From contig JAOZFG010000040.1 of the NCBI GenBank assembly GCA_027491435.1, positions 1 through 40,769 of the forward strand: DNA of 40,769 nt, read 5' to 3'. Both the position numbers and the translations under genes were made by a program. The notes beneath the pieces are model-generated. The model was given only the letters and a program-made list of their open reading frames with translations. It was not told where the DNA came from and searched no databases. Source of the DNA: Thermoproteota archaeon (lineage in GTDB: Archaea > Korarchaeota > Korarchaeia > Korarchaeales > Korarchaeaceae). Position 1 is the first letter of the stretch; each line of letters begins with the position of its first letter. Positions 1-40,769 of this stretch are shown here, one piece after another.

Positions 1-293
1 CCTGTCTCAGGGTCCAGCGCCACCCCAGTAAACCTTACAGCGAAGTTCACAACTGTCTCGTCCACGACAGCCACTCCCTTGCTTTTAACAGCCATGATCT
101 CGCTCATCCCGCCTAAACCTGTACCTTCCTTACCTTCATGGCCCCTAACGCCTAGCAAGCTAAGCTGGCTGACACGCCTGGCAGGCCCGAAAGTAAGCAG
201 GGCGTAAGCTACTACCAGCAGGGGGGTCCGCTCTCTAACGGAGTTGAAGGTTCTCTTTCTCCATATGACATCAGCAACCCTGCTTATAACCAC
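1..293 (-). CDS. DDE transposase-like protein, N-terminal part (partial at window edge)
   Basis: An open frame of 97 codons runs on the minus strand from a GTG at 293 (in-frame TAA at 299-297) off the left edge. An internal ATG at 107 is a possible later start. I translated it by hand; the protein reads DVIWRKRTFNSVRERTPLL near its start and AVVDETVVNFAVRFTGVALD near the window edge. The latter resembles the first catalytic Asp region of DDE transposases (DET...V...vAvDpeT), with Asp78 as the candidate. The basic N-terminal segment would fit a DNA-binding region. I see no terminal inverted repeats, and the rest of the gene is outside the window. Similarity is from memory of family motifs, so a non-transposase is possible. 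Confidence 0.5.
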   Translation of the reverse strand, partial: MVISRVADVIWRKRTFNSVRERTPLLVVAYALLTFGPARRVSQLSLLGVRGHEGKEGTGLGGMSEIMAVKSKGVAVVDETVVNFAVRFTGVALDPET

Positions 294-363
294 AGCTTAA
301 GTTGACAACATAAGGCACCAAAATTTCATAATCTAAAGGGGATTATTGAAATTCAAGGACATA

Positions 364-375
364 GTATTTAAATAC
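364..375 (+). promoter_or_regulatory. TATA box inside an inverted repeat, upstream of the exported-protein gene
   Basis: GTATTTAAATAC is a perfect palindrome placed about 40 nt before the ATG at 410, which suits an archaeal TATA box with a short leader. It is flanked by TCAAGGA (353-359) and TCCTTGA (378-384), a 7-base inverted repeat centred one half-turn-compatible base from the TATA centre. The flanking arms could bind a dimeric repressor covering the TATA box. The promoter role is inferred from position and composition. Confidence 0.55.
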
Positions 376-409
376 CCTCCTTGAGGTCGCACGTGATGGG
401 GACGCGGAC

Positions 410-763
410 ATGAAGTTGAAAGATTTATCTATTAAGCTAATATCGGTTATAATTGCGCTCTTGATGGCGATCTCTCCTTTACCCTTAGCAGCGTATGCCG
501 GGAGTGCGGGGGCTGGCATAAAGCCTGATGTAATTAGGAGTTGCAGCAGGGTTTACATGTACGTTGGCCCTGGGGAATACGAGTGGGAGGTTATATACGT
601 AGGTCATGTGGACTCTTGGTCTGTCAGATTAGTTTATAATTCACACCCGTATTTCCTGTGGTCAGCCTTCTACTCAAATGGATACATATATATAATCGTT
701 CATAATTTACACCGATATAGTGGGCTATCGCTGGTCTTCGAAGTTTGCTGGACCATCTACTGA
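410..763 (+). CDS. Small exported protein of unknown function, first gene of ABC cassette
   Basis: 117 residues. Residues 1-30 form a clear Sec signal peptide: Lys-rich start, a hydrophobic core (LISVIIALLMAI), then LAAYAGSAG with likely cleavage after an Ala near residue 30. The mature part is about 85 residues, very rich in Tyr, Trp, Val and His, with two cysteines (in RSCSRVY and FEVCWTIY) that could form one disulfide linking the two ends of a beta-rich fold. No lipobox and no known domain recognised. It lies 39 nt upstream of two MacB/LolC-like permeases and an ATPase, so it is a natural candidate substrate, ligand or sensor for them. Codon use is AT-rich (many ATA, TAT, ATT), unlike the genes after 3600, suggesting a foreign or fast-evolving origin. 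Confidence 0.75.
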   Translation: MKLKDLSIKLISVIIALLMAISPLPLAAYAGSAGAGIKPDVIRSCSRVYMYVGPGEYEWEVIYVGHVDSWSVRLVYNSHPYFLWSAFYSNGYIYIIVHNLHRYSGLSLVFEVCWTIY

Positions 764-801
764 TCATTATCGTTTTATTTTTAAAGGAGGGATAGCGGTC
801 G

Positions 802-2055
802 ATGAATTATAGAATATTTATAACGGACTCGAAGGTCTACAATATATCGTTAATTATAGCTCTAACCCTCATATACACCCTCTTCATGTTTGGGGTTTAT
901 ATAGTTCAATCTACTCAATTTATTAGCGAGCAACTGGAAAAAACTACTAAATATAGCTTCATAATGGTTCACTATATACCACCATCTGAGTACCAGGGGC
1001 CTGAATCCGCAGGGACTAAACTAATGGAGCAAATTTACGAAACCATAAATTATCTGAAAGGTCATGGAATAAAGGTATATGAAACTAAGTTTTATCCAGA
1101 TAAACTTCCCCCAGAGTATGCCTGTAACTACATGGAGGAAATGATAGACAGGTCCATGAAGAGCAAAGAGGCGCAAGAGAATTCAGGGGTAAGGGAGAAC
1201 CTAGAGTTGATAAAGGAGATAGCTTGTCTCCAAGGTTATTCTTTAGAACTAATAGCCATGACTGACGAATTTAACTGGAATTATCTCTCCTTAATTTCTG
1301 GAAGGTATCCGGAGAAGAGGGGCGAGTGTATAATTCCGTTGGGACTATACTATATGATTAACATGGGAACTGAGTTGAGGTTGGGGGACGAACTAAGGCT
1401 TACCAAGTACAGATGCAGGGTAGTTGGCATATACCTTCCGATAGAACCGACAACCCCTAGTAAGCTCGTCATAGTAAAGGGAACTCCGATGAGAGCAGGC
1501 AATGCGTTATACGATGAGTCCCCTGTAACAATCTACTGGGTGGACCTGTCAAAGAACAGGTCTGAAGTCCTCCTCAGAGTTTCCTCCTTATCCTTATCAG
1601 GGCATCCCGGATTGCCCGCAAGCGTTAGATTAGAGTTTGAGAGGTTCCAAGAGTTATCCGCTAATACCTCTTACCTCCTGGTGATTTTCTCAGCATTAGC
1701 TCTAATCCTGCTCACCTTAGTAGAGATGAAAGTGGAAGTTAGGAAGAAGGGCATTATCATATCCCAGGGCGTACCTACCGGCTTCCTAATGAGAGTTGAC
1801 TTCTTAAGAGAGGTCATGCTGCTACCCTCCTTACTTCTGGGATTCTTGACAGTTCATCAACTCTACCTGGATATGGTAAAGCTATTCTTCTCCAGTTACT
1901 CCATCACCAGTTTCCTAGAGCCCTACTTCTACTACAGCAGACCCTCACTTAACATCCTGATTTTGAGCCTGTTGTTGCCCCTCTCTAGGCTTCTAGCCTT
2001 GTTAGCCTACTGGAGGTGGTTGAATGGCAGGCAAGTCGGTAGTATTATCGGTTGA
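802..2055 (+). CDS. MacB/LolC-like ABC permease 1
   Basis: 417 residues with the topology of the type VII (mechanotransmission) ABC permeases: TM1 at about 15-37, a large extracytoplasmic domain of about 250 residues, then three TM helices (about 290-310, 335-355 and 383-405). The external domain ends with a MacB periplasmic-core-like segment (SGRYPEKRGECIIP, then LRLGDELRL and YRCRVVGIYLP), which is also present in permease 2 downstream. It lies in one transcription unit with the exported protein, the ATPase (32 nt overlap) and permease 2. The first two-thirds is AT-rich (for example 20 G+C in bases 841-900), while the last third matches the chromosome. Family members move lipoproteins, peptides or antibiotics, or transmit force, so the substrate here is not predictable. 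Confidence 0.8.
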   Translation: MNYRIFITDSKVYNISLIIALTLIYTLFMFGVYIVQSTQFISEQLEKTTKYSFIMVHYIPPSEYQGPESAGTKLMEQIYETINYLKGHGIKVYETKFYPDKLPPEYACNYMEEMIDRSMKSKEAQENSGVRENLELIKEIACLQGYSLELIAMTDEFNWNYLSLISGRYPEKRGECIIPLGLYYMINMGTELRLGDELRLTKYRCRVVGIYLPIEPTTPSKLVIVKGTPMRAGNALYDESPVTIYWVDLSKNRSEVLLRVSSLSLSGHPGLPASVRLEFERFQELSANTSYLLVIFSALALILLTLVEMKVEVRKKGIIISQGVPTGFLMRVDFLREVMLLPSLLLGFLTVHQLYLDMVKLFFSSYSITSFLEPYFYYSRPSLNILILSLLLPLSRLLALLAYWRWLNGRQVGSIIG

Positions 2056-2665
2056 TGGGATAAGCAAGAGGTATAGAGACCTCGTCTTCTCCAACTTCAC
2101 CTGGGAATTTCCCAATTCGGGCATGTTCGTGATCAAGGGGCCTAACGGATCGGGCAAGTCCACCCTGCTCAGGGTGCTGGCCTGCATGGAGCCCCCGGAC
2201 TCCGGAGAGGTAAGGCTGATGGGCGAGGTTGTGAGGGATTACAGGGCCAAGGTGTACCATAAATACGCTAGGGTGATAAGCTTCAGCTTTCAAGAACCAG
2301 CTCTCCTCCCCATAAGCGTTGAGAGGAACCTGCAGGTTCCTACTTTAGTTGATGAGGGTAGGTTAGAAGAGGTTATAGATGCGTTAGGCCTCAGAAAACT
2401 TCTTAAGAGTAAGGCCACCAAGATAAGTGGAGGAGAGAAGAAAAGGACTGATTTGGCTAGGGCTTTATCGAGGAAGACGCCTGCTCTATTAGCAGATGAG
2501 CCTCTATCCTTCCTAGATCCCGAGTACGTGGAGGTCGTCACCTCTTTGCTGAGGGAGGAGGCCAAGCAGAGGTTGGTAATAGCCACCACAACGGGCTCAG
2601 ATCAGCTCACGGATGCTGCAGATACGGTTATAGATATAATGGACTACAAAAGGGCTAGACAATGA
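2024..2665 (+). CDS. ABC transporter ATPase (MacB/LolD type)
   Basis: 213 residues, the usual size for a LolD/FtsE/MacB-type ATPase. Walker A GPNGSGKST is at 39-47, Q-loop Gln90 in SFQEPALLP, signature ISGGEKKR at 134-141, Walker B ALLADEP around 154-160, and D-loop SFLD at 162-165. The switch-histidine position after the last core strand reads VIATTTGSD (about 185-193), where the family normally has a His, so the H-loop His appears replaced by Thr. ATG at 2024 overlaps the end of permease 1 by 32 nt and the stop overlaps the start of permease 2 by 4 nt, implying coupled translation. It should drive the two neighbouring permeases as a heterodimeric exporter or mechanotransmitter. Confidence 0.9.
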   Translation: MAGKSVVLSVDGISKRYRDLVFSNFTWEFPNSGMFVIKGPNGSGKSTLLRVLACMEPPDSGEVRLMGEVVRDYRAKVYHKYARVISFSFQEPALLPISVERNLQVPTLVDEGRLEEVIDALGLRKLLKSKATKISGGEKKRTDLARALSRKTPALLADEPLSFLDPEYVEVVTSLLREEAKQRLVIATTTGSDQLTDAADTVIDIMDYKRARQ

Positions 2666-3588
2666 AGCATAAGACCCTGATGATTGTGGCCGACTTCCTG
2701 ATAACCTTTTTCTTGCTCACTACCCTGTGGGCCACCTACTCCATGACCCACGCCTTGAAGGGGAGGATAGGAAAGGTCAACTACTTTGCTGCCAGGAACC
2801 CAGTGCCTGCCGAGGGGCTCTATAGGGTCAACGTAACCACGTGCGGTAACCTGACGGTCGCATACTACTTGGAGCTTCCAGAGCCGGCCATGCCCTTGCT
2901 ACTCAAGGGCCGCTACCCCGATAAAGGGGAGTGCGTAGTCACACCTCTCCTTTATTCTCAAATCAAGGGCGACAAGTTGAACTTGGGCAACCTGACTTGT
3001 GAGGTATCTGGAGTAGTATCTATGTGGAGGGCAGTTAACGCCTCTAGGCTAGTTATGGTCAGGTCTAGGGGTTCTGGCTTTCCTATCTACGTTATTAGGC
3101 TGGATCCTCAACAGATTCAAGTCATCGAGTCTCATCCTGAGCTCGTCAGCCTAGCCCTTCCCCCTACAATATCAGCGATTGCTGTGGAGAGTTCCTTGGG
3201 GATGCTTAACTCTCTGACGACAGCTCTCACGGCGATCTCTCTGGTCTCCTCCGTCTTCCTATCTTTTATAGTCATCAAACACGAAGAGTTGGGTAAGTGG
3301 GCCCTAAAAACTGCTATGGGAAAGTCCTGGTGGTGGACTTCCCTTCAGGACGTAACTGTGTGGGCTTTAATTCTCTCCTTAACATCTCTAGCAGCCTATC
3401 AGCTGACTGCTACCGCAGGAAAAGGATTTGCTGAGCTCCTGCTAGGGTTGAGCTTGTCCGATGTGTGGACTCATGTCCCCCTCCTTGAGCTGGCCTTACA
3501 GGTCTTGACCTTCCCGGTGGCCTACCTTACAGTAGGGGCCGTAGCCTCAACTGTTGGAGGCCTTCTCCCCCTTAGCAGATCCCTTTAA
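2662..3588 (+). CDS. MacB/LolC-like ABC permease 2
   Basis: 308 residues. TM1 is at about 5-27, followed by an extracytoplasmic domain of about 150 residues and three TM segments (about 182-205, 226-250 and 270-300). It carries the same external motif as permease 1: KGRYPDKGECVVTP, then LNLGNLTCEVSGV. The two are therefore paralogues with different-sized external domains, matching a heterodimeric LolC/LolE-like arrangement around one ATPase. The start overlaps the ATPase stop (ATGA). The last 42 nt overlap the convergent phosphatidyltransferase gene. Confidence 0.8.
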   Translation: MKHKTLMIVADFLITFFLLTTLWATYSMTHALKGRIGKVNYFAARNPVPAEGLYRVNVTTCGNLTVAYYLELPEPAMPLLLKGRYPDKGECVVTPLLYSQIKGDKLNLGNLTCEVSGVVSMWRAVNASRLVMVRSRGSGFPIYVIRLDPQQIQVIESHPELVSLALPPTISAIAVESSLGMLNSLTTALTAISLVSSVFLSFIVIKHEELGKWALKTAMGKSWWWTSLQDVTVWALILSLTSLAAYQLTATAGKGFAELLLGLSLSDVWTHVPLLELALQVLTFPVAYLTVGAVASTVGGLLPLSRSL

Positions 3589-4143
3589 CTTCATCCTAGT
3601 GAAAGCGCTGTAGGATCTCTCTCCCACAGTTATATAACTTAGCAGGACTATCAGAAATAGCCCTAGCTCCAACCTATCAGTTAAGCAGGCCAAGGAAGCT
3701 ATTATCATCCTCTCCGGCCTCCCCGCCAAGCTGAACTCCGTCCCCTTAACCCCTAAGGACTCGGCCTTGGCCCTGACGTAGCTAACCATCATGGAGGAGT
3801 GTATTGCTAGGGCCGACATCAGGAAGTCCTCGCCAGGGAAGCCCATCCCCAAAAGAATCAAACCATCAGAAACCCTGTCAAAGACCGAGTCCAGGAAAGA
3901 CCCCTTCTCACTTGCCGAATTGGTAGCCCTAGCTATTGCACCGTCGATCATGTCAAGAAAGCCTGAAGCTAGTATAAGGAAGCCGCTGACCCTAACGTAT
4001 CCCTTGTAAAGGGTGTAGAACGTGAAAGCCGATAGAAAGAGGCCCATTACAGATACGTGATCCGCTCTAAGTCCGAGGTTGGCTAGCTTGAGTCCTATGC
4101 TCTCAGTTATTCCTGAAACTCTCGACCTGGCCCTCTCCAACAT
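3547..4143 (-). CDS. CDP-alcohol phosphatidyltransferase (archaetidylinositol-phosphate synthase-like)
   Basis: 198-residue membrane enzyme that joins a CDP-activated lipid to an alcohol phosphate. The complete family motif is present: Asp64, Asp67-Gly68, Ala71-Arg72, Gly81, Asp85 and Asp89, with the exact D-x2-DG-x2-AR-x8-G-x3-D-x3-D spacing. Hydrophobic segments flank the motif and fill the second half. Length and the N-terminal ERARSRVSG style resemble archaeal archaetidylinositol-phosphate synthases, but the alcohol substrate (inositol phosphate, glycerol phosphate or serine) cannot be read from the motif. It is transcribed divergently from the trmJ-like gene, and its 3' end overlaps permease 2. 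Confidence 0.88.
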   Translation of the reverse strand: MLERARSRVSGITESIGLKLANLGLRADHVSVMGLFLSAFTFYTLYKGYVRVSGFLILASGFLDMIDGAIARATNSASEKGSFLDSVFDRVSDGLILLGMGFPGEDFLMSALAIHSSMMVSYVRAKAESLGVKGTEFSLAGRPERMIIASLACLTDRLELGLFLIVLLSYITVGERSYSAFTRMKLKGSAKGEKASNS

Positions 4144-4165
4144 TTTACTACCATAGGGTCATAGG

Positions 4166-4179
4166 TTATCTAAAAAAGG
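4166..4179. promoter_or_regulatory. Shared A/T-rich core promoter for divergent genes
   Basis: The only A/T-rich element in the 51-nt gap is TTATCTAAAAAAG. Read forwards it ends about 20 nt before the ATG at 4195. Read backwards (CTTTTTTA) it is centred about 31 nt from the minus-strand ATG at 4143. Both genes would have no leader or one of a few bases. Function is inferred from spacing. Confidence 0.45.
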
Positions 4180-4194
4180 TTAGTCCTAATCTAG

Positions 4195-4926
4195 ATGCCG
4201 GACGTGGTGGTCATACTGGTAGAGCCCGAGAACGCAGATAACGTTGGAATGATAGCCAGGGCAATGAAGAACTTCGGGTTTCGAAGGTTGAGGATAGTTA
4301 GGCCCATGTTCGACTCCTTTGACAGGGCCATGGCCGCAGCCATGAGGGCCAAGGACGTGCTTGAAGGGGCTGAAATATTCCTCTACTTGGATGAGGCCTT
4401 TGAGGGAATAGATGTGGTTATAGGAACCACCGCCAGGATAAGCAAGTACAACGTGGACCGTAGGGCCATACCCCTCAGAACCCTAGTAGACTCACTAAAG
4501 TGGGACACCGTATACGGGTTGGTGATGGGAAGGGAGTCCACAGGGCTTACCAGCGAAGAGCTCGCCAAGTGTGACGTGGTAGTCACCATACCCACCAGCT
4601 CAGAGTACCCCGCCCTCAACCTGGCCAACGCCACAGCTATCATGCTATACGAGTTCTACATGAAGTTCAACAAGGTCGAGCTCTGGGAGAGGCCGGTCAG
4701 CAGAAGGGTCAGGGAGATGACGCTCAACTATATATATAAGGTAGTGGGGGACCTGGATATACCGGAGCACAAGAAGAAGGGGGGAATGGCCCTAATAAGG
4801 AGGATCTTAGAGAGGGCCTACCCCTGTGGAGTGGGAGAGGGAGAAGCCCTCTACCTGCTGGAGATAGTGAAGAAGGTGTATGAAAGGTTAAAAGGTGGTG
4901 AAGATGTCCCTGAGGCCAGCCCGTAA
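4195..4926 (+). CDS. trmJ: TrmJ-like SPOUT RNA 2'-O-methyltransferase
   Basis: 243 residues. SpoU/SPOUT features: N-terminal VVILVEPENADNVGMIARAM (motif 1 with the conserved Asn), motif 2 YGLVMGRESTGLT and motif 3 with IPTSSEYPALNLANA. The C-terminal helical region after about residue 165 matches the archaeal/bacterial TrmJ layout. TrmJ methylates the ribose of nucleotide 32 in tRNA using AdoMet and works as a knotted dimer. Other SpoU-family targets (rRNA) are possible. It heads a plus-strand run of translation and transcription genes. The last 23 nt overlap the L10e gene. Confidence 0.85.
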   Translation: MPDVVVILVEPENADNVGMIARAMKNFGFRRLRIVRPMFDSFDRAMAAAMRAKDVLEGAEIFLYLDEAFEGIDVVIGTTARISKYNVDRRAIPLRTLVDSLKWDTVYGLVMGRESTGLTSEELAKCDVVVTIPTSSEYPALNLANATAIMLYEFYMKFNKVELWERPVSRRVREMTLNYIYKVVGDLDIPEHKKKGGMALIRRILERAYPCGVGEGEALYLLEIVKKVYERLKGGEDVPEASP

Positions 4927-5410
4927 TTATAGGAGGTTACAGAGGCCTTACACCCGTAAGGAGTACATAAAGAGCATACCCTACAGCAAGATCCAGAAGT
5001 TCAATCACGGAAACGTACACGGTAAGTTCGACTACGAGATAAGGTTGGTGGCCACTGCTAGCTTCCAGGTTAGGAGCAACGCCTTGGAGGCGGCTAGGAT
5101 GACTGTGATGGCTCAATTGAGGAAAAGGCTGCCCTCTGATGAGCACTACTTCTTCAAGATAGTGCCTTACCCGCACCACATACTGAGGAAGCACGCAATG
5201 GCAGGGGTGCACAAGGCTGAGAGGCTCCAGAAGGGTATGAGATTGGCTTTTGGCAAGCCTGACGGGAGAGCAGCTCAGATCAGAACTGGAGACGTCATCA
5301 TGTTCCTCAGGGTAAACAAGGAGCACTTGGAAGTAGGGAAGTACGCCATGAAGTTGGCTAAGCTGAAGATACCCTTCATGACCAAGCTAGAGATTGTCGA
5401 GCTTGATTGA
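4904..5410 (+). CDS. rpl10e: Ribosomal protein L10e (uL16 family)
   Basis: 168 residues. It has the archaeal/eukaryal L10e pattern: RPARNYRRLQRPYTRKEYI at the start, VRSNALEAARMTV in the middle, then PYPHHILRKHAMA, RLQKGMRLAFGKPDGRAAQI and a C-terminal strand. It is a large-subunit protein near the peptidyl transferase centre. I chose the ATG at 4904 rather than the in-frame GTG at 4895 because GGTGGTGA lies just upstream as a ribosome-binding site. The stop region overlaps the next gene, so translation is probably coupled. Confidence 0.95.
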   Translation: MSLRPARNYRRLQRPYTRKEYIKSIPYSKIQKFNHGNVHGKFDYEIRLVATASFQVRSNALEAARMTVMAQLRKRLPSDEHYFFKIVPYPHHILRKHAMAGVHKAERLQKGMRLAFGKPDGRAAQIRTGDVIMFLRVNKEHLEVGKYAMKLAKLKIPFMTKLEIVELD

Positions 5411-6017
5411 TAAGAAGTCCCTGGAGATCCTCCTGGAGAGCTTGGAGGGGATTCCCAACCCCTCCCCTGAACTTGAGCAGCAAGATACCCCTGCCGACTT
5501 GGCCTCCTCCCTGATTTCCTTAGCCTCCCTGATGGGCGACCTCCTGGGTAGCAAGGTGATAGATTTGGGGTGTGGATCAGGGATCCTCTCAATAGGCGCC
5601 GTCTTGGCCGGCGCTGAAGAGGCCGTCGGAATAGATGTGGACGCAAAGGCAGTAGCTACCGCCTGGGCCAACGCTAGAAGGCTGGGCGTTAAGGATAGAG
5701 TTAGGTTTTACGTCCAAGAAGTCAGGTCCTTTGAGGGGAGGGGAGACCTAGTCATTCAAAATCCGCCCTTCGGGGTGGTCAGGAGACACGTGGACCTGAT
5801 TTTCCTGGAAAGGGCCTTTAAGTCAGCTGACGTCGTCTACTCCATTCATTTGGCGGGCAATTCCAGATTTCTCAGCAGATTTGCTGATAAGCACGGATTT
5901 AGACTCACTCACGTGGAGAAGTGGCCCTTTCCAATTCCCAGGAGGTTCTGGTACCACAGGAAGAAGGTTGTGAGGATACCCGTTGAGATCCTGAGGTTTG
6001 AGAGGGAGATAACATGA
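5394..6017 (+). CDS. METTL5-like RNA N6-adenine methyltransferase
   Basis: 207 residues. The class I methyltransferase fold is shown by VIDLGCGSGILSIGAVLAG (motif I) and the acidic GIDVDAKAV (motif II). The NPPFG catalytic motif near residue 123 is the form used by N6-adenine methylases of RNA. Length, placement and C-terminal basic strands (PIPRRFWYHRKK) fit the archaeal COG2263/METTL5 group, whose eukaryotic member modifies an adenine of small-subunit rRNA. The TTG at 5394 overlaps the L10e end; a second TTG at 5403 is a possible alternative. It stands between a ribosomal protein and exosome gene, which fits a ribosome-modification role. Confidence 0.82.
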   Translation: MSSLIDKKSLEILLESLEGIPNPSPELEQQDTPADLASSLISLASLMGDLLGSKVIDLGCGSGILSIGAVLAGAEEAVGIDVDAKAVATAWANARRLGVKDRVRFYVQEVRSFEGRGDLVIQNPPFGVVRRHVDLIFLERAFKSADVVYSIHLAGNSRFLSRFADKHGFRLTHVEKWPFPIPRRFWYHRKKVVRIPVEILRFEREIT

Positions 6018-6598
6018 GGAGGATTAGAGTTACCGTTCCGGGCGAGAGCTTAGGTGTAGTGGAGGAGTACATACCTGGGGATGGTGTCCTAGAATCTGGA
6101 GGCATAATAACTTCCAAGTACCACGGCATCCTAAAGGAGAACAACAACAGGATAAGCGTTGAACCATTCAAGAAACACATATTCCCGCCTAGAGTTGGAG
6201 AGATAGCCCTGGGGGAGATAAGAGGTGCCGACAGGAACAGCTTCCTAGTTCACTTGGTTGCGATAGTCAGGCCCAGGAGGGGGCTTCTCGCCCCTCCCGT
6301 CGTGGCCACCATGAGCAAGAGGCCAGCCAACCTAGGAGTTAGGCCCAGCGACGTAGTCCTGGTGAAGGTAGAGTCCATAAAGGGCGGCCAAGTCACCGTA
6401 ACCTTGGCCGGCTCCCATGAGCTAGGAGTCATCAGGTCTTTCTGTCCCCATTGCGGCACCCCCTTAGTTAAGGGGGTCGGGTTCACTCTGATATGCCCTA
6501 GCTGCGGAAAGATCTTCCTCGAGAAAAAAATAAGTAGTAAGTACGGATGGAATCCATTCAGGGATGGGTTGATAAAATATGTTGAGAGGAAGAGGTGA
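6014..6598 (+). CDS. csl4: Exosome subunit Csl4
   Basis: 194 residues. The N-terminal strand-rich domain contains PGDGVLESGGIITSKYHGIL, typical of Csl4. A central S1-type OB fold follows (RVGEIALGEI to VKVESIKGGQVTVTL). A C-terminal zinc ribbon has CPHC and CPSC pairs. Csl4 caps the archaeal RNA exosome and helps present RNA for 3'-5' degradation or tailing. ATG at 6014 overlaps the upstream stop by 4 nt. The order csl4, DUF2067, rpoL is a recurrent archaeal arrangement. Confidence 0.93.
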   Translation: MRRIRVTVPGESLGVVEEYIPGDGVLESGGIITSKYHGILKENNNRISVEPFKKHIFPPRVGEIALGEIRGADRNSFLVHLVAIVRPRRGLLAPPVVATMSKRPANLGVRPSDVVLVKVESIKGGQVTVTLAGSHELGVIRSFCPHCGTPLVKGVGFTLICPSCGKIFLEKKISSKYGWNPFRDGLIKYVERKR

Positions 6599-7226
6599 GC
6601 TTGAGAAAAGGAGTGTTGTGCTTGACGTTAAAGGAGAGTATTTAGAAGAATTTCTGGACTACGTGGAGAAGAAGTTGGAGGGTTTAAACTACTCCTACAA
6701 GTATACCCATGAGTCTGGGCTGAAGATAACCTTCGTGGGCACAAAGGAGGAGAACAAGGAGGCAGAGGAGCTTGTGAGGAGGTCTTACAGGAACTTCATG
6801 ATCGTGCGCTCCCCAGTGGGAAGGATGCACAGGTACCCGACAGACTGGCTTCTGGAGCACGGAGGCGGCGTTTCCTTCGACCTGCTCACCCTCTCCATAA
6901 GGGGAGCTGGCCTAACGGCCAGCTGGAGGGGAGACCTCCTCTACACTGAGTTAGACCCCCAGGAGATGGTCGACCTTCTGGGAGAGCTCAGGTCGTTAAT
7001 AGAGGAAATAAAGTACGAGGTCAGGCAGAGAAAGGCCAGGGAAGTTGTGGTGGCAGCTGCCGTGAACACTGGGGTGTCGCCCCTAGCCATACTGGACATA
7101 GCCGAGGAGGAAGGCATCCTGGAAAGGGACGAGGCTGGAATCTGGTGGTTCAGGGTGGATCCAGACCTGGCCCTCAAGAGGCTTATCCTTAAGGCCCAAG
7201 AGCTTGAGGATGAGGAAGGTGATTGA
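6579..7226 (+). CDS. DUF2067 family protein
   Basis: 215 residues. It has no enzyme motif that I recognise. The sequence begins with alpha/beta segments (VVLDVKGEYLEEFLDYVEKKL) and ends with an acidic helix. Size and location between csl4 and rpoL match DUF2067, an archaeal family of unknown function known from this neighbourhood. ATG at 6579 lies inside the end of csl4, giving a 20-nt overlap. Co-transcription with exosome and RNA polymerase subunits suggests a role in RNA metabolism, which is inference. Confidence 0.75.
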   Translation: MLRGRGELEKRSVVLDVKGEYLEEFLDYVEKKLEGLNYSYKYTHESGLKITFVGTKEENKEAEELVRRSYRNFMIVRSPVGRMHRYPTDWLLEHGGGVSFDLLTLSIRGAGLTASWRGDLLYTELDPQEMVDLLGELRSLIEEIKYEVRQRKAREVVVAAAVNTGVSPLAILDIAEEEGILERDEAGIWWFRVDPDLALKRLILKAQELEDEEGD

Positions 7227-7514
7227 ATGGATGTAGTAGTGAAGGAGAAGTCGAGCACTGAGCTGGAGATCAGGGTCAAGGGCGAGACATACACATTAAT
7301 AGTCCCCATAGCTGAGAAGTTAAGCGAGTTCGAGGAAGTTTTGTTCGCTGGTTACGACGTGCCCCACCCGTTAGTGGAAGAGGGAGTAATTTATCTTAGG
7401 GTTAAGGAGGGAGTGGATCCCCTCTTAATGCTCAGAAAGGCCACTGAGATGGTCATCAGGGAGTTTGAGGAGCTGGAGAGCTCTTTTAAAGAGGAGCTCT
7501 CTAACCTCAAATAA
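7227..7514 (+). CDS. rpoL: DNA-directed RNA polymerase subunit L (Rpo11)
   Basis: 95 residues with the small Rpb11/RpoL fold: ELEIRVKGETYTLIVPIAEKL, then FAGYDVPHPLVEEGVIYLRV, then a long C-terminal helix. It pairs with subunit D to start polymerase assembly. The start directly follows the DUF2067 stop. The T-rich run after the stop (7517-7522) may end the transcript. Confidence 0.93.
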   Translation: MDVVVKEKSSTELEIRVKGETYTLIVPIAEKLSEFEEVLFAGYDVPHPLVEEGVIYLRVKEGVDPLLMLRKATEMVIREFEELESSFKEELSNLK

Positions 7515-7516
7515 CC

Positions 7517-7526
7517 TTTTTTATAA
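7517..7526 (+). promoter_or_regulatory. T-run/TATA element between rpoL and aglB
   Basis: TTTTTTATAA follows rpoL by 2 nt. A T-run of this kind is a typical archaeal termination signal. It is also centred about 32 nt before the TTG start of aglB, so it may serve as its TATA box. Both roles are inferred. Confidence 0.4.
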
Positions 7527-7553
7527 CATTTGAGGTCATGAGGGGGTGTCATA

Positions 7554-9566
7554 TTGAGCAGCGAAAGGAAAGGGCTCATCATAGACTCCTTGGTTGTAGC
7601 GGCCACTTACCTGATAAGCCTAGTAATTAGGATCCTGCCGACCTTCAAGTACGGCGCCCACCTGACGGCCGACGACCCCTTGCTCCACTACAGGATAACT
7701 AAGGCCCTTATTGAGACTGGGACTATACCCCATTATGATCCTCTCTCCTGGTTTCCCTGGAGCTTTGACCCCACCAAGATATTGCCTCCGCTTCACTACT
7801 ACACGGGAGCGGCCATTTACTTCGTAGCCAGTGCCCTCGGCTTCAAAGACCTTTACACCGTGGTCGTTTACATACCAGCTTTCTTCTCGCCTCTCGTGAT
7901 CATACCCCTTTACTTATTGGCTAAGGAGTTGTGGGGAAGGCCCGCTGCCATAATATCGGCCTTAGCAATATCACTATCCTGGGCTTACGCCAGCAGGTCC
8001 CTGGCAGGCTTTTATAGGCACGAGCAGTTCGCCATTCCGATATTGATGGCCTCCCTATACTTCACCGTTAAGGCCATGAGAGCTAAGGAGCTCTGGAAAA
8101 CTGTCCTGTACGCAGGAATTAGCGGGATATTCTTGGTCTACGCATCAGGCGTATGGGCGGCCTTCAGGCTTCTCTACGACGGATACGCCCTCTTCCTGAT
8201 AATACTTCTCCTGCTAAACAGGCTCTCCATTAAGGAGCTCCTGGCCTTGGGCCTACCTCCGCTCTACGTATTAGTGGCCTCCTTTGGAGCTCTCTCAAAC
8301 CTGGCCTTCAGGAAGCTTTACATAAGCTTTGAGAGCACCCTCGTGTGGGCTGCCTTGCTGGCCTCGTTTGTGTACGTGACCTCTCCTAAGCTGAACTTGA
8401 GCTTGATAAAGGGGAGAAGAAGGGAGGTGTCCCTAGCCGTAGGGTTGCTGTTGCTTTTAGGATTTCTAGTGACTGGCGCTTATCACCCACTAACAGGAAG
8501 GTTGATGAGGGTCCTCAACCCCTCAGCCAAGCTATGGCACGGAAACGTCGTTGAAACGGTAGCCGAGCACGGGTCGGGGGCGCTAGTGGAGACCATGACT
8601 ACCCTGCTTATCCCCGGAGTGATGGGCCTCTTCTTCTTGGGAGTTAGCAGGTGGAGGAACAACGACGAGCTCCTCCTTTTCGTCCTATCCTTGGCCTCGC
8701 TTTACTTCGCCCTGAGCATAGTTAGGTTGCCCCCCATAGCCGCCCCGTTCATGGCTTTAATGGCGGGTTTCTTCACCGAGAAGGTGCTGGAGCTCTTTCA
8801 GGACAGGTTTAAGAGAGTTGCTTCTTTGGAGAGGGCCATGTCCAAGAGGGGGGCTAAGCTCCCCCTTTCCAAGAAGGTCAAGATGCTCAAGGCCCCCGTT
8901 ATAACGCTAACCCTCTTGGTGGTATTGCCCGTCCTGCTTCAAGGCGGGATCATCAGGTACTCCGGCAGGTACGTGTTCACCCCGTTGATGGCCTCTGAAT
9001 ACTCCCTTGGGTTCTCAGAGGGATGGAGGCAGACCCTGAGCTGGTTAAAGAACAACACTAAGCCTTCAGACGTCGTGATATCCTGGTGGGACTATGGGTA
9101 CTGGATGCAGACCGGCGCCGGCAAGATAACCTTGGCGGACGGGCTCACCATCAACGAGACCCAGATAAGGCTGATAGCTAAGGCCTTCATGGGCAGTGAG
9201 GAGGAAATGCTCAAGCTGGCCAGCATGTTCAACGCCACCTACGTGGTAGTCGACGTGCCAGCCGAAGTTGGCAGGTTTTCTGGAGGAGGTAAGTGGGTCG
9301 CTATGGCCTGGATAGCTGAAAAGTTTAAGTACAGTCCATACAGGCCCGACGAAGCCCAGAAGTGGTTCACCCAAGACTTGCCCAAGTACTTCAACGTGGA
9401 CAGGAACACTGGAATGGCCTATCCAACTGAACGAACCATGAACACCACCTTGTTCAAGATGGCGTTAGGGGCCGTCAGGGAGGTTCCCATGAATTACTTC
9501 GAGAGGGTCTTCGTAGGCAAGACAGGTGGCTACGTCCACGTCGTCGTTTATAAGCTGAAGGGGTGA
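7554..9566 (+). CDS. aglB: AglB/STT3 oligosaccharyltransferase
   Basis: 670-residue multi-pass membrane protein that transfers a lipid-linked glycan to Asn in N-x-S/T sequons outside the membrane. The first external loop has the acidic site (TADDPLLHYR), a TIxE-like loop motif is seen as VETVAEH, and the diagnostic WWDYGYW lies at 511-517, followed by the C-terminal globular domain (TLADGLTINETQIRLIAKAF). About 13 TM segments precede that domain. The start is a TTG preceded by a G-rich site (GAGGGGGT). Archaeal single-subunit enzymes have this size. The stop is directly followed by the NDK-like gene. Confidence 0.93.
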   Translation: MSSERKGLIIDSLVVAATYLISLVIRILPTFKYGAHLTADDPLLHYRITKALIETGTIPHYDPLSWFPWSFDPTKILPPLHYYTGAAIYFVASALGFKDLYTVVVYIPAFFSPLVIIPLYLLAKELWGRPAAIISALAISLSWAYASRSLAGFYRHEQFAIPILMASLYFTVKAMRAKELWKTVLYAGISGIFLVYASGVWAAFRLLYDGYALFLIILLLLNRLSIKELLALGLPPLYVLVASFGALSNLAFRKLYISFESTLVWAALLASFVYVTSPKLNLSLIKGRRREVSLAVGLLLLLGFLVTGAYHPLTGRLMRVLNPSAKLWHGNVVETVAEHGSGALVETMTTLLIPGVMGLFFLGVSRWRNNDELLLFVLSLASLYFALSIVRLPPIAAPFMALMAGFFTEKVLELFQDRFKRVASLERAMSKRGAKLPLSKKVKMLKAPVITLTLLVVLPVLLQGGIIRYSGRYVFTPLMASEYSLGFSEGWRQTLSWLKNNTKPSDVVISWWDYGYWMQTGAGKITLADGLTINETQIRLIAKAFMGSEEEMLKLASMFNATYVVVDVPAEVGRFSGGGKWVAMAWIAEKFKYSPYRPDEAQKWFTQDLPKYFNVDRNTGMAYPTERTMNTTLFKMALGAVREVPMNYFERVFVGKTGGYVHVVVYKLKG

Positions 9567-9574
9567 AAGGGATT

Positions 9575-10699
9575 ATGGACCCGCTATCCTACTTCGATAG
9601 GGAGGACGAGGTTGAGAGGGAGGAGTACACCCGGCTGAAGGAGGAGTTCCTATCAGCGGCTGACGACCACCACATAAGCGTTCTCCCCAAGATAACTTTT
9701 GCCATGGTGAAACCAGATGCCTTCGTCAGGGGGCTCACCATCGAGGTCATAGAGAGGCTGAAGCAGAACGGGCTGTCACCCATAGCCTTAAAAGTAACTG
9801 ACATGGATGAGGCCCTAATAGACGAGCTTTACATGTTCGTCAAGCAGAAGTATTACGAATCCTGGTGGATAATGCCCAAGGTCTTCAGTCAAGCCCCGGT
9901 AATTCCCATGATCCTATACGGAGATCCCGGCGAGTTTCCCCACCTATCTGGTAAGCTCAGGGATGTAATAGGTCCCACCTCACCTGACGCCGGGAGGCAG
10001 GGCAACATAAGGTACGACCTCAAGGGCACCAACAGGGTACTGAATATAATACACGCCTCTGACGACCCCGCCGCTGCCATTAGGGAGGCCAAGGTCTTCT
10101 TCTCACTAGATGAGATCTTGGACTTAATAGCCAACCCAGTTGAGGTCAAGTATGACCCTGATGAACTGATGCCCGAGGAGGTAATGGACATATCGCGCTG
10201 GAGCGTGTTTAATAGGGTGAAGAGTGAGGCATCCGAGTACCTCGAATACAGGAGAGATGAAATTTCACAGCTCCTAGACATAGAGGCTTCAGTCGTCGAG
10301 AAGAACCTCCCAATAGATGAAGAGAGGGAGGCTTTACTGGAGGTTGAGGCTAAAATGTCCCAGCTGTGCAGAGAAATCCTGGAGAGGATAAGCGGGGATT
10401 TCGTTAACTCAGCTAGGGCCCCTGCTGATCCCAAGGGGAAGGGGAAGCTCGCAGAGAGGTATGAGGACACGGCCATAGCGGCCGAGCTTATAGGGGTGCT
10501 GAGCGACGAAGGCTGGATGTCTGAACATCAGGAGTTCGATAGGCTCCTAATGTTGAGCATGGCTAGGGAGTTCATAGGAAATGAGTGGGATGAGGTCGTG
10601 GTCCATAGCACCTGGGCCGTGATGCCTCAGATGGTCAGGGACCTCGAGAAGTATGGGAAGATGGTTATAACCTCCTTAACCAGTAACATACATTCTTAA
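9575..10699 (+). CDS. Long nucleoside diphosphate kinase with helical C-terminal extension
   Basis: 374 residues; an NDK of about 150 residues sits at about 35-185. Family residues are present: KPD at 46-48, a GPTSPDAGRQGNIRYD segment with substrate-binding Thr and Arg, and NIIHASDDPAAAIREA carrying the phosphate-accepting His160. NDK transfers the terminal phosphate between nucleotides. Unlike ordinary NDKs there is a charged N-terminal stretch of about 30 residues and some 190 residues of mainly helical, acidic C-terminal sequence with no domain I know. GGTGA sits 8 nt before the ATG at 9575; a GTG at 9563 overlapping the aglB stop is the alternative start. An insertion between the KPD and GPT regions (YESWWIMPKVF) is also unusual. 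Confidence 0.82.
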   Translation: MDPLSYFDREDEVEREEYTRLKEEFLSAADDHHISVLPKITFAMVKPDAFVRGLTIEVIERLKQNGLSPIALKVTDMDEALIDELYMFVKQKYYESWWIMPKVFSQAPVIPMILYGDPGEFPHLSGKLRDVIGPTSPDAGRQGNIRYDLKGTNRVLNIIHASDDPAAAIREAKVFFSLDEILDLIANPVEVKYDPDELMPEEVMDISRWSVFNRVKSEASEYLEYRRDEISQLLDIEASVVEKNLPIDEEREALLEVEAKMSQLCREILERISGDFVNSARAPADPKGKGKLAERYEDTAIAAELIGVLSDEGWMSEHQEFDRLLMLSMAREFIGNEWDEVVVHSTWAVMPQMVRDLEKYGKMVITSLTSNIHS

Positions 10700-10770
10700 C
10701 CCCCTTTCCCCCTCATTATTGCCCTCTTCAGACCGTTAATATCTTATGAGTGGACATTATAACGAATATC

Positions 10771-10778
10771 TTTTTATC
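10771..10778 (+). promoter_or_regulatory. TATA box of HTH regulator gene
   Basis: TTTTTATC in an otherwise G/C-richer gap. A start site about 26 nt downstream would fall near 10800, just ahead of a GTG (10807) that opens a short out-of-frame reading frame and 20 nt ahead of the likely ATA start. Confidence 0.5.
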
Positions 10779-10819
10779 TCTTACCCCGAGGCTTAACCTG
10801 GGGGCGGTGATCGAAAACG

Positions 10820-11251
10820 ATACAGCCGTGTGAGATTGTTGTTAAGACGCTAATCCCTTGCATCAGAGCCTCTGTTGCTAAAGAGCTTATAGAAGTTCAC
10901 GGTTTTAGACAGGTGGATGTGGCAAAAATGTTAAACGTTACTCAGGCGGCGGTGAGCCAATACATCAGAGGGTCTAGAGGAGGGACCATAGACCTCAGGA
11001 AGGACCAGGACATATACAGGATAATAAAGAGGATTGCTCAGGGGCTCGTAAACGGTGATCTCAGCAGGAGAGAGATATCCATCCTGGTTTGTGAGGCCTG
11101 CTATCTAGCTAGGAAGAAGAGGATAATCTGCGGAGCCATAGGTGAGAAGTACGCTGACATAAAGGACCTGGTGTGCTTTGATTACGATTTCTCCAGGGAC
11201 AGGGAGGAGATAAGGAAACTCATCAGCAACCTCCTCTCAGACGTTCAGTAG
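10820..11251 (+). CDS. Archaeal HTH transcriptional regulator with non-canonical start
   Basis: The conserved protein reads PCEIVVKTLIPCIRASVAK, then ELIEVHGFRQVDVAKMLNV, then TQAAVSQYIRGSRG, a classic archaeal HTH_XRE-type regulator. The usual N-terminus lies upstream of the first ordinary in-frame start codon (GTG 10913), which would cut off the first helices of the domain. Between the in-frame TGA at 10808 and 10913 there is no ATG, GTG or TTG; ATA at 10820 is the best placed codon. Alternatively translation starts at GTG 10807 in another frame and one extra base (near 10825) breaks the gene. A cysteine cluster (CEACYLARKKRIIC) follows the HTH and might bind metal. The regulated target is unknown. 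Confidence 0.75.
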   Translation: MQPCEIVVKTLIPCIRASVAKELIEVHGFRQVDVAKMLNVTQAAVSQYIRGSRGGTIDLRKDQDIYRIIKRIAQGLVNGDLSRREISILVCEACYLARKKRIICGAIGEKYADIKDLVCFDYDFSRDREEIRKLISNLLSDVQ

Positions 11252-11317
11252 TTCGAAGTAATCACCATAACTACCATCTTTTTAACTTAGCTGAGGAGGG
11301 ATTATAGGTGACTCCCC

Positions 11318-12646
11318 ATGGAAGTACCTAAGATTGTCGTCACCCCTCCCGGCCCTAAGGCCAAGGAATTGCTTGAGAGAGACTCCCGTGTCATTTCCCC
11401 CTCATACGTCAGGTTTTACCCGCTAGTGGTTGATAGGGCTGAGGGTTCCCTTATCTACGACGTCGACGGTAACGTTTACATTGACATGAACGCTGGCCTG
11501 GCGGTCATGGCGGTCGGCCATAAACACCCTAAGGTTGTCGAGGCGGTTAAGCGGCAGGTGGAAAAGCTAGTCCACTATTCAAACACGGACTTCTACTACG
11601 AGGAGTCCGTCAAGTTCGCTGAGAAGCTCGTCAGCATAGCCCCTGGAGGTACCCCTAAGAGGGTTTACTTCGGGAATAGCGGCGCTGAGGCCATAGAAGC
11701 GGCCATTAAACTTGCCAGGTGGAAGACCAGAAGGCAGTACATAATAGCTTTTATAGGAGCCTTTCACGGCAGAACCTACGGGGCTATGAGCCTTACAGCC
11801 AGCAAGCCCGTGCAGAGAGCAGGCTTCTCCCCCCTGTTGCCCAGCGTAGTCCACGTGCCTTACCCTTACCCGTTCAGGTGTCCCTTCTACGCCCCGCCTG
11901 ACGACCCCGAGGAGTGCGGGAATAGAGCCTTAGCGTTCATAGAGGACTGGGTGCTCGGCAGGTACGTCCCACCTGATGAGGTGGCCGCCTTCGTCTTCGA
12001 GCCCATCCAGGGAGAGGGAGGCTATGTGGTCCCTCCAAAGAACTTCATACCAGGTTTGAAGAAGATAGCTGAGGAGCACGGAATACTCCTGATAGACGAT
12101 GAAATTCAGTCTGGAATGGGCAGAACTGGTAGGTGGTGGGCCATCGAACACTTCGGCGTTGAGCCAGACATAATGACCAGCGCCAAGGCTTTGGGAGGGG
12201 GCTTCCCGATAGGGGCGACCATAGCTAAGGCGGAGATAATGGAGTGGCCCGGAGGGTCCCACGCTTCCACCTTCGGAGGTAACCCCGTGTCCTGCGCCTC
12301 TGGCCTGGCCACTATAGAAGTAATAGAGGAGGAAAAACTCGTGGAGAGAGCCGCTAAACTTGGAGAGAAGGTGATGAAGAGGCTCAACGAGTGGAAGGAG
12401 AAGTACAGCTCAGTTGGGGATGTCAGAGGATTAGGGCTAATGATAGGAGTGGAAATCGTGAACAGGGATGGGCGGCCGGGTAAGGAGGAGGCTCACGAGA
12501 TAATGATGAACTCCTGGAGGAGAGGAGTTGCCATAATAACGGCGGGAAAGAGCACTATCAGGGTGGTACCTCCGCTGAACATACCTGAGGAGTACTTGGA
12601 CAGAGCCCTAGACATAGTGGAGGAAGAGGTTAAGAAGTTCGGGTAA
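11318..12646 (+). CDS. Class III PLP aminotransferase (ornithine/GABA/acetylornithine type)
   Basis: 442 residues with the full class III layout: GNVYIDMNAGLAVMAVGHKHP, the phosphate-binding FGNSGAEAIEAAIKLAR, FEPIQGEGG, LLIDDEIQSGMGRTG and the PLP Lys290 in SAKALGGGFPIGA. Archaeal members of this length, with the cysteine-containing insert around RCPFYAPPDDPEEC, include ornithine aminotransferases and broad amino-acid racemases, as well as enzymes annotated as GABA aminotransferase. Its 3' neighbour is argH, convergent and overlapping by 17 nt, so a link to ornithine/arginine metabolism is plausible but unproved. Confidence 0.87.
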   Translation: MEVPKIVVTPPGPKAKELLERDSRVISPSYVRFYPLVVDRAEGSLIYDVDGNVYIDMNAGLAVMAVGHKHPKVVEAVKRQVEKLVHYSNTDFYYEESVKFAEKLVSIAPGGTPKRVYFGNSGAEAIEAAIKLARWKTRRQYIIAFIGAFHGRTYGAMSLTASKPVQRAGFSPLLPSVVHVPYPYPFRCPFYAPPDDPEECGNRALAFIEDWVLGRYVPPDEVAAFVFEPIQGEGGYVVPPKNFIPGLKKIAEEHGILLIDDEIQSGMGRTGRWWAIEHFGVEPDIMTSAKALGGGFPIGATIAKAEIMEWPGGSHASTFGGNPVSCASGLATIEVIEEEKLVERAAKLGEKVMKRLNEWKEKYSSVGDVRGLGLMIGVEIVNRDGRPGKEEAHEIMMNSWRRGVAIITAGKSTIRVVPPLNIPEEYLDRALDIVEEEVKKFG

Positions 12647-14030
12647 CCTCCTCCACCTCCTTTATCAGGCCCTCTAGAGATTCCCTGAACCTATTCTCGT
12701 ACTCACCCAGCCTGCCTATATCGTCAAGCGTCTTCCTTCTCCTGGCGTTTATCGCACCCTTGAGGAGCTCTGGATTGGGCCCTCCTCTCCCCCTGCTCTT
12801 AAGGACCTCCTCCAATTTGGGCATTTCTACCTCTAACCTCCGGGACGCCTCCTCCAAAGACCACCCGGCCTCTCTCAGGGCCGAGGCTAGCTTGGAGTGG
12901 GCCTCCCTGTAGGTCATCCCTCCCCCCTTTGTCAGCCTCTCAGCGACGTCTTGAGCTAAAGTCCCTCCCTTGATCGCCTCTTCCCTTAAAACTTCACTTC
13001 TGAAGGTGATTTTGGACAATAAATCTGACATCACTTTCAACGATGACCTAACCTCGTCTATTGAGTTTATTAGGTGTTTATTAACCTCCTGCAGGTCGAG
13101 GTTGTAGCCCGAGGTTATCCCCTTCTGAATTGTCAGGGAGGCGGTGAGTGAACCTAAGAGCTCGCCAGCCTTAGCCCTCACTATTTCTAAGGTGACGGGG
13201 TTCCTTTTGTGGGGCATTATGCTGCTGGTCGACACGTGCTCCTCAGGCAGCTCCAGGTACCCGAACTGTGGGGAAGACCACACTATGAAGTCCTCAGCTA
13301 CTCTGCTCAGGAAGGTAGCCAGAGAGGCCAAAACCCCCAGGGTCAGGTTAATGAACGTCCTACTTCCTGTCGCGTAAACGGTGTTGTCCTCCACCCCAGA
13401 GAAGCCCAGTAGCTGTGCTAACCTGCCTCTATCTAATTTCACCGAGCTCCCGGCTATAGGCCCTGAGCCTAGGGGGGATAGGTCCACTTCCCTCGTCAAG
13501 ACTTCCCAAAGAATGTCCCAATGGGCTGACGCTTCCCTCTCCAGGTAGATCAGGTAGTGGGCCACCGTCGAAGGTTGAGCCGGTCTCATGTGTGTGAAGA
13601 GCGGCAGGGGTGTCTCAACAAGATCTTTAGCCCTGTCCAGCGTCACGACCCTGAACTTGAGCAGATCCCACAGCAGGCCTATCAGCGACCTCTTGGCCTT
13701 TAGCCTGAGGGCAGTGGCCACCTGATCGTTCCTGCTTTTTCCAAAGGCCAGCCAACCAGCTCCTTCACCCGATTGATTAAGAAGCCAGCTCTCTAATGCT
13801 TCGTGTACGTCCTCATAACCTTCTAAAGGGATCCTTTCACGAAGAGCCCTTACCAAATTTTTCAAGGCTGGTATTGTCTCCTCTCCCACTATCCCCAGCT
13901 CAAATAAATGGTAAAGGTGAGCTAGGGCAGTTAGGACGACTTCTTCGTATATCTGAACGTCATGCCTCGTGGAAGAAGTAAACTCCCTTAGCCACTGGGG
14001 CTGTTCCCCTAATCCCGATTTTCGGTACAT
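12630..14030 (-). CDS. argH: Argininosuccinate lyase
   Basis: 466 residues. It splits argininosuccinate into arginine and fumarate, the last step of arginine synthesis. The fumarase/aspartase signature is present as [11 protein letters not shown], and [13 protein letters not shown] and [15 protein letters not shown] match conserved argH segments. The N-terminus ([22 protein letters not shown]) lies as expected near residue 20, supporting the ATG at 14030, which overlaps the argG end by 71 nt. It forms a two-gene operon with argG. Confidence 0.94.
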
Positions 14031-15219
14031 CCCTCCTCGCCGCCCTAGTAGTCAGGGTGTGAAGGCCCCAAGCCTGTATAAAGCCTCTCGCCTCCTCATC
14101 GCTCGGGTACCAACCCTCGTCGTAGCCAGCTATCTCCTTGGAGTAGGCTGAGTAAGGCGAGGACCTGCCCACTACGATAACTGAGCCCTTGTAGAGTTTG
14201 ATCCTGACCTCCCCAGTCACATAATGGTTCAACTTAGCTATGAACTCCTCAAGGCTCTCCCTCAGAGGATCTGCCCACAGTCCCTCGTAGACCAAGTTAG
14301 TCCACTCGTTATCGGCCAGCGACTTGAACTTGAGCTCCCTCCTGGAGAGGATGGCCTTCTCAAGGTCCTTATGAGCTTCTATTAAGGTGATGGCAGCGGG
14401 CGCTTCGTAAACCTCCCTGCTCTTGAACCCTATTACCCTGCTCTCCATGTGGTCCACCCTGCCCACCCCGTGTTCTCCAGCCATCTTATTGAGTTCAGAG
14501 ACCAACTCGGGCAGGTCAAGCCTCCTATCATTTAGGGAAGTTGGTATGCCCTTCTCGAACCATATGTTCAAGTACATCGGTTCATCCGGGGCTTTTTCCG
14601 GGTTAACCGTCCACTCGAAAGCCTCCTCTGGTGGCTCCGCCCAGGGGTCCTCCAGCTCGCCCCCCTCTATACTCCTACCCCATAGGTTCTGATCGACGCT
14701 GTATTTGCTGTGGGTTTCGGGGATATCAAGTCCCTTTAATTTAGCGTACTCCAGCTCCTCCTTCCTCGTCCACTTCCAGATCCTGGTAGGGGCTATTACC
14801 TCCAGGTTGGGATCGAGGGCCTTTACGGTGACGTCAAACCTGACCTGATCATTTCCCTTCGAAGTGCAGCCGTGGGCTACGGCGTCGGCTCCTTCTTTGT
14901 GGGCGATTTCCACAAGCTTCTCAGCTATTAGGGGTCTGGACAGGGCACTTGACAGGGGGTACTTGCCCTCATATAGGGCGTTAGCCCTTATAGCAGGAGC
15001 CACAAATCTCTCAGCGAATTCCGAAATCAGGTCCAGGCTGTAATGCTTGACCGCTCCGGCTTGATAGGCCCTCTCCTCTATGGACCTCATGTCCGCCTTT
15101 TGTCCGACGTTGGCGGTTAGGGTCACCACCTCTACGCCTTGATCCTGGAACCACTTGATCGCTACAGTAGTATCCAAGCCTCCAGAGTAGGCCAGGACTA
15201 CCTTAGAAACAGACTTCAG
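13960..15219 (-). CDS. argG: Argininosuccinate synthase, probable CTG start
   Basis: Joins citrulline and aspartate using ATP. The essential PP-loop [13 protein letters not shown] lies upstream of the first ordinary start codon (ATG 15177), so the true protein must begin earlier. Reading back in frame to the TGA near 15241 there is no usable ATG, GTG or TTG; CTG at 15219 has GGAG six nt upstream and gives 419 residues beginning [14 protein letters not shown]. Later conserved segments are [12 protein letters not shown], a [14 protein letters not shown] segment and [18 protein letters not shown]-started 14-codon frame (15247-15203) overlaps the start in another frame. Confidence 0.92.
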
Positions 15220-15271
15220 GAGCTTCTCCGGTAACGCACAGTCTCACCTTGGGGCAGGTCGCCCCTTTGAC

Positions 15272-15279
15272 AATAAAAA
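15272..15279 (-). promoter_or_regulatory. TATA box of argG-argH operon
   Basis: Read on the minus strand as TTTTTATT. A start site about 26 nt away would lie near 15250, giving a leader of about 30 nt to the CTG at 15219. Confidence 0.55.
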
Positions 15280-15310
15280 GTTTTTGTTCCGACGGCACGG
15301 ACGTTCCGTC

Positions 15311-15319
15311 AAATTTATT
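15311..15319 (+). promoter_or_regulatory. TATA box of OB-fold gene
   Basis: AAATTTATT is centred 28 nt before ATG 15343, predicting a leaderless or nearly leaderless transcript and arguing against the upstream GTG at 15322. Confidence 0.55.
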
Positions 15320-15342
15320 GGGTGAGCTATCTCACTTATCCG

Positions 15343-16152
15343 ATGAGACGGGACGTCAGGGAGATCTGGGAGCTTATAAAGGATAAGGTAGACGTAACGG
15401 AGGAGGAGTTCCTCAGAAGAATTGAGGGCTTGAAGAGGAAGTTGAACTTAGCTGATAGGGCTTTAGCCATAATAGTGGCGAGCAAACTTGGTGTTGATGC
15501 CAGCGAGCTGCTTCACCCGCCTTTGGTGGGCAGGCTTATGAGCTTTTCTACTAGGAAGGTCACGGTGGGCGGAGCCCCGTATAAACTCTTCACGCTAGTC
15601 AACAACAGAGAGAGGTACTTCTGCGTGGCCTTTGGCGAGGATAAGGTTTCCATGATAAATTCTGAAAACGAAGACAAGGTGTTCAGGATAAAGAGGTATG
15701 TGGAAACTAGGCTGGGAGGGTCTAAGGCCTACAGGGCTGGGGAGAGTTCTATTGTGGAAATACTCCCGGACGACTACCTGCCACCCATAACTGAGCTCCA
15801 ACCAGCTAGAGGTACCATTGAGAAGGCCTTGAAGAGCAGGCTCTACTACATAGTCACTTTCATGGTACTAGATGAGGAGTCCGTGGACTATCTGGCCTGT
15901 CCCATATGTGGGAGGGGGCTTGAGGCCAAGGACAGCGAGCTCATATGCCCGGAGCACGGCGTGATAAGGGAGGCGGAGACCAAAACCGTGCTGAGGTATA
16001 AGGTGGCGGACAGCACGGGCATATACTCGGCGGTCTACTTCGGCGATTATCCTGGCCTCATGAAGGGTAAGCTTGTCACAGCGAAGGGGTTCGGAAAGGA
16101 GGGTGACTTCCACATAACTAAGTTCTACAAGGCGGAAGAGGTTGACGTCTGA
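15343..16152 (+). CDS. RPA-like OB-fold protein with zinc finger
   Basis: 269 residues. The N-terminal 45 residues (IWELIKDKVDVTEEEFLRRI to IIVASKLGVD) resemble the helical start of archaeal replication protein A. OB-like beta segments follow, and a zinc-binding site of CPIC and CPEH type sits near residue 185-205, then a final strand-rich region (GIYSAVYFGDYPGLMKGKLV). This layout suggests a single-strand DNA-binding protein of the RPA kind acting in replication or repair. Another nucleic-acid-binding OB protein is possible. The ATG at 15343 fits the TATA spacing better than GTG 15322. Its stop abuts the convergent TFS stop. Confidence 0.65.
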   Translation: MRRDVREIWELIKDKVDVTEEEFLRRIEGLKRKLNLADRALAIIVASKLGVDASELLHPPLVGRLMSFSTRKVTVGGAPYKLFTLVNNRERYFCVAFGEDKVSMINSENEDKVFRIKRYVETRLGGSKAYRAGESSIVEILPDDYLPPITELQPARGTIEKALKSRLYYIVTFMVLDEESVDYLACPICGRGLEAKDSELICPEHGVIREAETKTVLRYKVADSTGIYSAVYFGDYPGLMKGKLVTAKGFGKEGDFHITKFYKAEEVDV

Positions 16153-16476
16153 TCAGGAGTACTCTCTCCAAGTGTAGCCGCACTTAGTGCACGTGTATAT
16201 CCTGGTCGGAGGCTCATCGGCAGCCCTAGTCTGCACTATCTGGAAGTAAGCCCTGTTGTTCCCGCACTTGGGGCAAGTGGCTTCCACTACTGGGAAGGGC
16301 ATCTTTCCCCCCTCCTTTATCTCCACGTCCTCCCTGTTGGAGACAACCTTCGTCGTCACGACCGATGAGATTCCTGGATTGTTCTCCATGACGTAACCGC
16401 AACTGGGGCAGACGTACACGAGCTTCCCATCTTCCACCCTGGGCCTCATCAACGTGCCGCACTTCGGGCAGAACAT
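16153..16476 (-). CDS. tfs: Transcription elongation factor TFS
   Basis: 107 residues with two zinc ribbons: CPKC/CPSC at the N-terminus and CPKC/CTKC at the C-terminus. The C-terminal ribbon carries RAADEPPTRIYTCTKCGYTW, with the Asp-Glu pair that enters the polymerase secondary channel to trigger transcript cleavage, as in TFIIS. Start is ATG at 16476. It is divergent from the NYN gene with a shared palindromic TATA element. Confidence 0.95.
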   Translation of the reverse strand: MFCPKCGTLMRPRVEDGKLVYVCPSCGYVMENNPGISSVVTTKVVSNREDVEIKEGGKMPFPVVEATCPKCGNNRAYFQIVQTRAADEPPTRIYTCTKCGYTWREYS

Positions 16477-16506
16477 ACTTATCAGTTAAAGTCGTGGAGA
16501 GTGACC

Positions 16507-16516
16507 TATTTAAAGT
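16507..16516. promoter_or_regulatory. Shared palindromic TATA element, TFS and NYN genes
   Basis: TATTTAAAGT contains the palindrome TTTAAA at 16509-16514. Its centre is about 35 nt from the TFS ATG (16476) and about 34 nt from the NYN GTG (16545), so one element is symmetrically placed for both. Promoter role inferred. Confidence 0.5.
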
Positions 16517-16544
16517 ATAGGTGAACCCCTCTCCAGGATAGAAA

Positions 16545-17012
16545 GTGAAAGTGCTCAAGAGTGTCAGGAAGAAGGCGAAAAAGAGGCAGTTGGCCGTGAT
16601 CGTTGATGGGCCCAACATACTTAGGAGGGATTTGGGGATAGACCTTGAACAGGTCAGGCAGTTGGTGGAGAGCGAAGGCAGGCCCAGAATAGCTGTCGTC
16701 GTGTTGGACAGGAAGGCTCCGGAGAAGCTTGTGGAGGCCGTGATAAACGCGGGTTTCAAGCCCCTCATATCCACTAGCAAGGTGGAGGTAGACTTCACGA
16801 TAGCTTCGATGGAGGCGATATACGACGAGAAAGTAGACGCCTTGGTGCTGGTCACAAGGAGCGCCGCCTACCTGCCGATAGTTCATAAGGCCAAGGAGAG
16901 AGGAAAGGAGGTACTGGTAGTGGGGGCCGAGCCGGGCTTCAGCACAGCCCTCAAGAAGACAGCAGACGTTACTGTCTTACTTCCAACCTCGCCCTCTGAA
17001 GATCTCTCCTAG
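16545..17012 (+). CDS. NYN-domain protein (TIGR00288-like)
   Basis: 155 residues. The NYN/PIN-like fold is indicated by AVIVDGPNILRRDLGIDL (Asp21), VEVDFTIASMEAIYD (Asp83) and KAKERGKEVLVVGAEPGFST. This matches the archaeal TIGR00288 family, related to LabA/DUF88 and PIN ribonucleases. The segment that usually reads TRDADFLP in relatives is TRSAAYLP here (104-111), so an acidic pair seems to be lost. It may therefore be a weak or non-catalytic RNA-binding member. A basic N-terminus precedes the fold. The 3' end overlaps the convergent DUF373 gene by 36 nt. Confidence 0.85.
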   Translation: MKVLKSVRKKAKKRQLAVIVDGPNILRRDLGIDLEQVRQLVESEGRPRIAVVVLDRKAPEKLVEAVINAGFKPLISTSKVEVDFTIASMEAIYDEKVDALVLVTRSAAYLPIVHKAKERGKEVLVVGAEPGFSTALKKTADVTVLLPTSPSEDLS

Positions 17013-18071
17013 CTTTATAGTTGTAAAGAACGATATGACTATCATCACGAAGGTAATCCCGACGTTCATGAGGAAGCTTAGAAGACCAATGCTCCCCTCC
17101 ATGTATAGGGCTAGGGAGTAAAGTATCGCCCAGAGGGCAAGCACCAAAGTCGCCCCGAATATCTTCTCGAACGCGTTAACCTTGTTCTCAGCTATACTTT
17201 CTATGGCCCCCCCTAGGAACATGACTATGAGGGATAGGGCAGTAAGCCAGCCCACCTCTATCATGACTCTAGCTACCATTATCTCCACGGGGTAGTTCTG
17301 AGCCGTGAGGACTAAGGTCCTTGAAAAGCCCAGGTAGAAGGATATTACCATTAGGATTATACCCAGCATTAGGGAGTAGAGCCCCAACCTACTCCCGAAG
17401 TACTGCACCCCCTCTTTTACTTTGGATCCTATCCCGAAGGCCCTATCTAGCAAGACCATTCCGGCTACTATGCCGGCCCCTACATAGAGGTACCTTTGAA
17501 GGCCCATCAATAAGAACAGGGCTGAAAGTATGAGCAGGATTCCTGGGATGCCCAAGACCAGGGCTCTAGAGGTGGGGCTGCTCAGGAGCTTCTCCAGGTA
17601 CCTCTTTATCAGTATGTAGGTGTGCTCCAGTTCCCTGCTCTGTTGGACTATTACCCTTCTAACCCCCATTATCTCAGCGTAGTTGTTGAGAAGTGGTATC
17701 ACCAGCTCGTCATCGGCCCCATCAGACACAAGGATTATCTTAGTGGGTTTAAAGGACTTGGCAACCTGGGAAAGTTGCCTCGCTATCTCTATATCGGCAA
17801 GGTTTTCGTTCTCCGAATGGCCAGTTATCGTGACTACCTCGACCTCGGCATCCCCGTCGAAGATGCTCTTAACCTCGTCGTAAACCTTAACCGCCCCGAA
17901 TATGGCGTTCGCATCCGCCTCAGTAGGATCAGCCAGTGCTAGCTTGCTTGCCGCCTCTAGGTTCCTCTCCCTTCCAACAACTGGGCCTTTTATCCCCGTC
18001 TTCACGCCCAGATCGTCGTCTCTGTCGACGCATACCACCAAGATCCTTTCTTTTTCTTCAAGATCGGGCAT
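16977..18071 (-). CDS. DUF373 family membrane protein
   Basis: 364 residues. The N-terminal 165 residues form a soluble alpha/beta domain (ILVVCVDRDDDLG, VVTITGHSENENLADIE, KIILVSDGADDELVIP). Five or six TM helices follow from about residue 168. This is the archaeal DUF373 (COG2237) layout; function is unknown. The conserved acidic residues of the soluble part could bind metal or a nucleotide, which is inference. It precedes no obvious partner gene; the coiled-coil gene upstream on the same strand may be co-oriented by chance. Confidence 0.85.
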   Translation of the reverse strand: MPDLEEKERILVVCVDRDDDLGVKTGIKGPVVGRERNLEAASKLALADPTEADANAIFGAVKVYDEVKSIFDGDAEVEVVTITGHSENENLADIEIARQLSQVAKSFKPTKIILVSDGADDELVIPLLNNYAEIMGVRRVIVQQSRELEHTYILIKRYLEKLLSSPTSRALVLGIPGILLILSALFLLMGLQRYLYVGAGIVAGMVLLDRAFGIGSKVKEGVQYFGSRLGLYSLMLGIILMVISFYLGFSRTLVLTAQNYPVEIMVARVMIEVGWLTALSLIVMFLGGAIESIAENKVNAFEKIFGATLVLALWAILYSLALYMEGSIGLLSFLMNVGITFVMIVISFFTTIKLGEIFRGRGWK

Positions 18072-18105
18072 CCCAAACTCTTAACCGTCTTAAAATAAAA
18101 AGGGT

Positions 18106-19011
18106 TCAGGGACTTTTGATCTCCTCCAGGAGGCCTACCTCGTAAAGTATCCTCAGTTCCTCTATGGAAAGCTTCTCCCCGGCCTTATACTTCTTGAGGG
18201 CCTCCTCGGCTAATTTCTTCTTTAACTTCTCTTCTACCTCTCTACTAGTTGCAACCATTGTCTCAAACTTCTTTCTTATCTGCTCCTGAAGCTCCTTCAC
18301 TTGACCTCTCAGTTCCTCAAGCTCCTTCTTCATCTCATCTACCTTGGCGCTTCTCTCCTGAATCTCCGAGTTTATTCCCTCTATTTCGGATCTCACCCTA
18401 TCGAGCTCCTCCTTCAGAGCGGATATCTTGTTGTAGATCTCGCTTAGCCTCTCCCTTATCTCCCCTATCTTTTCCCCAGAATCCCTGACGAAAAACCTCC
18501 ATTTCTCCACCTCGGCCATTACCTCTATGAGCTTTCTCTTTATTGCCTTAGCCCTGTTTAGGTTTTGGAGTAGAGCCTCGTAGTGACTTATCTGCATCAC
18601 TATTTCCCTCTCCTGATCTTTGTTTAGGGGAGCCGTCTCTATCCTCCTCTCCAGCCTGGCTATCCTCTTCCTAATGACCCTTTCGGGCAACCCTACTGAC
18701 TCAACTAGGAGTTCATACTCGTTCCTCAACTTGTTAGCCTCTTCCTTGGCCTTTCTGAAGTTCTCCAAGGCCTTCTTCCTTTCCTCCCTGAGCTTATTCA
18801 ACTCGCTCTGTAGCTTTCTTTTCTCATCTATTATTTGCCTGAGCTCTTCCCTCTTATTTCTCACGTATTCTATTAACTCAGATTTCCTGTTCCTGAGTTC
18901 TCTGAGCTCCTCTATTAGCTTTCTCCGTTGCTCACGAAGCTCATTCAACTTCCTCTTAAGCTCCCTTTCTTTCTGTCTAAGATCATTTATGGTACTCTCC
19001 GTTGCGGACAT
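18106..19011 (-). CDS. Archaeal coiled-coil protein (COG1340)
   Basis: 301 residues, almost wholly coiled coil with heptad-like E/L/K/R repeats at about 5-115 and 150-260, interrupted by a short conserved link (ARLERRIETAPLNKDQEREI). A C-terminal helical tail follows (YKAGEKLSIEELRILYEVGLL). This is the archaeal COG1340 family of unknown function, distantly like SMC-type hinges only in composition. AGGAG lies 6 nt before the ATG. Confidence 0.85.
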   Translation of the reverse strand: MSATESTINDLRQKERELKRKLNELREQRRKLIEELRELRNRKSELIEYVRNKREELRQIIDEKRKLQSELNKLREERKKALENFRKAKEEANKLRNEYELLVESVGLPERVIRKRIARLERRIETAPLNKDQEREIVMQISHYEALLQNLNRAKAIKRKLIEVMAEVEKWRFFVRDSGEKIGEIRERLSEIYNKISALKEELDRVRSEIEGINSEIQERSAKVDEMKKELEELRGQVKELQEQIRKKFETMVATSREVEEKLKKKLAEEALKKYKAGEKLSIEELRILYEVGLLEEIKSP

Positions 19012-19062
19012 TGTTCATCTCCTACTACCAGTTCATTAAGGGCCGGTATAAGCTCTAGGACC

Positions 19063-19073
19063 ATATTAAAAAG
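19063..19073 (-). promoter_or_regulatory. TATA box of coiled-coil gene
   Basis: Minus-strand CTTTTTAATAT. A start site near 19043 would leave a leader of about 32 nt containing AGGAG. Confidence 0.5.
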
Positions 19074-19170
19074 TGTTTGGTTTGGGCGTGCGTTTCTGAC
19101 GGTGACAGGTTTTGCGAATTCAGCAAAGTTAGGAACCTTTATAAGTGTCCTAGGCGCAGGCGCGCTCTCC

Positions 19171-19179
19171 TTTAAAAAG
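19171..19179 (+). promoter_or_regulatory. TATA box of MgtE-like gene
   Basis: TTTAAAAAG is centred 27 nt before the ATG at 19202, predicting a leaderless transcript. The 190-nt gap between this gene and the coiled-coil gene holds only the two promoters. Confidence 0.55.
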
Positions 19180-19201
19180 GTCTTGCAGTAATAAAGGGGA
19201 G

Positions 19202-20305
19202 ATGAACGTCAGGGGGATAGCGCCACAGGCAACGATAGCAGCTCTAACCGGGCTAGGTGACATGATAGCAGGCCTTATACTGGCCATCTACTTTCCCTCA
19301 GAGGTGGGTTGGGCCGCGCTGCTTTACCCCCCTATAATAGGGGTAAGGGGGGCCGTATCTGGATCTTTGACCGGCAGGCTGTCCTCGGCCTTAAACGTCG
19401 GTATGATAAGGCCGAGGTTCAGGGAGAACACTGAAAGGTTCTACGAGATAGTGAGCAGCACTATGATGGCCTCATTCCTAGCCGCCTTGATCTCCTCTGT
19501 TATAGCCATATCTTCGGCGACGGCCTTATCAATAGAGTACAACCCCCTAGACGTCCTGTCCATCTCACTCCTGTGCGTCACTGGAACCACTACCTTGCTG
19601 ATCCCAGTGAACCTGTTAACCTCATTCACGGCGTTTAAAAGGGACCTGGACCCAGATGTGGTGTTATATCCTACGATGTCGACGTTAGCCGACATCTTGG
19701 TGACCTTGACCTTCATAGGCAGCATGAAGTATAGGGGCACCCCGACCTACGTTGTGGCAGTCCTCTTCGCTTCCTTCGCTGTGGGGTACTTCTTGATGCA
19801 TGGAAGAGGGGTCAGGGACTTGGTAGAGGTAATGATCGCTTCAGTGATAGTATTGATTCTCGAGGGATTGGCAGGATCCCTGCTGGAGAGCGTGAAATAC
19901 GGTTTGAGCCCGGCCGTGCTCCTGCTCTACCCGGCTATGATGACGGAAGTAGGGGATAGCGTCTCCATAGTTGGATCCCTCATGACTACAAGGCTCATCT
20001 TGGGCTCCACCAGCAAGATCCCCCTTCTTGACGTCAAAGATGAAGTCCTGGGGATTTTTCTGATCTTTTCCACCTTCTTTGGGTTTATGGGGGTATTATC
20101 CTCTTTTTTAGGAGGCAATCCCTTGTATGGGCTGATAGTGTTCCTGATATCCTTCCCGGCCACCTTGCTGATCACGACCGCTGTCATAATAGGCACTAAG
20201 GGGAGGGCGGATCCCGACAACTTCGTCATACCTATCTCAAGCTCGGCCGCCGACTTGGTGACTACGGGGACCATAGCTTTGATCATCAGAATAGGCCTGA
20301 TATAA
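19202..20305 (+). CDS. MgtE-like cation transporter membrane domain protein
   Basis: 367 residues with about ten TM helices, built from two repeats of the MgtE membrane domain. The first repeat has YPPIIGVRGAVSGSLTGRLS and PDVVLYPTMSTLADILVT. The second has LYPAMMTEVGDSVSIVGS and PDNFVIPISSSAADLVTT. The paired polar PxxxxxxAD segments line the Mg2+/divalent cation path in MgtE and SLC41 proteins. The cytoplasmic N and CBS domains of bacterial MgtE are missing, as in archaeal COG1824 permeases. The ion is likely Mg2+ or another divalent cation. Confidence 0.85.
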   Translation: MNVRGIAPQATIAALTGLGDMIAGLILAIYFPSEVGWAALLYPPIIGVRGAVSGSLTGRLSSALNVGMIRPRFRENTERFYEIVSSTMMASFLAALISSVIAISSATALSIEYNPLDVLSISLLCVTGTTTLLIPVNLLTSFTAFKRDLDPDVVLYPTMSTLADILVTLTFIGSMKYRGTPTYVVAVLFASFAVGYFLMHGRGVRDLVEVMIASVIVLILEGLAGSLLESVKYGLSPAVLLLYPAMMTEVGDSVSIVGSLMTTRLILGSTSKIPLLDVKDEVLGIFLIFSTFFGFMGVLSSFLGGNPLYGLIVFLISFPATLLITTAVIIGTKGRADPDNFVIPISSSAADLVTTGTIALIIRIGLI

Positions 20306-20999
20306 CGGAGGCCACCTTCTCAGGGTCGGGCACCCCATACAACGAGAGGAACGTCCTGGCCCTAGGTACCGCTACGGTCCTGCCGCCGGCCACCCCTACC
20401 TCAAACCTGTGAACCTTGATGGAGGTGCCAGCCAAGGCTAGATCCTGACCTACACCAAGGCCTGACGCCGTTAGGGGTATGACGTGTCCGAACCCGAAGA
20501 GCCTTCCTAACAAGGGTATCTCAACCACCAAATCGTTTATCTTAGACACGGGAAGCTCCCTGGACTTCACGGATAAGAACCTTAGCTCCGTGATTATCCT
20601 CTTGTTGGTAACGTAGTAGTGGTGGGCCCTCCTGTAAAGATCCGTGGTGGAGAGGCCTATCAAAGCCGTCATGATTTCAGGAATCCAGAGGGGATAGCCC
20701 ATCCGATCGAGGATCGCTGAGGCCCCTGCTAGGGCCAGCGAGATAAAGGCCCACCTCCAAGATATCCTGAGCAGCGAGTAGGCAGTTAGGGGTACTATCA
20801 GGGCCAGGGCTAAGGCCAATAGCTTGAGGTAGGGGCCCGAGATCAGTTTGTTCAGTAATGGTATATGAGATTCATCGTAAATAAAGCCAAAATAAAGCCC
20901 GACCAGCATGATGTAAGAGAAGACCAGGTAAAGCGACGCGAAGGCCAGCGGGTGAGGCCTCAGGTCAAGCAAAAGCTCTTCATCCTTTCCTAGCTTCAT
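20286..20999 (-). CDS. Membrane protein with bacterial PH (DUF304) domain
   Basis: 237 residues. TM segments lie in the first 125 residues, followed by a bPH2/DUF304 domain with the typical HHYYVTNKRIITELRFLS and VSKINDLVVEIPLLGRLFGFG. Such proteins are membrane-linked and of unknown function. ATG 20999 is chosen because a TATA element at 21022-21029 places the transcript start near 21000; the longer GTG-started frame at 21023 would begin inside the TATA box. The 3' end overlaps the convergent MgtE-like gene by 20 nt. Confidence 0.82.
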   Translation of the reverse strand: MKLGKDEELLLDLRPHPLAFASLYLVFSYIMLVGLYFGFIYDESHIPLLNKLISGPYLKLLALALALIVPLTAYSLLRISWRWAFISLALAGASAILDRMGYPLWIPEIMTALIGLSTTDLYRRAHHYYVTNKRIITELRFLSVKSRELPVSKINDLVVEIPLLGRLFGFGHVIPLTASGLGVGQDLALAGTSIKVHRFEVGVAGGRTVAVPRARTFLSLYGVPDPEKVASVISGLF

Positions 21000-21021
21000 T
21001 GAGCTAACTCGGAGACTACCC

Positions 21022-21029
21022 AAATAAAG
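21022..21029 (-). promoter_or_regulatory. TATA box of PH-domain gene
   Basis: Minus-strand CTTTATTT centred 26 nt before ATG 20999, a leaderless spacing. Confidence 0.55.
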
Positions 21030-21063
21030 TTATCTAGATACGGAGTGCGGATGAAATGGTCAC

Positions 21064-21071
21064 ATTTATTA
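21064..21071 (+). promoter_or_regulatory. TATA box of V4R gene
   Basis: ATTTATTA centred 26 nt before ATG 21094, a leaderless spacing. Confidence 0.55.
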
Positions 21072-21093
21072 AACGTGAGATCACAATAACATT

Positions 21094-21597
21094 ATGCGGG
21101 AGCTGAAGGAGATATACATAAAGGATGGTGGCCTGATCAGTTTTAAGAGGGATGTTGACGTCATACTGTTGACCCATAAGACGTTTGGTTCCTTCATCAA
21201 GGCAATTTATGAGATAATAGGTAAGGCCGGTTACAAGACGACTACTTACATGCAGGGTCGACTATCCTCCCTAGGGGTTAGTGAATTCATAGAGAAGCAT
21301 TACGGTGGATTCCAGGGGATTCCCGAGCTCTACAGAGAAATCGGCTGGGGAGAGATAAAGATAGTGAAAGATGGAGATAACATGGTGTTTGAGTGGTCTA
21401 ATAATCCTGTAGCCCTGGCTTTAAAGGCTAAGGGCGTAAATAGCGATGAACCCATGTGCTACTTCACAGCTGGCTACGTACACGGTTTGGTTGAGGGCCT
21501 TTTGGGGGGTAAAAAAGTCAAGAGGGTTGTGGAGGAGACGTGCGTAGTGAAGGGAGACGACAAGTGCACCTTCAGGGTCGAGTTTGAGGAGGGTTAG
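21094..21597 (+). CDS. V4R (4-vinyl reductase) domain protein
   Basis: 167 residues. The C-terminal half has the V4R signature: CYFTAGYVHGLVEGLLGGKK, then EETCVVKGDDKCTFRV with conserved cysteines. The V4R fold binds hydrocarbons or small ligands and occurs in archaea in sensors and stand-alone proteins. There is no fused output domain here, so its role as sensor or ligand carrier is open. Its stop (TAG) overlaps the stop of the convergent aCPSF2 gene by 4 nt. Confidence 0.82.
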   Translation: MRELKEIYIKDGGLISFKRDVDVILLTHKTFGSFIKAIYEIIGKAGYKTTTYMQGRLSSLGVSEFIEKHYGGFQGIPELYREIGWGEIKIVKDGDNMVFEWSNNPVALALKAKGVNSDEPMCYFTAGYVHGLVEGLLGGKKVKRVVEETCVVKGDDKCTFRVEFEEG

Positions 21598-22868
21598 ATG
21601 AGGACCTCCTCATCCACCTCCGGTGAGAAGGCCGACACCCCCTCCTTCTCTTCCAATTCATTGGCAAACCTTTCTGAATCCTCTCCGTGAACCACCATGA
21701 CGCCTGATGGTTTCACCGCAGATATGAGCTTCATTATCCCTGACCTGCTGGCGTGAGCTGAGAAGTTGAGCTGATTTACCCTCATCAATATCCACTTATC
21801 CTCGCCGTCTATTTCCACCCTGCCCTCTTCTAGAAGCCTTCTGCCCTCGGTACCCTCTATCTGATAGCCTGTTAGCGTTATTGAGCTGTTCTCATCCTCT
21901 CCTCTCTCCTTGAGGTAGTAGTGAACAGGCCCTCCCTCAATCATGCCGGAGGTCGTGAGTATCACTGAGGGCCTCTTGGCGACCTTCTTCCTCATCTCCC
22001 AGTTCTTCACGAAGGTTATCTCTCTAGTAACGAGGGCCATCTCGCTATAATCCCTGACCCTTTCAGGGTAGCCCTCAGTTATCTCCGTGCTCTTCCTGGC
22101 CATCCCGTCAAGATAGAGCCTTCCCCTGAATCCCTGAGCCTTGAGTGCCATTGCCACCTCTAAAAGCCTTCCTATGGCGAAACCTGCCACTATGGCGGTT
22201 CCCCCAGACTTAATCGTGTCCAACACGACGTGCTTTAGCAAGCGCTCCTGCTTGTCCCTGGGAGGATGCTCTTTAAAGGCGTAGGTGGACTCTGTTATCA
22301 GGAAGTCAGTTTTGGGGATCTCTTCTACGTCGGCAGCTGGCATGAGCCTGCTCTCCACCGTGTTGAAATCGCCCGTGTAGAGGAGCGTGCTGCTATCATA
22401 CTTTATGTAGAACATGGCGCTTCCCGGTATGTGACCGGCGTTGTAAGCGGTTATCTCCAGGTCTCCTACTCTGAAGGGAACTCCATATTCTATGGGCCTG
22501 AAGTTATTCAGAACCCCCCTGACCTCCTCAGGCCCATACCCCAACGAGTGACCCTTTATCTTAGCCACCTTGATGGCGTCGTACAGCAGTATTTCCGAGT
22601 AGTCCCTGGTTATATCCAATCCGTAAACTGGGGGAGTCCTGCCCTTCCTGTACAGCCTGGGTATTGAGCCTGAGTGGTCCAGGTGTGCGTGAGATAGCAG
22701 TATAGCGTCTACTTCCTCATCTAAGAGCGGCGGGAACTGTGGGTGCTCTTTGGGTATCAACTTCATCCCATAGTCCAACAACACACGAGTCTTACCAGTA
22801 TCCAGGAGGATGGCACTTCTGCCAACTTCTCTAGTGCCTCCTAGCACCCTTATCGTCAGCTTGCTCAT
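21594..22868 (-). CDS. aCPSF2-type beta-CASP RNase
   Basis: 424 residues. A metallo-beta-lactamase fold with LLSHAHLDHSG zinc ligands, a later NAGHIPGSAMF and YTGDFNT, and beta-CASP motifs (TSGMIEGGPVHYYL and NFSAHASRSGIM). It lacks the N-terminal KH domains of aCPSF1, so it fits aCPSF2 or archaeal RNase J-like enzymes that cut or trim RNA. ATG 22868 is chosen over GTG 22877 because GGAGAGGT (22882-22875) then has 6 nt spacing. The leader holds a G/C hairpin. Confidence 0.85.
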   Translation of the reverse strand: MSKLTIRVLGGTREVGRSAILLDTGKTRVLLDYGMKLIPKEHPQFPPLLDEEVDAILLSHAHLDHSGSIPRLYRKGRTPPVYGLDITRDYSEILLYDAIKVAKIKGHSLGYGPEEVRGVLNNFRPIEYGVPFRVGDLEITAYNAGHIPGSAMFYIKYDSSTLLYTGDFNTVESRLMPAADVEEIPKTDFLITESTYAFKEHPPRDKQERLLKHVVLDTIKSGGTAIVAGFAIGRLLEVAMALKAQGFRGRLYLDGMARKSTEITEGYPERVRDYSEMALVTREITFVKNWEMRKKVAKRPSVILTTSGMIEGGPVHYYLKERGEDENSSITLTGYQIEGTEGRRLLEEGRVEIDGEDKWILMRVNQLNFSAHASRSGIMKLISAVKPSGVMVVHGEDSERFANELEEKEGVSAFSPEVDEEVLI

Positions 22869-22886
22869 CTGAAACACCTCTCCAGC

Positions 22887-22906
22887 GGGCCTCGTTTTTC
22901 AGGCCC
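22887..22906 (-). other. Hairpin in the predicted 5' leader of aCPSF2 mRNA
   Basis: On the minus strand GGGCCT, an 8-nt loop, then AGGCCC form a perfect 6-bp stem. It lies just inside the predicted transcript start (about 22910) and 5 nt ahead of the GGAGAGGT ribosome-binding site. It may protect the 5' end or control translation. Confidence 0.55.
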
Positions 22907-22931
22907 TTACATGACTTCGCAACAAGAGTGC

Positions 22932-22941
22932 CTTTTAAAAG
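22932..22941. promoter_or_regulatory. Palindromic TATA element shared by aCPSF2 and tRNA-binding protein genes
   Basis: CTTTTAAAAG is a perfect 10-base palindrome. Its centre is 26-27 nt before GTG 22963 (leaderless) on the plus strand. On the minus strand it would start the aCPSF2 mRNA near 22910 with a 42-nt leader. Confidence 0.55.
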
Positions 22942-22962
22942 TGATCCTGAGCCTAGAAGTTG

Positions 22963-23307
22963 GTGATAACCTTGGCCGGTTACGTCTCCTTCTCGGAGTT
23001 CAAGAAGCTGGACATAAGGGTTGGCGAGATAATATCGGCGGAGAGAATACCTGGCTCAAGGAAGCTGCTTAAGCTAAAGGTTAACCTGGGAAGCGAGGAG
23101 AGGCAGCTGGTAGCTGGATTAGCCGAGCATTATACTCCAGAAGAGCTCGTTGGAAAGCAGATCGTGGTCTTAACTAACCTACAACCCAGGAAGTTCATGG
23201 GGGTTGAATCCCAAGGCATGCTTTTGGCTGCAGTAGTAGGTGAGGAGGGGAAGCCTGTCTTGCTAGCGCCCGAGAAAAAGGTTCCGCCAGGGAGCCCTGT
23301 CTCATAG
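22963..23307 (+). CDS. tRNA-binding domain protein (MetRS beta/EMAPII-like)
   Basis: 114 residues forming a single EMAPII/Trbp111 OB fold: FKKLDIRVGEIISAERIPGS, RQLVAGLAEHYTPEELVGK and ESQGMLLAAVVGEEGKPVLL. In archaea such stand-alone proteins act as the beta subunit or C-terminal tRNA-binding part of methionyl-tRNA synthetase. GTG 22963 fits the TATA spacing; the adjacent TTG at 22960 adds one residue. The stop meets the convergent gene with a 6-nt overlap. Confidence 0.88.
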   Translation: MITLAGYVSFSEFKKLDIRVGEIISAERIPGSRKLLKLKVNLGSEERQLVAGLAEHYTPEELVGKQIVVLTNLQPRKFMGVESQGMLLAAVVGEEGKPVLLAPEKKVPPGSPVS

Positions 23308-23700
23308 CTCGTCCTCCTTAACTCCCAATATCCTGTAAACCATTACTCCCTCTTCCCCTATCTTCTCGAAGTCCAGGTAGGCTAACCCCTTCCTCTCCAG
23401 GGATTTCAAAACCTCCTCAGCCACTTCCACCGGGACGTTGAGGGCTGAGGCCACCTCTGCCACCGTGACCTTGCCCCCTGACCTCTTGGCATACCTTATC
23501 ACCTCAACTTCGAGCATCTTCCTCCTCTGTTCTATCTCCCTACCCTTGACCGCGAAGTAAAGCAGGGCGCCGGCCACTAGTAACATGAACAGCCCAGGGA
23601 CAACCCTTATCGGCTCGTACACTGAGGCTATCATGAAGATAATCCCCAAGAAGGCCAGCACCGCCGATAAAAAGTAGGAAATGGCCCTGAGGAGTGACAT
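23302..23700 (-). CDS. Two-TM membrane protein with cytoplasmic winged helix
   Basis: 132 residues. Two hydrophobic helices lie at about 4-24 and 33-52, then a basic stretch and a winged-helix domain (GGKVTVAEVASALNVPVEVA to GLAYLDFEKIG). It is directly downstream of pspA on the same strand, overlapping its end in the longer GTG 23712 version. AGGTGA lies 8 nt before ATG 23700, favouring that start. A membrane-anchored DNA-binding or protein-binding partner of PspA is the simplest reading. No specific family recognised. Confidence 0.75.
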   Translation of the reverse strand: MSLLRAISYFLSAVLAFLGIIFMIASVYEPIRVVPGLFMLLVAGALLYFAVKGREIEQRRKMLEVEVIRYAKRSGGKVTVAEVASALNVPVEVAEEVLKSLERKGLAYLDFEKIGEEGVMVYRILGVKEDEL

Positions 23701-23704
23701 CCCT

Positions 23705-24412
23705 TCACTCACCTAGCTCGGCCTTTAGCCTCCTCAACTCCTCCTCCACGGAGCTCTCTATCTTTATTTTGTCCAGCTCCCTCTCTATCTCATCCTTCTC
23801 CTCAGGCTCTAGTACGTCTAAAGCTCCTCCTGTGGCTAGAAGTTCATCTAGAGCTGCTGCCCTGGCCTTCATCTCCTCTATCTTGCTCTCTGCCCTCTCT
23901 ATAGCCATTCCAGCCGAAGCCATGTCATCTCCTAGGCCTGTGATCATCTCCTGAACCTCAACCTGCGCCTTTGAGACCTCGTATTCCGCCTTTAACTGCT
24001 CCTTTTTAGCCTTGAAGAGGTCGACCTTAGTCTTCAGCTTATCCCTTATCTCCTTGAGCTTCTCCTCATCCTCTTTCATGTCAGCTATCTTCTTTTCGAG
24101 GACCTCTTTCTGGTTCATTAGGACGTGCTTTCTCTCAAGAGCCTTTCTAGCTAAGTCTTCCCTTCCCATCTTAAGCGCTTGTTTAGCTTTTTCCTCAAGA
24201 TCACTTATCTTCTCATTTATTCTCTCCAGCTCGAACTCTAGCTTCTTCCTAGCGGCGATAGCTCTAGCTAGGGACATGTCAACGTTGTGAAGCTGTTGAA
24301 CCAGTTTATCATAGGCGTAGTCGAGCTGCTCCCGGGGATCTTCAAAGCTTTCCAAAAGTTTGTTGAGTTTGGCCTCTATGCTGGCCTTTAGCCTGTCCCA
24401 AAAACCAGTCAT
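23705..24412 (-). CDS. pspA: PspA/IM30 (Vipp1) family protein
   Basis: 235 residues, mostly helical with a long coiled coil. It begins FWDRLKASIEAKLNKLLESF and continues DPREQLDYAYDKLVQQLHNV, the amphipathic-helix and early-helix pattern of PspA/IM30, a member of the ESCRT-III superfamily that polymerises on damaged membranes. ATG 24412 is preferred over TTG 24436 because the TATA box at 24443-24450 puts the transcript start near 24420. It is followed by the membrane winged-helix gene in an apparent two-gene operon. Confidence 0.9.
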   Translation of the reverse strand: MTGFWDRLKASIEAKLNKLLESFEDPREQLDYAYDKLVQQLHNVDMSLARAIAARKKLEFELERINEKISDLEEKAKQALKMGREDLARKALERKHVLMNQKEVLEKKIADMKEDEEKLKEIRDKLKTKVDLFKAKKEQLKAEYEVSKAQVEVQEMITGLGDDMASAGMAIERAESKIEEMKARAAALDELLATGGALDVLEPEEKDEIERELDKIKIESSVEEELRRLKAELGE

Positions 24413-24442
24413 CGCATCACCTGCTAAATTGTCCAATCTTCG

Positions 24443-24450
24443 ATTAAAAA
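24443..24450 (-). promoter_or_regulatory. TATA box of pspA operon
   Basis: Minus-strand TTTTTAAT centred 34 nt before ATG 24412, leaving a leader of about 8 nt with GGTG. Confidence 0.5.
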
Positions 24451-24472
24451 CCTCTGCCTATTTTTAGGTCTG

Positions 24473-25840
24473 TTACCTAAGCCTGGTGCCTAGCTCTACC
24501 ATCCTCTTCACCACCGATGAGGCTCTCTCTGGGGTTGAGTATACTGGAATCCCACCCTTCTCAAGCCTGAGCAAGGATTCCTTAACCACCTCGTTGGTGG
24601 GAACTGCTACGGCTACTACAGGTATGTCTATCCTGCTCTTCAACTCAAAAAGCGCCTTTTCAACCTCGCCGGGCCTCATACCGGGAACTCCGAACAGGGG
24701 TATCAGGTAGAGCACGTCAAACTCGCCGCTCTCAGCGAAGGCTAGGCCAGTCTCCAGGAATTGTTCTGGAGTAGAATCTCCAGTCAAGTCCGTCGGGTTT
24801 CCAACCGGGTAGTAAGGAGGGAGCATGGCTCTTAACTTCTCCTCGAGCTCCCTCGAAGGTTTGGGCACCCTTAACCCCTTAGCCTCTAGGGAGTCTACCG
24901 CTATTATGCCGAAGCCCCCTCCATTTGTTATCACGCCTACTCTATCGCCCTTAGGTAGAGGTTGGCTTGCTAGGGCTATAGGCACGTCCACGAACTCCTC
25001 CAGGGTTTCCACAACCACGGCCCCTCCCTGCCTGGCTGCAGCTTCAAATACCCTGCTGCTTCCCGCTATGGAGCCCGTGTGGCTCCTGACGACCCTGTCC
25101 CCTGACTGCGTTCTCCCTCCCTTGAGCACGACTACCGGCTTCCTTCTAGTCGCCTCCTTCAGCGTCTCTAGGAACCTCCGCCCGTCGTCAACTCCTTCTA
25201 TGTATGCGGCTATCACTGAGGTGTCTTCGTCCTCTGCCAGATAACTTATGAGGTCGGACTCGTTAACGTCCGCCTTGTTTCCATAGCTGATGAACTTGCT
25301 TATGCCCCTCCCCTGCTGGTATATCCAAGTGAGTAGGAAGCTCCCCAAACTCCCGCTCTGAGTTATTATAGAGACCTTCCCAGGATGAGGTCTGGGTATC
25401 ATCTCCTCAGGGAGGAACAGCGTGTCCACCCTGTTCTTCGGATCGTATACTCCTAGGCAGTTGGGGCCTATAACCCTGATCCCGTACTCCTTAGATATCC
25501 TCTTGATCTCAAGCTCGGGCTCAACATTACCTATCTCAGAGAAGCCCCCTGACACAACTATGGCCGCTTTTACCCCCTTCTTAGCAGCGTTCTCGAGTGC
25601 TCTAGGAGCCAGGTCGGCCCTCAAAACTATGACGGCCATATCCACCTGGTCAGGTATATCCTCAATCGAAGGATAGCTCTTCAGGCCCATTACTTCCTCA
25701 GCCTTCGGGTTTACCGGGTAAACCCTGCCGGGATAGCCTATCTCGATCAGCCTCCTGAGCACAACGTTGCCTATCTTCTGAGGGTCTCTGGAGGCCCCGA
25801 TAACTGCCACAGAGCTTGGTTTGAAGAAGTAGTCTAGCAT
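24473..25840 (-). CDS. acdA: ADP-forming acetyl/acyl-CoA synthetase, alpha subunit
   Basis: 455 residues. A CoA-binding Rossmann domain opens the protein (VAVIGASRDPQKIGNVVLRR), followed by two ligase-CoA domains with GPNCLGVYDP, ITQSGSLGSFLL and RSHTGSIAGSSRVFEAA, which contains the phosphorylated catalytic His. This enzyme makes ATP from acyl-CoA, ADP and phosphate during peptide or sugar fermentation in archaea. The ATP-grasp beta subunit is not in this window. The transcript appears leaderless from the palindromic TATA at 25865-25872. Confidence 0.92.
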   Translation of the reverse strand: MLDYFFKPSSVAVIGASRDPQKIGNVVLRRLIEIGYPGRVYPVNPKAEEVMGLKSYPSIEDIPDQVDMAVIVLRADLAPRALENAAKKGVKAAIVVSGGFSEIGNVEPELEIKRISKEYGIRVIGPNCLGVYDPKNRVDTLFLPEEMIPRPHPGKVSIITQSGSLGSFLLTWIYQQGRGISKFISYGNKADVNESDLISYLAEDEDTSVIAAYIEGVDDGRRFLETLKEATRRKPVVVLKGGRTQSGDRVVRSHTGSIAGSSRVFEAAARQGGAVVVETLEEFVDVPIALASQPLPKGDRVGVITNGGGFGIIAVDSLEAKGLRVPKPSRELEEKLRAMLPPYYPVGNPTDLTGDSTPEQFLETGLAFAESGEFDVLYLIPLFGVPGMRPGEVEKALFELKSRIDIPVVAVAVPTNEVVKESLLRLEKGGIPVYSTPERASSVVKRMVELGTRLR

Positions 25841-25864
25841 GTTCCCTACTGATTGACCAGCGAG

Positions 25865-25872
25865 TTTATAAA
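25865..25872. promoter_or_regulatory. Palindromic TATA element shared by acdA and nurA
   Basis: TTTATAAA is a perfect palindrome in the 76-nt divergent gap. Its centre is about 29 nt from the acdA ATG (25840) and about 48 nt from the nurA ATG (25917), and no other A/T-rich element is present. Confidence 0.55.
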
Positions 25873-25916
25873 AGGGTCACTACGCTTAAATTGGCTAACC
25901 GCGCTCCCTGTCTCGG

Positions 25917-27032
25917 ATGAGCGTTAACGACTTGAGTTTCATGACCCTCGAGGAGAGCTTCGTTAAAGTGAAAAGCAAGCTTCTGGAGGACTTTTCGAGG
26001 AACTATGATGAGGAGAAGGACTTGTTCGACAAGCACTGGTCCGAAGGTATAGGTAAGGGGGACCTCAATCCAATAGCTGCGGTAGATGGTGGAAGCAGGC
26101 CCGTATCCTACACTCAGGGGAGGGTCCTCTTCCTCACCTCTGCCGCCATGATAGTTAAGGGCTCTAAGCTGAAGAGGTACAGAGTTTACCAGTTCGGAGT
26201 AACTGACTACTACGAGGCCAACGAGAGGATAAGGTATTGCAGGGAGGTATTGGAGAGTAAGATGGCGAGGGTCTTCCTGTTTGAACACGATGAGGGCCTC
26301 CTCCTAATGGACGGATCCTTATCAGCCCCCCTTGAGCACAGGGTCTACGTAACTAAGTACGAGTTCACATCCCCCTCCTCGCTGAAGTACGTCTTGAGGA
26401 GCCTCATAGAAGAGATGCAGACCTTTCAGGGGATAAAGTCGTACACACATGACTTGAATAACAGGGAGAGGCTTCAAAGTGAGGTGTCCAGCTCCCTATC
26501 TAAGCTGCTGGGAGAGGGGGCTGTAGCTAAGGTTGAGGACGTGTCCATGGCCATGGCCTTCCTGGAGAGATACGAGGCCCTAGAGAGCTTCAAATCCCTT
26601 TACGAAGGGGCCCTCTCCGGTGAGGTCAAGCTCATCGGCATCTCCAAGAGGTCTTCGAGCAGGAGGTACTTCGAGTCCAGGATACCTGATATAGAGATAG
26701 TCGGCCGCTTGGCCAAGTCCGTCGGCTACCTGAAGCCCAAGACTTACGAGGTCAGGCTCCCAGATTACGTGGGGAACCACTCATTTCCAATAACCCTGAC
26801 CTATGTCAAGTTGGAGGACAACACGCCCCCCATGAAAGTGGAAGTTTTGGGTTCCATAGGGGAATCGGAGCTCCTGAACATACTGGGTACTCTCCGGAGG
26901 TATTCCGTGAAGGGCTACCCGTATCACCTTAGGCTCGTCCACGAGATGGCCAAGATAAGCAAAGACATGGTTGATTTCGTGTTAAGAAGTATTGAGACCG
27001 GTCCTACTGGGAGGGAGTGGCTTGGAGAGTGA
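25917..27032 (+). CDS. nurA: NurA nuclease
   Basis: 371 residues. NurA resects 5' strands of DNA ends together with the HerA translocase. Metal-binding motifs are visible: AVDGGSR with Asp57, and LLMDGSLSAP. The C-terminal HEMAKISKDMV segment also matches the family. It is the first gene of the repair run nurA-herA-mre11-rad50. The HerA start lies just after its stop. Confidence 0.92.
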   Translation: MSVNDLSFMTLEESFVKVKSKLLEDFSRNYDEEKDLFDKHWSEGIGKGDLNPIAAVDGGSRPVSYTQGRVLFLTSAAMIVKGSKLKRYRVYQFGVTDYYEANERIRYCREVLESKMARVFLFEHDEGLLLMDGSLSAPLEHRVYVTKYEFTSPSSLKYVLRSLIEEMQTFQGIKSYTHDLNNRERLQSEVSSSLSKLLGEGAVAKVEDVSMAMAFLERYEALESFKSLYEGALSGEVKLIGISKRSSSRRYFESRIPDIEIVGRLAKSVGYLKPKTYEVRLPDYVGNHSFPITLTYVKLEDNTPPMKVEVLGSIGESELLNILGTLRRYSVKGYPYHLRLVHEMAKISKDMVDFVLRSIETGPTGREWLGE

Positions 27033-27036
27033 CCAC

Positions 27037-28620
27037 TTGGGTAAGGTGGGGCCCAATTCAACCCCCACCAGGGTTAGGCTCATCGCCTATCAAGGAGTGG
27101 TGCCCAGCGTTGGGGATTACGTTATCATCGAAGGGGATGACGAACAGCTCCTTGGGATGGTCAGCGACGTGACCAGGGGGGCTATAGAGTTCTCCAGAAC
27201 CGACTTGATACAGGCTGACTATTACGACAGGATTCTGGAAGTGGTTGAGAAGCCCAGCCAGTGGGCGATAGCAGAGGTCAGGATATTGGGCAGGCTCGAG
27301 GAGGGCAAGCTAGTGGGGCTGTCCAGGAGGCCTCCCCCCTCAGGAGCGAACGTTAAAAGGGCCCCTAAAGATGTTTTGCAGGGGATATTCTCACCTCCCG
27401 AGGGAAGAGAAGGGATCAGGATAGGCAAGCTCATGTCCAGGGGCGATGTTGACGTTTACCTGGATCCGGACAACTTGATAGCCAGGCACCTAGCCATAAT
27501 AGCTGTAACGGGAGGCGGGAAATCCAACACGGTCGCTGTTATCCTGGAGGAAATCCTCAGAATGGGCGGAGTGGCTATGCTCTTCGACGTACACTCCGAG
27601 TACGTTGGAATGGAGGTTGACTGTGAGGGTTGTGAGGTAGAGCCTGTGGATCCCATATTAGATCCAAACAAGCTGTCCAAAGATGAGCTGGCCAGCCTCC
27701 TGGGAATAAGCTTCAGGTCAGCTGCCAAGATGTACATATACCTGAGCAGAGCGTACAACAGGGCAAAGAGCCTGCTGATGAAGGATTCGCTAGCCGACGT
27801 CCTTAGAGAGGCTGACATGAAGGATTACAACTCCAAGGACCTATTAGCTGGGGTGATGGCCCTCCTTAAGCTGACCGTAAGGGAAGAAGAGGGCCTAGGA
27901 ATTCCTTTGGACAGCAAGAAGGATAGGGAAAGCGTATACAGCCTCATCTCCAGGATAGATCACCTCATGTCCGTTTACGGGAAGATACTCAAGCCTGGGG
28001 CCGGAGACCTGACAGATCACTTGGACTACGGAAAACTGGTCATAGTTAAGCTGGGCCAGCTAGACCTGGAGCTCACCGATGTAGTGGTCGGAAAGAACCT
28101 GATAACCCTCCTCAACAAGTCCAAGGTCATGAAGGTCACAGGGGAGCGCTTAATCCCTAACCCTGTGCTGGCGGTCATAGAGGAGGCCCACGTGCTCCTG
28201 CCGCCAGGAGGGGACACTTACACCTTGAAGGCGGCCTCGGCAATAGCTAAGGAGGGGAGGAAGTTCGGCGTCGGTTTATGCCTGGTAAGCCAGAGGCCCA
28301 AGAAGCTTGACTCCGACGTCCTCTCACAGATGGTGAACAAGATAATCCTCAGAATCGTTGAACCAGACGACCAGCTGTACGTCAGGAGGGCCACAGAATT
28401 CTTGAGCGAGGAGCTCACCTCCTACCTGCCGTCGCTCAACGTGGGAGAGGCCATAGTGGTGGGTCCAATGATAAGGACACCAGCTCTGGTCAAGGTTAGG
28501 CTATTCCAGGGCAAGGCTGGCGGGGAGACGCCCAGCGCTTACGAGGCATGGCGGAGGGGCAAGGAAGAGAAGTCCTTAGCCAAGCCTGATGAGGACTACT
28601 ACAGCTCAATAGGTGATTAG
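27037..28620 (+). CDS. herA: HerA DNA translocase/helicase
   Basis: 527 residues. A beta-barrel HAS domain opens the protein (VPSVGDYVIIEGDDEQLLGM). The FtsK/HerA motor follows with Walker A VTGGGKSN (Lys162), Walker B VLAVIEEAHVLLPP and a SQRPKKLDSDVLSQ sensor segment. HerA forms a hexamer that feeds DNA ends to NurA. TTG 27037 is chosen over TTG 26992 because it begins where HerA proteins usually begin and has GGAG 9 nt upstream. The longer start would run within nurA. Confidence 0.92.
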   Translation: MGKVGPNSTPTRVRLIAYQGVVPSVGDYVIIEGDDEQLLGMVSDVTRGAIEFSRTDLIQADYYDRILEVVEKPSQWAIAEVRILGRLEEGKLVGLSRRPPPSGANVKRAPKDVLQGIFSPPEGREGIRIGKLMSRGDVDVYLDPDNLIARHLAIIAVTGGGKSNTVAVILEEILRMGGVAMLFDVHSEYVGMEVDCEGCEVEPVDPILDPNKLSKDELASLLGISFRSAAKMYIYLSRAYNRAKSLLMKDSLADVLREADMKDYNSKDLLAGVMALLKLTVREEEGLGIPLDSKKDRESVYSLISRIDHLMSVYGKILKPGAGDLTDHLDYGKLVIVKLGQLDLELTDVVVGKNLITLLNKSKVMKVTGERLIPNPVLAVIEEAHVLLPPGGDTYTLKAASAIAKEGRKFGVGLCLVSQRPKKLDSDVLSQMVNKIILRIVEPDDQLYVRRATEFLSEELTSYLPSLNVGEAIVVGPMIRTPALVKVRLFQGKAGGETPSAYEAWRRGKEEKSLAKPDEDYYSSIGD

Positions 28621-29802
28621 ATGAGGATAGTGCACTTCTCCGACAATCACCTAGGAAAGCTCCAGTTTAGCCTACCGGAGAGGGAGGAGGACATCTACAG
28701 GGGTTTGGAGAGAGCGGTGAATGTTGCTTTAGAGGTTAAGCCCGACCTCGTGTTGCATACGGGCGACCTCTTCGACCACCACGCCCCCCACCCGAGGGCT
28801 TTCGTCAGGGCTGTCGGCGCGATAACGAAGCTGCTGGACAGCGGGATAGAGGTGGTAATGATAGAGGGGAATCACGACGTGGGACCTGACACTGTCAGAG
28901 GAAGGACATCCTCAGCGATAATCAACTTGAGCAACCTGCTTAGGCAACTCGGGTACGATGGGTTTCACCTGCTGAGGCCCGGCACTTCCTTGAAGGTGAA
29001 AGACGTAACTGTAGTTGGGCTCCCCTACACTCCCAGGACAGTTAACGTGGCCGATGCCATAAAGTCCTTGGATAAGGTGAACTCACCAGATAGGGTAGGC
29101 GTTCTCATGCTTCATCAAGGGGTAAAGGAGATGATAGCTGCATTCTACCCTGAGATAGAGCTCAGATCCTTGTTAAGCACCAGGTTCAGGCTAATAGCCA
29201 TGGGCCACTATCACAAGAAGGTTGTGGTGAAGAAGGGGGACAGGGTCCTAGCCTACTCTGGGTCTACTGAGGTAATAGACATAAGGGAGGCGAACGAGCC
29301 CGAGAAGTACGTGTTGATATACGAGCTTGATGGAAAGGAAATAGAAGTTAAGGAGAGGACGTTGAAGACGAGGCCCTTCCTCAAGTTAAACAGGAGGATC
29401 AATAAAATAAAGGAGCTGACCTCATTAGTTGAAGAGCTCAGCGACCTGGCCTCTTCCTTTGAGGAGAAGCCTGTCCTAATCCTCAACGTGACTACGTCTG
29501 AACTCTCGGCCAGGAGAATAAGGGAGGAGCTTGAAAGCGTGAGGGACAAATTCCTCTACGTTAGAGAGAGGATACAGGCTAAGATAAAGGAGGAAGAGGT
29601 GGAGATGACTCCAAGGGGCTTTGACCTGACTGAGCTGGTCACCTCAATGATCAAGGATATGTCCTTGGACAACAGGGTTAAGGAGACCGCCATAAAGGCG
29701 TTCAGAATTTGGTACCTTGAGGGAAAGAGGGGTGATGACTTCGTTAAGGCCTTGAAGGAGCTCTGGGAGGGTTACTATGAAGATAAGGGCGATATCCCTT
29801 GA
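28621..29802 (+). CDS. mre11: Mre11 nuclease
   Basis: 393 residues. Phosphoesterase motifs in order: FSDNHLG (Asp8, His10), HTGDLFDHH, EGNHDVG and MGHYHKK. These bind two Mn2+ ions for 3'-5' exonuclease and endonuclease action. The C-terminal region binds Rad50. The start follows the herA stop directly and the end overlaps rad50 by 26 nt, so production is tightly coupled. Confidence 0.95.
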   Translation: MRIVHFSDNHLGKLQFSLPEREEDIYRGLERAVNVALEVKPDLVLHTGDLFDHHAPHPRAFVRAVGAITKLLDSGIEVVMIEGNHDVGPDTVRGRTSSAIINLSNLLRQLGYDGFHLLRPGTSLKVKDVTVVGLPYTPRTVNVADAIKSLDKVNSPDRVGVLMLHQGVKEMIAAFYPEIELRSLLSTRFRLIAMGHYHKKVVVKKGDRVLAYSGSTEVIDIREANEPEKYVLIYELDGKEIEVKERTLKTRPFLKLNRRINKIKELTSLVEELSDLASSFEEKPVLILNVTTSELSARRIREELESVRDKFLYVRERIQAKIKEEEVEMTPRGFDLTELVTSMIKDMSLDNRVKETAIKAFRIWYLEGKRGDDFVKALKELWEGYYEDKGDIP

Positions 29803-32497
29803 GAACTTCAGGTCCCACGTTAGGACGGAGCTCAACTTTGGGGATGGGATAGTGGCTATAATAGGTGAGAACGGGGCGGGGAAAACGTCAATCCTTGAGG
29901 CAATAGCTTATGCCCTATTTCCTGACCTGTTTAGGGGGAGGACAGACTCCTTAATGAGAGACGGAACGGACTACCTCAGGGTCTCCTTGGAGTTCGAGGT
30001 CAACGGCAAGGCGTATAGGGTTATCAGGGAGAGGCCCAGGGTGGGCCAGCCTACTGCCATAATAGAGGAGCTAGGCGAGAAGAGGAGGGTCCTTCAGAGG
30101 GGGCAGAGAAACGTGAACAAACAGATACTGGAGCTACTTGGCATGAGCCCCGAGGTCCTCATAAGCGCTGTTTACGTCAGGCAGGGCGAAATAGCTGATC
30201 TGATAGAGGAGAGCCCTACGGAGAGGAGGAAGTTGATAGCTAAGCTCATGAAGGTTGATCAGCTTGAAAGGATCTGGGACGACCTGGGGTCGGCTATATC
30301 TCACTTCAGGTCGGAGCTGGCCAGCGTTAAGGGCGAACTAACCGCCCTTCACGGGGCTGAAGGCGAACTCATAGAGTTGAAGAGGAAGAGGGACCTCCTC
30401 CAAGTTAGGAAGGAGGAGTTGAGCGGGAAGCTTGAGGACCTAATGAAGGAGAAGGCTGAAGTGGAGAGGAGGCTTGACGAAGTTCAGAGAAGGCAGGAAG
30501 TTTACATGGAGGTCAAGTCGGAGTTGGATAGGAAGGTAGGAGAGGCTCAACACCTGGAGGAGAAGATCAGGAGGCTGAAACGGGACCTAGCCATCATTAG
30601 TGAGAGGATAAATAAGTACAAGGAAAGAGTAAGCTCTCTAGGCAATCTAGAGATTGCTATGGAGGCTTACAGGATACACTCTGAGGTTGACAAGATATCC
30701 TCCGAGATAAGGCGAGTCAAGGACTGGAGAGATAGGGTTAACAGTATAAGGGAGGAGCTAGACTCCATAGAAGTTGATGAGAGCTCTTCTCAGCGTTACA
30801 TCGAGGTTAAGAGCGCTATTTCTAAGATTCAAGCTGAAATCTCCTCGAACAGAGAGGAGGTGGGCGCTTTAAGGTCTAAGCTTATAGAAAAGAAGGAGAG
30901 GATGGCCAATCTCATCTCTGAGGCTAGGAAGAGGATGAGCAGGCTATCCTCGATCACCGGTCTAGAGGTAAATTCTTTAGAGGAAGTTGATGAGGTCAAC
31001 GGATTCATTAAGGAGTTGGAGGAGAGGTTAGCCAAGTTAGAGGAGAGGAGAGACCTCATAATCAAGGAGTTGAGCGCTCTGGACGCTAGGATTAAGGAGT
31101 ATAGGAGATCCCTGGAATCGTTAAAGGGGGCAAGAGGGAAGTGCCCAGTCTGCGGGTCTGAGCTCAGCGATGAGAGAAGGTCTGAGCTTATGGACGAGTT
31201 CAGGGAAGAGATATTTAGGAGCGAGAAGAAGAGGTTAGAGCTCGATAAGGAGTTAGCTGACATTAAGGAAAGCATTCAGGAGGTCAGCGCTAAGCTTAAC
31301 ATGCTCAGGTCGTTCGACCTGAACTCGTTAAAGGAGTTGTTCACCACCATACCCTCCCTGGAGTCTGAGATAAGAAAATTAGAGAATTCTTTAGCCTTAA
31401 AGAGGTCAGCCCTCGTTGAGTTAGAGGGCAAGCTCTCAAAACTAGTTGATGAGAGGGATCGTCTGGAGGGGGAGGTGAAGAAGCTAGAGAGGAAGAGGTA
31501 CTTGAGGAACCTGCTGATGACCGAGTTGAGGAAGGGAAGGAACCTTCCAGACCTAGATCAACTAGAGTCCAAGCTTAGAGAGCTGAGAGAGAGGCTGTCC
31601 GATCTGGCTGCAAAGTTAGGCCTTGACGTTGATAGGGTAGGCTCCATTAGGGAGAAGGTAATTGAGGTCAAGAGGTTGCTGGAGGAGCTGGACAGGCTGA
31701 AGGGTAGGAAGTCGGCTGTTGAGGAGGAGCTGGAGAATCTTGAGAAAAGGCTTAACTCTGCTAGAATGGAGATCTCAAAGCTGAAGTCGAGCTTAGAGTC
31801 TGTGGGTTATTCCAAAGAGGAGCACCTGAGCCTAATCAAGAGGTTGAAGGAGCTCAACTCCTTGAAGTCGTCGGCGGAGAGAGAGCTTGGCTCCCTAGAG
31901 GGAGAGATCAGACGCCTGGAGGAGGAGATAAAGAGGAAGGAATCCGAAGTTAAGAAGCTCAAGGAGCTAAGGAGGAGGGCTAAGAGCCTTGAGGAGTACA
32001 TAGGGATTCTAGAAGAGGTGAGGGACATATTCCACAGGGAGAGAGGTATACAGAGGTACATCAGAGAAAAGGCCAGGCCCTTCATAGAGGAGAAGGCCTC
32101 TGAGATATTCTCATCCTTCGGCTTCCAGTACGACGGCCTTGAGATAGACCGAGATTACACCCCATACCTGATAAAGGGGACCAGGAGATACGGGATGGAT
32201 AAGATGAGCGGTGGCGAATTAATAGCAGTCGCCCTATCTTTGAGGCTGGCCTTAGCTAACTTCCTGGTGGCTTCGGAGGTCGAGAGCATCTTCCTAGACG
32301 AGCCCACAATACACCTGGATGAGAGCAGGGTCGACAGCCTAGTCGACTCCCTGACCCACATGGAAGTGCCCCAGCTCATCGTGGTGACTCACTCAGACAA
32401 ATTCATGAACGTGGCAGATCAGACCATCTTGGTTAAGAAAGAGAAAGGCGTCTCCGGGGTTGAAGTGATACAAACGTCAAATAAGGGATACCCTTAA
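29777..32497 (+). CDS. rad50: Rad50 ATPase
   Basis: 906 residues. Walker A GENGAGKTS is at 30-38, a long coiled coil is split by the zinc hook CPVC at 456-459, and the second ATPase half has signature MSGGE at 810-814 and Walker B FLDEP at 839-843. The length is typical of archaeal Rad50. It forms the MR complex that tethers and processes double-strand breaks. Several antisense frames over its coiled coil are composition shadows. Confidence 0.96.
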   Translation: MKIRAISLENFRSHVRTELNFGDGIVAIIGENGAGKTSILEAIAYALFPDLFRGRTDSLMRDGTDYLRVSLEFEVNGKAYRVIRERPRVGQPTAIIEELGEKRRVLQRGQRNVNKQILELLGMSPEVLISAVYVRQGEIADLIEESPTERRKLIAKLMKVDQLERIWDDLGSAISHFRSELASVKGELTALHGAEGELIELKRKRDLLQVRKEELSGKLEDLMKEKAEVERRLDEVQRRQEVYMEVKSELDRKVGEAQHLEEKIRRLKRDLAIISERINKYKERVSSLGNLEIAMEAYRIHSEVDKISSEIRRVKDWRDRVNSIREELDSIEVDESSSQRYIEVKSAISKIQAEISSNREEVGALRSKLIEKKERMANLISEARKRMSRLSSITGLEVNSLEEVDEVNGFIKELEERLAKLEERRDLIIKELSALDARIKEYRRSLESLKGARGKCPVCGSELSDERRSELMDEFREEIFRSEKKRLELDKELADIKESIQEVSAKLNMLRSFDLNSLKELFTTIPSLESEIRKLENSLALKRSALVELEGKLSKLVDERDRLEGEVKKLERKRYLRNLLMTELRKGRNLPDLDQLESKLRELRERLSDLAAKLGLDVDRVGSIREKVIEVKRLLEELDRLKGRKSAVEEELENLEKRLNSARMEISKLKSSLESVGYSKEEHLSLIKRLKELNSLKSSAERELGSLEGEIRRLEEEIKRKESEVKKLKELRRRAKSLEEYIGILEEVRDIFHRERGIQRYIREKARPFIEEKASEIFSSFGFQYDGLEIDRDYTPYLIKGTRRYGMDKMSGGELIAVALSLRLALANFLVASEVESIFLDEPTIHLDESRVDSLVDSLTHMEVPQLIVVTHSDKFMNVADQTILVKKEKGVSGVEVIQTSNKGYP

Positions 32498-32532
32498 TAC
32501 TGGTTACCTACACATATCACTGGTGGTGATAG

Positions 32533-32934
32533 GTGGCCAAAAAAAGGAGGGAGAGCGCCGACGACCCGTTCGATTCCTTCATAAGGGATATGATGGACTT
32601 CCTGAGGAGGATGGACGAGGAGCTCTCGGATCTGTTCGATGACGAGGTTGACAGCGAGTTCGTGAGTGATGATGCACCCTATGGATTTATAGGGGGTGAT
32701 GACTTGGAGCTGGAGGAGTCTGTTGACGTTATAGAGTTACCTGATGAGGTTCTGGTTGTTATGGAGATTCCTGGTGTTAGGAAGGAGGACATAAGCATAA
32801 AGGCCAAGGGGATGGAGCTTATAATAAGGGCTAAAGACCTGTTCAAGAGGGTCACTCTCCCAATAAAGATAAATCCGAGTAAGGCTAGAGCCACCTATAG
32901 AAACGGCATTCTGGAGATAAAGATCAAGAAGTAG
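32533..32934 (+). CDS. Hsp20-family small heat shock protein
   Basis: 133 residues. A charged N-terminus (KKRRESADDPFDSFIRDMMD) is followed by an acidic stretch and an alpha-crystallin domain (VIELPDEVLVVMEIPGVRKE, ATYRNGILEIKIKK). There is no C-terminal IxI extension. GTG start with GGTGGTGAT upstream. It sits between rad50 and the SF2 helicase on the same strand, 35 nt after rad50, so it may be read with the repair genes. A chaperone role for them would be inference. Confidence 0.88.
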   Translation: MAKKRRESADDPFDSFIRDMMDFLRRMDEELSDLFDDEVDSEFVSDDAPYGFIGGDDLELEESVDVIELPDEVLVVMEIPGVRKEDISIKAKGMELIIRAKDLFKRVTLPIKINPSKARATYRNGILEIKIKK

Positions 32935-32943
32935 GGGCGAGGC

Positions 32944-35900
32944 TTGAGGATTAGGAGCTCTGACCTGCTCAACAGACTGGGTTATGAGTACTACAGCTAT
33001 GTGGAGGAGGAGACCTCCCCTGAAAGCTCTAAGCTCAAGTTCTCGGACCTGATTCCCGAAATCAGGAACTCCAAGAAGGGTAGTAGACTAGCTGAGTTGC
33101 ACCTCTACTCCCATCAAGAAAAGAGTCTTAAGTCCCTCCGCGAGGGTAAGAACGTCATATTAATATCGGGAACCGGGAGCGGAAAGACTGAGGCCTGGTT
33201 CCTATACACGGCCACTTCGAGGGTTAAAACCCTTGTTGTGTATCCAACCCTGGCCCTTTCTAATGACCAGATTCAGAGGTTGAAGGATTACTCTCTAGCC
33301 TTAGGCCTGAAGGCCACAATACTGGACGCCTTGCACAGGAAGGAGCTGGTGAACCTCAAGGGGAGGAAGGGGGCTATAGCCGAGCTAGCTAGCTCCGACC
33401 TCGTAGTGACCAACCCTGCTTTCCTAATGTCGGATGTGAAGAGGTTGACTGCTGGCAGGTCTTACCTGGCCGACTTCATAAACCAACTCGAACTCCTGGT
33501 GATAGACGAGTTCGACTTCTACGGGCCTAGGGAGATAGCCCTGCTCCTCTCCTTGATCAAGATAATAAACTACTTCTCTGGGGGGGAATTGAGATTTGCT
33601 GTCCTGACAGCAACCTTAGGCAACCCAGAGGAGCTAGCGTCCTTCCTGACCTCAGTTAACGGGAGGGAAACTGAAGTCATAGTGGGTAAGCCGTTTAGGC
33701 TGAGGAACACGGTTTACGTTGTATTAGGAAAGAACATGAAGTCCCTTTGGGAGGTACTTAAACAAAGCTTAGACCTAGTGAAAAAGCACGTTTTAGGTGA
33801 GGAGGAGCCTAAGTTAGGTGAGGATATCCTAGAAGCTTTGCTGGATTACGAGAAGTTCAAGTCGGAGGCTTATAAAGTTGTTGAAGCCCTCAGGTCCATA
33901 GGGGTTGACGCCCCTTACCCAGGAATGGACCCCGTTGAGCTCCTCAGGGAGTACGCTGAGGACGACGGGGTCACCCTGGTGTTCACTAGGGGGATAAGGT
34001 CCGCTGAGCAGGTCAGGAGAAGGCTTGAGGAGGAGGTTCCTGGGCTGGTGGCCTCCCACCATCACCTGGTCTCCAAGACACAGAGGGAGGAGATAGAGAG
34101 GCTAGCTAGGGAGGGCGAGCTGAAGATCCTGATAAGTCCTAGAACCCTGTCTCAGGGGCTGGACATAGGAACTGTTGTGAGGGTAGTCCACCTAGGCCTC
34201 CCAGAGAGCGTAAGGGAGTTCAAGCAAAGGGAAGGTAGGAAGGGGAGAAGGAAAGAGATTAAGTTCACTGAGACAGTGATAATCCCTCAATCTCCCTGGG
34301 ATAGGGAACTCCTGCAGAGGGGTATAGAGGCCCTCAAGGAGTGGGTCAGCCTCCCCCTGGAAGTAGCGCTGGTAAACCCTTACAACAAGTACTCCAAGCT
34401 CTTCGAGGCACTCTTCAAGGTTAAGCACCCTAGCCTGAGGGGAAAGCTTGAGGAGGACGAATACGAACTTCTAAAGAGGTTGGGGTTGATTAAGGCTGGA
34501 GAGCTTACCGATAAGGGTAAGAGAGCCTGGAACTACCTAAACTTCTACGAGTTCGGCCCTCCCTTCGGCTTCAAAAGGGTGATGAGAGCAGGCCCCTCCG
34601 ACAAGTACTTGGAGGACATAGGCCACTGCGACCTGGTGGAAAAGTTTCAGCCGGGGAGCTTCGACTACGGAAACGACGGCGTAGTCACAGGGTTCCTGAG
34701 GAGAGGGTCTATCATAACTGGGATCGTTGAGGAGCCGATAGACGAATCGGTCCTCAACCACTACGACTTCTTAGCTCACACCCTGGAGGAGTACTACAAG
34801 ACCAAGTTCGAGTGGAGGGAACCCCCCAGCATACTCTCAGATTATTATAAGGGAAGGCTGGCCAGCGAGGTCATATGCGTTGTGGACCCCCCAACCAGGG
34901 GGTTTGGCGTGAAGACTAAGGCCCCCAACAGGGTCTATTGGATAGTGACCTCCTCAAAGTCCAGGCCTTTCATAACAGAGGATGGGAAGACCGTGCTATT
35001 AAGGGATAGAAAGAGCATACCCGTCATAGGCCCCACGGGGGGCGTTTACAGGGATTACACCTACGGGTTCGCTGTGGAGGTAGACCCCTCAGAGGATATG
35101 AGCTGGGCCAGGATAGGGCTGGCCGTCATGAAGTTGGTCATGAGGAAACGCCTCAACATCCCAGTGGACGCCTTGGAGTACGAGATATCCAACCTGGGGG
35201 ATAAGAAGCTGCTGATAGTGCACGAGCCTGAGTCGGCTGGCCTAATAGAGCAGATGGACTGGAGCTCGCTGAGGAGGGCCATATCTGAGTACAAGCCAGA
35301 CGAGCTAGACGAGGTGCTTCTAATGCTGATAGACGAGAAGGCCCACTTCGAGTTCGTATCCTCTGGTATGGAGTGGAGGCTAGCCCTTAAGTCCGCTGAG
35401 AGGATGGTTGACTACGTCATTTCCACCCAGAGAATAAGGTTGACGCTAGAGGGGCTGGAGTTCCATATACCTAGGCCCAGCAAGGCTCTGAAGGTCGCTA
35501 GCCTTGAGGTAATCTCCTTAGGGCTGAGCGAGTCTTTGTCGCTGGGGGGTATAGCTATTTATGATGGAAATGATGTGAGCGTCGACGTGGTGGTCAGGGA
35601 GATCTTTCAGAGTCCCCAGGTGGAGCTGAGCCTCTTAAATGAGGTGATAAACTCCGGCTTTAAGGTGGTGGTCTGGGACCTCCAGTCAACCCTAAATGAC
35701 CTCTCCTCTCTGGGGATGAAGTCCATCCAATACATGTTAATGGGCCTGCACGCTGAGAACAGGGTTTACAGCCTTAAGGGGTTGGTCGAGGAGAAGCTCG
35801 GCAAGCCCGTGCCTCCTGAGGAGCTCCTATCCTCCTTTGGGGAAATGGAATACAGGTTGAAGGACGTGCTGGCTGAGTTCAAGAAGTCAAAGGGCATACT

Positions 35901-36021
35901 GGAGGAGAGGGGTTTCCACCAGTGGCCTAGGTTCACTAAGTTCCTCCGGGAGAAGTTGAAAAAGGTTTTGGAAGACAGGGCCAGGGCCACGTACCTAGTC
36001 TACTTGGCCCTAGGTCAGTAG
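32944..36021 (+). CDS. SF2 helicase, divergent MrfA/Hrq1-like, with extra C-terminal domain
   Basis: 1025 residues. Helicase motifs: SGTGSGKT (75-82), DEFD (188-191), TATLGNPEELASF and QREGRKGRR (428-436). The layout after the motor resembles MrfA/Hrq1 enzymes: FQPGSFDYGNDGVVTGF near 575 and HEPESAGL (760-767) look like parts of a DUF1998/MZB-like region, but without its four zinc cysteines. Residues about 850-950 (SLEVISLGLSES, GGIAIYDGND, VVWDLQSTLNDLSSLG, SLKGLVEEKLG) recall a DEDD exonuclease with a damaged first Asp, which is a tentative reading. TTG start with a G-rich site. It follows the HerA-NurA-MR genes and Hsp20 and probably acts in DNA repair. Confidence 0.8.
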   Translation: MRIRSSDLLNRLGYEYYSYVEEETSPESSKLKFSDLIPEIRNSKKGSRLAELHLYSHQEKSLKSLREGKNVILISGTGSGKTEAWFLYTATSRVKTLVVYPTLALSNDQIQRLKDYSLALGLKATILDALHRKELVNLKGRKGAIAELASSDLVVTNPAFLMSDVKRLTAGRSYLADFINQLELLVIDEFDFYGPREIALLLSLIKIINYFSGGELRFAVLTATLGNPEELASFLTSVNGRETEVIVGKPFRLRNTVYVVLGKNMKSLWEVLKQSLDLVKKHVLGEEEPKLGEDILEALLDYEKFKSEAYKVVEALRSIGVDAPYPGMDPVELLREYAEDDGVTLVFTRGIRSAEQVRRRLEEEVPGLVASHHHLVSKTQREEIERLAREGELKILISPRTLSQGLDIGTVVRVVHLGLPESVREFKQREGRKGRRKEIKFTETVIIPQSPWDRELLQRGIEALKEWVSLPLEVALVNPYNKYSKLFEALFKVKHPSLRGKLEEDEYELLKRLGLIKAGELTDKGKRAWNYLNFYEFGPPFGFKRVMRAGPSDKYLEDIGHCDLVEKFQPGSFDYGNDGVVTGFLRRGSIITGIVEEPIDESVLNHYDFLAHTLEEYYKTKFEWREPPSILSDYYKGRLASEVICVVDPPTRGFGVKTKAPNRVYWIVTSSKSRPFITEDGKTVLLRDRKSIPVIGPTGGVYRDYTYGFAVEVDPSEDMSWARIGLAVMKLVMRKRLNIPVDALEYEISNLGDKKLLIVHEPESAGLIEQMDWSSLRRAISEYKPDELDEVLLMLIDEKAHFEFVSSGMEWRLALKSAERMVDYVISTQRIRLTLEGLEFHIPRPSKALKVASLEVISLGLSESLSLGGIAIYDGNDVSVDVVVREIFQSPQVELSLLNEVINSGFKVVVWDLQSTLNDLSSLGMKSIQYMLMGLHAENRVYSLKGLVEEKLGKPVPPEELLSSFGEMEYRLKDVLAEFKKSKGILEERGFHQWPRFTKFLREKLKKVLEDRARATYLVYLALGQ

Positions 36022-37223
36022 ACGGGGACCATACCATCTATCAACCTGTTGACGAACTCCCCTATGTTCTCTATCTCCCTGGCCAGTATGTCCTCTACCC
36101 TCTCCTTAACCGACTTGAAGTCCTCCTCCGTGTAAACTTCGGCTGCGGCCATGGCCGGGTCGTTTATCGGAACCCCTATCTTGCTGAGCAACCACACGTA
36201 GACTTCCTGAACCTCAGGCACCTCCTCCACTATCTTCCTAGCTATCTCGTGGGTGTAAGCGTTGTATATCTTTCCTACGTGGCTTATCGGGTTCTTGCCG
36301 GCAGCCGCCTCCGAGCTCCTAGGCCTCATCAGGGGGATCACCCCATTTACTCCGTTACCCCTTCCGACTTGTCCTGAGTCGCCTCCCTCGGCTGAGGTGC
36401 CTAGGACCGTGAGGTAAACTCCATGGACGCCCCTGCCCCTGACGTCCAAGGTGTTCAGGTGGACGGTAATTTCGTCAAACTGGTCTGAGTACCTCTCGTT
36501 CAGGAAGGCCACTATCCTCTCCTTCACCTCCTCCTTCTTCCTGAAGTAATCGTTTTCAGACTCAATAAACCTGTCCACGAAGGCCATGGCTATAGTCAGA
36601 TCTAGGTGGCCGTTATGCCTGCTTCCCATTATCTTTATATCCTCACCGGTCTCAGGATAAGACTTCTTGAACTCCGGTGAGTTCAGGTACCTCTCGAGTT
36701 CGAGGACCACCTTCTCGGTCCTAGACAGGGGGGCATAGCCGACAGCTGCTGAAGTATCATTAGCCCCCTTGACCTGCTCTCCCCTCCTGAATATGTCCGT
36801 AAGTTCAGCGCTACCTGGCTTTAGCTCTACCTGGTACCTCACGTGTTCATCCGGGTCCACGAACCTTAGGTTCTCCTTGATCCAGTGCTTAGCAGCGTTT
36901 ATCACTATCTCCTCAACGGAGATAACCTCCCCCATGAACTCAGTCGTGGCCCTGTCCCCGAAGACTATGAGCATAGGACTTACTACTTCCCCTCCCCCGA
37001 ACTTGGGGTTCGTCACTCCGGCAGCTAGTAAGGACTTGTCTGCGTTGTAATGCAGGATGCCCCCAAACCTCCGCATATATTCCTTGTTTAGCTCTAGAGC
37101 TACCCTCTCCATTATGCCGTCGGTCATCGTGTCGGGATGCCCCAGGCCCTTCCTCTCGACTATCTCAATGGGCTGTCTGTCCATGGGAATCCTGTTGCAC
37201 CGAGAAACCTTGATAAGCCCCAT
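36015..37223 (-). CDS. mat: Archaeal S-adenosylmethionine synthetase
   Basis: 402 residues of the archaeal MAT type, which is unlike bacterial MetK: ERKGLGHPDTMTDGIMERV, HYNADKSLLAAG, IMGSRHNGHLDLTIAMAFVD and TSAEGGDSGQVGRGNGVNG. It makes AdoMet from methionine and ATP. ATG 37223 is favoured over GTG 37232, which would lie near the expected transcript start (weak TATA around 37244-37255). Its neighbour across the divergent promoter is a radical SAM gene, an AdoMet user; the link may be fortuitous. The end overlaps the helicase by 7 nt. Confidence 0.95.
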   Translation of the reverse strand: MGLIKVSRCNRIPMDRQPIEIVERKGLGHPDTMTDGIMERVALELNKEYMRRFGGILHYNADKSLLAAGVTNPKFGGGEVVSPMLIVFGDRATTEFMGEVISVEEIVINAAKHWIKENLRFVDPDEHVRYQVELKPGSAELTDIFRRGEQVKGANDTSAAVGYAPLSRTEKVVLELERYLNSPEFKKSYPETGEDIKIMGSRHNGHLDLTIAMAFVDRFIESENDYFRKKEEVKERIVAFLNERYSDQFDEITVHLNTLDVRGRGVHGVYLTVLGTSAEGGDSGQVGRGNGVNGVIPLMRPRSSEAAAGKNPISHVGKIYNAYTHEIARKIVEEVPEVQEVYVWLLSKIGVPINDPAMAAAEVYTEEDFKSVKERVEDILAREIENIGEFVNRLIDGMVPVY

Positions 37224-37296
37224 GAGCGACACCGCAAAACCGGCATATTCATAATTGATAAACTTCTCTACTCGCTGATTACTGAGAGGTGGTTTA

Positions 37297-38352
37297 ATGC
37301 TCTACATACTCTTCACCACCGGCGCTTGCAACCTAAGGTGCACCTACTGCGGCGGCAGTATACCCAGGGAGTTAGTACCTTGGAGCATAAGTTACAGCGT
37401 TGAGGAGCTAAGAAAGTTTATTGGCAAGGATCCAGACCCCATAATAGCTTTCTACGGGGGAGAGCCCCTTCTAAATCCCGACTTCATCATGGAGGTGATG
37501 GACTCCCTCGAGGCCAAGTTCGTGATACAGACTAACGGAACCCTCGTTAAGAGGTTGCCCGTGGACTACTGGATGAGATTTGACGCTGTGCTCATGTCAA
37601 TAGATGGTAGAAAGGAGGTCAACGACCTCTATAGGGGGAAGGGGAATTATGATAGGGTAGTGGAGGCAGCTAAGTGGCTGAAGGAAATGGGCTTCAAGGG
37701 CGACCTGATAGCTAGGATGGCCTTATGGTATGCGAGCGACGTCTACGAGGACGTGAAACACTTGCTTTACCTGGGCCCCTTCGATCACGTTCACTGGCAG
37801 CTCAACGTGGTTTGGACCGAGAGGTGGGACTTTGAGGGGTGGGCTAGGAGCTCTTACCTTCCTGGGATAAAGAAGCTGGTAGACCTCTGGATTGAGGAGA
37901 TGGGGAAGGGAGTAGTTCTGGGAATAGTCCCCTTCCTGGGGATAATGAAGGTTGAATTGTTCAACGAGTGGACGGCCCCTCCTTGCGGGGCTGGGGTGGA
38001 GTCCTTCTCTGTACTGCCTGACGGCAGGATACTGGCATGTCCTATAGCCTTCGACGTGAGCTGGTCACTAGTAGGGGACTTAAGAAGGGGGATAGAGAGG
38101 AAGGTTTTCATAGGAGAGCCCTGCACTTCCTGCCCTTACTTCAAGTACTGCGGTGGGAGGTGCCTTTACGCATACAAGGAGAGGCTCTGGGGGGAGGAGG
38201 GGTTCAGGTCCATTTGCGACATCACCAAGAGGACAATTGACTACGTCCTCTCAGCCAAGAAGAGGATACTTTCCCTGATTAGGGAAGGCGTGATAACCAA
38301 AGAACAGCTTTACTACCCCCCGTTTAACAACACTACTGAGATAATACCATAG
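37297..38352 (+). CDS. Radical SAM/SPASM protein, AF1577-like putative peptide-modifying enzyme
   Basis: 351 residues. The 4Fe-4S cluster triad is Cys11, Cys15 and Cys18 in GACNLRCTYCGG. AFYGGEPLLNP and IQTNGTLV follow as in radical SAM barrels. A C-terminal SPASM-type domain has PPCGAGVESF, DGRILACPIAF, then CTSCPYFKYCGGRC for auxiliary clusters. Size and pattern fit the TIGR04084 (AF1577) family, labelled as putative peptide-modifying. No precursor peptide gene is evident nearby: gaps on either side are 73 and 11 nt. GAGAGGTGG is the ribosome-binding site. It heads a same-strand run with an HTH regulator and a methyltransferase. Confidence 0.85.
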   Translation: MLYILFTTGACNLRCTYCGGSIPRELVPWSISYSVEELRKFIGKDPDPIIAFYGGEPLLNPDFIMEVMDSLEAKFVIQTNGTLVKRLPVDYWMRFDAVLMSIDGRKEVNDLYRGKGNYDRVVEAAKWLKEMGFKGDLIARMALWYASDVYEDVKHLLYLGPFDHVHWQLNVVWTERWDFEGWARSSYLPGIKKLVDLWIEEMGKGVVLGIVPFLGIMKVELFNEWTAPPCGAGVESFSVLPDGRILACPIAFDVSWSLVGDLRRGIERKVFIGEPCTSCPYFKYCGGRCLYAYKERLWGEEGFRSICDITKRTIDYVLSAKKRILSLIREGVITKEQLYYPPFNNTTEIIP

Positions 38353-38363
38353 GGTGATCCTTC

Positions 38364-38648
38364 TTGAACTGGGAAGAGGTTTTGGTTGAGGCTTTTAAAA
38401 ATGAAACCAGGTTGAGGATCATCAAGGTTCTGGCATCTGGCAGGAAGAACATAAGCAGGATAGTCAGAGAGACCGGCAAATCTTACGTTTCAGTTGAGAG
38501 GAACCTTGAAGGTTTGAGGAATGCGGGCATAGTGAGGGAAAGCAGGTTAGGGAGGATTAGGCTTTATGAGCTGAGCGATGATGAATATGTGAGGAGAATA
38601 CTGGGGTGTATATTAGGTGTCGTGGGAGGAGTTCGACAGGATAGCTGA
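38364..38648 (+). CDS. ArsR-like winged-helix regulator
   Basis: 94 residues: VEAFKNETRLRIIKVLASGR, then NISRIVRETGKSYVSVERNL, then a wing (AGIVRESRLGRIRLYELSDD). This is a one-domain winged-helix of the ArsR/archaeal type with no metal-binding cysteines at the usual positions. Start is TTG at 38364, 11 nt after the radical SAM stop. Its end overlaps the methyltransferase by 32 nt, so it is probably the local regulator of this run. Confidence 0.82.
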   Translation: MNWEEVLVEAFKNETRLRIIKVLASGRKNISRIVRETGKSYVSVERNLEGLRNAGIVRESRLGRIRLYELSDDEYVRRILGCILGVVGGVRQDS

Positions 38649-39216
38649 GAAATACGACAGGTGGTACGAGGAACACTTAGACGTTTACGAGATCGAGCTA
38701 AGCTGTCTCAGGAGTTTTAAGTGGCAGAACCCTGCTTTGGAGGTTGGGGTTGGTACTGGCAGATTTTCCTCAGCGCTGAGAATTGATATGGGGCTTGACG
38801 CCGCCCTAAGGCCTTTAATGATGGCCAGGGCCAGGAGGACTGAGGTGGTGCAGGGGCTTGCCGAGCGCCTCCCCTTTAGGGAGTCAGCATTTAACTCCGT
38901 ATTTTTCATAACATCCCTGTGCTTTCTGGACCCAGAGAAATCCTTGAGAGAGGCTTACAGAGTCTTGAAACCTGGTGGCAGGCTAATCATCTGCATAATC
39001 CCCAGGGATTCTCCTTTAGGGCAGGAGTATTCTTCAAGAGGGGAGAAGAGCGTATTCAGGTATGCCAGCTTCCTGTCTATTACAGAAATTTTCGAGATGG
39101 GGGAAGACCTTGGAATGGAAGTTGAAGCGATCTGTGAAACCCTATTCTCAAGAGGTAGGCCATGTTTTTCTTGCGTTGAGATGAAAAAGGGTAAAAGGTC
39201 CCCGAGCCCTAAATAG
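38617..39216 (+). CDS. Class I SAM-dependent methyltransferase
   Basis: 199 residues. Motif I is ALEVGVGTGRFSSAL, motif II an acidic GLDAALRPLMMA, then AERLPFRESAFNSVFFITSL and AYRVLKPGGRLIICIIPRDS, the Methyltransf_11 pattern of small-molecule and quinone-type enzymes. The C-terminus has RPCFSCVEMKKG. Substrate unknown. GTG at 38617 overlaps the regulator; the stop is one base before the next gene. Confidence 0.87.
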   Translation: MSWEEFDRIAEKYDRWYEEHLDVYEIELSCLRSFKWQNPALEVGVGTGRFSSALRIDMGLDAALRPLMMARARRTEVVQGLAERLPFRESAFNSVFFITSLCFLDPEKSLREAYRVLKPGGRLIICIIPRDSPLGQEYSSRGEKSVFRYASFLSITEIFEMGEDLGMEVEAICETLFSRGRPCFSCVEMKKGKRSPSPK

Positions 39217-39217
39217 T

Positions 39218-39760
39218 ATGCCGGACGTGTTGCTTGTCGTAGACGTCCAACCCGTGTTCAAGGAAGTAATACCCAACTTCGAGGGCCTGTTGAGGAGGAT
39301 CGAGCTATCAGCAAGGGCATTCAAGGAGCTTGGATTCTCAATAGTGGGCACTGAACAGTATCCGGAGAAGTTTGGGGAGACGCCTGAGCCGCTCAGAGGC
39401 CTTTTCGACCACGTCATCAGGAAGATGACATTTAACGCTTTTCTAGAGCCCAGCTTCCTGGAGGTTTTGGGGGAGATTTCCCCTGAAGCCCTTTACATAT
39501 CTGGAATAGAGACCCACATATGCGTCTACCAAACGTCAGTTAGCGCCTTAGAAAAGGGGTACAGGACCTACTTGCTCAGGGACCTAACAGCCTCGTTCAG
39601 GGGTTTAGAAGAGAATGTAGCAGTGGAGGACCTCAGGATCAGGGGAGTCAGGATAACAACCTCAGAATCAGTTATTTATGAGAGGGTAGCAGATCCCAGG
39701 AGGGACGTCTTCAAGAGGGTGCTTCCCCTGGTCAAGGAAATGAGAAAAGTGGGTCAGTAA
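39218..39760 (+). CDS. Isochorismatase-like cysteine hydrolase
   Basis: 180 residues with the complete catalytic set of the family: Asp9 in VVDVQ, Lys69 in IRKMTFNAF and Cys102 in GIETHICVYQTS. Relatives hydrolyse nicotinamide, isochorismate, N-carbamoyl compounds or are of unknown use; the exact substrate is not readable here. ATG follows the methyltransferase stop by one base. The last 7 nt overlap the convergent PKD gene. Confidence 0.88.
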   Translation: MPDVLLVVDVQPVFKEVIPNFEGLLRRIELSARAFKELGFSIVGTEQYPEKFGETPEPLRGLFDHVIRKMTFNAFLEPSFLEVLGEISPEALYISGIETHICVYQTSVSALEKGYRTYLLRDLTASFRGLEENVAVEDLRIRGVRITTSESVIYERVADPRRDVFKRVLPLVKEMRKVGQ

Positions 39761-40769
39761 TCGCTGACGTCCCACGGATTTCTTCTCCTTTTAACGGGCC
39801 TCTCCCTCACTTTTCTCCTCTTGACTTTAGCTGGCTTAGTGGCCTTTCTCCTCCTCTCCAGCTGGTACATTATTTCTGCCCTCTCAGCTAGTCCTTCAGG
39901 CCCTTTCCTAGACTCCCTGTAGGCCAACAAGGCAGTAGAACCCACGACTAAACCTCCTACTATGAGGGCTTCATTACCCATGCCCATGACTGAGCTGGCG
40001 CTTGTCGGAACCGTGACGTTCACCTTCCTCACTACCCAGCTGGACCAAGCCCCCCTCTCATCCCTAACCCTGAACTTTACGGTGTAGACCCCTGATTTGT
40101 CGTAGACGTGCTCTATCCTTTTATGAGGTATAAGGTTACCCTCCAGCCTACCATCCTGTGACGTCCCGTCGCCGAAGTCCCACTGATAATAGACTACCTG
40201 TCCATCAGGGTCGCTACCGCTTCCGACCACTATTAACCTGTTTCCCCCTTCGAGGAGGAAGCTTACTACAGATGCTTTGGGCGGCTTATTGCCCCTAACA
40301 GCGATGGAGAACTTGTAGACGTTTGACTTAGCCCCTTCAGGGTCGGTGACGTAGACCTTTATCTCGTATGTACCGGGCTTTGAATAAGCATGCTTAACTA
40401 GGGCGGGCCCTTTCTTACTAGTTCCATCCCCTAGGTCCCAGTAGAAAGTTACCTGTTTGCCCTCTGGATCGTAGGCAGTAGCCCTGAACTCGACCTCCTG
40501 GCTTACCTCTATCTTGGTTGGTGAGTATTCCACCTTTTCTATAACAGGGGGCTTGTTCTTGGGCGGAGGGGGAGGCGGGCTACTTACAAATATAGTTAAG
40601 CTGACAGGAGGCGATAGCTCTCCTTTGTTGTCCTTGACCCTTAAGACTACTTTGTACTCACCTGGCTTGGAATAGGAATGAGTCACCTTGGAGTAGGCTC
40701 CCTTCACGCTCTCTTTCTTGCCGTCACCGAAGTCCCAAATCATCTCCACTACATTACCGTCAGAGTCCA
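39754..40769 (-). CDS. PKD-repeat cell-surface protein, C-terminal part (partial)
   Basis: The frame is open through the right edge; it reads DSDGNVVEMIWDFGDG at the margin, so the GTG at 40749 is not the real start. At least three PKD-like repeats are visible (IWDFGDG, FYWDLGDGTS and YQWDFGDGTS, each followed by a YSKPG or YDKSG turn). A Pro-rich linker lies between the first two. The C-terminus has one TM helix (ALIVGGLVVGSTALLAY) and a strongly basic tail of about 50 residues, so the repeats face outside and the tail the cytoplasm. Likely an adhesion or surface scaffold protein. Confidence 0.88.
   Translation of the reverse strand, partial: DSDGNVVEMIWDFGDGKKESVKGAYSKVTHSYSKPGEYKVVLRVKDNKGELSPPVSLTIFVSSPPPPPPKNKPPVIEKVEYSPTKIEVSQEVEFRATAYDPEGKQVTFYWDLGDGTSKKGPALVKHAYSKPGTYEIKVYVTDPEGAKSNVYKFSIAVRGNKPPKASVVSFLLEGGNRLIVVGSGSDPDGQVVYYQWDFGDGTSQDGRLEGNLIPHKRIEHVYDKSGVYTVKFRVRDERGAWSSWVVRKVNVTVPTSASSVMGMGNEALIVGGLVVGSTALLAYRESRKGPEGLAERAEIMYQLERRRKATKPAKVKRRKVRERPVKRRRNPWDVSDY

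Follow-up and report, generated by a model that had tools for sequence, protein, structure and literature searches.

What would a small exported protein be doing at the head of a set of ABC transporter genes in a korarchaeon? The question is raised by a locus at the left end of contig C2 in a 1.64-Mb draft archaeal genome; "the window" below means the whole 40,769-nucleotide stretch analyzed there. The first-pass annotation had placed four plus-strand ORFs within positions 410 to 3588, and translation gives exactly these coordinates. We propose a mobile surface module, restricted to one genus, in which the small protein and a cognate ectodomain would have a role in conflict or recognition, a reading to which we assign a probability of roughly 0.5.

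Gene layout and predicted products

The four genes had been described as one overlapping unit. This is correct for permease A and the ATPase, which overlap by 32 bp, and for the ATPase and permease B, which overlap by 4 bp, and incorrect for the small gene, which ends 38 bp upstream of permease A (Table 1). Stretches similar to the probable TATA element TATTTAAATA also precede the small genes on contigs C20 and C18 of the same genome.

Table 1. Coordinates of the cassette, its sequence motifs, and its borders in the window
Feature	Position	Strand	Basis
End of a repeat (decayed IS-like) element, cut by the contig start	1..312	.	Repeat motif and comparison with L108
TIR-like end TTAAGTTGACAAC	297-309		
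Probable archaeal TATA element TATTTAAATA of the small gene	366..376	+	Read from the sequence
Small exported protein, 117 aa; predicted signal peptide at about residues 1-30, then mature part	410..763	+	
Cys45 and Cys113 of the small protein	542-544 and 746-748	+	
Permease A, 417 aa, type VII (MacB-like) subunit; ectodomain of ~250 aa	802..2055	+	
GRYPEKRGEC motif, permease A ectodomain	1300..1329	+	Family alignments
Second conserved Cys (C205), permease A	1414-1416	+	
ABC ATPase, 213 aa; Walker A/B, Q-loop, and signature intact; Thr at the switch-His position	2024..2665	+	PF00005 and motif survey
Permease B, 308 aa, same family as permease A; ectodomain of ~160 aa	2662..3588	+	
GRYPDKGEC motif, permease B ectodomain; C113 at 2998-3000	2908-2934	+	
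CDP-alcohol phosphatidyltransferase-like gene, marking the insertion site	3547..4143	-	Name from sequence appearance

Hydropathy gives the small protein a single hydrophobic segment near its N terminus (residues 10 to 28), and its sequence contains exactly two cysteines, in agreement with the signal peptide and cysteine pair first reported; the protein would be exported through its own Sec-type signal. It had been said to belong to no known family, and searches of Pfam, NCBIfam, PHROGs, and PADLOC returned no match; there was also no sequence match in Pfam or the PDB to any entry, including the H-type lectin family. A model predicted from the single sequence (mean pLDDT of 73) is a six-stranded sandwich, with strands at residues 42 to 52, 57 to 63, 69 to 77, 83 to 89, 92 to 98, and 106 to 116, and places Cys45 in the first strand and Cys113 in the last. 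The nearest PDB folds in Foldseek include carbohydrate-binding modules, phage and pyocin fiber tips, H-type lectins, and GOLD domains, none of them below an E value of 0.1; the H-type lectin matches have probabilities of 0.75 to 0.89 and E values of 0.5 to 1.1. Viral neighbors include fiber and H-type lectin domains with E values of 0.002 to 0.08, and no Foldseek match of the model reaches 0.001. We take the predicted fold to be a small, H-type-lectin-like binding-domain sandwich, and we do not take the resemblance as membership in the lectins. The mature protein of ~87 aa would be closed by a disulfide between its two cysteines and probably acts as a binding, lectin-like domain.

A profile built from 13 permeases matches MacB in the PDB (5nik, E = 1.7e-6; 5lil, E = 1.4e-4; a further MacB match, E = 1.3e-3), with a weak match to LolC (E = 0.065), and aligns in hhalign with two FtsX/MacB_PCD permeases of the ordinary kind from the same phylum (P = 96%, E = 2e-9). 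Together, these matches place the transporter among the type VII ABC systems as a divergent member, and the first assignment of the permeases to the MacB/LolC type is borne out in this form: judged by profile comparison, they are remote MacB-type subunits. The profile also recovers paralogues from the same genome at E values of 1e-80 to 1e-118, most of which were in the model, and neither permease matches anything usable in Pfam, NCBIfam, PHROGs, or PADLOC. Hydropathy recovers the architecture of type VII permeases, in which a first transmembrane (TM) segment is followed by a large extracytoplasmic domain and three further segments. Permease A has segments at residues 17 to 35, 289 to 307, 338 to 356, and 385 to 403; permease B has clear ones at 6 to 24, 187 to 205, and 277 to 295, and its expected third segment is too weak to call.

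The ectodomains between TM1 and TM2 differ in size as had been claimed (Table 1), and both carry the reported GRYP(E/D)K-GEC motif. Common to the two is GRYPxK(x)GEC, followed by a second cysteine ahead of a V(V/S)G stretch; in family alignments, the first cysteine of the motif is invariant and the second, before VVG, is present in most members. A structure model of permease B from four sequences was poor (pLDDT of 46) and unusable.

The ATPase is an ordinary ABC_tran protein (PF00005, E = 5e-26). In NCBIfam, it is closest to the lactococcin 972 ATPase (TIGR03608), with a score of 106.9 bits where 254.85 is the cutoff, and it scores 94.7 bits against FtsE (TIGR02673; cutoff, 264.85) and 82.1 bits against LolD (TIGR02211; cutoff, 307.75). 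Its PADLOC matches look like generic matches to ATP-binding domains. The position of the switch histidine is occupied by threonine in the window and by alanine in the related ATPases of contig C18 and genome G008; the same-genome ABC ATPases sampled mostly have histidine there, with glutamine in one subgroup and few other exceptions. The two permeases and the ATPase would form a type VII machine in which ATP binding drives the ectodomains to move outside the cell.

Linkage of the small gene with an ectodomain gene

The same genome holds four cassettes, all at or near contig ends of the draft assembly. Besides that of the window, there is one on C18 with a small gene and a permease together with a divergent ATPase and permease, one at the end of C20 with a small gene and one shortened permease, and one at the end of C30 with a frameshifted small gene and two permeases. 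Only two ATPases of the cassette type, those of C2 and C18, occur in the assembly. In a set of 394 archaeal genomes, matches to the small protein and the permease family at meaningful E values come from a single genus. Small genes were found in the window, on C18 and C20, and in genomes G001, G015, and G003, with frameshifted copies on C30 and in G005.

The homology of the small proteins was assessed with leave-one-out profiles of the mature parts, from which the leaders had been removed, against unrelated decoys and shuffled sequences. A profile built without the window protein recovers its mature part at an E value of 1.6e-6; the best-scoring unrelated decoy or shuffled sequence reached 0.37, so that the match exceeds chance. 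The mature part of the C18 protein is recovered at 6e-4 and those of G001 and G015 at about 1e-21, and decoys stayed at 0.06 or above. The mature C20 and G003 proteins were not recovered by profiles of the remaining small proteins, and their assignment to the family is based on position, size, and the two-cysteine pattern and, for C20, on leader identity. The leader region of C20 is 88.8% identical to that of C2 over 116 bp (83% for the protein over residues 6 to 46), and beyond it the nucleotide sequences are unalignable; a common leader joined to a different mature part suggests domain replacement.

All small genes found have an ectodomain gene immediately downstream. In G001 and G015, the small gene is followed by a stand-alone ectodomain of 242 or 247 aa, secreted or singly anchored, which ends before the later TM helices, and no ATPase is adjacent. 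This stand-alone variant occurs in three genomes; the third is G005, where it stands on contig C31 without a small gene. G003 has a small gene and a permease, and G005 also has a decayed copy of this type of locus. In G008, contigs C89, C92, and C49 carry permease or ectodomain genes without a small gene, with the ATPase present, and the C18-like order of permease, divergent ATPase, and permease is kept; a genome scan with the ATPase found one close relative, in the G008 record JAMOVA010000089.1 (contig C89). A viral origin was also considered, and an alignment scan of viral contigs found no relative of the ATPase. In the relatives, the small gene is thus linked to the permease ectodomain, and neither of the two outcomes that the first-pass annotation had named as counting against its proposal, loss of this linkage or membership in a known unrelated family, was found.

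Among the loci examined, a small gene without an ectodomain neighbor was never found, and orphan ectodomain genes do occur. Such an asymmetry is expected for a toxin and its immunity protein, where the effector always travels with its cognate partner and orphan partners are allowed, and a ligand-receptor pair would give the same pattern.

The distribution also bears on whether the ABC complex exports the small protein, as has been proposed for lactococcin 972-type operons. The adjacency of the genes and the identity of the ATPase's top NCBIfam match speak for export. However, that match falls far below its cutoff, the lactococcin 972 peptide and permease models have no match, and lactococcin 972 is missing among the top 50 structure matches of the small-protein model. 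Furthermore, the small protein bears its own Sec-type signal, and with two such ATPases in the genome, none is adjacent to the small genes of C20 and C30 (both at contig ends) or of G001 and G015. We give export little credence, and the self-protection exporter suggested at first is not required, given the signal and the two species whose ectodomain lacks both the later TM helices and the ATPase. The occurrence in these species of the small gene and ectodomain without that machinery points to extracellular binding instead, and since type VII systems usually act via an extracytoplasmic partner, the small protein is most simply the partner of the ectodomain. The permease-ATPase complex would then not export the small protein, which may bind directly to the cysteine-motif ectodomains of the two MacB-type permeases.

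Insertion site and turnover

The two genes that flank the window cassette adjoin each other in eight related genomes. In all eight, the CDP-alcohol transferase gene lies next to a conserved gene for a 739-aa EF-2-like GTPase with no cassette between them; both names reflect sequence appearance. Both genes are complete in G014, G002, G001, G009, G005, G015, and G011, and the site is cut by a contig edge in G007. The cassette of G001 and G015 is at a different site, where the two flanking genes are elsewhere adjacent or carry another insert.

On its other side, the window cassette is bordered by a repeat. The exact motif TTAAGTTGACARC was counted 24 times in the genome (reversed control, 0) and delimits a decayed element of ~660 bp, and positions 6 to 307 of the window are 78% identical to an almost intact copy of this length in L108. 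The minus strand encodes a DETVV..ALDPE-like remnant, which looks like that of a transposase, and an Rfam search of the element and of the C18 cassette gave no match. A repeat end lies 73 to 135 bp from each of the four cassettes. In a post hoc test, this proximity has a P value of ~4e-9 under uniform placement and of ~3e-5 if the ends can fall in only a tenth of the genome, values to be read with the contig breaks probably being due to the same repeats.

Repeat ends at all four cassettes, together with the frameshifts in two small-gene copies, could mean that the small gene travels neutrally with an IS-associated island and has no functional relation to the permeases. However, the linkage is also seen in species with no repeat end nearby, at another site in the genome, and where the ectodomain stands alone; purifying selection acts on the pair, and its two genes turn over together, as described below. 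A mere passenger is thus quite improbable.

The turnover is seen in the sister genomes G001 and G015, for which 44 reciprocal-best protein pairs were compared over ~51 kb. The ectodomains are 46% and the small proteins 54% identical, compared with 79 to 98% for the other 42 pairs, the lowest of which are a probable spurious ORF at 79% and then a pair at 83%. Synonymous sites approach saturation in the cassette pair only, and at the nucleotide level, identity drops from ~92% to ~57% in the cassette and recovers to ~89% at its edges, where G015 retains a degenerate second copy of the neighboring 179-aa gene. For the small protein, a pN of 0.28 against a pS of 0.66 (dN/dS of ~0.2) indicates purifying selection and coding constraint, and positive selection was not detected. 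Read from the alignments, the pattern is that of replacement by a distant allele, both genes together. The paired replacement is observed in this one sister pair; between G003 and G005, the locus is no more divergent than its flanks, which suggests that turnover is episodic.

The small protein and the ectodomain would thus be inherited and replaced as a matched pair, for which a role in conflict or recognition at the cell surface is most likely. The main rival is that the type VII machine works on lipids or surface proteins and that the small protein is a dedicated extracytoplasmic helper without a role in conflict, as TesA is for YbbAP, EnvC for FtsEX, and LolA for LolCDE. Helpers of this kind are, as a rule, conserved and passed on vertically. 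In favor of this reading, the small gene comes first in the gene set, all cassettes have the same permease ectodomain family, and type VII ABC systems typically pair the transporter with a periplasmic partner (PMC12646458). However, the pair is patchy and multicopy, lies at different sites, decays in two copies, and is replaced as a unit in one sister pair; G001 and G015 offer neither a multihelix membrane domain nor an ATPase to serve, and G008 has the C18-like layout without the small gene. A service partner is therefore rather unlikely, and mobility, decay, patchiness, orphan ectodomains, and paired allele replacement favor conflict or recognition over a housekeeping partner.

Within the conflict or recognition reading, we lean modestly toward a secreted antagonist with ectodomain-based immunity over a nontoxic ligand for recognition or sensing. 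More specifically, and tentatively, the locus may belong to an undescribed IS-associated archaeal system for conflict or self-recognition, in which a secreted lectin-like protein has a MacB-type or stand-alone ectodomain as its partner and matched alleles are exchanged among Korarchaeum-like species. How deep-branching archaea interact is little understood, and the cassette provides a defined pair for study, the mature small protein and the ectodomain, for which nature supplies different alleles, orphan partners, an ectodomain that stands alone, and empty insertion sites. The type VII ABC permeases also gain an archaeal branch with a cysteine motif, in which the constant companion of the small protein is the ectodomain and not the whole transporter.

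Comparison with known systems

The first-pass annotation had likened the cassette to lactococcin 972-type loci and to Lol systems; taken as family membership, this fails, since all curated cutoffs are missed. Membership in the lactococcin 972 family was rejected on the TIGR03608 score and on the lack of a Pfam or NCBIfam family match for the small protein and the permeases, membership in LolCDE on the LolD score and the lack of a LolC/E model match, and membership in FtsEX on an ATPase score far below the FtsE cutoff. Lactococcin 972 operons also combine a small exported protein with MacB-like ABC genes, but family thresholds are unmet and the fold search does not place lactococcin 972 among the top matches. 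Those operons have one large permease, compared with two short ones in the cassette, and their product targets lipid II, which the archaeal host lacks.

Like MacB, LolCDE, FtsEX, and YbbAP, the cassette has permeases with one TM segment, a large extracytoplasmic domain, and then further TM helices, along with a separate ATPase. It shares with LolC and LolE the use of two different permeases and matches MacB in the permease profile; if the small protein is its partner, the cassette also has the extracytoplasmic companion that is usual for type VII systems (PMC12646458). In contrast to these systems, most members fall below detection by the Pfam FtsX/MacB_PCD models, the ectodomain has the cysteine motif GxYPxxGEC...C.VVG, a stand-alone ectodomain variant exists, threonine or alanine replaces the switch histidine, and the distribution is patchy and mobile.

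The model of the small protein resembles H-type lectins and phage and pyocin fiber tips in being a small six-stranded antiparallel sandwich, with a Foldseek TM-score normalized to the target of ~0.5 for Helix pomatia agglutinin and SLL-2. It differs from them in that its E values are 0.002 or weaker and a sequence match is lacking; a lectin-like activity would be a prediction from the modeled fold. Finally, the putative antagonism of the small protein would be analogous to that of the archaeocins (sulfolobicins and halocins), archaeal proteins that act on close relatives; sulfolobicins, for example, inhibit related Sulfolobus strains (PMC4609331).

Motifs in the ectodomains and ATPases

A CxxC motif lies at the end of the ectodomain in each of the three proteins that consist of a stand-alone ectodomain; permease B of contig C18 has it as well. 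In ATPases of the cassette family the switch-histidine position is occupied by Thr or Ala.

The decayed repeat and the rest of the window

The ends (19 bp) of a decayed repeat of about 660 bp read GGTGCTGTCAACTTAAGGC. Genome G000 contains 24 such ends (window, L108, and 22 others), and 15 other genomes of the genus together contain one exact end, in G015. The repeat's sequence suggests that it encloses transposase-like remnants. Elsewhere in the window, a repair gene cluster encodes NurA-HerA, followed by a calcineurin-like phosphoesterase (Mre11-like), a Rad50-like protein, and a DEAD-box helicase; the genes in the remaining scanned window resemble ordinary archaeal housekeeping genes.

Gene disruption and the G001/G015 site

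Frameshifts, reflecting either decay or assembly error, disrupt the small-protein genes in contig C30 and in C127 of G005. Adjoining the G015 cassette is a second, degenerate copy of the 179-aa neighbor gene (identity, about 58 to 65%), which is possibly the remnant of a replacement event. The site of the cassette in the sister genomes G001 and G015 looks like an insertion hot spot, since a different small membrane protein occupies it in G008 (147 aa) and G003 (151 aa).

Coordinates of the features described
Feature	Locus	Positions
CxxC ectodomain gene	L022 (C18)	8310-9344
CxxC ectodomain gene	L024 (G015)	5228-5956
CxxC ectodomain gene	L025 (G001)	5296-6039
CxxC ectodomain gene	L059 (G005)	6098-6826
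ATPase, Thr/Ala	Window	2024-2665
ATPase, Thr/Ala	L022 (C18)	7715-8362
ATPase, Thr/Ala	L055 (G008)	5801-6442
Decayed repeat, one end	Window	1-312
Decayed repeat copy	L108 (G000 C17)	528-1190
Repair gene cluster	Window	25917-36021
Frameshifted small-protein gene	L023 (C30)	7700-8056
Frameshifted small-protein gene	L058 (G005 C127)	6730-7060
Degenerate 179-aa gene copy	L024 (G015)	3857-4264
Small membrane protein gene	L174 (G008)	2609-3052
Small membrane protein gene	L176 (G003)	2936-3391
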